NCBI GenBank assembly: GCA_017557535.1
Contig: JAFYYM010000084.1
Coordinates: 1-64,000 of the forward strand
DNA from: Bacteroidales bacterium
GTDB lineage: Bacteria > Bacteroidota > Bacteroidia > Bacteroidales > UBA932
Reading direction: 5' to 3'
Length of the DNA: 64,000 nucleotides
Shown: piece after piece, positions 1 to 64,000 of the stretch
Layout: the number at the start of each line of letters is the position of its first letter
How positions within the stretch are numbered: the first letter of the stretch is position 1
Translations under genes and position numbers: made by a program
Notes under the pieces: model-generated
What the model was told of the DNA's origin: nothing
The model's input: only the letters and a program-made list of their open reading frames with translations
Database searches by the model: none

Positions 1-56
1 GGTAGAGCACATGCTTTGCAAGCATGGGGTCGCCGGTTCGAATCCGACTACCTCCA
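1..56 (+). tRNA. tRNA-Ala(TGC), 5' truncated
   Basis: The window opens inside a tRNA at the D-loop. The anticodon stem is intact (10-14 with 22-26) and its 7-base loop carries TGC at 17-19, so the tRNA reads GCA-type alanine codons. The T arm has the usual TTCGAAT loop with one C-A mismatch in the stem, and the 3' acceptor strand ends with discriminator A at 56. CCA is not encoded. The 5' acceptor strand lies outside the window. Confidence 0.93.
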
Positions 57-57
57 C

Positions 58-94
58 AAAAAGAGGCACACGCATCATCGTGTGCCTCTTTTTC
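58..94. terminator. Bidirectional intrinsic terminator
   Basis: A near-perfect hairpin with about 16 base pairs (58-72 with 79-93) and a 6-base loop is flanked by A and T tracts on both sides. It can end the tRNA-Ala transcript on the + strand and the feoAB-hemerythrin-luxR transcript on the - strand. Confidence 0.85.
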
Positions 95-112
95 ATTTAG
101 CGTCCCTCTCCC

Positions 113-715
113 CTACTGAACCGAATTCATGTCAATCAAGTTATTCAGCAACGCATAGACGGTAAGGCCAGCGACAGTTTTTATACCAATCTTACGAGTG
201 ATGTTCTTCCGGTGCGTGATAACCGTGTAGATTGACAGGTTGAGTTTGTCAGCGATCTCTTTGTTGAGCATACCTTTCGCCACGCAGACAAGTATCTCTT
301 TCTCCCTCGATGAGAGCTCTCCGCCATCTGACATGGGAGAATCTGTCTGCTTGGATTCCATAGAGGAGCGAACTTTCCTCAAGACCTCATCCGGACTGTC
401 ATATATGGAAACCGAACCATCGTATTGCCTCAACACGTCATCAGTCAGTCCCGAGACATCGAGCGCCATCACAATCGAATCACAGATGTCCGCCAACCGG
501 CCCCGCCCTTCCTTCCGGCTCTTGAAATCAAAAACCGTAGGATCGATGATGACTATATCAGGATCCACGATCCTAAGCCGGGCCTCAACCGGACGTGAGA
601 GGTCGTGGAATATCTCTTCTACCCGGAATTCCCCGGAATCCCCGATAACCACCTCCAGTCCCCTCGCGACAATTTCTGAGGGAGACACCAGAATCACTGA
701 CTTCTTATCTTCCAT
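113..715 (-). CDS. LuxR/NarL-type regulator with degenerate receiver domain
   Basis: This 200-residue transcription regulator has a C-terminal GerE/LuxR helix-turn-helix (about residues 133-195, with LSSREKEIL and NKEIADKLNLS). The N-terminal half resembles a response-regulator receiver. It keeps the buried strand PDIVIIDP, but the usual acidic pair near the N-terminus is absent (VSPSE), so control by phosphorylation is doubtful. I place the start at the ATG at 715 because MEDKKSVILVSP begins the fold. An in-frame longer start at 763 would overlap the upstream gene much further. The gene overlaps the end of the hemerythrin gene by 11 bases, which implies translational coupling. It is probably the local regulator of the iron/redox operon; the signal is unknown. 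Confidence 0.8.
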   Translation of the reverse strand: MEDKKSVILVSPSEIVARGLEVVIGDSGEFRVEEIFHDLSRPVEARLRIVDPDIVIIDPTVFDFKSRKEGRGRLADICDSIVMALDVSGLTDDVLRQYDGSVSIYDSPDEVLRKVRSSMESKQTDSPMSDGGELSSREKEILVCVAKGMLNKEIADKLNLSIYTVITHRKNITRKIGIKTVAGLTVYALLNNLIDMNSVQ

Positions 716-1394
716 CCCTCTCGAGGTTTTTGACTGTAGGCACAAGGATATTATCCTCGACATATGTGTGACGCCTCAAATCGTCTCGCAGACGGTAAAT
801 AGAGAGCAGGACCCACATCTTCATGTTCTCATCGCAGACATCCGGAAGGTACTTCATCACGATGTTCTTCATATCCTCCATCTTCTCGTCCACATTCTCA
901 TGATGCTCCTCGAAATCGGTTATGGAATACCCGGGATTCCGCACACCTGACAGGAGTGACTCAACATATGGGAACACCTCTTCCTCTTCCCTTGAGAAAT
1001 GCTTCTCAAGTTCTTTCTTATAATCCACGAAGAACTTGAGTATCACTTTCTTCTGGTTCTCGTCGCAAGGTTCGACCAAGCGGTCGAATGAAGACTCAAG
1101 ATTCTTGAGCGCCATGCCGGTGTAATAATCGTGGGATCCATGAAGGTATCTTATGATGTCATGGATATCAGCGGACGCCACCTCCTCGGGAGAAGGGATG
1201 TATTCGGGGAAAGAATACACATTGCTGATGAGGATAAAGGTGGCAGGGTCAATACCAGCGAAAGCGCAGGCGTCAGCCACTTTCAGTCCAGAATGCTTAA
1301 GGTCGACTCCGACACGGGAAATAACCTGCACGAGGCTGTAATTCATGTCCAGCATGTCGGACAGCCTCATATTGGGAGTGAATATCTCTTTCAT
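705..1394 (-). CDS. Hemerythrin-domain protein, RIC/YtfE-like
   Basis: This 229-residue cytoplasmic protein combines an N-terminal region resembling the ScdA/DUF542 segment (about 1-60) with a four-helix HHE hemerythrin domain (about 75-225). Candidate diiron ligands are His85/His88 (YLHGSHDYY), His132 (EKHFSREEEEVFP), His164/His165 (EEHHENVDEK), His209 and Glu213 (RRHTYVEDN). RIC/YtfE proteins repair iron-sulfur centres after nitrosative or oxidative stress. The Cys-Cys pair normally found in the DUF542 part is missing, so this may be a sensor or a divergent form. It lies 16 bases after feoAB and overlaps the LuxR-type gene, which suggests a shared iron or NO/oxygen response. Confidence 0.8.
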   Translation of the reverse strand: MKEIFTPNMRLSDMLDMNYSLVQVISRVGVDLKHSGLKVADACAFAGIDPATFILISNVYSFPEYIPSPEEVASADIHDIIRYLHGSHDYYTGMALKNLESSFDRLVEPCDENQKKVILKFFVDYKKELEKHFSREEEEVFPYVESLLSGVRNPGYSITDFEEHHENVDEKMEDMKNIVMKYLPDVCDENMKMWVLLSIYRLRDDLRRHTYVEDNILVPTVKNLERDGR

Positions 1395-1410
1395 GACGCT
1401 AAGATAGCAA

Positions 1411-3483
1411 TTAAATCAGCAATGCAGTGATGTGTAAGCCGATGAAAGCACACACCCAGGCGACCACCATCGTATAGGCGCATACCGCTATCGCCCACCC
1501 CCATTTGCCGGTCTCGTTCTTGATCGCGACAAAGGTGGCTATGCAAGGGAAATATAGCAGGATGAACAACATGAAGGCTACAGCCGCCGGAAGGGAGATT
1601 GAGCTCTCCAAGGCGCCTTGAAGCTGGGTGTTTTCAGGATCATCTGTCCCATCACCGGCATACATGACACCCAGGGTACTGACAACCAGTTCCTTGGCCA
1701 CGACACCTGAGAGAAGGCTGATATCCATCTTCCAATTGAAGCCGAGAGGCTCGAGAGCAGGCGAGACGGCCTTCCCAATCTGTCCTATATAGGAATGCTC
1801 CTGCTGGTACTCGATATCGCGGTGGGAGCGAGGGAAGTAGCCCAGGCACCATATCACCACGGAACCGACAAGGATGGTTGTGGCCATCTTCTCGAGGTAC
1901 TGCTTGCCTTTCTCCCAGGTATGACGCCATGTGGCCTTTCCCGTGGGAACACGATATGGCGGTAGTTCCATCACGAAAGGAAGGTCGTCATCTTTGATGA
2001 AACGACTGAGTATCAAGGCAGAGAAGATGGCAAGCAGTACTCCGATGAAGTAAATTGCCAGCAAGGCGAGCGCTGAATGATGGGGGAAGAAAGCCCCCGC
2101 GAGGAGCACGAAAATCGGGAGCCGGCCGGCGCACGACATGAAAGGTATTATGGCTATCGTAATAAGCCGGCTCTTCCGACTCTCAATCGCCCTTGTCGCC
2201 ATTATGGCTGGGACATTGCAACCGAACCCCATCACCATAGGAATGAAAGACTTTCCGTGCAAGCCTATCCTATGCATCAGCTTGTCCATTATGAAAGCGG
2301 CACGAGCCATGTACCCGGTGTCTTCCATTATGGACAAGAAGAAATAGAGAATCAATATGTTAGGCAGGAATACAAGAACACTCCCGACTCCCGCTATGAT
2401 TCCATCGACTAGGACATCCTTCAGCCACCCTTCTTTCATGAAATTCCCCACGAAAGCGCCGAACTTGCCGACAAGCCAATCTATCCAGTTCATCGGATAC
2501 TCCCCAAGAGAGAATGTGGCTTGGAAGATGACGTAGAGTATAAGGATGAATATAGGGAACGCAGCCCATTTGTTGGTGACCACTGAGTCTATCTTCTCGG
2601 TCCAGGACTTCTCACCCAGAGGCTCTATGTGACGCACATATGTCTTCGACAGTGTGTCATGAATGAACTGGTATCTACCCTCAATCTCACCGGAATCGTC
2701 TCCGGAAATGATCTTGTCCACCGAAACCAGATCTCCGGAAGGTTCATTGTCAACTACTTCCAAGACCGTATCCAACAACTCGGGAACCCCCTCCCCTGTC
2801 CTGCAGACAGTAGGGCAGACAGGCATTCCTAAAATGTGGCCGAGCCGTTTCGTGTCGACACGGTCACCTCTTTTCTTCAACTCATCAAACATGTTCAAGG
2901 CCATCACCACCTTCAGGTTCATGTCCTTGACTTGTGTCGTGAGATAAAGGTTCCTCTCAAGATTGGAGGCGTCAACCACGTTGATCACGACATCCGGGAC
3001 GTTCTCAACCAGATTCTCCCTGACATATTTCTCCTCAGGGGAAAAAGCTGACAATGAATATGTTCCAGGGAGATCGACAAAGATCATCCTGCGGCCCTTC
3101 CATGTGAAATGTCCCTCCTTGGCGTCAACAGTCACACCGCTGTAGTTGCCTACGTGCTCATGGCTGCCCGAGGCCATGTTGAATAGGGATGTCTTCCCGC
3201 AATTAGGATTGCCGACTAGAGCGACACGTATGGTTCCGGCTTTCTCGGAGTTATAGTCTTCTTCAGAAGAGATGTCGATGAGGGCGGCTTCAGCCCTGCG
3301 AAGGGATACTTTGTATCCAAGTATCTCGTATTCGATAGGATCCTTGAGGGGAGCATTCATCACGGCAGAGACTTTCTTACCGGGTATGAAGCCCATCTCG
3401 ATCAGTCTCTTACGAAAATTCCCATGACCGCCGACTTTTAAGACGACGCCCGTATCCCCTGTTTTCAGATCTGAAAGTTTCAT
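1411..3483 (-). CDS. feoB: Ferrous iron transporter, FeoA-FeoB fusion
   Basis: This 690-residue protein imports Fe(II) across the inner membrane. Residues 1-75 form a FeoA SH3-like domain. They are followed by the FeoB G domain with G1 at 91-98 (GNPNCGKT), G3 DLPG at 137-140 and G4 NMFD at 197-200, then a helical spacer and the membrane region from about 310 to the C-terminus. Gate-region motifs such as GFGCNVPAIMATRAIES are visible. FeoA fused to FeoB is common in Bacteroidetes, where FeoB can serve in fermentative anaerobes. It is the first gene of the operon. The 102-base gap to the divergent gene holds its likely promoter. Confidence 0.96.
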   Translation of the reverse strand: MKLSDLKTGDTGVVLKVGGHGNFRKRLIEMGFIPGKKVSAVMNAPLKDPIEYEILGYKVSLRRAEAALIDISSEEDYNSEKAGTIRVALVGNPNCGKTSLFNMASGSHEHVGNYSGVTVDAKEGHFTWKGRRMIFVDLPGTYSLSAFSPEEKYVRENLVENVPDVVINVVDASNLERNLYLTTQVKDMNLKVVMALNMFDELKKRGDRVDTKRLGHILGMPVCPTVCRTGEGVPELLDTVLEVVDNEPSGDLVSVDKIISGDDSGEIEGRYQFIHDTLSKTYVRHIEPLGEKSWTEKIDSVVTNKWAAFPIFILILYVIFQATFSLGEYPMNWIDWLVGKFGAFVGNFMKEGWLKDVLVDGIIAGVGSVLVFLPNILILYFFLSIMEDTGYMARAAFIMDKLMHRIGLHGKSFIPMVMGFGCNVPAIMATRAIESRKSRLITIAIIPFMSCAGRLPIFVLLAGAFFPHHSALALLAIYFIGVLLAIFSALILSRFIKDDDLPFVMELPPYRVPTGKATWRHTWEKGKQYLEKMATTILVGSVVIWCLGYFPRSHRDIEYQQEHSYIGQIGKAVSPALEPLGFNWKMDISLLSGVVAKELVVSTLGVMYAGDGTDDPENTQLQGALESSISLPAAVAFMLFILLYFPCIATFVAIKNETGKWGWAIAVCAYTMVVAWVCAFIGLHITALLI

Positions 3484-3489
3484 CCACCG

Positions 3490-3520
3490 CGAAATTAGGC
3501 AATATTATGCTCAAGGCCAA
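3490..3520 (-). promoter_or_regulatory. Candidate promoter of feoAB operon
   Basis: Read on the - strand, TTG, a 20-base spacer and TAATTTCG (one mismatch to the Bacteroidetes -7 box TAnnTTTG) end just upstream of the feoAB start at 3483. This would give a very short leader. Confidence 0.45.
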
Positions 3521-3585
3521 TAATCATTAATTGGTATTTAGCCTTTTGACTTACCCACTTATAATATTTTCAGAATAATCAGAAA

Positions 3586-5343
3586 ATGACGAAATTCGCG
3601 ATGATGATCACAGAAAAGAGTCTCAGGATTATTTCGACCGGCAAACCGGGAACCGTTGCGGAGCGATGCAAGGAAGTGCTGCGGCAAGTAACCAGGAACC
3701 AAATGGTCCTGGAGATGGTCTATTTCCTAAGCGAAGATGAGTTTGAATCTGGAGAGACCGCTATCCGACAGGAATGCGAGTCTGTTTTCGGCAAGGCTTT
3801 GCCAATGATAACCGTCATCGCTCAAAAGCCTTTTAAAGCCACTCTCACGGCGGAGGTGCTTTACCTTAGAGGAGAGGGTACCGTCGAGTTCCACGACGAT
3901 TATCTCCTTATCCGGAACGGAAAAGATAAAGAGATCATAACAAAAGGAATACGTTTCCCGGGAAAAAAAGATACAGCCTGCCTGTCCAAGGCGGTATTCA
4001 ACCGTCTCGGCGAGATACTCGATGAAGAAGGATTCAAGATCGACGATATCGTCCGTCAATGGAATTATATAGATGACATCACCGGAATCCATGACGGGGT
4101 CCAGAATTACCAATTGTTCAACGAGGAGCGGACAGCCTTCTACGCTGGTGCTGATTGGGAGAATGGCTACCCTGCGGCGACCGGAATCGGTTGCTCCGCC
4201 GGAGGTGTCACAGTTTCTGTCCATGCGGTGAGAAACGCCGGCAGATTCAGTAGACCAATTGATAATCCCATCCAGGTGCCAGCCCACCGGTACTCCGGGA
4301 AGGTGCTGGAAGACGGGCGTGAAAAATCCAAAATGACTCCGAAATTCGAGAGAGGGAGGCTTTTGGGGGACACGGTCCTGATCTCAGGAACCGCGGCGAT
4401 AAAGGGAGAATCAAGCTCCCCGTCATCTGATCCCCGAAAGCAGAGCGAGGAAGTGATTGAGGTTATCGACAGCCTGGTGAATCCTGGTAACATCCGCCCT
4501 GGATGCAAGAACTTCACTCTTGAGGCGCTACGGGTGTATATCAAGAGAGAAGAGCAAGCCGAGACCATAATCAACACACTTCAGGAGCGGTGGAACGATG
4601 TCCCCATCCACTTTCTCTCGGCGGATATATGCCGGCCGGAGCTTCTCCTCGAAATTGAGGGGAAAGGATCCGTCAAAAGATTTCTTGAGTGCTGCTGCAC
4701 GGACGCTTTCGAAGCCTCAGAGGCTCAAGCGGGAGGAGCGGGAAGAGTTGAGCTTTGCGAGGATCTTCCTTGCGGCGGCGTGACCCCTTCTGAAGATAAT
4801 ATAAAGCAGGTGATGTCAGCTGTCGACATTCCCGTAAATGTCCTTGTAAGGCCTCGCGGAGGCGATTTCGTGTACGATGAGACGGAAATCCAAGCCACCT
4901 TGGAAGGCATCAGAATGTGCCGCCGTTTGGGTGTGAACGGTGTAGTGATCGGCGCCCTCAAGAAAGACGGCTCAATCGACTTGGAGAACATGAGACGGTT
5001 AATGGATGCTGCCAAAGGCATGGAAATCACTTTCCACAGGGCGGTCGACGAGTGCGCTGATCCTTTCGTCGCTCTTGAGGACATCATCAGCCTCGGATGC
5101 GACAGGCTTCTCACTGCTGGCCATGCGGAGAGTGTCAACGACGGAAAGGAGACTCTGAAGGCACTCAATGACAGAGCGGCTGGAAGGATCATCATTTTGG
5201 CAGGCTCCGGGGTGAGACCAAATAACATTTCTGATTTGGAATCCTTGACTGGATTATCCGAATTCCATTCCTCTTCACATGGTCCAGATGGCCGCACTGA
5301 CAGGAGAGTCGTCAGGGAGATGGTCACGACAGTGGTATATTAA
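3586..5343 (+). CDS. Chorismatase/Rid-like domain fused to CutC
   Basis: This 585-residue protein appears to be a two-part fusion. Residues about 1-355 resemble the FkbO/Hyg5 chorismatase and Rid (YjgF) fold: FPAATGIG-type YPAATGIG, VLISGTAAIKGE, and the Rid-like signature ICRPELLLEIEG. Residues about 359-585 are a nearly complete CutC TIM barrel, with LECCCTDAFEASEAQAGGA, RVELCEDLPCGGVTPS, VNVLVRPRGGDFVY, EITFHRAVDE and AGSGVRPNNI. CutC has been linked to copper homeostasis, but its chemistry is unsettled. What the N-terminal part does here is unknown. There is no signal peptide, so the protein is cytoplasmic. The two chromate-type transporter halves follow after 11 bases. No internal stop or frameshift separates the two halves. 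Confidence 0.85.
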   Translation: MTKFAMMITEKSLRIISTGKPGTVAERCKEVLRQVTRNQMVLEMVYFLSEDEFESGETAIRQECESVFGKALPMITVIAQKPFKATLTAEVLYLRGEGTVEFHDDYLLIRNGKDKEIITKGIRFPGKKDTACLSKAVFNRLGEILDEEGFKIDDIVRQWNYIDDITGIHDGVQNYQLFNEERTAFYAGADWENGYPAATGIGCSAGGVTVSVHAVRNAGRFSRPIDNPIQVPAHRYSGKVLEDGREKSKMTPKFERGRLLGDTVLISGTAAIKGESSSPSSDPRKQSEEVIEVIDSLVNPGNIRPGCKNFTLEALRVYIKREEQAETIINTLQERWNDVPIHFLSADICRPELLLEIEGKGSVKRFLECCCTDAFEASEAQAGGAGRVELCEDLPCGGVTPSEDNIKQVMSAVDIPVNVLVRPRGGDFVYDETEIQATLEGIRMCRRLGVNGVVIGALKKDGSIDLENMRRLMDAAKGMEITFHRAVDECADPFVALEDIISLGCDRLLTAGHAESVNDGKETLKALNDRAAGRIIILAGSGVRPNNISDLESLTGLSEFHSSSHGPDGRTDRRVVREMVTTVVY

Positions 5344-5354
5344 CTTCCCAATCT

Positions 5355-5903
5355 ATGGTTCCCCTCTGGAAGATATTCATGGTTTTCGCCAAGATCGGCT
5401 CCTTCACGATAGGTGGAGGCTACGCCATGATTCCCTTGATCCGGGAGGAACTTGTGAAAAGAGGATGGCTTTCCGAGGAAGAGCTCCCCGATATTATCGC
5501 TTTGGCCCAATCTGCCCCTGGAGTTCTCGCGGTTAACATGTCGATTTTCTCTGGCTATAAGATGCGAGGTTTCAAAGGTAGTGTGGCGGCTACCCTCGGG
5601 TCTTCACTCCCATCTTTCCTGATCATTCTGCTCATCGCCATGCTATTCACAGGCTACCAGGACAATCCGGTGGTGGTCAGGATATTCAAGGGCATCAGGC
5701 CGGTGGTGGTGTCGTTGATCCTCGTTCCGATGATCAATATGGCGAGAAAAGGCAACAAAACCTGGTGGGCGTGGGTAATCAGCGTCGCTACCTTGTTCAT
5801 GGTCGCCTTCATGAACTTCTCCCCGATTTATATTCTCCTGACGCTGATAGTTGTCGCCGTCTGTGTCACCTTGATAAAAGAAAGGAGGCATGGAAATGGC
5901 TGA
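5355..5903 (+). CDS. Chromate transporter family protein, half 1
   Basis: This 182-residue membrane protein is a single ChrA/CHR domain, with the signature FAKIGSFTIGGGYAMIPLI followed by QSAPGVLAVN and about five hydrophobic segments. Short-chain CHR proteins normally work as pairs of oppositely oriented halves, and the partner follows with overlapping reading frames. In many Bacteroidetes the true substrate is unproven. Chromate efflux is the family annotation and should not be taken as shown here. Confidence 0.9.
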   Translation: MVPLWKIFMVFAKIGSFTIGGGYAMIPLIREELVKRGWLSEEELPDIIALAQSAPGVLAVNMSIFSGYKMRGFKGSVAATLGSSLPSFLIILLIAMLFTGYQDNPVVVRIFKGIRPVVVSLILVPMINMARKGNKTWWAWVISVATLFMVAFMNFSPIYILLTLIVVAVCVTLIKERRHGNG

Positions 5904-6498
5904 TATCATGATATTTATCCAACTATTCTGGGTATTTTTCATAATCGGCCTCTTCACCTTTGGCGGAGGCTACGCCATGCTTTCACTGATCCAGACTCAA
6001 GTAGTCACTGCCCACTCCTGGCTCACTGAGAGCGCTTTCACGGACATCGTGGCTATCTCACAGATGACTCCTGGGCCAGTAGGAATCAATTGCGCCACTT
6101 ATGTCGGCTATGAGGTTGTCCGGGCATCCGGGGCCAGCCATCTGATCGCGATTCTGGGTTCTTTCACAGCCACTCTGGCGGTTGTCCTCCCCTCTTTCAT
6201 CATAGTGCTGACAATCGTGAGGTTCTATACCAAATTCCATGACAATAAGTTATTCGAGGGTGTCATGAGCTGGCTCCGTCCGGCCGTTGTCGGACTCATA
6301 GGCGCAGCTGCCATAATCCTTATGTTCAAGGTTAATTGGATTGACGCGAAACCCGTGATCTCAATCGTGAGAGAAAACTTCTCTGATTGGATAAGCTGGG
6401 CATTGTTCGCCGCAGCCACTGTGGCCTCCCTGTGCTTCAAGGTAGGGCCGATTCCAATCATCCTCGCCGGAGGAGCGCTAGGTTTGCTCATCTACTAG
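5896..6498 (+). CDS. Chromate transporter family protein, half 2
   Basis: This second single-domain CHR protein (200 residues) carries FIIGLFTFGGGYAMLSLI and SQMTPGPVGIN. AAGGAGG at 5882-5888 lies 7 bases ahead of the ATG at 5896 but only 1 base ahead of the ATG at 5890, so I chose 5896. The gene overlaps the first half by 8 bases, as expected for an obligate two-subunit transporter. Roughly five to six membrane segments are visible. Confidence 0.9.
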   Translation: MADIMIFIQLFWVFFIIGLFTFGGGYAMLSLIQTQVVTAHSWLTESAFTDIVAISQMTPGPVGINCATYVGYEVVRASGASHLIAILGSFTATLAVVLPSFIIVLTIVRFYTKFHDNKLFEGVMSWLRPAVVGLIGAAAIILMFKVNWIDAKPVISIVRENFSDWISWALFAAATVASLCFKVGPIPIILAGGALGLLIY

Positions 6499-6554
6499 GT
6501 TTTTTGTAACTTGGCCTTGTAATACTCAGCATATTAACCGAAAAGTATCAATAA

Positions 6555-8210
6555 ATGAGACATCTGACTAGATTCCTTGTATGCGCCATCGCCCTGATTC
6601 CCGCCGTGATGTGCGCCAAGAAGACCGAGACGGTCATCAATGTGGTTCCTTATCCTCAGAGCGTGGAGATAGGTAAAGGTGCTTTTAAAGGTGCCGGAGC
6701 CAACTTCAACTGTGATCAGGCGATAGACGCCGAGAGTGTTAATCTTATCCGCAGCTTCGCTGACAGAATCACCTTCGTGAGCGGAAGAACCAACTCCTTC
6801 GCCTCCCCTATCGGGCTCGCGAATGCCGCCCAGGATGGAAAGATGAAAGGTTTCATATTCCTCAAGGACGGCTCCATGGCTCCCGAGGAGTATTCGATCG
6901 ACATCACTAAAAAGACATGCTTGGTCAAGGCTTCTGAGAAAAATGGCTTCCTCTATGCCATCCAGACTCTCAAGCAGCTAACCGATGTGGCGATCTACTC
7001 AGACGAGGTCGATCCCGCCCAGAAGTTCATGTTCCCCTCTGTATCGATCAAAGACAAGCCCAGATTCGCCTACAGAGGCATGCATCTTGACTGTGCCAGG
7101 CACTTCTTCTCCGTTGAGGAAGTCAAGAAATACCTCGATGTCATGGCGCTGTACAAGCTCAATCGCCTCCACTGGCACCTTACAGAGGACCAGGGCTGGA
7201 GGATAGAGATAAAGAAGTATCCGAAACTCACGCAGATAGGTGCTTTCCGCAATGGCACCATGGTCGGCAAGGATTTCAAATCCAATGACGGTATACGTTA
7301 TGGTGGTTACTACACACAGGATCAGATCCGTGACGTGGTCGCCTACGCTTCCTCCCTCGGCATCACCATCATCCCCGAAATTGATCTTCCTGGCCACATG
7401 CTCGGCGCCTTGGCCGCTTATCCCGAGCTCGGTTGCACCGGAGGGCCTTACGAGGTCTGGACAAGATGGGGAATCTCCGACGAGGTCATGTGCCCCGGAA
7501 AGGAGAATATGTTCACATTCCTTGAGGATGTGTTCACTGAGCTCATGGAACTGTTCCCTTCCGAGTACATCCACATCGGAGGCGATGAGTGCCCCAAGAC
7601 CCAATGGGAGAAATGCCCCGCCTGCCAGGCCAGGATCAAGGCTTTGGGAATTAAAGCCGACAGCAAGCATACAGCGGAGCAGTATCTCCAGAGCTATGTC
7701 ACAGCCAGGGTCCAGAAGTTCCTCAACGACCATGGACGCAAGATCATCGGCTGGGATGAGGTCCTTGAGGGAGAGCTCGCTCCCGGTGCTACAGTTATGT
7801 CATGGAGAGGTGTTAAGGGTGGAATCCAGGCCGCTGGCATGGGTTTCGACGTCATTATGACTCCCAACACCTATTGCTATTTCGACTATTACCAGAGTGA
7901 GGATCAGACTCAGGAGCCTCTCGCGATCGGCGGCAATCTCCCTATCGAGAAGGTTTACGGTTACGAGCCTTTTGAGGGACTCAACGCTGACCAGCAGAAG
8001 CATATCCTCGGTGTACAGGCGAACCTCTGGACTGAGTATATCGCCACCAACGAGTACCTCGAGTACATGTTGCTTCCTAGAATGTGCGCCCTTGCCGAGA
8101 TTCAGTGGTGCAATCAGAATGCCAAGGATTTCGACAGATTCTCCTCCGCGATGAGGAATGAGTCCTTTAAGATTTTCGACACCCTCGGTTACAATTACAG
8201 GAAATTCTAA
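6555..8210 (+). CDS. Beta-N-acetylhexosaminidase, GH20
   Basis: This 551-residue exported enzyme releases terminal beta-linked GlcNAc or GalNAc. A signal peptide (about 1-20, ending near VMCA) is followed by the GH20b alpha/beta domain (about 25-165) and the GH20 TIM barrel from RFAYRGMHLDCARHF onward. The catalytic Asp-Glu pair sits in HIGGDECPKTQW near residue 343. Other barrel motifs are NRLHWHLTEDQGWR and GWDEVLEG. It is probably periplasmic or surface-exposed. The cyclophilin gene follows 4 bases later. With the downstream NagB-type genes and sialidase-like gene it fits amino-sugar glycan use. Confidence 0.95.
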   Translation: MRHLTRFLVCAIALIPAVMCAKKTETVINVVPYPQSVEIGKGAFKGAGANFNCDQAIDAESVNLIRSFADRITFVSGRTNSFASPIGLANAAQDGKMKGFIFLKDGSMAPEEYSIDITKKTCLVKASEKNGFLYAIQTLKQLTDVAIYSDEVDPAQKFMFPSVSIKDKPRFAYRGMHLDCARHFFSVEEVKKYLDVMALYKLNRLHWHLTEDQGWRIEIKKYPKLTQIGAFRNGTMVGKDFKSNDGIRYGGYYTQDQIRDVVAYASSLGITIIPEIDLPGHMLGALAAYPELGCTGGPYEVWTRWGISDEVMCPGKENMFTFLEDVFTELMELFPSEYIHIGGDECPKTQWEKCPACQARIKALGIKADSKHTAEQYLQSYVTARVQKFLNDHGRKIIGWDEVLEGELAPGATVMSWRGVKGGIQAAGMGFDVIMTPNTYCYFDYYQSEDQTQEPLAIGGNLPIEKVYGYEPFEGLNADQQKHILGVQANLWTEYIATNEYLEYMLLPRMCALAEIQWCNQNAKDFDRFSSAMRNESFKIFDTLGYNYRKF

Positions 8211-8214
8211 TTGA

Positions 8215-8991
8215 ATGAATATGAGAAATCTGATGTTCAAAGCCTTGACCGTGGCGGCCGCGGCCACGCTCGTGTTCGGCTGTAACAACGCGGCCAAAAA
8301 GGCCGCTGCCGAGGCTGCTGCCGAGCAGGCCCGTCAGGATTCGATCGCGGCAGCGCAGAAAGCCGCTAAAGAGAAATCAGCGATGGAAATTGTGAAACTC
8401 CTTCCGGAAGAGCCGGAGTTCGAGATTATGACAAACCTCGGTTCGATCACGATCAAACTTTATAAGAATACCCCGAAGCACAGGGATAACTTCGCCAAAC
8501 TCGCCATCTCGGGCTATTACGACGACCTCCTGTTCCACAGGGTGATCAACGGTTTCATGATCCAGGGGGGAGACCCTTACACTAGAGACACCTCGAAGGC
8601 GGCGATAGCTAAGTACGGCCAGGGCGGGCCCGGATACACAATCCCCGCTGAATTTGTCCCTGAATATACCCACAAGAAGGGCGCCCTCGCCGCCGCCCGC
8701 AAAGGCGATGTGGCCAACCCGATGAAAGAGTCTTCCGGATCTCAGTTTTATATCGTCCAGGATGCCAAAGCCTGCGCTCAGCTCGATGGCAGCTACACTG
8801 TCTTTGGAGAGACCATCAAAGGACTTGATATCATCGACAGGATCGCCCAGGTGGCTACAGACGGCAGGGACAGACCCGTGATGGATGTGCGTATCCAGAC
8901 CATCAAGCCAGTTGGAGAGACAGCTGAGATTGTCAAAGCAAACAACGGGAAGCCCCATATTGTGAGGCTTGACAATACCGTGAAAAAATAG
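8215..8991 (+). CDS. Cyclophilin-type peptidyl-prolyl isomerase lipoprotein
   Basis: This 258-residue protein has a lipoprotein signal (LVFGC, Cys near residue 23), an Ala/Lys/Glu-rich linker (about 25-60) and a cyclophilin domain (about 68-235). The core motifs are FHRVINGFMIQGGDP, GSQFYIV and LDGSYTVFGE. It should catalyse proline cis-trans isomerisation during folding of exported proteins, anchored to a periplasmic membrane face. ATG codons at 8215 and 8221 are both possible starts. It is translationally close to the GH20 gene. Confidence 0.92.
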   Translation: MNMRNLMFKALTVAAAATLVFGCNNAAKKAAAEAAAEQARQDSIAAAQKAAKEKSAMEIVKLLPEEPEFEIMTNLGSITIKLYKNTPKHRDNFAKLAISGYYDDLLFHRVINGFMIQGGDPYTRDTSKAAIAKYGQGGPGYTIPAEFVPEYTHKKGALAAARKGDVANPMKESSGSQFYIVQDAKACAQLDGSYTVFGETIKGLDIIDRIAQVATDGRDRPVMDVRIQTIKPVGETAEIVKANNGKPHIVRLDNTVKK

Positions 8992-9002
8992 CCTTGAAAA
9001 GG

Positions 9003-9032
9003 TTTGAAATGGTATAAAAATTGTTATATTTG
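9003..9032 (+). promoter_or_regulatory. Promoter ahead of candidate small RNA
   Basis: TTTG at 9003-9006, an 18-base spacer and a perfect TATATTTG -7 box at 9025-9032 fit the Bacteroidetes sigma-ABfr consensus. No coding start lies downstream before a strong hairpin, so transcription from here would give a short noncoding RNA. Confidence 0.6.
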
Positions 9033-9036
9033 CAAT

Positions 9037-9115
9037 TGAATAGTTTTTTCATAGGTTAAGTTTTAGGTTAGAATTGGAACGGCCCTTGCTGAGAAGCACG
9101 GGCCGTTCTTCTTAT
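9037..9115 (+). ncRNA. Candidate small RNA, about 80 nt
   Basis: Transcription from the TATATTTG promoter would start near 9037 and stop at the hairpin 9077-9108 (9 G/C-rich pairs, GAACGGCCC with GGGCCGTTC) followed by TTCTTAT. The unstructured 5' part contains two similar motifs, GGTTAAG and GGTTAG. I find no credible reading frame. The hairpin may also simply terminate the cyclophilin operon. The family is not recognised. Confidence 0.4.
9077..9112 (+). terminator. Intrinsic terminator
   Basis: The 9-bp stem 9077-9085 / 9100-9108 is followed by a short T-rich stretch. It ends transcription from the GH20-cyclophilin operon and/or the candidate small RNA. Confidence 0.75.
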
Positions 9116-9137
9116 ATATTAACAGCGGCTTAAATGA

Positions 9138-9170
9138 AGAATCCCGGCTCTCGAAGAGGGCCGGGATTCT
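9138..9170 (-). terminator. Terminator of the rplM-rpsI-rpsB-tsf operon
   Basis: A perfect 11-bp hairpin (9138-9148 with 9160-9170, AGAATCCCGGC arm) begins 19 bases after the tsf stop codon. The U-tract is weak (TTCTTCATTT on the - strand), so its strength is uncertain. Confidence 0.65.
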
Positions 9171-9188
9171 GTTGATTTAGCGCTGATC

Positions 9189-10181
9189 TTAGTCGTTCAG
9201 TGAGTAACGGCGGAAGGCGACAACCTTCGCGTCTTTGTCGACGGACTTGATATAGTCGGCGACAGAGACCTTCTCATCTGACTGGACGAAATCCTGATTC
9301 TCAAGAGTGTTCTCCTTTAGGAATTTCTGGACACGGCCATTGGCGATGTTCTGAACCATCTGCTCAGGAAGGTTAGCGGCCTTCTCCGCACTGACAGTGG
9401 CGATGATCTCACGGGCCTGGGCAGCCTGCTCAGGGGTGATCCAACCCTTGGCGGTGTTGGACTCGATGTGATCCTCGCTGTCAACGTGCGCAGGGTTGAT
9501 ACCTACCTTCTTAAGGGCGGCATCAACAGCCTTCTGAACCTGCTCATCCTTTGTCTTCTGGATGGCGACGGCACGCTCGTTGTCAATGACTTCCTTAGGG
9601 CAGTCAGCCTCAGAGACTGAAACAGGGCTCATAGCGGTGATCTGCTGGGCGATAGCCCTTCCGAGATCCTCGGGAACAACCTTGTTGAAAGAAACGATAG
9701 CACCAAGCTTACCGTTGAAGTGGACATACTGTCCAACAAACGGAGCCTCGAGAGCGGCATAATATGCGAGAACATGCTTCTCACCGGTCTTACCTGTCTG
9801 GGCGGAAATCTCCTCCTCGACAGTGTGGCCGTTGGAGCAAACGCAAGCCTTAAGAGCCTCAGCATCAGCCGGGAAAGCGGCGATGGCGGCATCAGCGATC
9901 TCAGCGGCAAGAGCCTTGAAATCAGGAGTGGCGGAGACGAAATCGGTCTCGCAGCCAAGGCAGACCAGGATAGCCTTGTCACCGTTGGTACGGACAAGGA
10001 CAGCACCCTCGGTGGTCTCGCGGTCAGCCCTCTTGGCAGCCACGAGCTTACCCTTCTCACGGATGATCTTGACAGCCTCCTCGAAATTGCCGTTAGCCTC
10101 GTTGAGAGCGTTCTTGCAATCCATCATACCGGCGGAGGTCATCTTCCGGAGTTTCATTACGTCTTGTGCGGTAATAGCCAT
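9189..10181 (-). CDS. tsf: Elongation factor Ts
   Basis: This 330-residue nucleotide exchange factor for EF-Tu begins with the UBA-like N-terminus (AQDVMKLRKMTSAGMMDCK) and has the core motif ETDFVSATPDFKAL. It is longer than the E. coli protein (about 283), which is common in Bacteroidetes. It is the last gene of the L13-S9-S2-Ts operon and follows rpsB by 19 bases. Confidence 0.97.
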   Translation of the reverse strand: MAITAQDVMKLRKMTSAGMMDCKNALNEANGNFEEAVKIIREKGKLVAAKRADRETTEGAVLVRTNGDKAILVCLGCETDFVSATPDFKALAAEIADAAIAAFPADAEALKACVCSNGHTVEEEISAQTGKTGEKHVLAYYAALEAPFVGQYVHFNGKLGAIVSFNKVVPEDLGRAIAQQITAMSPVSVSEADCPKEVIDNERAVAIQKTKDEQVQKAVDAALKKVGINPAHVDSEDHIESNTAKGWITPEQAAQAREIIATVSAEKAANLPEQMVQNIANGRVQKFLKENTLENQDFVQSDEKVSVADYIKSVDKDAKVVAFRRYSLND

Positions 10182-10200
10182 AAGTCGTACTTTTTAAAGA

Positions 10201-11070
10201 TTATTCAGCCTTGGGTTCTTCGTCAGCGACGGGGGCCTCGACAGGCTCGGCAGCCGGAGCGGGAGCCTCGGCGGTCACGTCGACGGGCTTGGCGCTCTTG
10301 CGGGCGCGGAGTTTCTTACCTGTAGGATTGACGAGAGCCTCTCCTTCAGCGGTCTCCTCAGTGGCTTCCTTATCCTTCTCAAGCTTACGCTCGCTGAGGC
10401 CTTCCTCTATGGCCTGGCAGAGGATGTTCATCACAAGCTCGATGGACTTGGTGGCGTCATCATTGGCCGGTATCACATAATCAATGGGCGTGGGATCGCA
10501 ACAAGTGTCAACCATTGCGAATACCGGAATGTTCAGACGGTTGGCCTCCTTGACGGCATTGGCCTCTTTCTGGATATCGACAACGAAAAGGGCGGAAGGA
10601 AGACGGCTCATGTCCCTGATGGAACCGAGGTTCTTCTCAAGCTTCTCCCTCTGACGGTTGATCTGAAGACGCTCTCTCTTAGCGAGCTTATCGAAGGTAC
10701 CGTCCTCTTTCATCTTGTCGATGGTGTTCATCTTCTTGACAGCCTTGCGGATGGTCGGGAAATTGGTAAGCATACCGCCCGCCCAGCGCTCGGTAATAGA
10801 TGGCATGTTGACTGCCGTCGCCTTCTCAGCGACTATCTCCTTAGCCTGTTTCTTAGTGGCTACGAAGAGGATCTTGCGGCCGGAGCGAGCAAGCTCTTTC
10901 ATCGCGTCGGCAGCCTCGTCTATCTTGACGATGGTCTTGTGCAGGTCGATAATGTGGATCCCGTTCTTCTGGTCGAAGATGTAGGGAGCCATCTTAGGGT
11001 TCCATTTCCTGGCCAAGTGACCGAAATGTACGCCTGCATCAAGAAGTTCTTGGAAATTTACGCGTGGCAT
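10201..11070 (-). CDS. rpsB: 30S ribosomal protein S2
   Basis: This 289-residue protein starts PRVNFQELLDAGVHFGH and contains the S2 motifs RWAGGMLTNF and NIPVFAMVDTCCDP. I use the ATG at 11070; an in-frame TTG at 11079 gives a longer but less likely start. Residues from about 255 form an Ala/Pro/Glu-rich tail beyond the normal S2 fold. A 175-base structured gap separates it from rpsI, unlike the tight spacing elsewhere in the operon. Confidence 0.97.
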   Translation of the reverse strand: MPRVNFQELLDAGVHFGHLARKWNPKMAPYIFDQKNGIHIIDLHKTIVKIDEAADAMKELARSGRKILFVATKKQAKEIVAEKATAVNMPSITERWAGGMLTNFPTIRKAVKKMNTIDKMKEDGTFDKLAKRERLQINRQREKLEKNLGSIRDMSRLPSALFVVDIQKEANAVKEANRLNIPVFAMVDTCCDPTPIDYVIPANDDATKSIELVMNILCQAIEEGLSERKLEKDKEATEETAEGEALVNPTGKKLRARKSAKPVDVTAEAPAPAAEPVEAPVADEEPKAE

Positions 11071-11245
11071 TTTTCTCAAAAATTAATTTTTTCTGTTTGT
11101 AACTCTTTACTTCAATCCCGCAAGTAGCGGATGTGTCTCCGGTCTCCGGGATTTTCCGCAGTCTCGGCATCCTGCCATGGTGTGGGCCGGATTTGTCGTA
11201 CCGGACTGTGCGAAAAACATAAATCAGTTTGTCTCTTCCCGCAAA
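11071..11245 (-). promoter_or_regulatory. Candidate structured leader of rpsB
   Basis: The 175-base gap inside an otherwise tight ribosomal operon contains, on the - strand, a 7-bp stem (AATCCCG 11153-11147 with CGGGATT 11120-11114) that encloses a second short hairpin (CGGA/TCCG). A weaker AGTTTG/CAAACT hairpin followed by T-rich sequence overlaps the rpsI stop. S2 autoregulatory leaders are known in other phyla. Whether this is one is inference. Confidence 0.4.
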
Positions 11246-11635
11246 CTAACGCTTGCTGAACTGGAAGCGGGCACGTGCGCCAGGCTGACCAGGCTTCTTC
11301 CTCTCGACTTCGCGGGAGTCACGGGTCAGGAAGCCTTCGGCCTTAAGGGCGGAACGGTAAGCCTCTCTGTCGAGATCGCTCAAGGCGCGGGAAATACCGA
11401 GCCTGATAGCTTCCGCCTGGCCTTTGGTGCCACCACCGACCACGTTCACCTTCACGTCAAACTGACCTTCTGTCTTCGTGACGGCGAAAGGCTGATTCAC
11501 GATGTACTGGAGAGAGCCCTCCTTGAAGTATTCCTCAAGGGGACGGTCATTGATCGTGATGTTACCCTTACCGGCAGCGAGATAAACACGAGCGACGGCT
11601 GATTTACGTCTTCCAAGGGCGTTTTTCTGTTCCAT
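11246..11635 (-). CDS. rpsI: 30S ribosomal protein S9
   Basis: This 129-residue protein has [12 protein letters not shown] at the N-terminus, the central [19 protein letters not shown], and the basic C-terminal tail RARFQFSKR that reaches the decoding centre. It is spaced 8 bases after rplM. Confidence 0.98.
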
Positions 11636-11643
11636 TTGCTCTG

Positions 11644-12096
11644 TTAGATTTCGTTCAACTTAATTTCTCTAGGATTCTGCGCCTGGTGCGGATGCTCGGG
11701 GCCGACATAAACATGCAGATTACCGAGAATCTTGTCACCAAGACGTGTCTTGGGGAGCATTCCTTTGACGGATCTCCTCACCAGTTCAGCGGGCCTTTTC
11801 GCGAGAATCTCCCTAGGAGTCGTGAAACGCTGTCCACCAGGATAACCGGTGTAGCGAATGTAGACCCTGTTGTCCATCTTGTCACCCTTGAGAGCCACCT
11901 TCTCGGCGTTGATGACGATGACGTTGTCACCGCAATCCACGTGAGGGGTGAAGCCGGGCTTATTCTTACCGCGGAGGATAAGAGCGACCCTGGAAGCAAG
12001 ACGGCCAAGCGGAAGATCCGTGGCATCAATGACGACCCACTCTTTGTTCACAGTCGCCTTGTTGAGTGAGACTGTTTTGTAGCTAAGTGTGTCCAC
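11644..12096 (-). CDS. rplM: 50S ribosomal protein L13
   Basis: This 150-residue protein has the L13 motifs [32 protein letters not shown] and [11 protein letters not shown]. It is the first gene of rplM-rpsI-rpsB-tsf. A promoter-like box lies about 60 bases upstream. Confidence 0.98.
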
Positions 12097-12156
12097 TGTC
12101 TTGATCTTTAATGGTTTAACATAAATAATTGCGATCCCTACACATCATAGGGGACG

Positions 12157-12164
12157 CAAAGGTA
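12157..12164 (-). promoter_or_regulatory. -7 box of the ribosomal operon
   Basis: TACCTTTG on the - strand matches TAnnTTTG exactly and would start transcription near 12152, leaving a leader of about 55 bases before rplM. A convincing -33 element is not visible. Confidence 0.5.
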
Positions 12165-12186
12165 GCAATTTTTTTTGAAAAAATAG

Positions 12187-12194
12187 TAATTTTG
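12187..12194 (+). promoter_or_regulatory. -7 box of the dus-lpxK operon
   Basis: TAATTTTG matches TAnnTTTG and lies 18 bases ahead of the dus ATG at 12213. It is divergent from the rplM promoter, with AT-rich sequence between. No clear -33 motif is seen. Confidence 0.45.
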
Positions 12195-12212
12195 TGTCCT
12201 ATCGTATTTGAA

Positions 12213-13238
12213 ATGAGGATAGGGAACATCGATCTGGGGGAAAAGCCGGTTCTGCTGGCTCCGATGGAGGACGTCACAGACGCTTCCTTCAGGGGCATTT
12301 GCCGGGAGCAAGGGGCGGATATGGTATACACTGAGTTCATTCCTGCCGAAGGCCTGATCCGCGATGCGAAAAAAGCTTACGCTAAACTCAAGACTTCAGA
12401 TAGTGAAGCTCCGATCGGCATCCAGATATATGGTAGTGACCCTGATGCGATGGTAGAGGCGGCAAAAATGGCCGACCATGCGGACGAGATAGTCGGAGGT
12501 CATGGTTGCGACCTGATTGATATAAACTTCGGCTGTCCTGTCAGCAAGATCGCCGCCCGAGGAGCCGGCTCAGGCATGATGCGGGATCCGGACAAAATGG
12601 TGATGATAACCAAACGTATCGTGGAGGCTGTCAGGAAACCCGTGACCGTAAAGACACGCCTGGGGTGGGATGACAAGAGCAAGATTATCGTGGAACTAGC
12701 TGAGCGTCTGCAAGATTGCGGAATACAAGCTCTTACAGTCCACGGTCGTACCCGCTGCCAGATGTACAAGGGAGAGGCCGACTGGACCTTGATCGGAGAA
12801 GTCAAACACAACCCCAGAATGACCATACCTATCATAGGCAACGGGGATATTGATTCCGCAGCCAAAGCCAAGGATGCTTTCGAACGATATGGCGTCGACG
12901 GAATCATGGTGGCGAGAGCATCTTTCGGTCGTCCTTGGATATTCAAGGAAATCAAGCATTTGCTACAAACAGGTGAAGAGCTTCCGGATCTTGGGATAAG
13001 AGAAAGGGTTGAGCTGGCAAAGAGGCATTTCCGCCTATCCGTCGATCTTAAAGGTGTGCCGGTCGGTGTCTACGAGATGCGCCGCCACTTGAGCTGCTAT
13101 TTCAAAGGCCTCCCCGACTTCAAGGAAACAAGGATGCGTCTGGTCACGGAGCTCAATCCGGATGAGGTCCTGAACATTCTGGACTATATCGCGGAAAAAT
13201 GGGGAGATAATTTTGTATCTTTGTGTCGCGATGCTTGA
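12213..13238 (+). CDS. dusB: tRNA-dihydrouridine synthase, DusB type
   Basis: This 341-residue FMN enzyme reduces uridine to dihydrouridine in the tRNA D-loop. Motifs seen are LLAPMEDVTDASFR, IDINFGCPVSKI (catalytic Cys), TVHGRTRCQMYKGEADW and PIIGNGDI. I use the ATG at 12213 (MRIGNIDLGEKP); an upstream ATG at 12129 would include the promoter region. Its last 8 bases overlap lpxK. Confidence 0.94.
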   Translation: MRIGNIDLGEKPVLLAPMEDVTDASFRGICREQGADMVYTEFIPAEGLIRDAKKAYAKLKTSDSEAPIGIQIYGSDPDAMVEAAKMADHADEIVGGHGCDLIDINFGCPVSKIAARGAGSGMMRDPDKMVMITKRIVEAVRKPVTVKTRLGWDDKSKIIVELAERLQDCGIQALTVHGRTRCQMYKGEADWTLIGEVKHNPRMTIPIIGNGDIDSAAKAKDAFERYGVDGIMVARASFGRPWIFKEIKHLLQTGEELPDLGIRERVELAKRHFRLSVDLKGVPVGVYEMRRHLSCYFKGLPDFKETRMRLVTELNPDEVLNILDYIAEKWGDNFVSLCRDA

Positions 13239-14379
13239 TAGAATCATTCTTCTCCCATACTACCTCACCCTGAAGCTCAGGCACTTCTGCTACGACCACG
13301 GAATACGCAAGGTCAAGACTTGCGAAGTCCCCACTATCTGCGTCGGGAATATCACGGCCGGCGGCACGGGAAAGACCCCACACACTGAGATGATCCTCAG
13401 GACCTTGCTGAAAAGCGACGACTGGGCCTATGAGGACATAGCTGTCCTTTCCAGGGGACACCGCAGATCCACCAGAGGTTTTCAAATCGTGAAAAGGGAC
13501 GGTTCTGTCAAGGAATATGGCGATGAGCCCCTACAAATACAAAAGAAATTTCCCGGAGTGACTGTCGCCGTTGACCGCCACAGGGTTAAAGGTTGCGACA
13601 TACTCTGTCACCCGGAGAAGCTGAAGACCGAGAAAAGAGCGCGTGGATGCGCCGACGCCGAGATAGCCCCCGCTGACCTTATCGTGCTGGATGACGCCTT
13701 CCAATACAGGACACTCAGGGCATATCTCAATATTATCCTCGTAGATTACAACAGACCTGTCCATAAAGACCACTTATTGCCTTTCGGCAGGCTCCGGGAT
13801 CTGCCTGAGAGGCTCTCAGAAGCAGATTTCATTATAGTCTCCAAATGTCCTGCTTACATGGAGGAGATTCAGAAAGTCCAATGGGCTCAGGCTTTCGGTC
13901 TCATGGATTACAATCCCCAGACCTGCAAAGGAACTGATAAGAAAGGTAAGGAGATAATCCTATTGTTCACGACAATCTGGTACAGCTCTCTCAAACCAGT
14001 ATTTGAGGAGGCGGATCCAAGATACGCTTATTCCCAGAAGCTCATCCTGTTCTCCGGGATAGCTAAAGACACTCCTCTCAGGATGTACCTTAGCGACGAG
14101 CACAAGATTGTGAGGCGCTTCCGCTTTGAGGACCATCATAAATACACAAAGGCGGACATCCGCAAAATCATGAGGGCCGTCAAGGAATATCCCACGGCCG
14201 TGGTGGCCACCACAGAGAAAGACTGCCAGAGGATACTGGACCTTAAAAACATCCCTGACGATCTCAAAATCAGGATGTTCCAAGTCCCGATCGAGATCGG
14301 GTTCCTTTCCGAGCATGAGAAGGCGGTCTTCGAGGAGACGCTTCTCGGCGCCCTCGGATCTTTCCACGCCGATTATTAA
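13231..14379 (+). CDS. lpxK: Tetraacyldisaccharide 4'-kinase
   Basis: This 382-residue enzyme phosphorylates the lipid A precursor at the 4' position at the inner membrane. It has the Walker A-like ICVGNITAGGTGKTPHTEM and DLIVLDDAFQYR (DDxFQ motif). I start at the ATG at 13231, which overlaps the dus stop by 8 bases. The N-terminal hydrophobic segment IILLPYYLTLKL fits membrane association. The stop lies inside a 14-base tandem duplication. Confidence 0.95.
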   Translation: MLDRIILLPYYLTLKLRHFCYDHGIRKVKTCEVPTICVGNITAGGTGKTPHTEMILRTLLKSDDWAYEDIAVLSRGHRRSTRGFQIVKRDGSVKEYGDEPLQIQKKFPGVTVAVDRHRVKGCDILCHPEKLKTEKRARGCADAEIAPADLIVLDDAFQYRTLRAYLNIILVDYNRPVHKDHLLPFGRLRDLPERLSEADFIIVSKCPAYMEEIQKVQWAQAFGLMDYNPQTCKGTDKKGKEIILLFTTIWYSSLKPVFEEADPRYAYSQKLILFSGIAKDTPLRMYLSDEHKIVRRFRFEDHHKYTKADIRKIMRAVKEYPTAVVATTEKDCQRILDLKNIPDDLKIRMFQVPIEIGFLSEHEKAVFEETLLGALGSFHADY

Positions 14380-14396
14380 TAACCGATTATTAATAA
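14369..14396. repeat. 14-bp tandem duplication at the lpxK stop
   Basis: CCGATTATTAATAA occurs twice back to back (14369-14382 and 14383-14396). The first copy contains the lpxK stop codon. It looks like a recent replication-slippage duplication. Confidence 0.8.
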
Positions 14397-14424
14397 AAGA
14401 AGGGGCCCCGAAGGGTCCCTTCTT
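14397..14424. terminator. Bidirectional terminator between lpxK and susE-like gene
   Basis: A 12-bp stem with a CGAA tetraloop (one G-T pair) is flanked by A-rich and T-rich sides. It lies between convergent lpxK and the SusCDE-type operon and can serve both. Confidence 0.85.
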
Positions 14425-14441
14425 AATTATGGGATGACTTG

Positions 14442-16055
14442 CTATTTCGTCATCTTGGTGATATCTCCACCCTGGCCACCCTCGTAGGCTCCACCTACGA
14501 TATAGTAGCCCTGACCGGAGATCGTGATTCCGCCGGGAGTGAATGTTCCGAAGAATTCACCATCGTCATAATCATCCGCCTCCTCATCGTAGTGGGCGAT
14601 ATACAATTTGCCACCGGCAAGATCACCAAGGCAGACAGGGCCCTTGAAAGTGACTGTCTTAGCTTCGAAATCAACAGTTCCTTCCATTACGGCATCCGGT
14701 CCCATTCCCCAGATACCAGCGAAAATAGCTGTTGTCTCGTCCTTCTTGGTAACAGTCATCTTGTAAGGATCGCCCTCGAGATCCTGGGCGTTCCACTCAC
14801 CAACGAGCCAATCCCAATCGAGAGTAACCTCGCCGGCCTGATAGTAGAAGGAAGTCACACCAACCTCCTGGACCTCACCATCGGCGACACCACCGACAAC
14901 GATGGTGTACTTCCCGGTCTGAGCGTCCTCAGGAAGAGGTACCCTGACGGTACTACCCTCGAAAGCAACGATGGACTCGTCTTCACCAGCCATCAGAGTC
15001 TCAATGGCGGCCTGGATGTCCTCCTCGCTTTCGCCAGGGACCAATATGGCCACACCACTCTCGAGATCCTCTCCTAAAACGACCTCAGCCTCGCCAAATG
15101 CCACACCCTCAGTGTCAGTGAAGATACCGGCGTAAGTGGCCTCTACGGCGTAGTCCTTAGGATCGTAGCCAGGGAAGATGATGGTTATAGTAGGAGCCGC
15201 AGACTTGTTCCATCCGCCAAGCCCATCCATGTAGTAGAACGGAGCTATCTCGACCACTGCGGGAAGGCCATTGTCTTGCCATACAGCGACTCGGTTGTTC
15301 ACCCAGTTGTTCTCATCGCCACCAGTGGAATTGAATCCACAAGGATGGCAAACATTGATCTTGTCATCGGTATTACCTCCCACACTGGCATAAGTCAAGC
15401 CACTCCAAGTATCGTCATAATAGATGAGGTCAGTCTTGGTCCAAGTCTTGCCTCCCCAGTTTTCGCCAGGTTGAACGACATGGATAACCAAAGTCGCGGA
15501 CTTGCTGCCCATGAAATTCTTGATATGGAACTCGTTGGCATCCAATTCGCTCTGAAGAATCTCAGGAGTCCACTCACCACCGGTCATGTAGCCCTCGGTC
15601 GATTTTCCCTTGCCAAGAGACTTGACAGGAGTAGGATAGTTATAGGTAACCTTGACCTGTGACATACCATAAGGAGTAGTGTCGGAAGAGATGGTGTAAG
15701 TCACCGGATAATTCTTGGCGAAAGTGAACTTGGTCGGATCAATCGGGAAAGACAAAGTGGCCTTGTTGCTACCAGCGTTGAAAGAAGCGGTGGCAGAACC
15801 GGTCGGGGAAATCAGTCCGGACTCATCAGAGACAGAGACAGTCACTGTACCAGCGGATGCGGTCTCAATACGGAACACATCGACCGAGACGGACTTTGTG
15901 TTCTGGTTAATACTGACAGACGAGGCCTCTCCTGTGGAGAAGTAATATTGGGGTCCCTCGGCCTGGGGTCCCGGTTCGTACAAGACCTCATCCTTGCAGG
16001 AAGAAAGGGCTGACATGGCGAAGACCGCCAGGAAAATGTATGCTAATCTTTTCAT
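14442..16055 (-). CDS. SusE/SusF-like surface glycan-binding lipoprotein
   Basis: This 537-residue lipoprotein (signal ending MSALSSC, lipid Cys near residue 20) sits in the usual third position after susC-susD. Residues about 35-145 look like an Ig-like beta domain. The central part is rich in aromatic residues, with motifs such as TWSGLTYASVGG and WNKSAAPTITIIFPGYDP. The C-terminal part (about 420-537, WDWLVGEWNAQDLEGDPYKM to GGDITKMTK) looks like a calycin-type beta barrel. Sequence identity to SusE/F is not obvious; the role in binding glycan at the outer surface is inferred from position and export. The acidic, low-Lys composition is typical of such proteins. It starts 15 bases after susD. 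Confidence 0.7.
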   Translation of the reverse strand: MKRLAYIFLAVFAMSALSSCKDEVLYEPGPQAEGPQYYFSTGEASSVSINQNTKSVSVDVFRIETASAGTVTVSVSDESGLISPTGSATASFNAGSNKATLSFPIDPTKFTFAKNYPVTYTISSDTTPYGMSQVKVTYNYPTPVKSLGKGKSTEGYMTGGEWTPEILQSELDANEFHIKNFMGSKSATLVIHVVQPGENWGGKTWTKTDLIYYDDTWSGLTYASVGGNTDDKINVCHPCGFNSTGGDENNWVNNRVAVWQDNGLPAVVEIAPFYYMDGLGGWNKSAAPTITIIFPGYDPKDYAVEATYAGIFTDTEGVAFGEAEVVLGEDLESGVAILVPGESEEDIQAAIETLMAGEDESIVAFEGSTVRVPLPEDAQTGKYTIVVGGVADGEVQEVGVTSFYYQAGEVTLDWDWLVGEWNAQDLEGDPYKMTVTKKDETTAIFAGIWGMGPDAVMEGTVDFEAKTVTFKGPVCLGDLAGGKLYIAHYDEEADDYDDGEFFGTFTPGGITISGQGYYIVGGAYEGGQGGDITKMTK

Positions 16056-16070
16056 ATTCTTTCGATTGAA

Positions 16071-17738
16071 TTAGAATGTAGTAACCTCGGGAGAATTACC
16101 GTTAGGATAATCCGGATCAGGGTTGTTGGTGCAGTCAACATTGTAGTTGGCCTCAGTCTGCACGATGCAGAGGTTCATCCAATCAGGGGTAGTCTCCTTA
16201 TTGTAACGGTAGTTTTTGTAGTGGTTCGTGCCAGGATAGCTACGGATGATACCCTTCTGGAGACGCTTGATGTCCTTGGTGGCAAGACCCTCGCCCCAGA
16301 ACTCGATCCTACGCTGCCACCAAATCTCGTTGATGAAAGCGGGAGTTGAGGTGTTGAAATAAGCCTCGTTGTGAGTACCGTAGACATATTGAGGGTCACG
16401 GGTCTTGGCGAAAGCTGTGAGGAGCTCGATTCCCTCGGCCTCGTTCATCCTACCAGCGGCCTCGGCCTCGATAAGAACCATTTCCTCAACCCTCATGAGA
16501 GGAACAGCAACGACGAAACCGATGTACTGGTTGTCGCGTCCTGCCTCACCGCCGGCGGTGCGGAACTTGAAGTTTGTACCTCCGTTGGGGTTAGCGTTAC
16601 CCACGTTGGTAGCGTAAATCCAATCGGGATGCTTGGTGTAGGCGGAAAGGGCAGCGATAGCCTCGGCCTCTCCCATCTCGTCTATGGCGAAGTCAGCGTA
16701 GCACATCCTGCGGCAGTCGGTCTCAGGGAGAGTCTCATAGAGGTGACGGTCGATGTGGATCGGACGGCCATAGTTGGCGGCATAACCGCAACCGGATGTA
16801 TTAGGATTGATCTCCATGCACATCCATGAAGCGAAGCTGGAGTCAGCATCGTTGTTCTGGATACAAGGGTTGTCGGACTTGAAAGTAACGCCGAGCATCC
16901 ATGCCGAGTTCGGGGTGTTGAATCCGGTCTCCCAGTCAGTGTACTGGCTAGCTGACATGACAGTATATCCAGACTGAGCCTTCTTCGCGTACTCGCGGGC
17001 CTTAGACCACTCACCCATAAGGAGATAAGCCCTAGCCTTGACACCATAGACGCAGCTCACGTCAGGGAGATACTTGTTAGGCCTGTTGTAACCTGCGAGA
17101 TAAGTCTCAGCCTTGTCAAGGTCGGAAAGGATCTTATCAAACATATCCTTGTTGGAGAGACGGGGATTGTGATAAAGGTCATCAATCGTTGTGGTCTCAC
17201 CCACATAAGGTACAGTCTCAGCGGCGGAATCAATGTAATAAGGCTTCTTGGCGAACATCTGGGCCAGGTCAAGATACCAGTAAGCCCTGAAGAAGTAAGC
17301 TATTCCAACTCCCGCATGCATAGCCGGATCAGGCTCCTCGCCAGCGGAAGAAAGAACGTTGTTGCAAGCCCTGATATGGCCATAGTAGAGAGTCCAAGCG
17401 TACTGGCTGGCGGCGTATGTCGGGCCAAGGGCCTGGATCGTATAGAACTGGTTGAACCAACCGTTGGTAAGGTTAGGCTGGACCAGATCCTGTCCCATGG
17501 AATCCCAAGCAATGAAGAACCTGGTGATACCAAAGTCATTGGCATCAGTGCCTCCACCGTAAGTTGGATAACCGGCGAGGGTCGCGGTGATAGCATCGAC
17601 GAAACGGTCGAAAGCTCCCGGAACCTGAGCCTGGGAAGTGGTGACATAACTTGTCTGAGGGAAGGTCTCCTTGATGCAACCGGTCGCGAAAACGGCGGCG
17701 CAAACAGCTATAAGAGAGAATTTCGCTATATTTTTCAT
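16071..17738 (-). CDS. susD: SusD-family nutrient-binding lipoprotein
   Basis: This 555-residue lipoprotein (FATGC signal) is the lid that captures glycan or peptide ligand for the SusC pore. SusD features include the TPR-rich helical N-terminal half (YYGHIRACNNVLSS, GIAYFFRAYWYLDLAQMFAKKPYY, KARAYLLMGEWSKAREYAKKA) and the C-terminal EIWWQRRIEFWGEGLATKDIKRL. AGGAGG at 17752-17747 lies 8 bases before the ATG at 17738 but only 2 before that at 17744, so I chose 17738. It follows susC by 18 bases. Confidence 0.95.
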   Translation of the reverse strand: MKNIAKFSLIAVCAAVFATGCIKETFPQTSYVTTSQAQVPGAFDRFVDAITATLAGYPTYGGGTDANDFGITRFFIAWDSMGQDLVQPNLTNGWFNQFYTIQALGPTYAASQYAWTLYYGHIRACNNVLSSAGEEPDPAMHAGVGIAYFFRAYWYLDLAQMFAKKPYYIDSAAETVPYVGETTTIDDLYHNPRLSNKDMFDKILSDLDKAETYLAGYNRPNKYLPDVSCVYGVKARAYLLMGEWSKAREYAKKAQSGYTVMSASQYTDWETGFNTPNSAWMLGVTFKSDNPCIQNNDADSSFASWMCMEINPNTSGCGYAANYGRPIHIDRHLYETLPETDCRRMCYADFAIDEMGEAEAIAALSAYTKHPDWIYATNVGNANPNGGTNFKFRTAGGEAGRDNQYIGFVVAVPLMRVEEMVLIEAEAAGRMNEAEGIELLTAFAKTRDPQYVYGTHNEAYFNTSTPAFINEIWWQRRIEFWGEGLATKDIKRLQKGIIRSYPGTNHYKNYRYNKETTPDWMNLCIVQTEANYNVDCTNNPDPDYPNGNSPEVTTF

Positions 17739-17756
17739 AATCATATCCTCCTCAAA

Positions 17757-20700
17757 TTAGAATGTGACCTGAACTCCACCGGAAATACTGCGAACCGGAG
17801 AGTAGACGTTTGTGGAAGAAGTCCCGGAGAACGAAGCTCTGGGGTCGAAGCCCTTACGGGCGGAGATATAACCCAGGTTCTCACCGACCGCGTAAAGGCG
17901 GATACGGCTTATGAGTTTACCAATACCCATCTTGGTGACAGGCAGGTTGTAACCTACAGAGAATGACTGGAAGTTAATGTAGCTGGCATCTGTCAAACTC
18001 ACGTCACCAGCGGTAGCATACTTGTCACCATACTGCCAACGAGGAATCTTGCTGGTAGGGTTCTCAGGGCTCCATGCCTTGAAAATATCCATATGGTAGT
18101 TGTAACCAGCGTCTGAACCTGATGTGGGAGGAGTCATCAACTTGGAATAGACATTATCAGAGATAACTCCACCGTACTGGTAGTCGAATGTGGCGCTAAG
18201 GTCGAAGTTGCCGATGCGGAGGCTCGTGTTGAGACCACCGAAGAACTTAGGAAGCATCGAACCATGGGTATAGCGCTGAGCCTTACCTGTGTCCGTGGTA
18301 ACTCCTGAACGCTTCTGACCAGGACGATTGGTGATGTTTGCGAAATCAGGATCATCCGGGTGTCCGAGAGGGCTCATGTCCTCGTCATACCAGAAGGTAG
18401 CCTGACCATTCTCGTCCAGTCCGGCGAACTCATAGGTCATGTAGTCACGCATGACTCCGCCAGGGGTCCACCAGTAACTGCTCTCGTAGTATCCGTTGAA
18501 CTCTCCGAGTTTTGACTCAGGAAGCTTGATGATCCAAGCATAGTTGGTGGAGATGTTTCCTCCGATGCTCCACTCGACAGTCCTTGTGCGGACGGGAACA
18601 ACATTGAAGGTGAACTCAAGACCACGGTTTCCGATGTCACCGATGTTACCATAGTAACCACGGGAACCTGCGGACTCAGGAACAGAGATCCAGAAGAGCA
18701 GGTCGGCGGTCTTCTTGAAGTAAGCATCCAAAGCACCTGTGAACCTTGTCTTCCAGAAGCTGAACTCAACTCCGATATTAGAGTTGGTCGTTGTCTCCCA
18801 AGTGATCTCAGGATTACCGATCAGTCGGATCTCAGGGGACATCGCGATATCGCTGGCCTTGCTCAAGGAATAAGTGTCCGTGTAAGCGAAGGAAGTGATG
18901 CTATCGTTACCCTGCTGTCCGATGGAAGCCTTGAGCTTCAACTGGTCAATCCAAGTGGCGCCAGCCATCCAAGGCTCCTTATTCATGATCCAAGCACCTC
19001 CAACTGACCAGAAGTTACCCCAACGGTGATCCACCGCGAAAGTTGAAGAAGCGTCACGACGGAAGGAAGCGGAGAGATAGTACTTCTTGTCGAAGTCATA
19101 CTGCGCGCTGACGAAGTAACCTTCCACATTGTAGTCGCTCGTGCTGGAAGATGTTCCGGAATAAAGGACATTAGCGAAAGAGTTGACCTCAAGGAGTTCA
19201 GGAGAGAAACCTCCCTGGGCGGTGATGCCCATGCCCTTGCCCTGTGTCTTATAGTACTCGTGACCAAGCATCACGTTGACATTGTGGTTGCCGAAGCTGT
19301 TGGCGTAGGTAAGGGTCTGGAGCTGGTTGTAACGCATGTTGTTGGACATGCCCTTGTAGAGCTCTCCGTTGACACCGACCTTAGGACCATAGTAAGGGTT
19401 GTCATAGCTGGTGCTGAGAGTGTTACCCCAGTTGACTGTGGACTGGACGACCGCTTTGAGGTGGTCGGTGATGTCGAAGTCAGCGTTGAAGGTACCGGTC
19501 AGGTTGCGGCCATCATTGTAGACTTTATTGTAACGGTTAGAACCAAAGGGGTTACCTGTCTGCATGAAACCACGACCGTTTCCAGGATAGTTCGTGGTGG
19601 CCACACCATAGTCATACTGCTCGTGACCGAACTCATCTGTGCGGATCGTCGGGTTGCCGTTGGCGTCAAGAACGCGCACGTAAACCGGATAGATAGGAGC
19701 GATGTAGGTCGTGTAGTACATCAGGTTCGTGGAGCCCCAACTTGTGCCCATGTTAGGGTTGGACTCCTGGTGAGACTGGGTGAAACCGACGTTGGCGCCG
19801 ACCTTCATCCACTTCTTGACCTGGTAGTCAGCGCGGATGCGGGCGGTGATACGATGATAACCCGAGTACTCGATAATACCATCCTCATTGAGGTAACCGA
19901 TAGATGAATAGTAGCTTCCGCGATCATTACCTCCGCTCACGCTGATGTTATAATCCTGACGGAGAGCGTTCTTGTAAGCCATGTCACGCCAGTTGTCAGG
20001 CTGCAGGTAATATGTCTCATTGCCATACTTGTAGCTGCGGCCGAGAGTGGCGTTAGGATTGAGCTTGCCGTTAGATCCTATAAGGAACTGGCCCTCAGGA
20101 AGTGTATAGACGTTGTATCCGAGATGCTTCTGGAGATCTGTGTTGGCAGACTGGAAGGCATTGGCATCAGAATAACCCTGGCTGTTCTTGTAGTAGTTGT
20201 ACAAACTAGAGTAGTAAGCCTCATAGAACTGGCCGGGCTCAGTGATGACATCGTGATCCTGAACACCGCGGCTATTGACACCGACTCGCATGTCAACATT
20301 GACGATGGCGTCGCGGCTCTTGCTGCGCTTGGTAGTGACGAGGATGACACCAGCGGCACCACGAGCACCGTACAGAGCGGCGGAGGCGGCGTCCTTAAGG
20401 ACGGTCACGGACTCGATGTCGTTCTGGGGGATGTTGGTAAGGCTGGCCGGATAAGGCGCACCATCAACAATCACCAGAGGATCGGTAGATGCGCTCAAGG
20501 AAGAGATACCACGGATGTTGATGGAACCGGAACCGGCACCAGGAGCACCAGAGGCACCTTTCATCTGAAGTCCAGGGACCGAACCAACGAGAGCGTTGGT
20601 CACGTTGGCGGTGGACCTCTTCTGCAAATCCTCGGACTTTACAACCGAAGCGGATCCTGTAAAGGCCTCCTTGGTGGTTGTACCGAAAGCGACAACGATG

Positions 20701-21011
20701 GTCTCATTCAGGAGGTTGACATCCTCCTCGAGAATCACGTTGATCACCTTGCGTCCTCCGACCGCGATCAGCTGCTCCGTGAATCCGATGAAGGAGAAGG
20801 TCAGCGTCGCGTTGGAAGGAACGGAGAGGGAATAGTTGCCCGACGCGTCAGTCATGGTACCGTTGGTCGTCCCGGCCACGAAGACCGAGGCGCCCACCAG
20901 ACCTTGGCCTGCGGCGTCCGTGACCTTTCCAGTCACGTTGACTGTCTGGGCAAACGATGCGCTCATGCCCAGAATCAGGCACAGCAGCACAGAGAATAAT
21001 TTTTTACCCAT
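17757..21011 (-). CDS. susC: SusC-family TonB-dependent outer-membrane transporter
   Basis: This 1084-residue protein has a signal peptide ending SASFAQ, a carboxypeptidase-like beta sandwich (about 23-105, VTGKVTDAAGQGLVGASVFV), and the SusC plug with TNALVGSVPGLQMKG, GSINIRGISSL and DPLVIVDGAPY. A 22-strand barrel follows, ending in a C-terminal Phe (VQVTF). It imports the ligand caught by SusD using TonB energy. The cluster has no glycoside hydrolase or local regulator, so the substrate cannot be named. Confidence 0.96.
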   Translation of the reverse strand: MGKKLFSVLLCLILGMSASFAQTVNVTGKVTDAAGQGLVGASVFVAGTTNGTMTDASGNYSLSVPSNATLTFSFIGFTEQLIAVGGRKVINVILEEDVNLLNETIVVAFGTTTKEAFTGSASVVKSEDLQKRSTANVTNALVGSVPGLQMKGASGAPGAGSGSINIRGISSLSASTDPLVIVDGAPYPASLTNIPQNDIESVTVLKDAASAALYGARGAAGVILVTTKRSKSRDAIVNVDMRVGVNSRGVQDHDVITEPGQFYEAYYSSLYNYYKNSQGYSDANAFQSANTDLQKHLGYNVYTLPEGQFLIGSNGKLNPNATLGRSYKYGNETYYLQPDNWRDMAYKNALRQDYNISVSGGNDRGSYYSSIGYLNEDGIIEYSGYHRITARIRADYQVKKWMKVGANVGFTQSHQESNPNMGTSWGSTNLMYYTTYIAPIYPVYVRVLDANGNPTIRTDEFGHEQYDYGVATTNYPGNGRGFMQTGNPFGSNRYNKVYNDGRNLTGTFNADFDITDHLKAVVQSTVNWGNTLSTSYDNPYYGPKVGVNGELYKGMSNNMRYNQLQTLTYANSFGNHNVNVMLGHEYYKTQGKGMGITAQGGFSPELLEVNSFANVLYSGTSSSTSDYNVEGYFVSAQYDFDKKYYLSASFRRDASSTFAVDHRWGNFWSVGGAWIMNKEPWMAGATWIDQLKLKASIGQQGNDSITSFAYTDTYSLSKASDIAMSPEIRLIGNPEITWETTTNSNIGVEFSFWKTRFTGALDAYFKKTADLLFWISVPESAGSRGYYGNIGDIGNRGLEFTFNVVPVRTRTVEWSIGGNISTNYAWIIKLPESKLGEFNGYYESSYWWTPGGVMRDYMTYEFAGLDENGQATFWYDEDMSPLGHPDDPDFANITNRPGQKRSGVTTDTGKAQRYTHGSMLPKFFGGLNTSLRIGNFDLSATFDYQYGGVISDNVYSKLMTPPTSGSDAGYNYHMDIFKAWSPENPTSKIPRWQYGDKYATAGDVSLTDASYINFQSFSVGYNLPVTKMGIGKLISRIRLYAVGENLGYISARKGFDPRASFSGTSSTNVYSPVRSISGGVQVTF

Positions 21012-21369
21012 AAGCTTAAACCTTAATTAAACTTAATATTTGATGAATAAATAGTGAATAATCTCGACTACTTATGTCGGCTGGCGGAACCGCCAGAAAG
21101 GGACAATTTGCCCTAACCCGGACGAAAAACGCAAAAACCGACGTACAAATAAAAGAATAAAATTGGAATATTGCAACATCCTCAATATTAATGCGAAAAT
21201 AGACGGACGTTGAATTTAAATCGTTTTATACACCTTGCGCATGAAGTTGTTTAGTTTTTTAAGTTAAAATATATTCGATTTTTTCGCATTTTTATTTCAA
21301 ATTGAAATATATTAAAAAGAACGCCGAAAATGGTTTTTTGTTTAGTAAAACATTTAAAATTTTAAGCAT
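21012..21369. other. AT-rich noncoding region upstream of susC
   Basis: I see no gene here. Reading towards susC, the leader contains a small 6-bp hairpin (21081-21096, CTGGCG/CGCCAG with GAAC loop) and an AGGG/CCCT stem beside it. A candidate promoter (21146-21176) lies further out. Positions 21200-21369 are very AT-rich and lead into the integrase remnant. Confidence 0.6.
21146..21176 (-). promoter_or_regulatory. Candidate promoter of the susCDE operon
   Basis: On the - strand, TTGC, a 19-base spacer and TTTATTTG (one mismatch to TAnnTTTG) would start transcription near 21141, giving a leader of about 130 bases with short hairpins before the susC ATG. Confidence 0.4.
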
Positions 21370-21550
21370 ATGTCCAGGAAATCATTCAAAGAAGCTTGCC
21401 GTCAGTGGAAATCCGACAAGGCGAGATTTGTCAAAGCGACGTCTTTGGCAGCATACTCGCTGACATTGAGGCACCACCCTGAATCTTAACGTCCACCCAG
21501 GCCTTGAACAGAAGAGGCGCTGCGTGGAGGACATGATGAACCTGCTCTAA
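21370..21550 (+). pseudogene. Internally deleted tyrosine-recombinase (integrase) remnant
   Basis: From the ATG at 21370 the first frame gives 39 residues resembling the SAM-like N-terminus of Bacteroidetes phage-type integrases (SRKSFKEACRQWKSDK followed by FVKATSLAAYSLTLR), then stops at 21487-21489. The +1 frame continues from the same place as NVHPGLEQKRRCVEDMMNLL and stops at 21548-21550. That tail resembles the extreme C-terminus after the catalytic Tyr (consensus-like HPTLEQKRRC). All of the middle, including the catalytic Arg/His/Tyr set, is missing. This is a dead stub left by deletion, sitting between two operons. The assignment is from motif memory, not a search. Confidence 0.55.
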
Positions 21551-21555
21551 TGACG

Positions 21556-22647
21556 CTACCCTTCCAGGATGCGGTTCTGCTCGGCGACCGAGGCCTCGTG
21601 AATTGCGTTGAAAACGTCCGTGATAAACTTGTCCGTCAGACCGTATGTCCTACCTTTGGCAATCATGTCAGAAAGGATGTCCTCCCAACGGGAGGCCTGG
21701 ACAATAGCGATGTTATGCGCCTTCTTGAATTCCCCTATCTTACGAGAAACCTCCATCCTGGAGGCCAAGGACATTAGCAGATTCTCGTCGATCACGTCTA
21801 TGCGTGCCCTGAGCTGTTCGATATTCTCATTGTATTCCTTATCATTGGTCTCTTTTTGACGTATGACAAGGCTCTCGAGAAGAGTCTTAAGGTCCTCTGG
21901 AACAAGCTGCTGGGCTGCATCGCTGAGCGCGCATGAAGGATCGCAGTGCGACTCGACCATGAGGCCGTCCAATCCGAGGTCCATCGCCCTCTGAGACAGC
22001 TCTTTGAGATACTGTCTCGACCCTCCCATATGACTCGGGTCGGCGAAGAAAGGAATCTGGGGATAGCGGGTACGCAACTCAACGGCAATCTGCCAGCCGG
22101 GAAGGTTACGGTAAGGTATCTTCTGGGTTGTGGAAAAACCTCGATGGATCACTCCAAGCTTCTTGATTCCCGCGCGGTTGAATCTCTCAAGAGCTCCGAT
22201 CCATAGGTCGAGATCCGGGTTGACCGGGTTCTTAACCAACACAGGAATATCCGTATCTTGCAAAGCCTCAGCTATTTCCTGAACAAGGAAAGGATTAGCG
22301 GTGGTACGGGCTCCAATCCAGACCATGTCGACACCATATTTCATGCATTCATAGACATGCCTCTGGCTGGCCACCTCAGTGCAGATCTTCATCCCGAACT
22401 CTTCCTTGACCTTGCGCAACCACTTCAGACCCTGGACACCGGCGCCCTCAAAAGAACCCGGATGGGTCCGGGGCTTCCAGATTCCGGCGCGGAACACATG
22501 AATCCCGAAATCGTGCAAGCCTTTCGCTGTCATAACCATCTGCAGCTCAGACTCTGCGCTGCAAGGTCCGGCGATCACAATAGGGGGTATGCTCTCGTCG
22601 AAGAATCCCCACTGCGATACGGGGACGGTGTCAAGTGTTCGTTCCAT
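21556..22647 (-). CDS. Bifunctional DAHP synthase / chorismate mutase
   Basis: This 363-residue fusion is normal for Bacteroidetes. Residues about 20-265 are a type I DAHP synthase barrel (IAGPCSAES, GARTTANP, VLVKNPVNPDLDLWIGA, FFADPSHMGG, MVESHCDPSCALSDAAQQ). Residues about 278-363 are an AroQ chorismate mutase (LRARIDVIDENLLMSLASRMEVSRKIGEFK). It condenses PEP with erythrose-4-phosphate and also converts chorismate to prephenate. It is the last gene of the aromatic amino-acid operon, 2 bases after tyrA. Confidence 0.95.
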   Translation of the reverse strand: MERTLDTVPVSQWGFFDESIPPIVIAGPCSAESELQMVMTAKGLHDFGIHVFRAGIWKPRTHPGSFEGAGVQGLKWLRKVKEEFGMKICTEVASQRHVYECMKYGVDMVWIGARTTANPFLVQEIAEALQDTDIPVLVKNPVNPDLDLWIGALERFNRAGIKKLGVIHRGFSTTQKIPYRNLPGWQIAVELRTRYPQIPFFADPSHMGGSRQYLKELSQRAMDLGLDGLMVESHCDPSCALSDAAQQLVPEDLKTLLESLVIRQKETNDKEYNENIEQLRARIDVIDENLLMSLASRMEVSRKIGEFKKAHNIAIVQASRWEDILSDMIAKGRTYGLTDKFITDVFNAIHEASVAEQNRILEG

Positions 22648-22649
22648 AA

Positions 22650-23504
22650 CTATCTGATAATCTTCTTGATCCGATTTGCCTCCTGAATCAACTCCTCGAT
22701 TCTGGCCTCATCATAATCAGCGATAGCATCCCGGAAATCTTTCATCTTCTCAAGGTAAGTGTCAATGACCCGGAGAACATTGTCCCGATTCTGGGTTAGA
22801 ATCGGCACCCACATGTCTGATGAGCTTTTAGCCAGACGGACCGTGGAGGAAAAACCACCGGAGGCAAGGTCGAAAATGTGCTTCTCGTCCTGCTCTTTGT
22901 CAAGGACCGTCAATGCCAGAGCGAAGGAAGTGACATGGGATATATGTGACACATAGGCAGTGTGGACGTCATGGTTGTCGGCATTCAGGTAAATGGGACG
23001 CATGTTCAAGACATCGTATAGCTTCTCCACCTCCTTGACAGCCTGGGGATCGGACTCTTCAGAGTTGGCGAAGATGCAAGCCCTGCCATCGAACAGGTTA
23101 GGCATCGCCGCCCATGGCCCGGAATATTCGGTTCCAGCCATAGGATGGGTGGCGACAAAACGGCCGCGGGCCGGGTGGTAATGAGCCACCCTGACTATCT
23201 GGCTCTTGGTGGAGCAGGTGTCAATGACTATCTTCTTCCCGTTCCCTTCTTCAGAGAATATGTCAAGAACCTCGGGGAGCATCTTGACTGCTGTCCCGAC
23301 CGGGACGGCGATAACAACCACATCACTACGCCTCACACAGTCTTCGAAAGGGACGATCTCATCGGCCAATCCGATCCGCAAGGCGGCCTCCGCATTGACC
23401 GGCTCGGACTCAACGCCCAGTATCTTCCCTGCATAACCCCGGCGCTTCAGGTCGATCGCCATCGACCCTCCTATCAGACCCAACCCTATGATTCCTACAA
23501 CCAT
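22650..23504 (-). CDS. tyrA: Prephenate dehydrogenase
   Basis: This 284-residue NAD(P)-dependent enzyme oxidatively decarboxylates prephenate to 4-hydroxyphenylpyruvate for tyrosine. The Rossmann start GIIGLGLIGGSMAIDLKRRG, IDTCSTKSQIV and FVATHPMAGTEYSGPWAAM are diagnostic. No ACT domain is attached. It is separated from the upstream aminotransferase by 93 AT-rich bases, the only sizable gap in the operon, so a second promoter there is possible. Confidence 0.94.
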   Translation of the reverse strand: MVVGIIGLGLIGGSMAIDLKRRGYAGKILGVESEPVNAEAALRIGLADEIVPFEDCVRRSDVVVIAVPVGTAVKMLPEVLDIFSEEGNGKKIVIDTCSTKSQIVRVAHYHPARGRFVATHPMAGTEYSGPWAAMPNLFDGRACIFANSEESDPQAVKEVEKLYDVLNMRPIYLNADNHDVHTAYVSHISHVTSFALALTVLDKEQDEKHIFDLASGGFSSTVRLAKSSSDMWVPILTQNRDNVLRVIDTYLEKMKDFRDAIADYDEARIEELIQEANRIKKIIR

Positions 23505-23597
23505 CTACAGCGTTTTTTATAAATAATTAATTAACAGAGAATTACAATAAAATGCATGGTTAATATTTCCACGCACATATCGTTAACCCCTTACAAA

Positions 23598-24794
23598 TCA
23601 ACAAGTTGCCAAAAACGCCTTAATGCGATCAAGACCTTCCTCGAGGGTCGGGACAGGGGCGCAGAGGGAGATACGGATGTAGCCTTCCCCGTTTTTCCCG
23701 AATATATACCCGGGCGCCATGAAAACACCACAAGAATGGAGAATCTCCTCAGAGAGCAGCTCACCGGCGCTCATGAACTCACTCGCCTGACCGGGGACTT
23801 TCCCCCAGAGGAAAAGACCCGTGGAATTCGGGTTATACTTCACTCCGAGAGCGTCGAATATCTGTCCGGCCACTACACGGCGACGCCTGTACTCGGCGTT
23901 AAGCCTCTCGAACCAGTCCTGTCCCTCTGACAAAGCCTCAACAGCGGCAAGCTGCATGGCCTTGAACATTCCGGAATCCATCTGGCTCTTCACCTTCAAT
24001 ATCTCATTGACCATCTCAGGATCTCCAGCCACCATTCCAACTCGCCAACCACTCATGTTGTGGGCCTTACTCAAGGAATTCAGCTCGAGACAGCAGTCCC
24101 ATGCCCCTTCAGCGGCGAGAATAGAGATAGGCTTATCGGTCAAGATGAAAGAATAAGGATTATCATTGACCAACAGGATCTTATGTTTCTTGGCGAAATC
24201 CACGAACTTCTGATAGAGCTCCGGTGTGGCGGAAGCTCCGGTAGGCATATTAGGATAATTCACCCACATCAGTTTGACACCCTGGAGATCCATGTTCTCG
24301 AGCTCGTCGAAATCCGGGAACCAACCGTTCTCTGCCTTGAGGTTATAAGGCAGTATCTGCCCACCGGCAAGACGGACCGTAGACGAATAAGTGGGATATC
24401 CAGGATCCGGGACAAGGACTTTATCTCCAGGATTGACGAAAGCCAGAGTGATCAGCAGGATGCCTTCCTTAGATCCAACCAGCGGCTGAATCCCGCCATT
24501 GGGATTGAGAGTAACGCCGTAATAACGGGCATACCAATCGGCGAAAGCCTGACGCAACACCGGTAAACCTTTATAATTTTGGTATCTATGGCTATCTGGC
24601 AATGCGGCGACCTTGGCTAAGGTGTCGATAGCCACCTGAGGAGGCATTCCGTCAGGAGCGCCTATCCCGAGGTTTATGAGTTTACCAAGTCCTTTCCCGG
24701 CTCTCTCAGCGGAAACGGCGTCGAGGTCTTTCTGTTTGCGGGAAAAATAATACTCCTGGACCCCCTTGGTCCTTTCAGCGGGTTGGATGATCAT
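23598..24794 (-). CDS. Class I/II PLP aminotransferase
   Basis: This 398-residue fold-type I aminotransferase has INLGIGAPDGMPP, VGSKEGILL, DPGYPTYSSTVRLAGG, YPNMPTGASA and the PLP lysine in SLSKAHNMSGWR. It resembles aspartate or LL-diaminopimelate aminotransferases. Its position between pheA and tyrA suggests that it transaminates phenylpyruvate and 4-hydroxyphenylpyruvate to Phe and Tyr. Its start overlaps the pheA stop by 4 bases. Confidence 0.92.
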   Translation of the reverse strand: MIIQPAERTKGVQEYYFSRKQKDLDAVSAERAGKGLGKLINLGIGAPDGMPPQVAIDTLAKVAALPDSHRYQNYKGLPVLRQAFADWYARYYGVTLNPNGGIQPLVGSKEGILLITLAFVNPGDKVLVPDPGYPTYSSTVRLAGGQILPYNLKAENGWFPDFDELENMDLQGVKLMWVNYPNMPTGASATPELYQKFVDFAKKHKILLVNDNPYSFILTDKPISILAAEGAWDCCLELNSLSKAHNMSGWRVGMVAGDPEMVNEILKVKSQMDSGMFKAMQLAAVEALSEGQDWFERLNAEYRRRRVVAGQIFDALGVKYNPNSTGLFLWGKVPGQASEFMSAGELLSEEILHSCGVFMAPGYIFGKNGEGYIRISLCAPVPTLEEGLDRIKAFLATC

Positions 24795-25636
24795 GATTTG
24801 TTCGCTTTATAATATGATTTATACTCTCCTAGTATGTAAAAATCCGCCATAAGTGGTCTCGCGGCCTTGAGTGCTTGCCGGAAACGGGTGTAGGAAGAGA
24901 ACCTTATGTCGGCATAGAAAAAGTATTGCCACTCTTTCCCGGGGATAGGAAGGGACTGGATCCTCGTGAGATTCATGTCGTAGAAAGAGAGGATTGTCAG
25001 CACCTGCGCCAGCGAGCCCGGCTTGTGGGGCAATGTGAAGCAAAGCGATGCCTTATCAGCCATGCTCCTGGGAATGGTGATAGAGTCGTCGAGAATAAGG
25101 AAACGGGTGAAATTCTGCTTATAAGTCTCGATTCCCCTGGCCAGGATCTCCAACCCGTTCTGCTCCGCCGCCAGCTCTGAGGCCACCGCACCGACACCTT
25201 TCAGCCCCTGTTGGGCTATCTCTATGGCGCTTTTGGCGGTATCCTCGGACTCAACCATCTTGATCCACGGACAGTTTCTCTCAAAGAAACGCCTTGTCTG
25301 GTTGATAGCCATGTAATGGGTCCTGACTTCCCGGATGTCCTCCACCGCCTGACCGGGAATGGCCATAAGATTTTGATGGATAGGAATATAGACCTCACCC
25401 TTGATTTTATAGGGATTGGACCTCAACAACTCAAAATTTGGAAGAAGACCTCCGGATATGGTATTCTCGATCGCCATTACAGCGGCACTGGCCTTCCCCT
25501 CCGACATCGCCTTGAAAAGACTTTCGAATGTAGGCCCTTCGACAATACTTATGTCTACTCCTCTCGAGGAGTAGAACTCCCGAGCGGCTTGCTCGTGGAA
25601 ACACCCACGGTAACCTTGGATAGCTACTGTCGTCAC
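24791..25636 (-). CDS. pheA: Prephenate dehydratase
   Basis: This 281-residue enzyme makes phenylpyruvate. It has the periplasmic-binding-protein-like catalytic part (IQGYRGCFHEQAAREFY, AVMAIENTISG, THYMAINQTRRFF) and a C-terminal ACT domain from about residue 195 (LCFTLPHKPGSLAQVLTILSFYDMNLTRIQSLPIPG) with the ESRP-like region for feedback by Phe. It overlaps the end of frr by 4 bases. Confidence 0.94.
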   Translation of the reverse strand: MTTVAIQGYRGCFHEQAAREFYSSRGVDISIVEGPTFESLFKAMSEGKASAAVMAIENTISGGLLPNFELLRSNPYKIKGEVYIPIHQNLMAIPGQAVEDIREVRTHYMAINQTRRFFERNCPWIKMVESEDTAKSAIEIAQQGLKGVGAVASELAAEQNGLEILARGIETYKQNFTRFLILDDSITIPRSMADKASLCFTLPHKPGSLAQVLTILSFYDMNLTRIQSLPIPGKEWQYFFYADIRFSSYTRFRQALKAARPLMADFYILGEYKSYYKANKS

Positions 25637-26202
25637 ACTGTCATGATCTCTTTCTCCTTAGCGGAGACGAGAGCGTCAACGGCCTTAACCTTTGCGTCCG
25701 TTACCTTCTGGATCTCATCCTCTCCCTCCTTCTGCACATCCTCCGAGAAATCTCCGGCCTTCTCGCCCTTCTTAAGGGCATCGACTCCCTCCCTGCGGAT
25801 ATTCCTAACAGCCACCTTCGCATTTTCGCCAGCGGCCTTTGCCTTCTTGATCAAGTCCTTACGCCTCTCCTCTGTGAGCGGGGGAATAGGGCAACGGATG
25901 ATCTCGCCATTATTCTGCGGAGTAAATCCGAGATTGGCGGCCATGATGGCCTTCTCAATAGCGGCGATAAGGCTTCTTTCCCATGGCTGGATGGTGATGG
26001 TCCTCGCGTCAGGGACGCTGACGGAAGCCACCTGGGATATAGGGGTATCAGTGCCGTAATAGTTCACGGTCACATTGTTGAGGATAGAAGGGTTGGCTTT
26101 GCCCACCCTGTAAGTCTTGAGGTCTTCCTCAAGGAAGTCAACGGTGTCCTGCATCTTCGCCTCGACACCTTTCAGAATCTCTTTGGCTTTCTCTGATAAC
26201 AT
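25633..26202 (-). CDS. frr: Ribosome recycling factor
   Basis: This 189-residue protein, with EF-G, splits ribosomes after termination. It has KTYRVGKANPSILNNVTVNYYG, the turn ISQVASVSVPDARTITIQPW and the C-terminal helix EDVQKEGEDEIQKV. I use the ATG at 26202 (MLSEKAKEIL); the open frame continues upstream to 26253 without reason. It follows pyrH by 13 bases and overlaps pheA by 4. Confidence 0.97.
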   Translation of the reverse strand: MLSEKAKEILKGVEAKMQDTVDFLEEDLKTYRVGKANPSILNNVTVNYYGTDTPISQVASVSVPDARTITIQPWERSLIAAIEKAIMAANLGFTPQNNGEIIRCPIPPLTEERRKDLIKKAKAAGENAKVAVRNIRREGVDALKKGEKAGDFSEDVQKEGEDEIQKVTDAKVKAVDALVSAKEKEIMTV

Positions 26203-26215
26203 CGCTATATCTGTT

Positions 26216-26920
26216 TTATTTATGTACCAATGTGCCGACCTTCTCACCGTCAAGGATCCTCTTCAACGCTCCGGGGGAATTGATGTCGAACACAATTATC
26301 GGCATATTCCCATCGTTGCAAAGGGCGTAAGCAGTCTGGTCCAGGACCCTGAGCTGCTTTCCCATGGCTTCCTCGAAGGTAATGTCCTCATACTTAACAG
26401 CTGAGGGGTCTTTCTTCGGATCGGCGGTGTAGACCCCGTCAACTTTCGTGCCTTTCAACATCACATCCGCGCGAATCTCAAGAGCCCTGAGCGCAGCACC
26501 GGAGTCCGTGGTGAAAAACGGGTTGCCAGTCCCACCGGCAATCAATGCCACACCACCCTCTTCAAGCACCTTCACGGCATTGTCACGGTTGTAGTACCTG
26601 ACAAAAGGTTCCATCTGGGTCGCGGTAAAAACTTCGGCATGAACCCCTTCTTCTTCAATGAACTGACTGAGAGCCAAAGAGTTGATCACGGTCGCGAGCA
26701 TACCCATCCGGTCGCCCCCTACCCTGTCGAACCCTTTATCTAGTCCCTGGAGCCCGCGGAAGATGTTCCCTCCCCCGTTGACCACGCCGATCTGAAGTCC
26801 CGCCTTGGCCGCCTGGGCGATCTCACGGGCATATTTGCGTAGATACTCCGGCTCCAGACCTTTCCCTTCAGGCCCGCCTAGTATCTCTCCACTCAGTTTA
26901 AGCAGAACTCTCTTGTACAT
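26216..26920 (-). CDS. pyrH: UMP kinase
   Basis: This 234-residue amino-acid-kinase-fold enzyme makes UDP from UMP. The start is ATG at 26920 (YKRVLLKLSGEILGG); the frame stays open upstream but those codons cover the promoter. GVVNGGGNIFRGL, DRMGMLATVINSLAL and GTGNPFFTTDSGAALRA are diagnostic. It is the first gene of a pyrH-frr-aromatic operon. Confidence 0.97.
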   Translation of the reverse strand: MYKRVLLKLSGEILGGPEGKGLEPEYLRKYAREIAQAAKAGLQIGVVNGGGNIFRGLQGLDKGFDRVGGDRMGMLATVINSLALSQFIEEEGVHAEVFTATQMEPFVRYYNRDNAVKVLEEGGVALIAGGTGNPFFTTDSGAALRALEIRADVMLKGTKVDGVYTADPKKDPSAVKYEDITFEEAMGKQLRVLDQTAYALCNDGNMPIIVFDINSPGALKRILDGEKVGTLVHK

Positions 26921-26937
26921 TTTCAGACAAATTTTGT

Positions 26938-26969
26938 CAAATTTAGTGAATTTCTCTCTAAAGTGGAAA
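26938..26969 (-). promoter_or_regulatory. Promoter of the pyrH-frr-aromatic operon
   Basis: On the - strand TTTC, a 20-base spacer and a perfect TAAATTTG -7 box lie in the 52-base gap behind the phosphoesterase gene. Transcription would start near 26931, about 10 bases before the pyrH ATG. Confidence 0.55.
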
Positions 26970-26972
26970 GAA

Positions 26973-28439
26973 TCAATACCCAAAGGCACAATCAAAATCC
27001 GCTCCCCCAGCTCCTACCCTGAAAGTATGGACCTCCCTCTTGAAAGGTTTAACTGCGAACACATCAACGCACAGGTTGGTCTTGTAATCATAGAAAGCGT
27101 GTGTCGTGCCCGGTAACATGAGGTCGGGAACCACCCATCCGTAGCCTTGGGAGATGAAATAGTTGACCCCGTTATCCCTCGTGTACATGTTGACATGGGC
27201 ATCTCCTGTCACCAACCCGATCAAGGTGCCTTTGGATGCGAAATCAGAAAGGATGTCCATCACTCGCTGGTTGCTCGCGAGAGTCCCCTCATTAGGATTG
27301 GAATTGGTCCAGCGCCCCATAGGATGAGGCATGTAATGCGCTGTCACAAGGACTGGCTTGGCGACCGGAGTCTTGCCCAAGGTCTCCTTGAGCCACTCCA
27401 TCTGAGCGTCATCAAAATAATAATAAGAGCCGTTCTGCGTCCCAGTGCCCTGGCTGTTCAGGAATATCACCCTGACACCTTTCTTGGGCACATCATACCA
27501 ACCATATGTCTTGCCTGGAATCAAGTGGAGGGCCTCCCCCGCCTTGTCTTGCCAAGGTTTCTGGAAGAATCCGGTCAAGTCCTCTTCGGTAAAGAACTTG
27601 CCCTCTCCGGCATCCCAGTCGTGGTTGCCGGGGGTGTAAAGCCAGACTCCATCGTATTTCATCATCTGAGCCTGGACATTGTCGACAATCTCTCGCGCGT
27701 AAACTGAATTCTCGGTGGCCGGATAAGCGTTCAAGCCTATGTCTCCGAAATTCTCGATGAAGTCACACCCGAAAGCCTCCGCGACTTTGGCCACATGGCC
27801 AATATGCTTGTAGGTGAAGCGGCCACAGGTGTGGACATCGGTCACGATCGGGAACGCCATGACCGGGTCATCCCCCTTCCATGCGATAAACCTCGCAAGC
27901 GCCTCATCGATCTGCGGCTTCACGAAATCGTCCTTGTCCGTGGCCTTGTCTTCCTCTTTAAGCAGCCGGTCGTTGATCTCCCTCCATCCTATCGTGGGTG
28001 TTGAATATAAGAAATTGATGGACTGACCCTTGTCACAATCAAAATATTCCAGTTTCAGGTCATGACTACCTTTGGAAAGCTTCTTTGTGACGACCTTGGT
28101 GATTGGCCCGTGGGCCCCATCGTTATCGTAAAGCAGCTCGCCGTCAACATAAAACCTGGAACCGTCGTCCGTGGAGGCCTTGAAGGTATATTCCTCCTCA
28201 TTCTTGACTTTTAAGGTGGTCTCCAGTAGAAGGGCATAATGGTTCAGTGTCTCGTCTATGTCAACCAGGTCAAAGTTGTTTTTGACGCCTGTCATGTCTG
28301 GTTCTCCTAAAGTCGAGAAATCAGGAAGCTGCCTCTCCGGCCAATCGAGCCAAAGTTTATAATTCACGACAGGCTCTTTCTCAGAGCCGCATGCGGCCAG
28401 GGCAAGAAGAGCCCCAATCAGAATAACGATCTTCCTCAT
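26973..28439 (-). CDS. PA14-like + metallophosphoesterase lipoprotein
   Basis: This 488-residue lipoprotein (signal ending LALAAC, Cys 17) has two parts. Residues about 25-155 look like a PA14 domain (FKASTDDGSRFYVDGELLYDNDG, SKGSHDLKLEYFD). Residues about 190-470 are a calcineurin-like phosphoesterase with FPIVTDVH, ENFGDIGLNAY, YTPGNHDWDAG, VTAHYMPHP and LVTGDAHVN, supplying the usual Asp/His/Asn metal ligands. The first Asp motif is DVHTCG rather than DxHxG-adjacent D-x-H standard spacing, which I read as still functional. It probably removes phosphate or cleaves a phosphodiester on an exported substrate. It is 12 bases after the sialidase-like gene. Confidence 0.8.
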   Translation of the reverse strand: MRKIVILIGALLALAACGSEKEPVVNYKLWLDWPERQLPDFSTLGEPDMTGVKNNFDLVDIDETLNHYALLLETTLKVKNEEEYTFKASTDDGSRFYVDGELLYDNDGAHGPITKVVTKKLSKGSHDLKLEYFDCDKGQSINFLYSTPTIGWREINDRLLKEEDKATDKDDFVKPQIDEALARFIAWKGDDPVMAFPIVTDVHTCGRFTYKHIGHVAKVAEAFGCDFIENFGDIGLNAYPATENSVYAREIVDNVQAQMMKYDGVWLYTPGNHDWDAGEGKFFTEEDLTGFFQKPWQDKAGEALHLIPGKTYGWYDVPKKGVRVIFLNSQGTGTQNGSYYYFDDAQMEWLKETLGKTPVAKPVLVTAHYMPHPMGRWTNSNPNEGTLASNQRVMDILSDFASKGTLIGLVTGDAHVNMYTRDNGVNYFISQGYGWVVPDLMLPGTTHAFYDYKTNLCVDVFAVKPFKREVHTFRVGAGGADFDCAFGY

Positions 28440-28451
28440 ATTCAGTTATTT

Positions 28452-29576
28452 CTACTTAAACAAATCATCAAGTTCCTTTATTGAGAATCGGACGGAGACC
28501 ACCGAATGTTTCTCCTCTCCAGGATGGTATTTAATATAAGTCGTGGCGACTATGGTCCCGTCCGGAAGCAGCTCAAGCCCTGGATAGCCGCAGTCAGGTC
28601 CAGCGTAACTGTGAAGTAATTTGACCCTGTATTGGCCGGAAAACCCGTTTGTGGCATCCCTGTAGGAACCGACCCAGGCGACGAAATGGCCCTTGGTGGG
28701 ACTGTTCGGAGCCATGTCCCGGAAAACGAATATGAGCCTTCCATCAGGCAGGTAACGCATCATGTGCCTGTCACCCGTGAGCCCCCAGGGAGTTTCCCTC
28801 AGCGTGGTCCAAGTGACACCTTCGTCCTTTGAACCCATGAACAGGGAACAACCCTTCCTCTGGTTCTCCCGGGCGATACAGATCAGGGTCTTTCCGTCAG
28901 GTGAACGGAAGACGCAAGGCTCGCAGGGTGATCTTCCGGAAAATTCACCCACAAGGGTGGACTCGTCCCAAGTCAGGCCGCCGTCATGCGACACAGCCTG
29001 CCAAATCTTGAGCGGGGCCCTGTCCTGATCGGAATTGCCCCTGTGGTACATTCCGAGATAGTCCCCGTTATTCAGGCGGATGATGCTGGTGAAAGCCATA
29101 ACGCAGGGTTTACCAAGCACTTTCACCTTGCTCCAGGTACGGCCCAGGTCCTCGCTGACTGAATATGCCATATCCCTGTAGGCCTGCCCGGTCTCGACCT
29201 GGGCGAAGACGAAGATGCGCTGTTTCCCCGCCTTGTCGGTGAGTTTGTAGATACTGGGGCAATTGACCATGCCCTCCCACTCTTTGGGAGCGGGTTGATT
29301 GTGCCAGGTGAGTCCCGCATCATAGCTGAACCCGATGAAGGCGGCCTTGCCGCCGTGACCTTCGGACCAGGTGCAGATCATGGTCTTTTCATCGTCCAGG
29401 AGCACTGTCGTCGGATGGCCGTTGTACAGGTCTGGAGTACCGGCGGCCACAACAACCTGCCTTTGCTTTTGGCCGGAGATGTCCGCCCAAGGGAGATTGC
29501 ACTTGTCGCCCTGGGCATAGGCAGAGAGCGTGGCAAAGAATGCGATGAAGGCCGCGATTATTGTCATACGAATCAT
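28452..29576 (-). CDS. Sialidase-fold (BNR repeat) exported protein
   Basis: This 374-residue secreted protein (signal ending SAYAQ) is a six-bladed propeller with four Asp-box-like turns: SYDAGLTW, SEDLGRTW, SHDGGLTW and SKDEGVTW. The fold is that of exo-alpha-sialidases. The N-terminal FRIP motif typical of true sialidases is not visible (VVVAAGTPDLYNG lies where it would be expected), so sialidase activity is uncertain and another glycan hydrolase activity is possible. It sits 12 bases after pfkA and 12 before the phosphoesterase gene. Confidence 0.75.
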   Translation of the reverse strand: MIRMTIIAAFIAFFATLSAYAQGDKCNLPWADISGQKQRQVVVAAGTPDLYNGHPTTVLLDDEKTMICTWSEGHGGKAAFIGFSYDAGLTWHNQPAPKEWEGMVNCPSIYKLTDKAGKQRIFVFAQVETGQAYRDMAYSVSEDLGRTWSKVKVLGKPCVMAFTSIIRLNNGDYLGMYHRGNSDQDRAPLKIWQAVSHDGGLTWDESTLVGEFSGRSPCEPCVFRSPDGKTLICIARENQRKGCSLFMGSKDEGVTWTTLRETPWGLTGDRHMMRYLPDGRLIFVFRDMAPNSPTKGHFVAWVGSYRDATNGFSGQYRVKLLHSYAGPDCGYPGLELLPDGTIVATTYIKYHPGEEKHSVVSVRFSIKELDDLFK

Positions 29577-29588
29577 CCCCAGCTGGTT

Positions 29589-30575
29589 TTAGAGTGACAG
29601 AACCGCCAGAACGTCAATTAGTTCCTTATTGATGGGCTTATCCATCTTGACAGCCCTCTGGATAGGGACATAGACAATCTGGTCGTTGGATATTCCCACC
29701 ATAATGTTGCGCTGTCCTTCCATCAAGGCCTCTATCGAGGCGTAGCCCAGACGGGAGGCCAGGATACGGTCGTAAGCGCTCGGGGTACCGCCCCTCTGCA
29801 GGTGGCCAAGGATTGTGACCTGAACATTGAATTGGGGATATTCATTCCGGACACGATCGGCGTAGTACATCGCCCCTCCGTGGCCGTCTTTCTTGGACTC
29901 GGAGACAATCACGATCGAGCTGTTCTTGCTTTTGCGCATCCCCCGGCCAATGAACTCGGCGAGCTGGTCGACATCGGTCTGATCCTCCGGGATAATCGCC
30001 GCCTCGGCTCCGGAGGCGATGGCGCTGTTCTGTGCCAGGAAGCCGGCGTCACGTCCCATCACTTCGACGAAGAATATTCGGTCGTGGGAGTTGGCCGTGT
30101 CGCGGATCTTGTCCACGCACTCCACAATTGTGTTCAAGGCGGTGTCGTAGCCTATGGTGTGGTCGGTTCCATAGAGGTCGTTATCGATGGTGCCGGGCAG
30201 GCCGATGATCGGGATGTCATATTCCCTGGCGAACTGCTGAGCGCCTGTGAGTGAGCCGTTTCCGCCTATTACGATCAAGGCGTCAATCTCATTCCTGACC
30301 ATATTCTCGTATGCGCGCTTACGTCCCTCCGGATCCATGAAAGCCTTGCTGCGGGCGGTCTTGAGGATGGTTCCGCCCCTCTGGATGGTGTTCGACACCG
30401 AAGATGATGTGAACTCTTTGAACTCCTCGTTTATGAGACCCTCGTAGCCACGGTAGACTCCGACGACCTTCATGTTATTGAATATGGCAGCCCTGGTGAC
30501 GGCCCTTATGCATGCGTTCATCCCCGGCGCGTCTCCACCGGAAGTCAGAACGGCCACTTTTTTTATCTCTCGCAT
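29589..30575 (-). CDS. pfkA: ATP-dependent 6-phosphofructokinase
   Basis: This 328-residue glycolytic enzyme has [47 protein letters not shown] and [13 protein letters not shown]. The GGDAPGMN glycine after the P-loop and the GGNGS motif fit an ATP-type A1 enzyme. It heads an operon with two exported hydrolases. The 120-base AT-rich gap to the divergent GNAT gene holds promoters for both directions. Confidence 0.96.
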
Positions 30576-30683
30576 ATTATTTAAAGTATATTATGACCTT
30601 AGAAAAACTTGGCTAAATCGTCTCTTCCCGGATTTAATCATGATAATTACTTTCTTCCGCTAATATAATAAGATAATTCTGAT

Positions 30684-30691
30684 TATTTTTG
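30684..30691 (+). promoter_or_regulatory. -7 box ahead of the GNAT gene
   Basis: TATTTTTG fits TAnnTTTG and ends 4 bases before the ATG at 30696. If used, it would give a leaderless or nearly leaderless mRNA. No clear -33 motif is visible. Confidence 0.35.
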
Positions 30692-30695
30692 TCTT

Positions 30696-31253
30696 ATGAT
30701 CATCCGTGATGCCACTCCAGGAGATGCTTCTTTCCTCGCCAAATGTTTGATGGCGGGAATGCACTTCTATGATTTTGAGACGGAAATACCTGAGAATAAA
30801 GATATTTACCTCAACCTGGTGGAGTGTGAGAAACGGACCGACCTGCTTTACACTTATAAAGACTCACGTATCGCGGAGGTTGACGGCAAAGTCGTCGGCT
30901 CTCTGCTCTCCTACCCCGGCGACACATACAAAGAACTAAGGCGGAGATCATTTGAGGTCTTCTGGCCCAATTACATACAGATAGATGAGGAATCTGAGCA
31001 GGAAACAGGGCCTGGGGAATATTATCTGGACACCCTCGCGGTGCTTCCTGAATACCGACGCAGAGGCATCGGCAGCGCTTTGCTCAAAGATGGTATAAAA
31101 AAGGGAATGGCGGCAGGCTATAAGACCATCACTCTGGTAGTCGACAGCGACATGCCCCACCTTATAAAACTCTATGAATCAGTCGGTTTCCAAAAAGACG
31201 AGCATCGTTGGATATTCGGGATCGATTTCCTGAGGATGGTTTATGTTTCGTGA
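30696..31253 (+). CDS. GNAT-family N-acetyltransferase
   Basis: This 185-residue acetyl-CoA-dependent transferase has the fold's motif A in YYLDTLAVLPEYRRRGIGSALL and the C-terminal LIKLYESVGFQKDEHRW. The substrate is unknown. It begins a four-gene run with a DUF3667 membrane protein and two glycoside hydrolases. Confidence 0.88.
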   Translation: MIIRDATPGDASFLAKCLMAGMHFYDFETEIPENKDIYLNLVECEKRTDLLYTYKDSRIAEVDGKVVGSLLSYPGDTYKELRRRSFEVFWPNYIQIDEESEQETGPGEYYLDTLAVLPEYRRRGIGSALLKDGIKKGMAAGYKTITLVVDSDMPHLIKLYESVGFQKDEHRWIFGIDFLRMVYVS

Positions 31254-31255
31254 TT

Positions 31256-32137
31256 ATGGACATTCTAAGACATAAAGCCCGGCTGAGGGCATTCACGATA
31301 TGGCAGAAGCTCGGCTATCTGCCTTGGTCGATAAAGAAAGTGGATAAATCAAAGAACGGTGCCTTCTACAAAGGCGCGTTTGATAGCATTCCTTTCCTTA
31401 ACAACGACGCCAAGCGGACTTTCGCCCACTTGCTTCTTCGTCCGGGTTATATGATCAAGGATTACATTAATGGGCAGCACGAGAGATACCTGGCGCCTCT
31501 AACCTCCCTGATTATATTCTATGCGTTCTTCGCCATGGTCTCCTCGATTGTCAATCCGGAATTCTCTTTCGAGGAAAAGACGGAAAGATCCGGGAAACAC
31601 GATGTTGAGGTCTCCATGCGTGAAGAGCCACGAGATTCCATTGATGTTGAATTGAATGAAACACATCTGAAGGCACAAAAGAAAGCCCTTGGTATGGCGA
31701 GTTTCTTCCAATTACTAAGCCTTGACAAGCATCCGGAATTGGTGGATACTCCCGCCAAGGCCTCCCTCGCCGCGTTTGAGAGTTCTCTCAGGAGTCAAGG
31801 TGTCTACTTTTTCCTGGGCCAATTCCTGTTTCTCTGGATAGCCATGATCCTGATCCTCAGAAAAAGAGGTCTTGTGGTCTCCGCATGCGCCGCCGCGGCG
31901 GCCTATGTCCTATGTCAGTATTGTTTCTTCATGTTCTTCTCACTGTTTTTTGCTGATAAGCAGGGAGAGATCGGTGTGGGCTTGGCCGGCCTGCTATTGA
32001 CAATTGATTATCACCAACTTCTGGGTAGCGGATGGAAAAAGAGTTTCTTCCTCGCTGTCAAGACCGGAATTCTATATGTCTTAGCTTTAGCTGTTTTAGC
32101 CATTCTTCTGGCAGGTATCGTATTCGTCATCGTATAG
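31256..32137 (+). CDS. DUF3667-type membrane protein
   Basis: This 293-residue protein has a conserved N-terminal block NNDAKRTFAHLLLRPGYMIKDYINGQHERYLAPLT, typical of DUF3667 proteins in Bacteroidetes (motif only, no search). One hydrophobic segment follows it, then a charged loop (about 110-150) and three more segments (about 190-290). I start at the ATG at 31256, 2 bases after the GNAT stop. An upstream ATG at 31208 would lie inside that gene. Function is unknown. Confidence 0.75.
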   Translation: MDILRHKARLRAFTIWQKLGYLPWSIKKVDKSKNGAFYKGAFDSIPFLNNDAKRTFAHLLLRPGYMIKDYINGQHERYLAPLTSLIIFYAFFAMVSSIVNPEFSFEEKTERSGKHDVEVSMREEPRDSIDVELNETHLKAQKKALGMASFFQLLSLDKHPELVDTPAKASLAAFESSLRSQGVYFFLGQFLFLWIAMILILRKRGLVVSACAAAAAYVLCQYCFFMFFSLFFADKQGEIGVGLAGLLLTIDYHQLLGSGWKKSFFLAVKTGILYVLALAVLAILLAGIVFVIV

Positions 32138-32144
32138 TAAAGGC

Positions 32145-33893
32145 ATGAATAGATCGCTCCCCTTCATAATTGCCTTAGCTTTCACTGTAGCTTGCTCAAC
32201 AGGACAAGACAAGGATGTTGACTTTCAACTTCCTGAGTGCCCTCCTATTCCAGAGACTCCCACAGCCCTTCCTATAGCAAGCGTAACCATGGGTACACTT
32301 GAGGAGTTCCCTGAGGAAAAACTGGATATACCTGTCACACCAGGGCCGTTCAAACCCACGTGGGAAAGTATTGAGGAGAACTATCCCGGAACTCCTCAGT
32401 GGCTCCGGGACGCTAAAGTTGGAATCTGGGTCCACTACGGTCCCCAAGCGTCCGGCGAGAGCGGAGATTGGTATGCCCGCAGGCTTTACGAAGAGGGAGG
32501 TGAGGCCTACAATAACCACCTGAAGCGTTTCGGGCACCCTTCCGAGGTGGGTTACAAGGACGTCCTCAACGCCTGGAACCCCACCAAACTGGATCCCGCG
32601 AAGTTAACTCGTCTTTATAAGAAGGCAGGAGCCCGCTTTCTCCTTATCCAGGGAGTACATCATGACAATTACGACCTCTGGAATTCTCGTTACCAGCCTT
32701 GGAACTCAGTGAATATCGGTCCTCACAGGGATCTCCTGAAAGAATGGTCCACGGCAAGTCGCAAGGAAGGCATGCGATTCGGCGTGACTTTCCACCACGA
32801 GTACACTTGGTGGTGGTGGCAGACCGCCTTCGGGGCAGACACTACCGGCAGCAAAGCCGGAATCCCATATGACGGCAACCTGACTCTTGAGGACGGTAAA
32901 GGTAAATGGTGGGAAGGCTACGACCCGAGAAGACTATATGGAATCGACCTAAGGGAATATAAATCAGTAGGTTCCCAGATTGTTCCGGATGATGGGATAT
33001 TCTATCGCCACCTTGCCTACGCGCGTTGGTACGCCACACAGTGGGCTCTGCGAATCATGGATGTCACCCACCACTATGACCCGGACTTCATCTACACTGA
33101 CGGAATCACGCAAGGCCCGTTCTGTGGAGACGGCACCGGTGCCGGATACAAATGCGACGCGATGCCCTTGGTCATGGCCGACTTTTATAACCGGACGCTC
33201 CGGGACCGGGGAGAAGTCAACACCTTCAGCGTGGTCAAGTTCAGGAATCCCACCAACGGGACTGTCACCACTGAGGAATTCACATTCCCGGATGACATCA
33301 AGACTTCCCAACCCTGGATCCGTGAAGCCCCTGTTGGTGACTGGTTTTATGCCCCTGGATTCGTATATGACGCCTCATCAGCGATTCATTTCATCATAGA
33401 GGCCGTGACACGTGACGGAAACTGCGCTCTCTGCGTCCCTATCAAGGCTGACGGATCAATCGATGAGGAAGGTGAGAATATGCTTGAAACTGTCGGAGAA
33501 TGGATGAAGGTCTGCGGAGAAGGGGTGCACGGCAGCAAAGCATGGAAAACCCTGGGAGAGGGATCCCTGGACCAGGACGGCCACCTCATCAAGCTTCCCG
33601 GCGGAGGACTTGGGAAAGTCCAGGCTGAGTTCCAGTATTCTCATGAAGACATACGCTTCACCCAGGGCGTTGACGGTGCCGTGTATGCCTTCTTGATGAA
33701 TCCTCCTGAACCAGGAAACACAATCCGTATCAAAGCCCTCGGAACCGGGGCGGGGCTTATAGACGGTGTAAGGAAAGTCAAGTTACTGGGACATAAGGGG
33801 AAACTCGTGTGGAAACGTGATGAGGACGCATTGGAAATCATTTGCCCCGAGAGCCTCCCTTTCCAGTCAGCTATAGTGTTCAGAATTGACTAA
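32145..33893 (+). CDS. Alpha-L-fucosidase family lipoprotein, GH29
   Basis: This 582-residue lipoprotein (FTVAC signal) has a GH29 barrel: WLRDAKVGIWVHYGPQA, FLLIQGVHHDNYDLWNS, GVTFHHEY, and the nucleophile Asp in DFIYTDG near residue 319. A C-terminal beta domain (about 480-582) follows. Beyond the canonical His-His region the sequence includes the long insertion EYTWWWWQTAFGADTTG. It should release alpha-L-fucose, or galactose in some family members, from glycans at the cell surface. It lies 7 bases after the DUF3667 gene and 11 before GH43. Confidence 0.88.
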   Translation: MNRSLPFIIALAFTVACSTGQDKDVDFQLPECPPIPETPTALPIASVTMGTLEEFPEEKLDIPVTPGPFKPTWESIEENYPGTPQWLRDAKVGIWVHYGPQASGESGDWYARRLYEEGGEAYNNHLKRFGHPSEVGYKDVLNAWNPTKLDPAKLTRLYKKAGARFLLIQGVHHDNYDLWNSRYQPWNSVNIGPHRDLLKEWSTASRKEGMRFGVTFHHEYTWWWWQTAFGADTTGSKAGIPYDGNLTLEDGKGKWWEGYDPRRLYGIDLREYKSVGSQIVPDDGIFYRHLAYARWYATQWALRIMDVTHHYDPDFIYTDGITQGPFCGDGTGAGYKCDAMPLVMADFYNRTLRDRGEVNTFSVVKFRNPTNGTVTTEEFTFPDDIKTSQPWIREAPVGDWFYAPGFVYDASSAIHFIIEAVTRDGNCALCVPIKADGSIDEEGENMLETVGEWMKVCGEGVHGSKAWKTLGEGSLDQDGHLIKLPGGGLGKVQAEFQYSHEDIRFTQGVDGAVYAFLMNPPEPGNTIRIKALGTGAGLIDGVRKVKLLGHKGKLVWKRDEDALEIICPESLPFQSAIVFRID

Positions 33894-33904
33894 AACTGAT
33901 TATC

Positions 33905-35212
33905 ATGAGAAGGATAATACTGATCCTGTCGATAACGACGCTAGCCTCCTCTGTGGCGACGGCGCAGAATCCAATCTTTCTTAACAAGGCCTACAATTCC
34001 GACCCACAGGCCAGAGTCTGGACTATTGACGGTACCCCTACCCTATTTGTCTACGGCTCGAAAGATGAAAATCCATCGTACTATTGCTCAGGGAGATACG
34101 ATGTGTTCTCCACCGTGGACATGATTCACTGGAAAGGTGGGCAGTCATTCATTTCAGAGGAGATCAAATACAACGACGAGGTACTTTACGCCCCGGATTG
34201 CATCGAGAAGAATGGGAAATATTACCTCTTCTATTCCCAACCCGGACACAATCCCGAAGGAACCGCTGTGGCAGACAGCCCTTATGGTCCTTTCAAGGAC
34301 GGGAAACCAGTCGAGAACGCGAACCAGATCGATCCTTCGGTATTCATCGACGACGACGGTCAGGCTTGGATGTTCTGGGGACAGTTCTCCGCCAAATGCG
34401 CCAAGCTGAATCCCGATATGAGAAGCATCGATCCCTCGACCATAAAGGACGGGATCATCACCGAAGCCGAGCATCATTTCCACGAGGGAATACAGGCTTT
34501 CAAGCACAATGGAACATACTACCTTGTGTTCGCTGACATCAGCCGCAGAGGGATGCCCACCTGCCTCGGATACGCCACATCCAACAGCGTCACAGGGCCT
34601 TACACTTACCGTGGGGTGATAATAGACAACTTCGGCTGCGACCCGGCAGTGTGGAACAATCACGGTTCCGTGGTCAAGTTCAGAGATCAATGGTATGTGT
34701 TCTATCACCGGTCCACCCAAGGCTCCAACACAATGCGCCAGAGCTGTGTTGAACCGATAGACATCCTTCCCGACGGGTCAATCCCGGAAGTTGAGATGAC
34801 CTCCACCGGCGCGGGGAAACCGCTTGACCCTTATCTTGCCATCGGCTCTGATCCTGTCGCTGGAAGGGCATGCTACCTGACCGGCCACACCAGAATCAAT
34901 GGAAAAGGAGAGCTCGAAGGGATCAGGGATAATGACACGGCGGCCTGGAGGGATTTCGACTTCCAGGAAGGCCCTCGCAAGATGATAATATCACTTCGCC
35001 CCAAGGCCGGAGGCGTGATTGATGTGTATTCTGAATATCTTTATGGAGCCACGGTGGCCTCATTCGAGGTTCCCGAAGGTGACGGAAAGACCATCATCAC
35101 CCTGGAGGCGGTTATAGATAACGTCCCTGCCGGAATCCATCCCATCCGTATGCGCTTTCACGGCAAGGAAGACCATGACCTATTCACCATCAACGCTTTC
35201 CGATTCCAATAA
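33905..35212 (+). CDS. GH43-family glycosidase with C-terminal CBM6-like domain
   Basis: This 435-residue exported enzyme (signal ending SVATAQ) has a five-bladed GH43 propeller (about 22-300). The Asp base is in YNSDPQARVW, the modulating Asp in QIDPSVFIDDDG, and the acid Glu in HHFHEGIQAFKHNGTYYL. Residues about 320-435 resemble a CBM6-type beta sandwich (VIDVYSEYLYGATVASFEVP, PAGIHPIRMRFHG). The likely targets are arabinose, xylose or galactose side chains. Its last 23 bases overlap the convergent DUF3298 gene. Confidence 0.88.
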   Translation: MRRIILILSITTLASSVATAQNPIFLNKAYNSDPQARVWTIDGTPTLFVYGSKDENPSYYCSGRYDVFSTVDMIHWKGGQSFISEEIKYNDEVLYAPDCIEKNGKYYLFYSQPGHNPEGTAVADSPYGPFKDGKPVENANQIDPSVFIDDDGQAWMFWGQFSAKCAKLNPDMRSIDPSTIKDGIITEAEHHFHEGIQAFKHNGTYYLVFADISRRGMPTCLGYATSNSVTGPYTYRGVIIDNFGCDPAVWNNHGSVVKFRDQWYVFYHRSTQGSNTMRQSCVEPIDILPDGSIPEVEMTSTGAGKPLDPYLAIGSDPVAGRACYLTGHTRINGKGELEGIRDNDTAAWRDFDFQEGPRKMIISLRPKAGGVIDVYSEYLYGATVASFEVPEGDGKTIITLEAVIDNVPAGIHPIRMRFHGKEDHDLFTINAFRFQ

Positions 35213-36083
35213 GGTTTATTCCCTCAGGAGTCAAGAATGGAGCGACATCCGGGAAAGGAACCGTGAAGGAAGGCATCCCGGCCGCATAGCTGGCTATCTC
35301 ATATTGCTGGTAAACGAATACAAGTCCTTTCTCTGAAGGGTACGGTTCCCATTGCGGAAGAGGTATAAGATCTCCGTCAAGCGAGAGGTAATCCCGAACC
35401 TTGTCCTCCTCAACCGGAAAACCGGCATCCGCGAAGTAACTAATTATCCCCTTAACCAGAAGTGGCTGGATGTCAGCGACTTTACTTCGATCCACTATAT
35501 GCTCGACCTGTGATCCGTCCTTCTTGTCAAAAGTGATGGCGCCTTTTCCGACCACTCCCCCGTGGGCACCTCCCATATTGATGTAATCCTCAGACTGGAA
35601 GACCACATAATTATCATCCTCACTGACCTTTTTCAGCGAGAAATCATAAACCCATGTCGGGGTGTGCGCCAGCAAGTCCGCCTTCTCACCTTCCGGGATG
35701 TTCTCATTCTCCATGATTGACTCAGCCCTCTCCTTCACATCCTCGTCAGACTGTTTCCCGATCACACCGGAGGCTTGTTTCAGGTAATAGCCCAGGAACG
35801 CCTCAATGTCTTTCTTGTCTCCGTCAAAAGGAGGGAAAAACCTTTCACCCTCATAAGATGAAATCCTGCTCAAGACATCATCTGTCACTTCGAGAAGCTT
35901 TCCGGTAATCCTGGTCTCAGCCGGGCCGGAGGCGGCTGGAAGATCCACATCCATCGAGACACGTGAATATGCGGTAGAGTCAGCATAGGTGTAATTACGG
36001 GTCTGAACAATCTTGGGGGCCTCCGAACAGGAAGCTGTCACAAGGGCGGCTGACACCGCCGCGATTAAAACGCAGTTTCTCAT
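35190..36083 (-). CDS. DUF3298/DUF4163 (RsiV-like) lipoprotein
   Basis: This 297-residue lipoprotein (signal ending VTASC) has the DUF4163 N-terminal part and the DUF3298 motif INMGGAHGGVVGKGAITFDKKDG, as in the lysozyme-binding anti-sigma factor RsiV. There is no transmembrane or sigma-binding segment, so it is not an anti-sigma factor itself. Binding or inhibiting an extracellular muramidase is speculation. I use the ATG at 36083; a second in-frame ATG is at 36095. Confidence 0.75.
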   Translation of the reverse strand: MRNCVLIAAVSAALVTASCSEAPKIVQTRNYTYADSTAYSRVSMDVDLPAASGPAETRITGKLLEVTDDVLSRISSYEGERFFPPFDGDKKDIEAFLGYYLKQASGVIGKQSDEDVKERAESIMENENIPEGEKADLLAHTPTWVYDFSLKKVSEDDNYVVFQSEDYINMGGAHGGVVGKGAITFDKKDGSQVEHIVDRSKVADIQPLLVKGIISYFADAGFPVEEDKVRDYLSLDGDLIPLPQWEPYPSEKGLVFVYQQYEIASYAAGMPSFTVPFPDVAPFLTPEGINLIGIGKR

Positions 36084-36170
36084 CGCCAAATGCATTCAAT
36101 TCAATCGATTCACAAAGTTAAATAATAATTGTCAACTTAGGATTGACGGCCACGAAATAGGCATAATAAA

Positions 36171-36208
36171 GCTGCCGACTCACCTGTTTATGGCGGGTCG
36201 GCAGCAAT
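36171..36208 (-). terminator. Terminator of the beta-barrel gene
   Basis: A 9-bp stem (36171-36179 with 36197-36205, GCTGCCGAC arm) is followed on the - strand by TTTATTAT. Confidence 0.65.
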
Positions 36209-36232
36209 TATACTATTCAAACCTGAATCGCT

Positions 36233-36868
36233 CTAGAACAAGAAGCCTAAACCGATTTTGAGGTTGGAGCGGTGGGACTTGGTGGCATTCTCACCCTTGT
36301 AAAGGTTCATCAAGCCATAGTCATAGCCCACGGTAATCTGGATTGCGGATACCTGGAAACCGACACCGCCGCCAAGATACACATTGAAACGGTTGTAGTT
36401 CCCGTCGTCATAGTTATCGTACGTCTGGTCAGAGCTGCTTTCACCGACACCGCCGGCAATCTTCGTTGTGGAAGCAAGGCCGTACTGGGCTGTAGGTCCC
36501 GCGAAGATGAAGACGTTGGAGTCACTGGCGAGGTTGAAGCTGTAGTTCAGATACAGGGGAACATTCACCGCATGCTCCATAAAGGTGGCGGAAACGGATA
36601 CCGGGACACCCAAGAATGTACCGGAGCTGCCATTCTTATTGGTAATCAGGGAATAGTACAAACCGGGAGCGATACCGAAACCTCCGGCGAGCGGGATGTT
36701 GAGGGAAACTCCGGCGAAGGCGCCATTGGAGTTGATGGCTTTCGTGCTGGACTCATTGAAGCTCTGACTAGAGCTCAAATAACCCGCGTTAACGGAAATC
36801 TGGGCGAAAGCCTGGGTGCCGAGCAGCATCAAGGACGCGGCCAAAAGAGTTGAGATAATCTTTTTCAT
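36233..36868 (-). CDS. Outer-membrane beta-barrel protein
   Basis: This 211-residue protein has a signal peptide ending TQAFAQ and eight or so alternating amphipathic strands ending in GLGFLF with a C-terminal aromatic residue. It resembles the small OmpA/PorT-like barrels of Bacteroidetes. I start at the ATG at 36868 (KKIISTLLAASL). The open frame continues upstream through the tRNA gene, which is an artefact. Function is unknown. Confidence 0.82.
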   Translation of the reverse strand: MKKIISTLLAASLMLLGTQAFAQISVNAGYLSSSQSFNESSTKAINSNGAFAGVSLNIPLAGGFGIAPGLYYSLITNKNGSSGTFLGVPVSVSATFMEHAVNVPLYLNYSFNLASDSNVFIFAGPTAQYGLASTTKIAGGVGESSSDQTYDNYDDGNYNRFNVYLGGGVGFQVSAIQITVGYDYGLMNLYKGENATKSHRSNLKIGLGFLF

Positions 36869-36888
36869 ACGCTCATCTATTAAGTTTT

Positions 36889-36938
36889 GAAAGAAAAGAC
36901 CTTGCAAAATGCCTGAGAATAAGCAACTTACAAGGTCT
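36889..36938 (-). terminator. Terminator of tRNA-Leu
   Basis: On the - strand the arms AGACCTTG (36938-36931) and CAAGGTCT (36904-36897) pair, enclosing 26 bases and followed by TTTCTTTC. It begins 3 bases after the tRNA 3' end. Confidence 0.6.
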
Positions 36939-36940
36939 GT

Positions 36941-37028
36941 TGGTGCCCAAAGCCGGGCTCGAACCGGCACGTCTTTAAAGGACATTGGATTTTGAGTCCA
37001 ACGCGTCTACCAATTCCGCCATTCGGGC
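36941..37028 (-). tRNA. tRNA-Leu(CAA)
   Basis: This 88-base class II tRNA has encoded CCA. Its acceptor stem is GCCCGAA with TTTGGGC. The anticodon stem TTGGA/TCCAA encloses CTCAAAA (anticodon CAA, reading UUG). A variable arm (GTCCTTTAAAGAC) and the T arm GCCGGTTCGAGCCCGGC are intact. Confidence 0.95.
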
Positions 37029-37045
37029 AGTAAACGGATGGACTG

Positions 37046-37076
37046 CAAATATATCTATTTTATCTTAAATCACAAA
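37046..37076 (-). promoter_or_regulatory. Promoter of tRNA-Leu
   Basis: On the - strand TTTG, an exact 19-base spacer and TATATTTG form a perfect Bacteroidetes promoter. The start would be near 37041, 13 bases before the tRNA 5' end. Confidence 0.75.
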
Positions 37077-37146
37077 ATGTCGAAACAAAAGTTGTTTGTA
37101 TCGCAAAAGGAGTGGAAACAGTGTTCCTATTGACGCGAAAACTACT

Positions 37147-37154
37147 TATATTTG
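37147..37154 (+). promoter_or_regulatory. -7 box of the zinc peptidase gene
   Basis: A perfect TATATTTG box places the transcription start near 37159-37161, inside the tandem palindrome that follows. The -33 region is weak. Confidence 0.55.
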
Positions 37155-37159
37155 TAGGA

Positions 37160-37182
37160 TGATATATCATGATGATATATCA
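37160..37182 (+). promoter_or_regulatory. Tandem palindromic operator candidate
   Basis: Two copies of the perfect palindrome TGATATATCA are separated by TGA (37160-37169 and 37173-37182), and the first is flanked by A and T to give a 12-base palindrome. They overlap the expected transcription start of the zinc peptidase gene, which is the expected place for a dimeric repressor. The regulator is unknown. Confidence 0.5.
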
Positions 37183-37213
37183 CTAGGCTAGTAACCCTTA
37201 AGATTTAAAGAAT

Positions 37214-38071
37214 ATGAGACTCGAAGGAAGACGCGAAAGCACTAACGTCGAAGACCGCCGCGGAGTGAGTGGCGGAGCCATAGCAGGAGGCCTCGGAGGA
37301 GGCGCCCTCATCATCGCCCTTATCGTCATGCTACTAGGTGGAGATCCCACATCGGTTCTCCAGCAGGCGGGTAGCGTTCAGCAAACCGAGCAGACGGGAG
37401 AAGTCACTTTCTCTGAGGAGGAACAGGAACTCGCGTCATTCGCGAAGAAGATCCTGGCCGGCACGGAGGACATCTGGACCGCCCAGTTCGCGAAATACGG
37501 CTATCAGTATCAGGCTCCAAAGATGGTCCTCTACACAGGAACCACATCTTCAGGCTGCGGTACGGCCAATTCACAAGTGGGACCTTTCTACTGCTCCGCC
37601 GACCAGACTGTCTACCTCGACCTGAGCTTCCTCTCGACTATGAGGCAGCAGATTGGGGCTGACGGTGATTTGGCTTACGCCTATGTAATCGCCCATGAGG
37701 TCGGTCACCATGTCGAGTACCTGCTCGGAACCCTTTCAAAGGCCCATCAGAAAATGAACCAATCCAGCAAGACTGTCGCCAACCAGTGGAGTGTGAGGCT
37801 TGAGCTTCTCGCTGACTATTACGCAGGTGTCTGGGCTAACAACGACAACGCGAGATTCCGTTCAATCGAGCCCGGAGACATCGAAAGGGCTCTCGATTGC
37901 GCTTCAAAGATCGGTGACGACTATCTCCAGAAGAAAGCCCAGGGCTATGTGGTCTCGGAGTCATTCACCCACGGAACGGCCCAACAGAGGTACAACTGGC
38001 TCAAGAAAGGCTTGACTTATGGAGACCTTGAGCACGGCAACACATTTGAGATTGACTACAACAAACTGTAG
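37214..38071 (+). CDS. Neutral zinc metallopeptidase, YpfJ family
   Basis: This 285-residue protein has one N-terminal membrane segment (about 20-45, GGLGGGALIIALIVMLLGG) and a peptidase domain with the zinc motif HEVGHH near residue 163 and downstream ELLADYYAGVWAN supplying the third ligand. GCGTANSQVGPFYCSADQTVYLDL is typical of the family. The active domain probably faces the periplasm. The physiological substrate is unknown. Expression may be under the tandem palindrome upstream. Confidence 0.92.
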   Translation: MRLEGRRESTNVEDRRGVSGGAIAGGLGGGALIIALIVMLLGGDPTSVLQQAGSVQQTEQTGEVTFSEEEQELASFAKKILAGTEDIWTAQFAKYGYQYQAPKMVLYTGTTSSGCGTANSQVGPFYCSADQTVYLDLSFLSTMRQQIGADGDLAYAYVIAHEVGHHVEYLLGTLSKAHQKMNQSSKTVANQWSVRLELLADYYAGVWANNDNARFRSIEPGDIERALDCASKIGDDYLQKKAQGYVVSESFTHGTAQQRYNWLKKGLTYGDLEHGNTFEIDYNKL

Positions 38072-38133
38072 AGCTTAATCCCTTTGGGGAATACGAAATT
38101 TATCATAATAACAAAACGAAACACAAGCTCAAT

Positions 38134-40068
38134 ATGAAACATTTCTCGTTACCAAAAGACGGCGGACTGATTGAGGAGAACCTCCCTAAAGGCATCCTCC
38201 ATTCCCACGAGAACATCACCGCCGAGATTTTCGATGACGCCACAATCGGGAGTGAGCGTATCGCCCAATTAATCATCAAGGCTATCTCAGACCACGAGAA
38301 AGCTTCTCTGCCCAGAGCATTCAAACTCGGGCTCACCACCGGTGTGACCCCGTTGATTCTCTACAGGAGACTCGCCGAGATGTACAGAGCTGGCGAGGTC
38401 TCTTTCTCCAATGTCGAGGTCTATTCTATCGACGAGTACTATCCTTGCGGAAAAGACTCAGCCCAAAGCCGTAACAACAGGCTGCACAAGGAGTTCCTCG
38501 ACTTGGTGGACATAAAACCCGAGAACATTCATATTCCCGACGGCACCATCCCTGAGGATTGTGTCTCGGATTACTGTGTCGAGTTCGACAAGACCGCCCG
38601 CGGATTGGACCTTCTGGTGATCGGTGTCGGAGAAGGTGGCCAGGTTGGTTTCAACGAAGCTGGGGCTTCGGAGAAGAGCCGTACCAGAGTTGTGCCGCTA
38701 TCCTACCAGTCAAGGAAGACACAGGCCCGTAATTTCAATGGTGACATGTCTGTCACCCCCAAGTCCGCCATCACCATGGGCATAGGAACCATGATGAGTT
38801 CCCGAAGGATCATACTCATGGCTTGGGGAGAGGACAAGGCAGAGGTTGTCCGCGACATCGTCGAGGGAAGCATTGAGCCCACATGTCCGGCCACATATCT
38901 CCAGAAGCACGATAACATCAGCTTCTACACCGACGAGATGTCCGCCTCTCTTCTCACCAGGATTGTCGCCCCTTGGACCGTCGGACCTTGCGACTGGACC
39001 CCGAAACTCATCCGCAAAGCCGTCGTGTGGCTTTGCGAGAAGGTTCACAAGCCTATACTGAAACTCTCTCAGAAGGATTATCTCGAGAACTCTCTTGGAG
39101 AGCTTCTCGAACTCTACGGCCCGTTCGATAAAATCAACATAGATGTGTTCAACGAGTTGCAGCACACCATCACCGGATGGCCAGGCGGTAAGCCTAATGC
39201 TGATGACTCGACAAGACCTGTCAAATCGACTCCGTTCCCCAAGACGGTGCTGATCTTCTCTCCTCACCCGGACGATGATGTCATCTCGATGGGAGGAACT
39301 TTCATCCGCCTTGTCCATCAGGGACATGACGTCCATGTGGCATATGAGACCTCAGGAGACCTCGCGGTCCACGATGACGTGGTTCTTCAGCATATGGACG
39401 CCGCTCGCCAGCTTGGCTTCGGGGACAGGTTCGATGAGGTCAAGGCCATCATCGCCTCAAAGAGGCCCGGGGAGCCCGAGCCCAAGGAGTTGTTGGCCTT
39501 CAAAGCCGCCATCAGGCGCAGCGAGGCTAGAGGAGCGGACAGAAGCTTCGGTCTGAATGACAACACCAACGTACATTTCCTGAACCTCCCGTTCTATGAG
39601 TCGGGTGGTGTCACGAAACTTCCACGTACGCAAGTGGATCTCGACATCATCAAGGCTCTCATCCTAAAGCTCAAGCCGGATCAGATTTATATGGCCGGAG
39701 ACCTCGCTGACCCTCACGGAACCCACAGGGTCTGCACAGAGGCCGCCCTGGAAGCTATTGAACAGCTGATAGAGGAAGGTAATGACTGGCTTGACAACAC
39801 CACGATCTGGCTTTACAGGGGCGCATGGATGGAATGGGAGCTTTGGAGGGTCGATATGGCCGTGCCGCTCAGCCCCGACGAGGTAGTCGAGAAACGCCAT
39901 GCGATATTCCGTCACCTCTCCCAGAAAGACATAGTGCCATTCCCGGGCGATGACCCCAGGGAGTTCTGGCAGAGGGCCGAGGAGCGCACCCAGAACACCG
40001 CGAAGCACTATGACGAGCTCGGTATGGCGGAGTATCAAGCCATTGAAGTATTTTTAAGATTGAAATAA
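38134..40068 (+). CDS. NagB-like domain fused to LmbE/PIG-L deacetylase
   Basis: This 644-residue fusion has an N-terminal glucosamine-6-phosphate deaminase-like domain (about 30-290) and a C-terminal LmbE/PIG-L domain (about 365-640). The NagB part keeps SIDEYY and GFNEAG, but the segment that reads GNDGHIAFNE in E. coli NagB reads GEGGQVGFNE here, so the catalytic Asp141 and His143 equivalents are Gly and Gln. The LmbE part has the zinc motif SPHPDDDVISMGG and DPHGTHR, so N-deacetylase activity is plausible. Such fusions occur across Bacteroidetes. A canonical nagB follows 15 bases later. It likely handles N-acetylated sugar phosphates, with the first domain now binding or sensing. Confidence 0.88.
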   Translation: MKHFSLPKDGGLIEENLPKGILHSHENITAEIFDDATIGSERIAQLIIKAISDHEKASLPRAFKLGLTTGVTPLILYRRLAEMYRAGEVSFSNVEVYSIDEYYPCGKDSAQSRNNRLHKEFLDLVDIKPENIHIPDGTIPEDCVSDYCVEFDKTARGLDLLVIGVGEGGQVGFNEAGASEKSRTRVVPLSYQSRKTQARNFNGDMSVTPKSAITMGIGTMMSSRRIILMAWGEDKAEVVRDIVEGSIEPTCPATYLQKHDNISFYTDEMSASLLTRIVAPWTVGPCDWTPKLIRKAVVWLCEKVHKPILKLSQKDYLENSLGELLELYGPFDKINIDVFNELQHTITGWPGGKPNADDSTRPVKSTPFPKTVLIFSPHPDDDVISMGGTFIRLVHQGHDVHVAYETSGDLAVHDDVVLQHMDAARQLGFGDRFDEVKAIIASKRPGEPEPKELLAFKAAIRRSEARGADRSFGLNDNTNVHFLNLPFYESGGVTKLPRTQVDLDIIKALILKLKPDQIYMAGDLADPHGTHRVCTEAALEAIEQLIEEGNDWLDNTTIWLYRGAWMEWELWRVDMAVPLSPDEVVEKRHAIFRHLSQKDIVPFPGDDPREFWQRAEERTQNTAKHYDELGMAEYQAIEVFLRLK

Positions 40069-40083
40069 CACTAAAATATAGAC

Positions 40084-40878
40084 ATGAAAGTAATTATCAG
40101 AGACACCAAGAAAGAGGCCTCCATCTGGGCGGCCCATCACATCGCCGAAGCCATCAAAGCGAAGGCTGAGCGCACCGATGATCCTTTTGTCCTCGGGCTT
40201 CCCACCGGATCGACCCCTTTGGACACTTACGCTGAGCTCGCTCGCATGTGCGAGGCCGGTGAGGTATCATTCAAGAATGTGATCACTTTTAATATGGACG
40301 AGTATGTGGGGCTTCCCGAGAAACATCCCGAGAGCTATCACAGCTTCATGTACAGGAACCTTTTCGACAAGATAGATATTCCCGCGGGCAACATCCACAT
40401 TCTCAACGGTAACGCCCCGGATCTCGCCAAGGAGTGCGAGGATTACGAGAAAGCCATCGTCGCCGCCGGAGGTATCGACCTCTTTCTTGGAGGCGTCGGA
40501 GAGGACGGTCATCTCGCTTTCAACGAGCCTTTCTCCTCCATCAATTCCAGGACCAGGGTGGTCACCCTCACACAGGACACTATCGAGGTCAACTCCCGCT
40601 TCTTCGGAGGAGACACGAGCCTGGTTCCGAAACAGGCGATGTCTGTCGGTGTGGCCACTGTTTGTGACGCCGCGGAGGTGCTTATCCTCGCTTTCGGCAG
40701 CAAGAAGGCAAGAGTGGTCGCTCAGGCTGTGGAGGGATCTGTCAGCCACTATGTCACTCTCTCCGCCCTCCAGCTCCATGAGGATGGGATTGTCGTGCTT
40801 GACGAGCCTGCGGCCGGTGAACTGAAGGTTAACTCATACAAATATTTCAAAGCTGTGGAAGCAGCTGAGAACAAATAA
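40084..40878 (+). CDS. nagB: Glucosamine-6-phosphate deaminase
   Basis: This 264-residue enzyme converts GlcN6P to fructose-6-phosphate and ammonia. All key residues are present: LGLPTGSTPLDTY, FNMDEYVGLPEKHPESY, and GEDGHLAFNEP with the Asp, His and Glu, plus the lysine in FGSKKA. It is the functional partner to the altered paralog just upstream and would feed amino sugars from GH20 products to glycolysis. Confidence 0.97.
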   Translation: MKVIIRDTKKEASIWAAHHIAEAIKAKAERTDDPFVLGLPTGSTPLDTYAELARMCEAGEVSFKNVITFNMDEYVGLPEKHPESYHSFMYRNLFDKIDIPAGNIHILNGNAPDLAKECEDYEKAIVAAGGIDLFLGGVGEDGHLAFNEPFSSINSRTRVVTLTQDTIEVNSRFFGGDTSLVPKQAMSVGVATVCDAAEVLILAFGSKKARVVAQAVEGSVSHYVTLSALQLHEDGIVVLDEPAAGELKVNSYKYFKAVEAAENK

Positions 40879-40897
40879 TTTAAATAGAACAATAAAC

Positions 40898-41494
40898 ATG
40901 AAAAACAAGTTTTTGATCGCCAGCCTTCTGATGCTGGTTTCCGTTGGAATGTTCGCCCAGGAGAATACTTCCGCAAAAAAGTATGGATTCAAATCCGCTA
41001 TCGTCAAGATCAATACCGTGATGCTTGGCAGGACTATTGAGTCAACCGCCTATGTGGATAATTACGGCGCTCAGACCAGCCAGGTGGTTGAGATGAATGT
41101 TCCCCTTAAAGGAGAAGTGAAGAGCGCCACCATCGTGAGAGACGGCAAATCCTACACTGTAAACTACACATCGAAGAAGATTGAGGTCGCGGATGCCATC
41201 GAGCAGCCGAATTTCCTTAATCCCACTGATGCGGATAAAGAGAAATACAACATTAAAGAATTGGCCGAAGATATGGTTCTCGGAAAGAAATGTGTTGTGT
41301 ATGCTCTTGATACAGACTATAATGGAACACCTGCCACGATGACTGTATGGTGCTATAAAGGTTATCCGATGAAGAGCGAGACCGATACTGGTATCTTCAA
41401 AGTCACTACCGAGGTAACCTCTTTTGAGGAAAACGCTGATGTCCCCGGCGATGTTCTTGAGATTCCTGATTACAAAACCAAGAAAAAGAAATAA
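40898..41494 (+). CDS. Exported protein of unknown function, paralog 1
   Basis: This 198-residue protein has a signal peptide ending GMFAQ and a mature part of mixed beta character with KKYGFKSAIVKINTVMLG and VWCYKGYPMKSET, ending in a Lys-rich tail. It shares its whole layout with the next gene. I do not recognise a family with confidence; it recalls DUF4412-type proteins. It lies 19 bases after nagB. Confidence 0.7.
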   Translation: MKNKFLIASLLMLVSVGMFAQENTSAKKYGFKSAIVKINTVMLGRTIESTAYVDNYGAQTSQVVEMNVPLKGEVKSATIVRDGKSYTVNYTSKKIEVADAIEQPNFLNPTDADKEKYNIKELAEDMVLGKKCVVYALDTDYNGTPATMTVWCYKGYPMKSETDTGIFKVTTEVTSFEENADVPGDVLEIPDYKTKKKK

Positions 41495-41516
41495 AACAAC
41501 TTAACAGATAAGACAG

Positions 41517-42101
41517 ATGAAAACCAAGTTTTTGTTCGCCAGCCTATTGATGCTGGTATCTCTTGGACTCTTCGCACAAGAGAACGCCCCCGTGAAGAAA
41601 TACGGGTTCAAATCCGCCATTGTCAAGGTTTCCACCGACATGATGGGACAGACTGTACAATCCACCGCTTACATTGACGAGTACGGTGCCAAGGAGTGCC
41701 AGAAAGTCAAGATGAGTGTCCCTGGAATGGGAGAGCTGGAGAGTGGCTCAATCATGAAAGACGGCAAGGCCTGGTCTATCAACTACACCATGAAGCAGGT
41801 TCAGGAGGTCGACCTTGGAGCCACGAAACAGCCGAACTTCCTTGAACTAACTGATGAGATGAAGAAAGAGTTCAAGATCCAGGAAGTCGGAACTGGTAAG
41901 GTACTTGACAAGGATTGCGTCATCTACACCATGGAGACTGAGACCCAAGGTATGACCGCCACGCTTAAAGTCTGGTGCTACAAAGGTTTCGCCCTCAAGT
42001 CCGTCACGGAAATAAGCGGTATGACTATCACTGCCACCGCCACGGATTTCCAGGAGGATGCTATGGTTCTCCCCCAGGTATTTGACGTTCCTAAATACTA
42101 G
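41517..42101 (+). CDS. Exported protein of unknown function, paralog 2
   Basis: This 194-residue tandem duplicate of the preceding gene shares the signal region (KFLFASLLMLVSLGLFAQEN), KKYGFKSAIVKVSTDMMG, KQPNFLELTDEMKKEFKI and KVWCYKGFALKSVTE. Divergence is spread evenly, so the duplication is not recent. It is 22 bases after its paralog and 9 before purL. Confidence 0.7.
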   Translation: MKTKFLFASLLMLVSLGLFAQENAPVKKYGFKSAIVKVSTDMMGQTVQSTAYIDEYGAKECQKVKMSVPGMGELESGSIMKDGKAWSINYTMKQVQEVDLGATKQPNFLELTDEMKKEFKIQEVGTGKVLDKDCVIYTMETETQGMTATLKVWCYKGFALKSVTEISGMTITATATDFQEDAMVLPQVFDVPKY

Positions 42102-42110
42102 TCCTTATAG

Positions 42111-45100
42111 ATGAGCGATTTCCGTATTTTCGTAGAGAAGTATCCCGAATTCCAAGTTGAGGCTCGAAGCCTTTTGTCCGAGTTTAATGAGAACCTTCAG
42201 CTCAAGCTGAAGACCCTCAGGTTGATTAATGTCTACGATCTTTTCGGATTCACACCGGAATTGCTCGAGAAGAGCCGTTACAGCGTGTTCGGAGAGATAG
42301 TCACTGATTCGGTGACAGACATTATGCCTGACGCGGCCAAGTATATCGCCGTGGAGTACCTCCCTGGTCAGTTCGACCAGAGGGCTGCCTCGGCAGTGGA
42401 CTGTGTCCACCTTATTGACCCGAAGGCTAAGATCAACATCAAGAGCTCTAAACTCATAATAGTCGACGACGACGCCTCGAAGGAGACTCTGGAGAAGATC
42501 CGCCATTACGTGATCAATCCCGTGGAATCGAGAGAGAAAGATCTAGGGAAACTATCTGACACTGAGCATGCCGCAGTCAAGGATGTACCAGTGCTTGAAG
42601 GATTTCGCTCGATGGAAGGTGCTGATCTCAAGGCATATTGCAAAAAGATGGGGCTCGCGATGAATGAGGATGACCTCGCCGAAGTCGTCAGGTATTTCAC
42701 CGCGGAGGGAAGGGATCCCAATGAGACCGAACTCAGGATCCTGGACACCTATTGGAGCGACCATTGCCGCCACACTACATTCACGACAGAGCTCGAGGAC
42801 ATCACTGTCGAGGAATCTTTCATAAAGGAAGACATCGAGGGCACCATGAGGCTGTACCTCAAAATGCGCTCGGATCTCGGCCGGGAAAACAAAGGGCTGA
42901 ACCTCATGGATATGGCCACGATAGGTGCCAAATACCTCAGGAAAGCCGGCAAACTGGACGACATGGAGGTGAGTGAGGAGAACAACGCCTGTAGCATATT
43001 CATCGACGTTGATGTTGACGGCCAGTCCGAGCGTTGGCTCCTCATGTTCAAGAATGAGACTCACAACCACCCTACGGAAATCGAACCTTTCGGCGGCGCC
43101 GCGACTTGCCTTGGAGGAGCCATCAGGGATCCTCTTTCCGGACGTGCTTACGTCTATCAGGCCATGCGCGTCACTGGTGCCGGGGATATTTACAAACCTG
43201 TCTCTGAGACGATTCCTGGCAAGCTGCCCCAGAAGGTTATCACCCGCAAGGCCGCCCATGGATATTCCAGCTATGGCAACCAGATCGGACTCGCCACAAC
43301 CCACGTCAGGGAAATTTTCCATGACGGTTACACGGCGAAGAGGATGGAGGTCGGAGCGGTGGTTGGTGCCGTTAAGGCGGCTAATGTCAGGCGGGAAAGT
43401 CCAGCTCCTGGCGACGTGGTGATGATGCTTGGAGGCCGCACCGGCAGGGATGGTATTGGTGGAGCCACAGGCTCATCCAAAGAGCACACCGAGGAATCCC
43501 TTGAGACTTGCGGCAGCGAGGTGCAAAAAGGTAATCCGCCTGAGGAAAGGAAGCTCGAGAGACTGTTCCGCAGGCCTGAGGTGACCTCTTTGATCAAGAA
43601 ATCCAACGATTTCGGAGCCGGAGGTGTCAGCGTCGCTATCGGTGAGCTGACCGCCGGACTGGACATCTACCTCGACAGGGTCCCCGTCAAATACAGCGGA
43701 ATGAATTCCACGGAACTGGCTATCAGTGAATCGCAAGAGAGGATGGCAGTCGTTATCGAGGCCGCGAGCGAGGAGCGGTTCAAGGAGTATTGCCACTCCG
43801 AAAACATCGAAGTGACCCATGTCGCTGATGTGACGGATACGGAGAGGATGAGGATGTTCAACAAGGGCGAGCTGGTCGTTGATCTCCGCAGGGACTTCAT
43901 TGACAGCGCCGGAGCGAAGCATTTTTCCAAGTCTACCGTCGGAGCCGTGGATGACTCAGATCCGTTTTCTCGTGATGTCCCCGGGAAGAACTTGAAAGAG
44001 AGGATGTTCGCCAATCTTCAGGATCCAAATGTCACAAGCCAGAAGGGCCTGATCGAGATGTTTGACTCAACAATCGGGCGGTCCACAGTCTTGATGCCCT
44101 TTGGAGGCGAGCTTCAGACCACCGAGACCCAGGTCTCCGTCCAGAAACTCCCTGTTGACGGATTCACCGACACGGCCAGCATGATGGCATTCGGATTCAA
44201 TCCCGACCTCTGTGACTGGAGCCCTTACCACGGAGCCGCCTACTCGTTCGTGGAAGCCTGCTCGAAGATTGTCGCCGCGGGAGGCGACTGGAAAACGATG
44301 AGATTCTCCTGCCAGGAGTATTTCGAGAGAATGACTTCAGACCCTCACACCTGGGGTAAGCCTACAGCGGCACTTCTCGGAGCCCTGAAAATGCAGGAAG
44401 CTCTTGGACTGCCTTCAATAGGTGGCAAAGACTCCATGAGTGGCTCATTTGAGACAGAGCACGGACCTATACATGTTCCACCAACCCTCATCGCGTTCGG
44501 TATAACTCCTGTGAAGGTCGGTCATGTCATCTCGCCCGAGTTCAAGTGGGAAGGCGACAGGTTGTATCTGGTGAGGCACACGCCTCTCTCCAACAAGATG
44601 CCTGATGTGGAGCAACTCAAGAGGAACTGGGATAACATCCTCGCGAAGATCAAGGACGGCACCATCGTGGCCGCCTGGTCTGTCGGGTTCGGAGGAGTCG
44701 CCGAGGGTCTCTGCAAGATGAGTTTCGGCAATGCCTTCGGCTTCGATGTGAGACTGAGCGAAGACGACCTGTTCAATCTCTCCTACGGATCGATCGTGAT
44801 CGAGACCGACGGGGAAGTGGATTTCGAGAATGCCGAACTGATCGGAGATGTCACCTCTGGAGAAGACGGGAATGTCCGGGTCAACGGTACATCAATCTCC
44901 ATTTTCGAGTTGATGGATTTCAATGGTTCCCTATTCGAGAAAGTATACCCGGCTGTCAGCGAATCCTCCCACAAGAGGCTTCTGCCTCGTGGAATGGAAG
45001 GGATCAAGCCGTTCAAGGCCAAAAAGACAGATCTCGAATATAAAGGCCCGAAGGTGGATAAGGTCATCGCTTACCTTCCCGTATTCCCTGGAACGAACTG

Positions 45101-45863
45101 CGACTATGACTCCGCCAAGGCTTTCCGCAAAGCGGGAGCCGAGGTCCGCACGACCGTTTTCCGCAACCTCTCCGACAAGGATGTCTTCGACTCGATTGAT
45201 GAGATGGCCGCCGGTATCCGTAGCTGCCAGATACTCATGCTCTCAGGAGGGTTCTCAGCGGGTGATGAGCCTGACGGTAGCGGCAAGTTCATAGCCAATG
45301 TGCTGAACAACGGGGAGATAGCCTCAGCAATCGAGGATTTGCTGTCCCGGGGAGGTCTTATCCTCGGAATATGCAATGGCTTCCAGGCTCTTGTCAAATC
45401 CGGTCTTCTTCCTTACGGGGAGCTCGGAAAGGTCACCAAAGACTCCCCCACGCTGTTCCGCAATAACATCAACCGTCACATCTCCCAGATGGTGACCACA
45501 AGAGTCGCCACCACCAACTCACCATGGCTGCGAGGTATGACAATAGGTGACGAATATACCATCCCGGTCAGCCATGGAGAGGGTAAATTTGTCGTGAATG
45601 AGGAACTCGCTAAGGAGTTATTCGCAAACGGACAGGTGGCTTTCCAGTATGTTGATCCGCTCACGGACGAGCCCACGATGGAGTCACCTTACAACCCGAA
45701 TGGCTCATATTACGCCATTGAGGGTATCATCGGCCGCAACGGCCAGATACTTGGCAAGATGGGCCATAGCGAGCGCTATGAGAATGGATTGTTCAAGAAT
45801 ATTGAAGCTGATCTTGAGCAGCCCCTCTTTGAGAATGCCGTAAGATATTTCGGAGTTAAATAA
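42111..45863 (+). CDS. purL: Phosphoribosylformylglycinamidine synthase, large type
   Basis: This 1250-residue single-chain FGAM synthase of purine synthesis uses FGAR, glutamine and ATP. It contains the N-terminal PurS-like part, the duplicated AIRS-type ATPase halves (YWSDHCRHTTF, FKNETHNHPTEIEPFGGAATC, GGKDSMSG) and the C-terminal glutaminase (VFPGTNCDYD, ILGICNGFQALVKSGLLP with nucleophile Cys, SHGEGKF). Its stop codon shares one base with the next start (TAATG), coupling it to the methyltransferase gene. Confidence 0.97.
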   Translation: MSDFRIFVEKYPEFQVEARSLLSEFNENLQLKLKTLRLINVYDLFGFTPELLEKSRYSVFGEIVTDSVTDIMPDAAKYIAVEYLPGQFDQRAASAVDCVHLIDPKAKINIKSSKLIIVDDDASKETLEKIRHYVINPVESREKDLGKLSDTEHAAVKDVPVLEGFRSMEGADLKAYCKKMGLAMNEDDLAEVVRYFTAEGRDPNETELRILDTYWSDHCRHTTFTTELEDITVEESFIKEDIEGTMRLYLKMRSDLGRENKGLNLMDMATIGAKYLRKAGKLDDMEVSEENNACSIFIDVDVDGQSERWLLMFKNETHNHPTEIEPFGGAATCLGGAIRDPLSGRAYVYQAMRVTGAGDIYKPVSETIPGKLPQKVITRKAAHGYSSYGNQIGLATTHVREIFHDGYTAKRMEVGAVVGAVKAANVRRESPAPGDVVMMLGGRTGRDGIGGATGSSKEHTEESLETCGSEVQKGNPPEERKLERLFRRPEVTSLIKKSNDFGAGGVSVAIGELTAGLDIYLDRVPVKYSGMNSTELAISESQERMAVVIEAASEERFKEYCHSENIEVTHVADVTDTERMRMFNKGELVVDLRRDFIDSAGAKHFSKSTVGAVDDSDPFSRDVPGKNLKERMFANLQDPNVTSQKGLIEMFDSTIGRSTVLMPFGGELQTTETQVSVQKLPVDGFTDTASMMAFGFNPDLCDWSPYHGAAYSFVEACSKIVAAGGDWKTMRFSCQEYFERMTSDPHTWGKPTAALLGALKMQEALGLPSIGGKDSMSGSFETEHGPIHVPPTLIAFGITPVKVGHVISPEFKWEGDRLYLVRHTPLSNKMPDVEQLKRNWDNILAKIKDGTIVAAWSVGFGGVAEGLCKMSFGNAFGFDVRLSEDDLFNLSYGSIVIETDGEVDFENAELIGDVTSGEDGNVRVNGTSISIFELMDFNGSLFEKVYPAVSESSHKRLLPRGMEGIKPFKAKKTDLEYKGPKVDKVIAYLPVFPGTNCDYDSAKAFRKAGAEVRTTVFRNLSDKDVFDSIDEMAAGIRSCQILMLSGGFSAGDEPDGSGKFIANVLNNGEIASAIEDLLSRGGLILGICNGFQALVKSGLLPYGELGKVTKDSPTLFRNNINRHISQMVTTRVATTNSPWLRGMTIGDEYTIPVSHGEGKFVVNEELAKELFANGQVAFQYVDPLTDEPTMESPYNPNGSYYAIEGIIGRNGQILGKMGHSERYENGLFKNIEADLEQPLFENAVRYFGVK

Positions 45864-47122
45864 TGACAGGTAAAGAACGAATCAGGACTGTCCTGGAGCA
45901 CCATGAGGCGGACAGGATCGCGGTAGATTTCGGAACGACCCCCGTCACCGGAATCCACTGCAAGGTTGTAGAGGCGTTGCGTAAGCACTATGGCCTGGAC
46001 GATCACCCGGTCTATGTCCATGAACCCGGACAAATGCTGGGATATATCGAAGACGACCTTGCTGAAGCTCTCGGTACTGACACCGCCGGTTGTTTCTCAC
46101 CAAAGAATTCGATAGGGGTCTGGAACAAAGACTGGAAGAAGTACCGGATGCCATGGGGGCAGGAGGTGATGCTTCCTGCCAGGATGGTCGATTCTTTCAC
46201 CGAGAAAGATGGAGGTCTCTATTCATATCCCGAGGGTGACAAATCCCTGCCTCCTTCCTGCCATATGCCTGAACGCTGCTATTTCTTCGATTCGATAGAA
46301 CGTCAACAAGGTGAGATTGATGACGACAATCTCAATGTCGAGGATAATCTCCAGGAATATGGAGAAATTGACGACGAGACCCTGTCCTATTGGAAGACTG
46401 TCACCGACAGGGCCGCCAAGACAGGACGGGCTGTTGTGGCCGGATTCGGGGGAATGGCCCTTGGGGATGTCGCCAGGATAATCTCTCCAGCGATTCGCGA
46501 GCCACGGGGTATCAGGAGCGTAGCGGAGTGGTATATGTCCACAGTCTGCCGGCCTGACTACATAAAGGAACTGTTCGACCGCATCTCGACCCTGGCAGTC
46601 AAGAACCTCGAAAAAATCTATTCAGTAGTAGGTGATAACGTTGACGTGGTTTACGTTTGCGGAGCTGATTTCGGCACGCAGACCAGTCAATTCATGTCAG
46701 TTGATACTCTCAACGACCTGTATGTCCCCTACTACAAACGGATGAACGACTGGATTCACCAGAACACAACCTGGAATACTTTCAAGCATTGCTGCGGGGC
46801 CATCTATCCCTTAATGGACAGCTTGATCAATGCGGGTTTCGACATCATCAATCCCGTGCAGATAGCGGCAAAGGACATGGATCCGCAAAGGCTAAAAGAC
46901 GAATTCGGAGACCGTGTCACTTTCTGGGGCGGAGGAGTCGACACCCAGAAGACGCTGCCGTTCGGAACCCCTGCCCAAGTTCGGGATGAGGTTCTCAAGC
47001 TATGTGAGATATTCAGTAAAGACGGAGGATTCGTATATAACACCGTCCACAACATCCAGGCTAATGTCCCTGTTGAGAATGTGGTCGCGCTCATGGATAC
47101 TTTAAAAGAAATTCGCTCATAA
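45863..47122 (+). CDS. UroD-family methyltransferase (MT1 candidate)
   Basis: This 419-residue cytoplasmic protein is of the uroporphyrinogen-decarboxylase superfamily, in the branch that transfers methyl groups rather than decarboxylating. Signs are the zinc-type motif FKHCCG (His309, Cys311), GFDIINPVQIAAKDMDP, and WGGGVDTQKTLPFGTP. The next gene encodes a corrinoid protein. I infer that it demethylates a small substrate and loads Co(I) on that protein. It overlaps the purL stop by one base. True HemE is excluded by the HxC motif and the operon. Confidence 0.85.
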   Translation: MTGKERIRTVLEHHEADRIAVDFGTTPVTGIHCKVVEALRKHYGLDDHPVYVHEPGQMLGYIEDDLAEALGTDTAGCFSPKNSIGVWNKDWKKYRMPWGQEVMLPARMVDSFTEKDGGLYSYPEGDKSLPPSCHMPERCYFFDSIERQQGEIDDDNLNVEDNLQEYGEIDDETLSYWKTVTDRAAKTGRAVVAGFGGMALGDVARIISPAIREPRGIRSVAEWYMSTVCRPDYIKELFDRISTLAVKNLEKIYSVVGDNVDVVYVCGADFGTQTSQFMSVDTLNDLYVPYYKRMNDWIHQNTTWNTFKHCCGAIYPLMDSLINAGFDIINPVQIAAKDMDPQRLKDEFGDRVTFWGGGVDTQKTLPFGTPAQVRDEVLKLCEIFSKDGGFVYNTVHNIQANVPVENVVALMDTLKEIRS

Positions 47123-47123
47123 T

Positions 47124-47741
47124 ATGGATAAACTCTACGATGCCATTTTCAAGGGGATGGCTCCTTTGGCAAAAACCGCTGTCCTTGAAGCATTGGACAA
47201 CGACAAATCACCACAGGACATCATCGACGAATCCATGATTCCGGCGATGGAAGCTATTGGACAGGAATTCGAGGCCGGCAATGTCTTCGTGCCAAACCTT
47301 CTTCTCAGCGCGAGGGCCATGAAATCAGCCCTGGAAATCCTGAAGCCGCTCATGATGGCTGGACTGACCACCACTCTTGGGACAGTTGTCATCGGAACGG
47401 TGAAGGGAGATCTCCACGACATTGGCAAGAATCTGGTGGCATCGATGCTTGAAGGGCGCGGATTCAAGGTGATCAACCTTGGGACCGATGTGTCCAAAGA
47501 ACGCTTCATCGAGGCGGCTAAGGAGAACAATGCGGATATAATCTGCCTGTCAGCCCTCCTGACAACAACGATGGATTATATGAAAGAGATTGTGGATGCG
47601 GTCAGGGCGGATGGCTTGGACATAAAGATTATGGTAGGTGGTGCCCCGCTTACCCAGGATTTCGCCACCAGTATCGGTGCCGACGGCTATAGCTCAAATG
47701 CGAACGAAGCTGTTGTGGTGGCAAAAAAACTATTGTCCTGA
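47124..47741 (+). CDS. Corrinoid (B12-binding) methyltransferase protein
   Basis: This 205-residue protein has an N-terminal helical cap (about 1-85, SMIPAMEAIGQEFEAGNVFVPNLLLSA pattern) and a Rossmann B12 domain with the ligand motif D96-x-H98-x-x-G101 in GTVKGDLHDIGKNLV. His98 is expected to ligate cobalt base-off. CLSALLTTTM and MVGGAPLT match the B12-binding loops. It resembles MtaC/MtbC/MttC carriers. It is one base after MT1 and its stop overlaps the next gene by one base. Confidence 0.95.
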   Translation: MDKLYDAIFKGMAPLAKTAVLEALDNDKSPQDIIDESMIPAMEAIGQEFEAGNVFVPNLLLSARAMKSALEILKPLMMAGLTTTLGTVVIGTVKGDLHDIGKNLVASMLEGRGFKVINLGTDVSKERFIEAAKENNADIICLSALLTTTMDYMKEIVDAVRADGLDIKIMVGGAPLTQDFATSIGADGYSSNANEAVVVAKKLLS

Positions 47742-48403
47742 TGATTGAGAGGGCTTTCCAGATAAGCCCGGAAGAACTGCCCGAGAAAGAAGTGTGGTTC
47801 GCTATGGGATACAGGGATTCCGTACCAGATCAAAGGATACGGGACATGGTCCGTGACATCAGGAACGAACTCGTTCCCAAGGCGACACCCCGTTATATTT
47901 ACCAGGTTGTCGAGGCTGAGAGGCTATCCTCCAGGCAGGTCCGCTTCGCAGGCAAGACCTTTAATCCTGAGGGAATCATCTGTTCATACCTCAAGGGCAT
48001 GACCCATGCCCTCCTTTTCATAGGCACAGCGGGATGGGAATACGAAAAAGCCAAGGAAGAGTTGAAGGAAAGTGAGGACATTGTCGCTGACTTCATAGCT
48101 GATTCGATCGGGACTGTCCTCGCCGAGATGACGGTCAGCCGGATTGAGCAGGATTACGATGGGCCCGGAACCATTTCCATGCCCTACAGCCCTGGTTATT
48201 GCAACTGGGACATCAGGGAACAGCATCTCTTGTTCTCCCTCTTCCCTGAAAAACCTTGTGGGGTTATTCTTTCCGAGTCTTCGCTAATGATGCCGGAGAA
48301 ATCCGTCAGTGGTTTCTTCGCCTTGGGAGAGACCCTTCAAAGACAACCTTATCATTGTCAAATCTGCAAGAACAACAAATGCTACAAAAGAAGAAACGCC
48401 TAG
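47741..48403 (+). CDS. MetH activation-domain-like protein
   Basis: This 220-residue protein resembles the stand-alone form of the methionine-synthase reactivation (AdoMet-binding) domain. Its signature is ISMPYSPGYCNWDIREQH near residue 145-165, corresponding to the RxSPGYP motif of MetH. The C-terminus carries a Cys trio (HCQICKNNKCYKR) that could bind a metal or Fe-S centre. It probably restores oxidised Co(II) corrinoid of the preceding protein. It overlaps the corrinoid gene by one base and the next gene by 25. No RamA or RACE-type iron-sulfur activator is nearby. Confidence 0.82.
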   Translation: MIERAFQISPEELPEKEVWFAMGYRDSVPDQRIRDMVRDIRNELVPKATPRYIYQVVEAERLSSRQVRFAGKTFNPEGIICSYLKGMTHALLFIGTAGWEYEKAKEELKESEDIVADFIADSIGTVLAEMTVSRIEQDYDGPGTISMPYSPGYCNWDIREQHLLFSLFPEKPCGVILSESSLMMPEKSVSGFFALGETLQRQPYHCQICKNNKCYKRRNA

Positions 48404-49356
48404 TAATCCCCATTATGACTCATCCGGGGATTGAGCTTTGTGGCAGCACTGTCTTTAAAGCGGTGACTGAAGGCCAGGCGCATGCGGACGCTATTCTCGC
48501 GTTGAATGACAAGTTCCCCGCCGATGCGGTGACAGCGATAATGGACCTCACTGTTGAAGCGGAAGCGTTCGGTGCGGAAATCAGGTTTTCCGAGAATGAC
48601 ATCCCGAACGTAATCGGCCGACTTGTATCTGATTCGGATGAAGTCGACACTCTTGAGGTTCCTTCACTCGACAGAGGGAGGATTCGGGAATACCTGAAAG
48701 CCAACAGCATAGTTGCCTCAAACATCAAGGACAAGAGGATATTCGGGGGGTGTATCGGTCCGTTCTCCCTTGCCGGCAGACTCTTTGACCTCTCCGAGTT
48801 GATGATGGCCATGTACATCGAGCCAGAGACCGTGACAATGCTCCTGGACAAGTGCACCGCCTTCATCACTGAATATCTGAAGGCGATGAAGGAGACTGGT
48901 ATCAACGGCGTGATCCTTGCCGAACCAGCCGCTGGACTGGTGTCCAACGACGATTGCCTTCAGTATTCCTCAGCTTATGTCCGGAAGATCGTTGAGGCCG
49001 TACAAGATGACAGTTTCTCAATTGTTTTGCATAACTGCGGCAATACAGGTCATTGCACAAAGGCGATGCTCAGCTCGGGAGCTTCCGCCCTGCATTTCGG
49101 CAACAAGGCTGACATGGTGAACGCACTGGAGACTTGCCCCTCAGACCTTCCGGTGATGGGTAACATCGATCCTGTGGGTATCATGCGGCAAGGTTCTCCC
49201 GAAAAAGTCTATGCCTCCGTGAGCGAACTGCTGGAAAAAACCTCCGGATACGACAACTTCATCCTATCCACAGGATGTGATGTGCCGCCTCGTACCCCCT
49301 TCGAGAATATTCAAGCATTCTATCAAGCCCTTAAGGACTACAATGAGAAAGATTGA
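48379..49356 (+). CDS. UroD-family methyltransferase (MT2), MtaA/MtbA-like
   Basis: This 325-residue protein has the zinc set of methylcobamide methyltransferases: His218-x-Cys220 (LHNCGNTGH) and Cys300 in LSTGCDVPPRTPFENI. The substrate-side motif MTHPGIELCG near the N-terminus fits MtaA/MtbA-type enzymes. It should move the methyl group from corrinoid to an acceptor thiol or folate. The acceptor is unknown. I start at the ATG at 48379; an open frame further upstream lies wholly within the previous gene. It overlaps the transporter gene by 14 bases. Confidence 0.85.
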   Translation: MLQKKKRLVIPIMTHPGIELCGSTVFKAVTEGQAHADAILALNDKFPADAVTAIMDLTVEAEAFGAEIRFSENDIPNVIGRLVSDSDEVDTLEVPSLDRGRIREYLKANSIVASNIKDKRIFGGCIGPFSLAGRLFDLSELMMAMYIEPETVTMLLDKCTAFITEYLKAMKETGINGVILAEPAAGLVSNDDCLQYSSAYVRKIVEAVQDDSFSIVLHNCGNTGHCTKAMLSSGASALHFGNKADMVNALETCPSDLPVMGNIDPVGIMRQGSPEKVYASVSELLEKTSGYDNFILSTGCDVPPRTPFENIQAFYQALKDYNEKD

Positions 49357-50800
49357 TTACTCTTCCTCAATGACCTCGTTCCGTTGGTGGATGTGCGCGC
49401 TGTTATTCTTCGCCACGACCGTCAACTACCTCGACCGTCAGGTACTTTCCCTCACTTACGAGGAATTCATCAAGCCCGAGTTTCATTGGACAGATGCCGA
49501 GTACGGCACCGTAACGGGATTCTTCAGCATCTTCTATGCGATTTGCTGCCTGTTCGCGGGAAAGTTCATTGACTGGATCGGAGTTAAACGGGGATATATC
49601 ATCTCGATCTGCGTATGGTCCCTTGGAGCAGTACTCCATGCGACCACCGGAATGTTGACAGCATCCATGACCGGAGTCGAGTCCGCAGCTGCCTTGAAGG
49701 CCGTTAAAGCCGGAAGCGACATAGCTTTGGCGATCTCGACAACCTCCGTCTATCTTTTCATGCTATGGCGAGGCGTGCTGGCGCTGGGTGAAGCCGGCAA
49801 CTTCCCCTCAGCCATCAAGGTCACCGCTGAATATTTCCCGAAAAAGGACCGTGCCTTCGCGACCGCCATATTCAACGCCGGCTCCTCGATAGGAGCCCTG
49901 GCCGCTCCCCTATGCATCCCTCCACTCGCCAAGCACATGGGATGGGAGATGGCGTTCATCATCATCGGTGCCTTGGGATTCATCTGGGTGTTTTTCTGGG
50001 CTTTCATGTACGACAAGCCGGAATCCCATCCGAAGGTCAATGAAGCTGAGCTTGAGTATTTACACCAGGATGACGCTGAAGAGGCTGCCGAAAAAGCGGC
50101 CATCGCCGCGGAAAGGAGCATGTCTATCCGTGAATGTCTCAGATACCGTCAGGCGTGGGCGGCCATCCTGAATAAGTTCATCTCCGACTGCGTGTGGTGG
50201 TTCTTCCTTTTCTGGGCCCCGTCATATTTCGACACGGAATTCGGAGCAAAGGCAACCACGATGAAGGGGAAACTCCTGCTGATCACGCTCTACGCCATCT
50301 GCACGGTTCTTTCCATCTTCGGAGGATATGTTCCGAAACACTTCGTTGAGAAGAAGGGCATGCACCCTTTTGACGCCCGCATGAAGTCAATGCTGATTTT
50401 CGCCATGTTCCCGCTGATGGCCATCTTAGCCCAGCCCATGGGAGCCTGGTTCCACACCCCCTGGTGGCCCGCCATCTTGATCGGCCTCGCCGCCGCCGGA
50501 CATTCAGCCTGGGCGGCCAACACCTACAGTCTGATCTCTGACCTCTTCCCTAAGGGGACTATCGGCACACTGACCGGGATGTGCTCCCTCGCTGGAGGAA
50601 TCTCGACTATGGCCTTGCAGAAAATAGCTGGCAACCTTTTCACATTCGCTGAGAAAGCCGGGGCATCTTTTCGCTTCCTGGGATTCGAGGGGAAGCCTGC
50701 CGGGTATTTCATCATCTTCTGCTACTGCGGACTCGCCTACCTTATTTCCTGGATAGTAATGAAATCATTGGTCCCGAAATACAAACCTGTCAGGCAATAG
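49343..50800 (+). CDS. MFS transporter, ACS/hexuronate-type
   Basis: This 485-residue transporter with about 12 membrane segments belongs to the anion:cation symporter group typified by ExuT: FFATTVNYLDRQVLSL at the N-terminus, GEAGNFPSAIKVTAEYFPKKDRAFATAIFNAGSSIGALAAP and the central loop. Known members carry hexuronates and related organic acids. I start at the ATG at 49343, 14 bases inside the MT2 gene. Its coupling to the corrinoid genes suggests that it imports the methylated substrate. Confidence 0.9.
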   Translation: MRKIDYSSSMTSFRWWMCALLFFATTVNYLDRQVLSLTYEEFIKPEFHWTDAEYGTVTGFFSIFYAICCLFAGKFIDWIGVKRGYIISICVWSLGAVLHATTGMLTASMTGVESAAALKAVKAGSDIALAISTTSVYLFMLWRGVLALGEAGNFPSAIKVTAEYFPKKDRAFATAIFNAGSSIGALAAPLCIPPLAKHMGWEMAFIIIGALGFIWVFFWAFMYDKPESHPKVNEAELEYLHQDDAEEAAEKAAIAAERSMSIRECLRYRQAWAAILNKFISDCVWWFFLFWAPSYFDTEFGAKATTMKGKLLLITLYAICTVLSIFGGYVPKHFVEKKGMHPFDARMKSMLIFAMFPLMAILAQPMGAWFHTPWWPAILIGLAAAGHSAWAANTYSLISDLFPKGTIGTLTGMCSLAGGISTMALQKIAGNLFTFAEKAGASFRFLGFEGKPAGYFIIFCYCGLAYLISWIVMKSLVPKYKPVRQ

Positions 50801-50829
50801 ACACGGGGATTAATCACACGAATATTTCT

Positions 50830-50837
50830 TATATTTG
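50830..50837 (+). promoter_or_regulatory. -7 box of the rubredoxin gene
   Basis: A perfect TATATTTG box, 28 bases ahead of the rubredoxin ATG, suggests that rubredoxin and cysS have their own promoter apart from the corrinoid operon. Confidence 0.5.
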
Positions 50838-50864
50838 AAAAAAATATACTAAAAACACACTGAG

Positions 50865-51026
50865 ATGAAAAAATACACTTGCGACATCTGCGGTTACGAG
50901 TATGATCCCGCCGTCGGCGATCCTGACAACGGAATAGCGCCCGGAACAGCTTTCGAGGATCTTCCCGAGGATTGGGTATGCCCTCTCTGCGGCGTAGGTA
51001 AGGAGGACTTCTCCGAAACGGAATAA
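50865..51026 (+). CDS. rub: Rubredoxin
   Basis: A 53-residue protein, beginning [15 protein letters not shown] and ending with [11 protein letters not shown], has the two CxxCG knuckles that bind one iron. It is a one-electron carrier in anaerobes for oxygen and peroxide reduction. It lies 64 bases after the transporter and 32 bases before cysS. Serving as electron donor for corrinoid reactivation is conceivable but unsupported. Confidence 0.97.
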
Positions 51027-51058
51027 GTATTTGGATCGGTAAACAGAACCATTTGAAA

Positions 51059-52606
51059 ATGAGGAATCTATATCTGACAAACACCCTGACCAAGACCAAG
51101 GAGCTTTTCAAGCCTGTCCATGAAGGCCATGTTGGGATGTATGTCTGCGGACCTACCGTGTACGGCGATGCCCACTTGGGCCACGCCCGTCCGGGAGTGA
51201 CTTATGACGTGCTTTTCAAGTTGCTCAGGCATCTGGGATACAAAGTGCGTTACGTACGTAACATCACAGATGTGGGGCACCTTGAGCACGACGCTGATGA
51301 GGGTGAGGATAAAATCAGCAAAAAAGCCCGTCTTGAGCAATTGGAACCCATGGAGGTGGTGCAGAATTACACTTTCCGTTACCATGAGGCGATGCGGCTT
51401 CTGAACGTGGCTCCACCTTCCATCGAGCCGAGGGCATCGGGACATATCATTGAGCAGATAGAGACGATCAAGAAGATTCTTGAAGCCGGATATGCTTATA
51501 TCTCAAATGGTTCCGTGTACTTCGACGTTGAGAAGTACAACGAGAGGCATCATTACGGCGTGCTGTCCGGCCGCAATCTTGACGATACCTTGGAAGGAAC
51601 CCGCACTTTGGACGGGCAGAGCGATAAGAAGGCACCATATGATTTCGCGCTATGGAAGAAGGCAGAGCCTGAGCACATCATGCACTGGCCAAGTCCATGG
51701 AGTGAGGGTTTCCCAGGTTGGCACCTGGAGTGCTCAGTGATGGGAGAGAAATACCTCGGTGAGGAGTTCGACATCCATGGAGGTGGAATGGACCTGATGT
51801 TTCCCCACCACGAGTGTGAGATAGCGCAGAATGTGGCTTGGAGAGGCACCAGAGGTGTACGCTACTGGGTTCACAACAATATGATCACCATCAATGGCCA
51901 GAAGATGGGCAAGTCACTGGGGAACTTCATCACCCTTCCTGAGCTGTTCTCTGGAAGCCATCCTAAATTGGATCAGGCGTATTCCCCGATGACGGTTCGC
52001 TTCTTCATCCTTCAGGCACATTACCGCGGCACGCTCGACTTCAGCAATGAGGCACTTCAAGCCGCCGAGAAAGCCATGAAGAGGGTTCTTCAGGCTTACA
52101 AAGACCTGACCGCTATAGCAAAAGCCAATGGTGTAATCCAAAGCGAAGCGAAGGATCTTCCTTACGGCGAGTTTTCTTCCGCTGTCGCTCCGGACACCTG
52201 CCCCGCGGACTCGTCGGAAATCAAAGCTATTTTCGACGGTGTCTACGACGCCCTTTGTGATGACCTCAACACACCGGTGGCTCTTTCACATATCTTTGAG
52301 GCAGTCAGGATAATCAACTCCGCGAAGTCAGGAGCCGTCAAACTCAGCGATGGTGACCTCAAGACCCTATTGCAGATATTCGATGACATCGTCTTAGGTG
52401 TCCTCGGACTCAGGGACGAGAGCGCGGGAGAAGGAGGCAAGAGTCAGGAGGTTGTATCCGGTCTCATGGATATGGTTCTCGAGGAGAGGGCTAAAGCTAA
52501 AGCCGCCAAAGACTGGGCCTTGAGTGACGCTATACGCGACCATCTCAAAGCCTTGGGAATCACCGTCAAAGACACCAAGGACGGAGCCGAATGGACTATT
52601 GAATAA
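51059..52606 (+). CDS. cysS: Cysteinyl-tRNA synthetase
   Basis: This 515-residue class I enzyme charges tRNA-Cys. It has [19 protein letters not shown] (HIGH-type GHAR), zinc ligands in [21 protein letters not shown], and KMGKS (KMSKS variant) in [12 protein letters not shown] use the ATG at 51059; an in-frame TTG lies 6 bases upstream. A low-similarity linker near residues 360-390 contains the string [10 protein letters not shown], not typical of the enzyme. It ends back to back with the convergent GH51 gene. Confidence 0.96.
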
Positions 52607-54121
52607 TCAGTCTATCGAAATGAAAGTGACGGAATGGGCCGGAATGGTTACCGTTCCGTTCTTTATTTGCAGGGTCCTGCTCTCAGGCTTCACTCTCTCT
52701 ACACCGATATCATTGTAATCATCGGGAGAATTCCCGGACAGGACAGTCGCCTGGACCTTCTTGGGAGCTTTGACACCAAGACCCTGAAAATCAAGGGTTA
52801 GAGGCTGGTCATTATCAGGATCCTTGTTGGCGACCGCATAAACAAAGCGCTTTCCTTCCTTGTCGGAGGTAAGGATCACGTCCAGTACTCCGATAGACCT
52901 GTCGCCATGAACCAAATCCGCCACCTTCTCCTCTGTCGGCACCATGTACGGCAACAGAAGGTTCGAATACATGTACAAGGCGTAATAGATGCAGCGTTTC
53001 ACAATGCCCTCCGGATAAACGAATATCGCTCCCCTGGTGTTGACAATAGTCGAGAAACAAGCGAAATCCACCACGTCACTGTGACGCAAGCAAGCGTTAA
53101 GGAAGCAAGAGGCGTAGAGAGCGTCTCCGACGGAATATGTGGAAGCCACGTCATTGAGACGCCTTGCCTCAAAATCAAAACCTTGTCTCGGATTCCCCAT
53201 CCCGGGATGGATCCAGCCCCTGAGTTGCCACTCATCGATAGCTAATTTCATCTTACCCGCATAGCCTGAGGCCTCAAGATGTCCCATCATATTCTTTATA
53301 TCTCCTTCCGGAATACCTGTCATCATCATGATGTCTTTAAAAGAGGCTCCGGTACCGTCCCAACCACTATGAAACGCCACATAATCCAGGAACTGTCCAG
53401 CATTCTGAAGAAGGATCTGAACCGGCTCGCGAATATTCAGGCAGGCTGCGCCAAGTTTAAGGTCCTTATCAACTACCAACATCATTTTCGCCGTCTCACG
53501 CACGAGAGGTCCCCACTCCTGAGGTGTCTTTGTACCCATCTCCCAGGGAGCCAGGGTTTCGTTACCTATGCACCAGTATTTCACGTTATACGGTTCTGGG
53601 AAGCCATTGGCTATCCTCTTCCGACCGAACTCGCCTATAGAAAGGTTGCAATATTCAACCCAGTCACTCATTTCCTCCCTCGTACCGATACCAGCATTCG
53701 CGACAATATAAGGTTCGCAACCGATCTTCCCGCACCATCTCACGAACTCATCGGTGCCGAATGTGTTCGGATCTTCAACACCCCAAGTCTTATCGAATAC
53801 CGGAGTACGTTCCGGCCCGACGCCTTTGTACCAATGATAAGTGGAAGCGAAACAGCCGCCAGGCCAGCGGACAATCGGAACCTTAAGTTCCTTCATGGCT
53901 TCGATCACGTCCGTCCTGAAGCCATCCTCATCAGACAGAGGGTTGCCAGGATCGAGTATTCCTCCATAGATCTGGTTATCGAAATGCTCGATGAAATATC
54001 CGAACAGCTTAGGGTTGTACTCGACCTTTTCAGCTCCGGCTTTCACACATGTGGTGTTTTGAGCGGGAAGGATCCCTCCCACCGATAACAGGATGCATAG
54101 AATGACGTGTCTCTTGATCAT
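52607..54121 (-). CDS. Alpha-L-arabinofuranosidase, GH51
   Basis: This 504-residue exported enzyme (signal ending ILPAQ) cleaves terminal alpha-arabinofuranose. The acid/base Glu188 lies in WCIGNE, the nucleophile Glu297 in LAIDEW, and the GH51 start LFGYFIEHFDNQIYGGILDPGNP is clear. The ATG at 54121 is chosen; the frame extends two codons to a GTG. It is 11 bases after GH92-NAGPA and ends directly at the cysS stop without a terminator. Confidence 0.93.
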   Translation of the reverse strand: MIKRHVILCILLSVGGILPAQNTTCVKAGAEKVEYNPKLFGYFIEHFDNQIYGGILDPGNPLSDEDGFRTDVIEAMKELKVPIVRWPGGCFASTYHWYKGVGPERTPVFDKTWGVEDPNTFGTDEFVRWCGKIGCEPYIVANAGIGTREEMSDWVEYCNLSIGEFGRKRIANGFPEPYNVKYWCIGNETLAPWEMGTKTPQEWGPLVRETAKMMLVVDKDLKLGAACLNIREPVQILLQNAGQFLDYVAFHSGWDGTGASFKDIMMMTGIPEGDIKNMMGHLEASGYAGKMKLAIDEWQLRGWIHPGMGNPRQGFDFEARRLNDVASTYSVGDALYASCFLNACLRHSDVVDFACFSTIVNTRGAIFVYPEGIVKRCIYYALYMYSNLLLPYMVPTEEKVADLVHGDRSIGVLDVILTSDKEGKRFVYAVANKDPDNDQPLTLDFQGLGVKAPKKVQATVLSGNSPDDYNDIGVERVKPESRTLQIKNGTVTIPAHSVTFISID

Positions 54122-54132
54122 AATCACAAATA

Positions 54133-57072
54133 CTACTTGACTATCACGATATTAGGAACCTTACGGGCCCCGGCATGGTCGAACTTCCGGTTGTCGTAAG
54201 GGAAGTTAATTATTCCGGTCTCGTCTGTCCAAAGGGTCGATGAACCACCTCCGTCAAGGTTCAGCGCATCTTTGAGACCGAGAAGACGGGCGACGGTGGC
54301 CAGCTCAGGAATGCTCATGCCATCGGCCTGACCGGGGAACCTACCGTCCACCACAACCATATAGACCATTCCTTTGTCGTCCCAGCCAATGAATGTCCTG
54401 GGATGACGCATATAATTGAAGGAAGATTTCATATCAATAACCGGCACCTTCCCCTCTTTCATAAGAACCGGACCCGAGGCTAAGGCTGAATAATACTCCG
54501 TCCTGTAGGTTTCCACTTTAGTGGAGTCGTACTGAAGTATTTCCAACTTATGACCTTCCTTGTCTTTTATGGCAAGGACACCGTTGGAACGCTCTTCCCC
54601 TGACGACGGAGTCCGTCCTAGAACCTCCCCATCTATGGAGAAGAAGGTGTGGGGAATAAGCCTTCTCATATTGAAATAGCTCCCGTTCAGCGCTATACGG
54701 GCTCCCTCACGGATCGCAATCGAGTCGGTGGTGGCAGCCATTTCCCCGGGAGCGTGAACTAAGGCCGTCTCCCTTCCTGAGGCAGGATACCTCGCGATGC
54801 TGATACTCTGCGTAGAGTTTCTGAAAGGGAATTGAACATATGTCCATTCAGCGCCATCTCCGGCGTCCTTCCATTCCCAACCCGCGGCATTCCACTCCTC
54901 ACGGTCTTTTGGGATGACGGCTCCCCACTCCCTGTTCGGGATCGGGCCCATCTCAAGGGTAAGTTCCCCACCAGCCATGATGTCCTCATGGGTGATCCAT
55001 GGACCATCAAGAGGCTTCCCATTCAAAGCGGCGCTCTGAATATATTTATTCTCGTCGGAGACTCCTTTTGCCTTGATTCTAAACACTTTCCCATTAGAAA
55101 GACGCATTTCCGACTCTTCGAACACCGGACTCCCAATGGTGTAAACAGCCTCACCTGGAGTGACGGGATAAAAACCTAAGGAGGAGAAAACCACGAAGGA
55201 GGTCATACCGCCACCATCCTCATCACCCGGCACGCCCATCAGATCATCCCTGAACCAAGTGTCAAGCATCTGCCGAATCCTCTTCTGTGTCTTCCATGGC
55301 GCCCCGGCATAATTGTATAGATAGGGAATATGCAAAGACGGCTCATTGGCCATCGAGAATTGGCCCACGTTGCCGGTATGATCCGGAAACTTGGCGTAGA
55401 AAAAGAACTTGGCCCTTCCCAATGGGGTGGCGAACATATTGTCAAGCTCCATCACGAACCTATCGGGACCGCCCATCAGCGACACCAGATCCGGTATGTT
55501 GTGCTGAACATCCCAACGATACACCCAGGCGTTGTTCTCATCGTAGTATTGACGACCGCCTATCCCTCCTCCGAAATTGTAGTCAACGTCAGGAAGGAAT
55601 TCTCCATCCTTGTCCTTTGGATGGAAGAATAATGTCTCAGGATTGAACAACTTTCGGTAGTTGCCGGACCAATCGCGGTAATACTCAGCGGCTTCCTTAT
55701 CCCCCGCAGCATCAGCGAGTTTTGACAAGGCCCAAGAGTCGTATGCCGTACCGAGACTCACAGCCACTGGCTGGCGTTGCTCCCATCCATCCACATTCGG
55801 ATCGGTCTCAGGCTCTCCATCCTTGAGAGCGGGGAACCAGCCGTTATTCCAATAAAACTCATCCAGAGCCCCGGCAGGATTTCCGCTCCATGGAACCAAA
55901 GTCTTCTCCCTCAACGCTTTCTGACCAGCCAAGAAGGCTGCCTTGACATCGATGTCCAAACCCTTGGCTAAAGCGTCGGCGAAGGTCGGAATCCCGTGGT
56001 TGGAGTTCATCCTACGAGAGTCTCCCGTCACCTCAGGGAAGGTGGGCATCCAACCTGTCCCCATCTGATCAGCCATCCTTAAATATGACGCCAGGATATT
56101 CTCCTCAATAGGACGGTCCATAAGGATGCGGAGAGGATGCGCCGCCCTGTAAGTGTCCCAAATCCAGTCATCCGTGTAGAACGGCACTCCCCCATCCTCA
56201 TGGACAGAGTTGTCGAAGGCGCTCCAATACCGCCCGTCCTCGCTCATAAGGATAGGCCTCTCGAAAGTCCGGTAATATGAGGTGTAAAAGACTCTCTTAC
56301 GTTTCTCCGGGCCTTTTACGGATATCCTTCCCAAGGTCTCATTCCATATCTTCCTGCCTGCGGCCGCAAGTGCATCGATATCATAATCCGTTAATTCAGC
56401 CCTAAGGTTGGCCTTGGCTTGGGCAATGTCGATGAATGATATTCCGTAGCGAAGCCTGACGGATCCGGTTTCAAATCCAAGGGTTGTCCATCCACTTTCC
56501 TCCTCTTCGGAAACAACTGTGGACAAGGGTTTTACTTCTGGCTCGAGATACACATAAACCTTTGTCTCCCCATCCACAATCTGCCAACCTTCCAGAGCCT
56601 CGCCATTCCAGGAGACTTTACCTTTCCCGCTGTAAAGGATAACTTTAAACGGAGAGTCCGCCTTAAGTTCATATATGGCCGAATGATTAGACAGCGCATA
56701 TCGGGCTTTGACTTCCCCTTCGGAAAGGGTAACCTCGAAGGAATATGGCGTGATGGACTCGTTATCATAAGAAACGGGTATAACCGGCCCCTTCTCGCCT
56801 CTTGTCGTGACCGAGAGCTTGAAGGCAGAGCGCTCCCTGTGGTTAGTGACTATCACCGGCAAGCCATTCAGGTATTCCGAAGTGTAATCAGATCGCTCCG
56901 GATAGATCCTGAGCATCGAGTTGGGCAGTTGGACCGTCGGATAGGTCGGGACAAGAAGGTGGCTGATATTCCCGGCGTAAGGGTTGACGTAATCTACTGG
57001 TTCGAGTTTCGGATCGACACAAGCGACCACGAATAAAGCAGCCAGTAATGCGGGAAAAACATGATTTTTCAT
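54133..57072 (-). CDS. GH92 alpha-mannosidase fused to NAGPA phosphodiester glycosidase
   Basis: This 979-residue lipoprotein (LFVVAC signal) has two catalytic parts. Residues about 25-705 are GH92: YVNPYAGN, WIWDTYRAAHPLRILM, NSNHGIPTFADA, YDENNAWVYRWDVQH (general-acid Glu aligned) and GDEDGGGMTSFVVFSSLGFYPV (base Asp kept, though the usual Cys is Gly). Residues about 740-979 are a phosphodiester glycosidase (NAGPA) domain: ALNGSYFNMR, RTFIGWDDKG and NLDGGGSSTLW. GH92 enzymes are calcium-dependent alpha-mannosidases, and NAGPA enzymes split sugar-1-phosphate diesters. Together they suggest a phosphomannosyl-type substrate. I start at the ATG at 57072; the frame stays open through the upstream terminator. 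Confidence 0.9.
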   Translation of the reverse strand: MKNHVFPALLAALFVVACVDPKLEPVDYVNPYAGNISHLLVPTYPTVQLPNSMLRIYPERSDYTSEYLNGLPVIVTNHRERSAFKLSVTTRGEKGPVIPVSYDNESITPYSFEVTLSEGEVKARYALSNHSAIYELKADSPFKVILYSGKGKVSWNGEALEGWQIVDGETKVYVYLEPEVKPLSTVVSEEEESGWTTLGFETGSVRLRYGISFIDIAQAKANLRAELTDYDIDALAAAGRKIWNETLGRISVKGPEKRKRVFYTSYYRTFERPILMSEDGRYWSAFDNSVHEDGGVPFYTDDWIWDTYRAAHPLRILMDRPIEENILASYLRMADQMGTGWMPTFPEVTGDSRRMNSNHGIPTFADALAKGLDIDVKAAFLAGQKALREKTLVPWSGNPAGALDEFYWNNGWFPALKDGEPETDPNVDGWEQRQPVAVSLGTAYDSWALSKLADAAGDKEAAEYYRDWSGNYRKLFNPETLFFHPKDKDGEFLPDVDYNFGGGIGGRQYYDENNAWVYRWDVQHNIPDLVSLMGGPDRFVMELDNMFATPLGRAKFFFYAKFPDHTGNVGQFSMANEPSLHIPYLYNYAGAPWKTQKRIRQMLDTWFRDDLMGVPGDEDGGGMTSFVVFSSLGFYPVTPGEAVYTIGSPVFEESEMRLSNGKVFRIKAKGVSDENKYIQSAALNGKPLDGPWITHEDIMAGGELTLEMGPIPNREWGAVIPKDREEWNAAGWEWKDAGDGAEWTYVQFPFRNSTQSISIARYPASGRETALVHAPGEMAATTDSIAIREGARIALNGSYFNMRRLIPHTFFSIDGEVLGRTPSSGEERSNGVLAIKDKEGHKLEILQYDSTKVETYRTEYYSALASGPVLMKEGKVPVIDMKSSFNYMRHPRTFIGWDDKGMVYMVVVDGRFPGQADGMSIPELATVARLLGLKDALNLDGGGSSTLWTDETGIINFPYDNRKFDHAGARKVPNIVIVK

Positions 57073-57106
57073 CTTGAACGGGGATGAATGGTTCTCTTTG
57101 TAAAGA

Positions 57107-57150
57107 TACAAAAAAACAAGGAGAGACCGCAATATGTCAGTCTCTCCTTG
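57107..57150 (-). terminator. Terminator after the OB-fold lipoprotein gene
   Basis: An 11-bp stem (57150-57140 with 57127-57117) is followed on the - strand by TTTTTTTG. It would reduce or stop read-through from the TonB-receptor genes into GH92-NAGPA. Confidence 0.85.
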
Positions 57151-57168
57151 CATAAGGGATAGATAAGC

Positions 57169-59502
57169 CTACTCAGTGGCTCCATTCAAGGAATATAGGG
57201 ACGCTTTCTTGGATAAGGTCTCATATACCTTGTTCTTGGCATAGTAAGTAAGCTGGCCCTTGACAACGACATCGTCTCCGACCTCAACCTGCTTGTCACC
57301 CTCCTTCCAGGACTGGCCGCCGAAGTACCAGAGACTGTAAGCCTCGAAATCCTTCAGGCTGTCATTCTTGAACTCTCCGTCATCGGACATCCAGAATATA
57401 GCGGTGCCGAATTCAACGGAATAGGCAGACTGGATCTTGGAAATCTTGCCTTTCACGCAGACATCAGGGAACGTCGGAGTGGGCTGATCGGCAGCCTTGG
57501 CAGCCTCTGTCGCGGCAGTGCAGGCGTCGATGAAGGAAACCGCACCAGCGATGTTGAAAGGAGCCACGGCGTTGCCGAGACCATTCTCATCGGTGGTGGC
57601 GCCATTGACGCTGTAAAGCCATGCACCCTTCTTGCTGTCAGTCTCGGCTACACCTTTGTAAAGGGTGGTCTTGCCGCAAACCACAACCTCATCACCAACC
57701 TGGACCTGGGCCTTGCCCTCAGTCCAAGCCTCGTTCCCGAGCCATTTGACACCGTAGCACTCGAAGTCGTGGGTGAAGTCGGTAGTGGACTTCTTATCCT
57801 CGCTACCATTGAAGACACCGTCATCAGAGAGCCAGAAAGTACCGGTTCCGTAAGAAGCGCTGAAGTCATAAAGAATGGCAGAGACGGTTCCCTTGATATA
57901 GACATCCTCGTCGAAGGTTGTACCTGAAGTGAGGAGTGTGGCGATCTCAGAAGCGGTATACGGGTTTGTGACCGTGCCCTTAGGATTGTCCACGTATTCG
58001 TCGATCTTGGTGGCGATGATGTTGACGTACTTGCCCTTACCGGAAATACCGTTGAAGTAACCCGTTACGGTGATCTTCTTGCCGTCGAACGCCTTGGCGT
58101 TCAGGCTCTCGGCAGGAGAAGAGATGCTCCCCTGCTTGGTGTCCGGATCGACACCGTCGATCTCCATGTTGTAGTACTTGCCGTCAGAAGAGACAGTAAG
58201 TGTACCGCTCAACTTGATGTATTCGGCGACGGTAGCGGTATATTCGGCTATGTTTGCGGTAATGTCGGTAGCGGTAGGATGCTCGACAGTGTTGCCCTCG
58301 CTGTCCACGAAGATATCGGTGATGTCCTTTATCTCGGGAACACCGTTGTAGGTCGTCTTGGTACCGGCCAACTTGACGCCATCACCTATCTTGAGTGCGG
58401 CGGCATTCTCTCCATAGGCGTAGATGGCGTTGTCTCCGTCGGAAAGGACGGCACCGGCCGATGTTAGGGCCACGACAACAGTTGTAGGCAATGTCTGGAC
58501 CTGATCCTTGTCAGCGGCCTCGATGATCTCAGAGACTGAAGCTCCGGTTGAAGGTGCACCAGCCTGGGTGATGCCGATTATCTTGAGAGCTGTGGGGCCC
58601 TTGATAGTGATATTGGCGGTACGTTTGGCAGTGCGGCTATTCTCGTCAGCATGGAGCTTGTAGCTACCGTCCTTATTCACATCCGTGATCTGGAGCCAGT
58701 CAGCGTCGCAGCTGACAAGCAGCGGGCTCTCCTTGGCTGTGACAACCATGTTGAATGTGGTGTCGATACAAGGCAACTGATCGAAGCTGAACGCATCAAC
58801 GCTGATGAGGGACTTGACATGAGAGACCACAATGGCGGTCTTCTCCTTGGTCTCGGGAGTACCCTTGTAGTTCATGAGAGAGCCCTCGATTGTAAGCTCG
58901 TCACCAACTGAGAACTCGTCACCTTTGGTGATCGAGGCGCCGTTGAGCCAAAGGCCACGGTAAACCTCGAGCCAGCCGCCAGCTGTAAATGACCCGTCGT
59001 CAGACAGATAATACGTGGCGTTGCCGTATTGCGGGCTGATCTCGTCGATCTTGCAGACAATACCCTTCACACGATAAGTTCCACCAGCGACTTCCTGGTC
59101 GGCAAGAGGAGCGATAACAGCCAAAGCCTGCTTGACAGTCATTGTGACAGGCTCCGATTTCTGGGTGACCTGGAGGAGATTGATGTTCTGGGTTTTGCCT
59201 CCACACTCAATCTTGGCGGTAGCCTCTCTCGAATCGGTAGCGGCGGAAGCCGTAAATGACAAGGTGGTATTGCCGGCTCCGCCGGAGGAAGGATTCACGG
59301 TAACCCAGTCTGGGAGAGAAGTGATTGTCCAAGCGCCAGTGGCGGTGAGATCCGTGGGAACGGTACCACCGTTAGCAGGGAATGCGAGATATGATGAGGA
59401 GACTTTGACTTCGTCAAGGAAGTGGTCAGCCTCTTCCACGCAACCGGTCATAAGGAGACCGAGAGCGGCAATCAGGGAAACAATGATATATTTGGTTTTC
59501 AT
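57169..59502 (-). CDS. BACON / OB-fold repeat lipoprotein
   Basis: This 777-residue lipoprotein (LLMTGC signal) begins with a BACON domain (about 35-115, YLAFPANGGTVPTDLTATGAW, WVTVNPSSGG) and has a second near 240-325. Between and after these are OB-fold-like modules. Three share YGNATYYLSDDGSF, YGTGTFWLSDDGVF or FGTAIFWMSDDGEF, each followed by VGDELTIEG-like and Y-x-G-x-x-E strands. Two more divergent modules lie near residues 335-510. It starts 17 bases after the TonB receptor, in the place of SusD-type partners. It likely binds a polymer at the surface, but the ligand is unknown. Confidence 0.75.
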   Translation of the reverse strand: MKTKYIIVSLIAALGLLMTGCVEEADHFLDEVKVSSSYLAFPANGGTVPTDLTATGAWTITSLPDWVTVNPSSGGAGNTTLSFTASAATDSREATAKIECGGKTQNINLLQVTQKSEPVTMTVKQALAVIAPLADQEVAGGTYRVKGIVCKIDEISPQYGNATYYLSDDGSFTAGGWLEVYRGLWLNGASITKGDEFSVGDELTIEGSLMNYKGTPETKEKTAIVVSHVKSLISVDAFSFDQLPCIDTTFNMVVTAKESPLLVSCDADWLQITDVNKDGSYKLHADENSRTAKRTANITIKGPTALKIIGITQAGAPSTGASVSEIIEAADKDQVQTLPTTVVVALTSAGAVLSDGDNAIYAYGENAAALKIGDGVKLAGTKTTYNGVPEIKDITDIFVDSEGNTVEHPTATDITANIAEYTATVAEYIKLSGTLTVSSDGKYYNMEIDGVDPDTKQGSISSPAESLNAKAFDGKKITVTGYFNGISGKGKYVNIIATKIDEYVDNPKGTVTNPYTASEIATLLTSGTTFDEDVYIKGTVSAILYDFSASYGTGTFWLSDDGVFNGSEDKKSTTDFTHDFECYGVKWLGNEAWTEGKAQVQVGDEVVVCGKTTLYKGVAETDSKKGAWLYSVNGATTDENGLGNAVAPFNIAGAVSFIDACTAATEAAKAADQPTPTFPDVCVKGKISKIQSAYSVEFGTAIFWMSDDGEFKNDSLKDFEAYSLWYFGGQSWKEGDKQVEVGDDVVVKGQLTYYAKNKVYETLSKKASLYSLNGATE

Positions 59503-59519
59503 AATACTCTCCCTATTAA

Positions 59520-62500
59520 TTAGTTAAACATATACTTGAGACCAATGGAAGCGTACCAGCACTGACCGAGGTTATGATAAGGCACGAAGGTCTGAGTGCT
59601 GCCGCTGATGGAGGCAGGAGTTGAGAAGGTGGCGAAGCCGTCAGCATCCACTCCTTCATATTTAAGTATACGGGCCTCAGTACCGATCTCCGGATTGAGG
59701 TATTTGCTCACGCCCCAGCTGGAGTTGAACAGGTTGAGGACGTTCTTGAGGTCGAAACTGAGCTGCAGGGTGTTCTTGGTGTTACCCGCCTTCACAGTGA
59801 AGTCGTGCTTGTAGCTGAAATCAACCCTGTGAACCCAAGGAGAGTACACGGTGTAAGGCTCGGCATATTGACCTTGGTGCTTGCTCATATATTTGTCCTT
59901 ATGGACATAATCCATGAAACGGTCTCGGCTGTCGGCGTTCACGAAACGGAACTTATTGGAAGCTACGTCCTCGTCAGTAGGAATGTAGATCGTGTCATAG
60001 GCGTAACCATCACCATTCATATCGTTGGTGAGCATATAGGATTCCTTGTATCCACCCTTCCAAGTCTCATAGATGAAATCGAAGTGGTTTCCACTCTTGT
60101 CGCTAAGGTCGAGAGCAGCCACAACGCGGTCAGGAGTCACGTACTGTGAGTTGTGAAGCTTGATGTAGTTGGGACCCTCGGAAGTAGGAACATATGTGAA
60201 AGCGGACTCCGCGGCGGAACCGGGCATACCGGTGATTTCCTTGGAGACTGTGTGGGTGTAGGCGGCCATAAAGCTTACACCCTCGGTAGGACGCATATTG
60301 AATGTCACGTTACCGGTCCAACCATAACCCTTGCTGGTGTTCTCAAGGACGAAAGCCTTGGTGGCATTGCGGAAACCTGAAGGATAGATCGGACGGTTGT
60401 CGACACCGTTGAACCTGGCGAAACCACCGACATTGTTCATACTCCAGTCGGAAATGGACACACCGTTGATGGTCTTGTTGAATATTCCTTCAGCGGTAAC
60501 GCTCATCGGGAACACTGTAGGGAATGAATAGTCGACAGCGAGGGAAGTCTTCCAGATCTGCGGCATCTTGAAGTCGGGATCGACAGCGCTGATGGAAGAA
60601 GGAACCGTACCATCCTTAGGACTTACGGTGCTAGGATAACCAAGAGAGATCAACTTGTTGTAGAGGGCGTCGATAGTGGCTTTGCCGTTGGAATCGGTCA
60701 CAAGACCTCCGGCGAATGTGTCCATCGAGAATCCCTTGGCAGCGGCGCTCTTGGCGTTGATTTGAGCCTGGTACTGCACGAGACCACCGTTGGTAGGCAT
60801 ATTCGTGAAGAACACGAGAGGGAGACGACCGGAGAAGAATCCGGATCCTCCACGAACCTTAAGGCTCTTGTCTCCAAGGACATCCCAGGAGAAACCAAGA
60901 CGAGGAGAGATTGTGACAGTTCCATTGGGCCACTGGCCGGTGTCAATATGTGTCTCCTCATAGTTTTTGGCCTTCGGGTAGTAAGTCAAGGCCTTGATAG
61001 CCTCGTTTGTCATAAGGTCACCGTCATCGAAGAACAGACCGTCTACACGAGCGCCAAAAGTAAGTTTGAACTTGTCCGTAGCGTTCCACTCGTCCTGCAC
61101 ATAAACACCCAGTTTATGGAAACGGACGCGGGCCGCAGGCTTCTTCTCACCGTCATAACCGTAGGTGAGGCAGACAATCTCAGGGGTGGCACCGGCCAAG
61201 AAATCGCTGACACTATTATAGCGATAGTAACCCGAACCGTTACGCATGTACTGGTTGTCAGCCATCTGATACTCATAGTTGACACCACCCATGATCTTGT
61301 GGGCACCCGCATAATAGGTCAAGTCATCCTTGATGTTGTAGTTGATCTCGTTGACAGCGTTGTTCCAGGTGAAAAGCTCATAACCAAGAGACATGTAGTT
61401 GTTCTCCTGGGTGTCATCGAGGATGTCGATGAACGGGAACTCCTCGGATGTGCTGCTACGGATAGGGTTCTGAACCTTGGAATATGTCGCCAGGAACTGG
61501 TTGGAGAGATTCTCCGAGAGACGGCTGTTGAGGTCGAATGACCAAGTGCTTACCATGTTTCTCGCGGCATACATCGAATTGGCGTAAGACATCGAGTACT
61601 GGGACATACGGGCTCCGGACATACGGGTACCACCGTCCATGGAGGTGGCGTTGGGAGTGTTCCAGGCGTTGTTCAAAGTGTAGTTGTACCTGACCGCGAG
61701 ATGATGATTGTTGGAGATGTTCCAGTCAATACGGGCAAGGAGCTTGGTGTTGTCCTCGTCGGCAGGGAAATCGGTCCAGGAACCTGTGTCGTAGCCGTAT
61801 TTGTTCTTGACGAAATCAGAGACAGTCTTCAAGTCAGACAGCTTGGTACGGGAGACATAGTCTTTGGCGTTCGCTTTTCCATCCTCGGATCCTCTCCAAC
61901 GATTGACAATCGTAGGGGTCTTTGACTGCTCGGCGTTGACAAAGAAGAACAACTTGTTCTTGATGATAGGGCCTCCGAAGGTGAGTCCATAAGTGGTGTT
62001 GCGATCCTTTTCGCGCGCACCGCTGATCTGCTCGCCCTCGATTGAGTCACCGCGCAGGTTCTCGTTGCGATGATAAATATAGGCCGAACCCTTGAAGGTA
62101 TTGGTACCTGACTTGGTAATGGCGTTGATTCCACCACCGATGAAGTTGGTCTGACGTACATCGTAAGGGGAGATAACAACCTGAAGCTCCTCGATAGCGT
62201 CGATGGAGATAGGATTGCCGCCTCCAGGAAGACCGGAGCTCAAACCAAAGTTGTTGTTGAAGTTAGCTCCGTCAACGGTGAAGTTAGATGAACGGCCATC
62301 CATACCCGCGAACGTGGTTCCGTTACCGCCATAAGGAGAAAGCCTTGTGACATCAGTGATGCTCCTGCTGACAGTCGGCAGGTTGGCGATCTGCTGGTTG
62401 TTGATGTTGGTGGCGGCTCCTGTCTTCTCGACAGCCAACTTGGAGGCGGGAGAAGCGATAACAACCGAAGATTCCAGCATCTCGTTGTCAGCTTTCAGCT

Positions 62501-62825
62501 GAGCGTTGAGATTGAAAGTCTCAGCGAGCTGGAGAGTGACATCGGTGTACTCGATGGTCTGGTAGCCCAGGAAGGAAATGGTCACCTTGTAGGGACCACC
62601 GACACGCATACCATTGATGGTGTAGTTACCATCAATGTTGGCAACGGCGGCGTACTGGGTGCCGGAAGGTGTGTGCACAGCCACGACGGCAGCACCGGTT
62701 AAAGGCTCTCCGGCGTCATCCTTGATGTTACCGGCGAGGCTGGAAGTAGTGACCTGAGCAAAGGCCGCCACTCCGGCGAAGATTGCCACCAAGGTGGCTA
62801 ATCCTTTTTTAACAGATTGAACCAT
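59520..62825 (-). CDS. Oar-like TonB-dependent receptor
   Basis: This 1101-residue outer-membrane protein has a signal ending VAAFAQ, a carboxypeptidase-like regulatory domain (about 26-110, LAGNIKDDAGEPLTGAAVVAV), a plug domain (GRSSNFTVDGANFNNNFG, EELQVVISPYDVRQTNFIGGGINAITKSG) and a long barrel rich in Tyr and Asn. It is the OmpA-related Oar type rather than SusC, matching the absence of SusD. It should import the product bound by the OB-fold lipoprotein. Confidence 0.93.
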   Translation of the reverse strand: MVQSVKKGLATLVAIFAGVAAFAQVTTSSLAGNIKDDAGEPLTGAAVVAVHTPSGTQYAAVANIDGNYTINGMRVGGPYKVTISFLGYQTIEYTDVTLQLAETFNLNAQLKADNEMLESSVVIASPASKLAVEKTGAATNINNQQIANLPTVSRSITDVTRLSPYGGNGTTFAGMDGRSSNFTVDGANFNNNFGLSSGLPGGGNPISIDAIEELQVVISPYDVRQTNFIGGGINAITKSGTNTFKGSAYIYHRNENLRGDSIEGEQISGAREKDRNTTYGLTFGGPIIKNKLFFFVNAEQSKTPTIVNRWRGSEDGKANAKDYVSRTKLSDLKTVSDFVKNKYGYDTGSWTDFPADEDNTKLLARIDWNISNNHHLAVRYNYTLNNAWNTPNATSMDGGTRMSGARMSQYSMSYANSMYAARNMVSTWSFDLNSRLSENLSNQFLATYSKVQNPIRSSTSEEFPFIDILDDTQENNYMSLGYELFTWNNAVNEINYNIKDDLTYYAGAHKIMGGVNYEYQMADNQYMRNGSGYYRYNSVSDFLAGATPEIVCLTYGYDGEKKPAARVRFHKLGVYVQDEWNATDKFKLTFGARVDGLFFDDGDLMTNEAIKALTYYPKAKNYEETHIDTGQWPNGTVTISPRLGFSWDVLGDKSLKVRGGSGFFSGRLPLVFFTNMPTNGGLVQYQAQINAKSAAAKGFSMDTFAGGLVTDSNGKATIDALYNKLISLGYPSTVSPKDGTVPSSISAVDPDFKMPQIWKTSLAVDYSFPTVFPMSVTAEGIFNKTINGVSISDWSMNNVGGFARFNGVDNRPIYPSGFRNATKAFVLENTSKGYGWTGNVTFNMRPTEGVSFMAAYTHTVSKEITGMPGSAAESAFTYVPTSEGPNYIKLHNSQYVTPDRVVAALDLSDKSGNHFDFIYETWKGGYKESYMLTNDMNGDGYAYDTIYIPTDEDVASNKFRFVNADSRDRFMDYVHKDKYMSKHQGQYAEPYTVYSPWVHRVDFSYKHDFTVKAGNTKNTLQLSFDLKNVLNLFNSSWGVSKYLNPEIGTEARILKYEGVDADGFATFSTPASISGSTQTFVPYHNLGQCWYASIGLKYMFN

Positions 62826-62942
62826 AATTTGATATAAATAGTATTAAGATTATAATCCTTTCTTCCTACATAATATAACTTGCGAAATTAACACAAAATA
62901 TCGGGTTGCTAAAATTTATTTCATTCATATACGGAATTATCT

Positions 62943-62950
62943 TATCTTCG
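62943..62950 (+). promoter_or_regulatory. -7 box of metK
   Basis: TATCTTCG has one mismatch to TAnnTTTG and lies 13 bases before the SAM-II aptamer, the right place for transcription to begin just ahead of the riboswitch. Confidence 0.4.
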
Positions 62951-62962
62951 CGGCAGAAAACT

Positions 62963-63013
62963 TCCGGGGAAGGATTTGCGCCGCTTGCAACCCCGGTCAA
63001 AAAAATGCTAAAG
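62963..63013 (+). promoter_or_regulatory. SAM-II riboswitch
   Basis: P1 is a perfect 6-bp stem (CCGGGG 62964-62969 with CCCCGG 62991-62996). The loop holds GGATTTG and CCGCTTGCAA, and the tail AAAAATGCTAAAG runs to the metK start region. These match the SAM-II pseudoknot (GATTT, CCG-TTGCAA, AATG-GCTAAA). Binding SAM would block ribosome access to metK, whose ATG is 3 bases further on. Confidence 0.88.
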
Positions 63014-63015
63014 AA

Positions 63016-64000
63016 ATGAATTACCTTTTCACTTCGGAGTCAGTCTCCGAGGGCCATCCTGATAAGGTGGCCGACCAAATTTCAGACGCTATTCTTGACG
63101 AGTTCCTACGCCGTGACCCCGAGTCCAGGGTCGCGTGCGAGACATTCTGCTCCACCGGTCTGGTGATTGTGGGCGGAGAGGTACGCTCAGACGCCTATGT
63201 CGACATCCAAGGAACTGTACGGGACGTGATTAACCGGATCGGCTACAACAAGGCCGATTACATGTTTGACGGCAACTCCTGCGGAGTGCTTTCGCAAATC
63301 CACGAGCAGAGTCAGGACATCAACCGGGGTGTGTCCCGGGAGAATCCTGAGGATCAAGGAGCTGGAGACCAGGGTATGATGTTCGGTTACGCCTGCAAGG
63401 CGACTGAGAACTACATGCCCCTAGCCTTGTATCTATCCCATATCACACTCAAGGAACTTGCTGATATCAGACACAATGAGCTCGATTTGATGCCTTATCT
63501 GAGACCTGACTCAAAGGCCCAGTACACAATCGAGTTTGACTCTTCAGACAAGCCGGTAAGAGTCCACACTATAGTCCTCTCGACCCAACACGACGAGTTC
63601 GGTACCGACGAGGAAATGCACTCCAAGATTGAGAGCGATGTACGGAATATCCTGCTTCCCAGAGTGATAGCGAAGCTGAACCCCTCGACAGCCGCATTGT
63701 TCAAGGGAGACTTCATTCTCCATGTCAACCCGACAGGCAAGTTCGTGATCGGAGGGCCCGCCGGAGACACCGGTCTGACCGGCAGAAAGATAATCGTGGA
63801 CACCTACGGAGGCCGCTCAGCCCATGGCGGCGGAGCTTTCTCAGGCAAAGACCCTTCCAAGGTCGACCGCAGTGCGGCATATGCCGCCAGGTATATCGCC
63901 AAGAATATGGTCGCCGCCGGAGTGGCTGAGGAGATGATGGTGCAGATCGCCTACGCCATTGGCGTGGCCAAGCCGGTCAGCGTGTATGTCAACACGAAGG
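63016..64000 (+). CDS. metK: S-adenosylmethionine synthetase, 3' truncated
   Basis: The window holds the first 328 codons without a stop. Diagnostic motifs are [49 protein letters not shown] and [23 protein letters not shown]. The enzyme makes SAM from Met and ATP. It lies behind a SAM-II riboswitch, which gives product feedback. The remaining C-terminal part lies beyond the window. Confidence 0.98.

Follow-up and report, generated by a model that had tools for sequence, protein, structure and literature searches.

A conserved five-gene corrinoid methyl-transfer operon in Bacteroidales and its possible role in folate-free methionine synthesis

Five plus-strand genes at positions 45863-50800 of the window, by which we mean the whole 64,000-nucleotide stretch of Bacteroidales DNA analysed here, are confirmed by comparative sequence analysis as a real conserved unit, beyond chance. 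They encode two UroD-superfamily methyltransferases (MT1 and MT2), a corrinoid protein (CoP), a MetH-activation-like protein (Act) and an MFS importer. In operon-bearing relatives, this set may act as a demethylase with homocysteine as the methyl sink and thereby give folate-free methionine, a reading whose chances of being right or wrong we judge to be equal.

Results

The gene calls, obtained by ORF reading and family profiles, are listed in Table 1. The start of MT2 was taken at an ATG; the mechanical ORF opens further upstream at a TTG. A 1-base gap separates MT1 from CoP, and the following junctions are overlaps of 1 base (CoP/Act), 25 bases (Act/MT2) and 14 bases (MT2/MFS). An earlier note on this DNA had described a five-gene corrinoid methyl-transfer set with overlaps or one-base gaps, and this description is confirmed by the ORF coordinates and the family profiles. 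Corrinoid methyl transfer is supported as well.

Table 1. Genes of the operon and of its immediate surroundings in the window
Feature	Position	Strand	Description
purL	42111..45863	+	1-base overlap with MT1
MT1	45863..47122	+	419 aa; UroD-superfamily methyltransferase from a separate clade with His309-x-Cys311 ... His396; predicted to demethylate the imported substrate
CoP	47124..47741	+	205 aa; corrinoid protein carrying methyl groups, with cap and B12 domains and a DLHDIG motif
Act	47741..48403	+	220 aa; stand-alone PF02965 MetH-activation-like protein, invariant C-x2-C-x4-C tail; predicted corrinoid reactivation
MT2	48379..49356	+	325 aa from ATG; MtaA/MtbA-type UroD methyltransferase, zinc site His218-x-Cys220 ... 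Cys300; predicted thiol (homocysteine) methyltransferase
MFS importer	49343..50800	+	485 aa from ATG; related to DgoT and galactonate-type transporters
rubredoxin	50865..51026	+	directly 3' of the operon; possible electron donor

The linkage of the five genes held up in the relatives: the complete order occurs at eight of eleven close Bacteroidales loci (L003-L007, L009, L010 and L012), and at one more, L008, the sequence ends inside Act at the contig end and Act-MT2-MFS resumes on another contig of that genome, C175. At L013 the sequence breaks off within CoP, and L011 (genome G520) carries the operon without MT2. The MFS gene of L010 gave matches in two reading frames, possibly because of a frameshift. 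The flanking genes vary among the close loci while the unit stays, and pairwise dN/dS ranges from 0.01 to 0.33 across the five genes (pairs with finite dS). Genome-wide searches covered nine operon-bearing relatives (G513-G521), which are the homes of all eleven close loci except L009 and L013.

The borders of the unit are less uniform. A rubredoxin gene lies directly downstream also in L003-L007 and was not found at loci L009-L012; in genome G107, rubredoxin is followed by RACo-CoP-Act-MT2. In L008, L010, L011 and L012 no purL gene was found ahead of MT1, and purL is therefore probably outside the unit. No cobalamin riboswitch was detected in the window at gathering score or in the loci of seven other relatives searched. 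In L010, one is located 52 bases before MT1, divergent and facing a TonB plug protein gene. Control of the operon itself by such an element was thus rejected, since none was detected in the window and the L010 copy points away from MT1.

In profile searches, CoP matched B12-binding (3.3e-31) and B12-binding_2 (1.2e-20). It passes the curated cut-offs for the B12-binding cap (PF02607) and for B12-binding (PF02310), as befits an MtaC/MtbC/MtgC-type carrier, and stays below those of the nearest NCBIfam models, MtgC and pyl_corrinoid. Act matched Met_synt_B12 (1.7e-7), a PF02965 homology that stands outside any MetH chain, as in the Thermotoga type. Its Cys-rich tail is common to eight aligned stand-alone Act proteins, and the activation domain of MetH in the window's genome (G000) has no such tail; Act is also without the Arg that 1j6r has just before SPGY. 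In each of G513-G521 there is a single PF02965 match, at the operon or its continuation, and a single PF02607 match, namely CoP, which is the sole cap-domain corrinoid protein there. RACo (PF14574) was found neither in the window's genome nor in any of the nine relatives. The operon also contains no folate methyltransferase, so that the earlier description of a complete set, in the acetogen sense, is not supported. Two simple roles for Act were discarded: a plain replacement of RACo, because both occur together in G107 and L148, and the missing piece of MetH in the window's genome, because MetH is full length there (1219 aa).

MT2 matched URO-D with 1e-58 and, at 156.8 bits against 235.4 for TIGR01463, stays below the MtaA/CmuA subfamily cut-off. 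It keeps the His-x-Cys...Cys zinc ligands that characterize the MtaA/MtbA methylcobamide:thiol enzymes. According to the excerpts of PMC10418091, this site marks S/Se-methyltransferases and O-methyltransferases depart from it. MT2 is therefore predicted from its sequence to be a thiol methyltransferase, with homocysteine as the likeliest acceptor.

The acceptor can be narrowed further by the methionine genes of the relatives. Genome searches found MetF (PF02219) and MetE in none of G513-G521, and full-length MetH in none of them; as the excerpts of PMC7857596 indicate, a flavin-independent MTHFR would escape PF02219. Since UxaC was found in all nine, genome incompleteness hardly explains these absences. 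Seven relatives have a truncated MetH, which consists of the homocysteine module (PF02574) and half of the folate module, its own corrinoid domain being absent; the other two gave no PF02574 match at all. The truncated copies are 69-87% identical, with the zinc-site motifs NCS and GGCCG in 7/7 and GERTN in 0/7, and omega values of 0.10-0.16 in the four measured reveal purifying selection. In G514 the same protein has a tRNA_SAD domain in frame in front. The main copy of G518 runs off its contig within the half pterin module, and in a second, partial copy the pterin match ends at profile position 125 of 244 and is followed by an in-frame alpha-L-fucosidase domain; none of these extended frames has the missing half of the folate module. 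Taken together, the thiol-type site of MT2, the relatives without MetF, MetE and full MetH, and the reduced MetH in seven of them point to homocysteine. The earlier note had left the choice between folate and a thiol open, and it now leans towards the thiol. G084, an operon-free member of the same genus, has no cap-domain match, and neither MetF nor MetE was found there, which suggests that there may be methionine auxotrophy near the operon-bearing lineages.

The window's own genome differs from this pattern. It has a full-length MetH, which is its only PF02574 match, and MetF, both on contig C97, and with these kept the operon would be supplementary there. In the MT1 tree, which leaves out ten rows, half of them near-copies and half from the window clade, the window lies within a clade whose outer member is L011 (support 100/99). 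As G520, the home of L011, is without MetH and MetF, the pattern requires repeated loss, regain or a misbinned contig. The idea that C97 is a clear contaminant was rejected: in tetranucleotide make-up it closely resembles the window contig, and an unlinked UxaC of G000 is 88-92% identical to that of G513, G514, G516 and G517, 76% to that of G515 and 65-69% to those of four other genus members compared, the G519 sequence being set aside because of a wrong frame. C97 may nevertheless be misbinned from a close relative, since close relatives cannot be distinguished by composition.

MT1 matched URO-D (E 1.1e-13) only with its C-terminal half and solved CdmB with a profile E of 0.022 over about 60 residues. 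Within its clade the motif is His-x-Cys...His: of 61 ORFs, near-copies counted, 56 have the Cys and 60 the second His. MT1 orthologues with 53-56% identity follow MtaB in G081, G093 and G069, and in the first two CoP and Act come after MtaB-MT1. The MtaB of L041 was identified by PF12176 (E 1.5e-158), those of the other two genomes by phmmer. In G107, a diverged MT1 gene (34% identity) is paired with an MFS gene (39% identity), and genes for GH88, an alginate-lyase-family protein and rhamnose mutarotase lie next to the pair.

Outside this group, 37 Bacillota regions around MT1 homologues were obtained; they come from 30 genomes, out of 49 that gave a match. Of these regions, 36 were read gene by gene and the 3.7-kb stub L120 by profile only. 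Bacillota members of the clade are often found within operons for sugars or sugar acids. L118 has the order sugar-binding protein, MT1, PfkB, RbsD, CoP, pterin methyltransferase; SBD_N/NBD_C and PdxA proteins are present in L110, enolase-superfamily and DHDPS-family proteins in L121, and GH4 in L123. In L122, L125 and L141, MT1 and CoP were seen by eye near MFS-type ORFs, and folate methyltransferases are near the homologues in L118, L125 and L154. CoP was not found in 30 of the 37 regions, some of which are cut by contig ends. Neighbours were counted in 32 regions, four near-duplicates and L120 having been dropped (L143 is without a usable frame). The near set held 112 neighbours. The distant set held 112 of 150 listed; a further MT1 of L126 and the kinase next to it were kept out of this set, and its list ended at L150. 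Among the 25 commonest families, outside which a count is given as at most 2, near exceeded far for FGGY_N (5 vs at most 2), 2-Hacid_dh_C (6 vs at most 2), Peripla_BP_4 (4 vs at most 2), PfkB (4 vs 2), ABC_tran (7 vs 3) and BPD_transp_2 (5 vs 3); BPD_transp_1 went in the opposite direction (3 vs 6). The enrichment of sugar genes over distant genes is modest.

The importer of the operon matched MFS_1 (3.2e-48), its nearest solved chain being DgoT. The galactonate-type model TIGR00893 gave E 8.9e-53 and 179.6 bits, below its cut-off of 395, and an aromatic-acid MFS model gave 43.8 bits. The claim that the operon has its own importer is thus sustained: the protein is an MFS of organic-anion type. 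As to the substrate, GH115 is present in the window's own genome and was found in none of the nine operon-bearing relatives, so a GH115-linked 4-O-methylglucuronate was rejected as the general substrate. UxaC occurs in 19 of 21 genomes, alike with or without the operon. A methylated sugar acid, as proposed earlier, is favoured by the MT1 homologues in sugar and sugar-acid operons, but the particular candidate 4-O-methylglucuronate has no specific support. Searches of an open-access collection, which excludes most subscription papers, yielded no paper in which methylated sugars or 4-O-methylglucuronic acid are demethylated with a corrinoid or cobalamin, and broader searches listed no fitting title.

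Discussion

The first step of the proposed pathway would be uptake, by the MFS protein, of a methylated organic anion, for which an O-methylated sugar acid is the probable candidate. Judging from its family, its conserved linkage and the context of its clade, MT1 would move the methyl group onto the Co(I) corrinoid of CoP, which Act, perhaps with rubredoxin, may restore when oxidised. The zinc site of MT2 suggests that this enzyme passes the methyl group to a thiol, most likely homocysteine, yielding methionine. In relatives without MetF, MetE and full MetH, the methyl group of methionine would then come from a scavenged compound and not from folate. That one corrinoid carrier can serve both demethylation and methionine synthesis is reported in the excerpts of PMC12478193.

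A rather unlikely alternative is demethylation for catabolism only. Here, the O-methyl group is stripped off a sugar acid for fermentation and goes to folate via a reversed full MetH or an unseen enzyme, and the link to methionine is incidental, with the relatives taking methionine up. MT1 homologues in sugar operons, the pterin methyltransferase that accompanies MT1 and CoP in L118, the general presence of UxaC in the relatives and the operon-free G084, where no methionine synthase was found either, would all fit, but the operon has no folate methyltransferase, MT2 carries a thiol-type zinc site, the four truncated MetH proteins measured show purifying selection and MetF was found in 0/9 relatives. 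An acetogen-like demethylase for methanol or methoxy-aromatics, in which MT1 would use methoxy acids derived from lignin, is improbable: the window operon is without MtaB, the CdmB match is short and poor, and the importer fits the galactonate model far better than the aromatic-acid model, even if MT1 orthologues follow MtaB in three genomes, MT1 and CoP lie near MFS-type ORFs in three Bacillota regions and known aromatic O-demethylases belong to the UroD superfamily (excerpts of PMC13222342). Least probable of all is a type 1 mlp-like cluster with an MT2 active on methylated thiols or selenols, since the resemblance of MT2 to soluble CoM methyltransferases, including their zinc site, is set against a single His-Cys-Cys UroD where two define such clusters, a His in MT1 where the second Cys is expected, an organic-anion-type importer and a RACo that was not found in the window's genome.

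Extending the homocysteine reading, we consider it possible, if somewhat doubtful, that a ruminant Bacteroidales lineage has cut methionine synthesis from folate, with MetF lost and, within MetH, the cobalamin module, the activation module and half of the folate module lost too, and with a sugar-acid O-demethylase operon that has its own importer now supplying methyl groups through CoP to homocysteine. In that case, the UroD clade of MT1 would represent corrinoid O-demethylases that act on methylated sugars and sugar acids in anaerobes, a large family so far uncharacterised. If true, the methionine supply of a gut anaerobe would be tied to dietary methyl groups and not to folate, mutants are predicted to be methionine auxotrophic and substrate label is predicted to appear in methionine. 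The clade, common in Bacillota sugar operons, provides candidate corrinoid demethylases for O-methylated sugars.

Several known systems share parts of this arrangement. MtaABC likewise combines a donor enzyme, a corrinoid protein and an MtaA-like MT2, and MtaB stands upstream of the MT1 orthologue in G069, G081 and G093, but MtaB (PF12176) is absent from the window operon. MtvB, OdmB, VdmB, MtoB and CdmB are UroD-fold MT1 enzymes with a partner corrinoid protein; their acceptor in bacteria is folate, in contrast to an operon without folate methyltransferase, and there is no significant full-length similarity to solved CdmB (E 0.022). Type 1 mlp clusters, as described in the excerpts of PMC10418091, also contain an SCMT-like UroD with His-Cys-Cys and a corrinoid protein. 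They are defined by Mlp2 and Mlp3, both His-Cys-Cys, whereas here there is one and MT1 is His-Cys-His; a Ram/RACE (RACo) activase is used there, whereas PF14574 was not found here, and an MT1-type enzyme with an organic-anion importer is not part of the clusters described in these excerpts. MesA-MesD share folate-independent methionine synthesis, MesA-C probably taking the methyl group from corrinoid proteins, but are MetE-related (excerpts of PMC7857596), whereas the acceptor candidates here are the UroD-type MT2 and the truncated MetH.

The closest precedent is the marine MtgBCDE system of Ruegeria pomeroyi. According to the excerpts of PMC12478193, its donor enzyme is a pfam06253 glycine betaine methyltransferase and not of the UroD type, its pterin enzyme MtgD is essential, in contrast to relatives in which no MetF was found, and reactivation is RamA-like, in place of the PF02965-type candidate with a Cys tail. 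The Ruegeria system also has a demethylase (PMC12478193, excerpts). It shares with the split methionine synthase of Phaeobacter inhibens a separate corrinoid carrier and a stand-alone homocysteine module, MetH being absent in most such bacteria (PMC12478193 and PMC5764234, excerpts). A PF02574 protein without its own corrinoid domain occurs in seven of the nine relatives; in the window's genome the only PF02574 match is the full-length MetH.

Conservation of the five-gene unit

Five tightly packed genes had been described in the earlier note, and their positions and junctions match the ORFs that we found. Domain searches assigned them to a UroD-type putative demethylase (MT1; URO-D, the C-terminal half alone scoring), a corrinoid protein (CoP; two B12-binding domains), a MetH-activation-like protein (Act; Met_synt_B12), an MtaA/MtbA-type UroD protein (MT2; URO-D) and an importer (MFS; MFS_1). 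The nearest solved chains by sequence are 1j6r for Act (named methionine synthase, matched here as a stand-alone activation protein), 4ay7 (methylcobalamin:CoM methyltransferase) for MT2 and 6e9n (D-galactonate transporter) for MFS; none was obtained from the MT1 sequence alone.

Scanning contigs with CoP yielded 28 loci, 11 of them (L003-L013) from close Bacteroidales relatives, six of which have ruminant fore-stomach or abomasum in the title. The linkage on which the earlier note had made its proposal depend is conserved, as eight of these 11 loci carry all five genes in order. At L008 the contig ends inside Act; the Act remainder, MT2 and MFS lie on C175, another contig of that genome. L011 reads MT1-CoP-Act-MFS, MT2 being absent, and in L013 the sequence breaks off within CoP. 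MT1 is preceded by purL in L003-L007 and L013 and by different genes in L008, L010, L011 and L012, which argues for a unit of five genes. A rubredoxin gene adjoins MFS downstream in the window and in L003-L007; it was not found in L009-L012. The dN/dS values of the five genes are 0.01-0.33. MT1 is rare in the wider class: at E 1e-30 it was matched in 2 of 395 genomes, the window's genome among them.

For related ARRANGEMENTS, a family search at E 1e-10 detected an MT1-like protein in 6 of 119 genomes. In three genomes (G069, G081, G093) MtaB precedes an MT1 orthologue (53-56%). CoP (59-60%) and Act (32-34%) follow in G081 and G093, with neither MT2 nor MFS found on these contigs; in G069 another ORF follows, and cap-domain and PF02965 matches lie on contig C87. 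G107, from the window's genus, has the system split between two places. One reads rubredoxin-RACo-CoP(65%)-Act(33%)-MT2(59%). The other holds an MT1-like protein (34%), MFS (39%) and an aldo/keto reductase, and its surroundings include a GH88 protein, alginate-lyase-family proteins and a rhamnose mutarotase.

Coordinates of features in the window and in compared genomes
Sequence	Position	Strand	Feature
Window	45863-50800		MT1-CoP-Act-MT2-MFS operon
Window	54133-57153	-	Single protein with GH92 and NAGPA phosphodiester glycosidase domains
Window	62960-63021	+	SAM-II riboswitch directly before the next gene
Window	63016-64000		Gene for S-adenosylmethionine synthetase, at the end of the window
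Window's genome, contig C31 (L043)	264-1331		Second, distant MT1-like UroD protein, His-x-Asp not His-x-Cys; no corrinoid protein within the 12 kb examined
L010	6490-6686	-	Cobalamin riboswitch facing away from the operon and towards a TonB plug-domain protein
G518, contig C130 (L195)	2-2026		Second, partial MetH-like copy with homocysteine module and half a pterin module, continuing in frame into an alpha-L-fucosidase domain
G520, contig C164	6109-7387		UxaC in two pieces, possibly by frameshift or assembly error

Proposed roles of the two UroD proteins

Among 61 MT1-type ORFs, near-copies included, the first His is invariant, Cys is present in 56 (Asp in five) and the second His in 60. MT2-type ORFs, again counting near-copies, show His-x-Cys in 20 of 21 and the second Cys in 19. 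MT1 His396 aligns with the third zinc ligand of MT2, Cys300, in a profile alignment (a weak match, probability 54%), and the same pairing appears in a multiple alignment of 84 sequences. Both groups, labelled from profile scores, separate in the tree at 100/99 support. According to passages in Kountz and Balskus (PMC10418091), His-Cys-Cys marks the S/Se-methyltransferases of the superfamily, and O-methyltransferases depart from it. Under this rule, the site patterns fit MT2 acting on the thiol side and MT1 on the donor side.

Putative methyl donor

In Bacillota, an MT1-like protein occurs in 49 of 398 genomes (E 1e-30). We fetched 37 neighbourhoods from 30 of these 49 and read 36; many contain sugar ABC importers, FGGY or PfkB kinases, glycoside hydrolases or sugar-acid enzymes, seven contain CoP and three a pterin methyltransferase. 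The clearest case, L118, encodes in one run a sugar-binding protein, MT1, PfkB, RbsD, CoP and a pterin methyltransferase. Compared with genes lying farther away in those regions, the sugar-gene enrichment is modest. The substrate is therefore best guessed, and no more than guessed, to be an O-methylated sugar or sugar acid. The 4-O-methylglucuronate suggested earlier gains no special support, as GH115 occurs in none of nine relatives, though it is present in the window's genome.

One Bacillota branch (L124, L142, L144, L146) has a context different from the sugar operons: its MT1 homologues lie with S-Me-THD-like proteins, amino-acid dehydrogenases and, by eye, apparent aldehyde ferredoxin oxidoreductases.

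Probable methyl acceptor in the relatives

Whole-genome searches covered the nine genomes (G513-G521) behind L003-L008 and L010-L012. Neither MetF nor MetE was found in any of them. Each has one PF02965 match, at the operon (in G518 on the contig continuing it), and one PF02607 match, which is CoP. UxaC was found in all nine, so that the absences can hardly stem from missing sequence. PF02574 matched in seven, and all seven proteins, 69-87% alike, comprise the homocysteine module followed by only the initial half of a pterin module, covering at most positions 5-135 of the 244 in the profile. Each retains the zinc-site motifs NCS and GGCCG; the folate-site motif GERTN was found in none. Six share a common end point, and at that point the contig with the G518 copy ends. 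Omega was measured for four of the seven and is 0.10-0.16; in G514 a tRNA_SAD domain precedes the truncated MetH in frame (L194). With these gene contents, the relatives would most naturally pass the methyl group of methyl-CoP to homocysteine, via truncated MetH, MT2 or both. Among seven operon-free members of the genus, six keep MetF, and in six a single cap domain lies within a frame as long as MetH.

In G084, of the same genus and 99% complete, the cap domain of MetH, MetF and MetE all went unmatched; this genome is likely that of a methionine auxotroph.

Predicted reactivation of the corrinoid

No RACo activase (PF14574) was found in the nine genomes. A C-x2-C-x4-6-C tail is common to all eight aligned stand-alone Act-type proteins and is absent from the MetH activation domain of the window's genome. 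Act might possess a site for a metal or an iron-sulfur cluster that receives electrons from rubredoxin. The Arg before SPGY in 1j6r is replaced in Act, which makes use of SAM as in MetH uncertain.

The window's own genome

The window's genome keeps MetH (1219 aa) adjoining MetF on contig C97, whose tetranucleotide make-up is close to that of the window contig. Unlinked UxaC groups this genome with the operon-bearing relatives. In the MT1 tree, L011 (from G520, with truncated MetH) falls outside the group holding the window (100/99), and L009 and L010 fall outside a smaller such group (87/96). Together with C97, these positions would imply repeated losses, a regain of MetH-MetF, or misbinning of C97 from a close relative. 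The relatives thus give the methionine reading its strongest case, whereas for the window it is indirect.

Comparison with known systems

The closest system known to work is MtgBCDE, from marine bacteria. As PMC12478193 describes, a single corrinoid carrier there takes part both in demethylating glycine betaine and in making methionine, and most such bacteria lack MetH. A split methionine synthase in Phaeobacter and folate-independent MetE-type synthases are described in sections of PMC5764234 and PMC7857596, respectively. The window operon resembles all of these in outline; it differs in an apparently absent folate step, another activase candidate and another donor enzyme.
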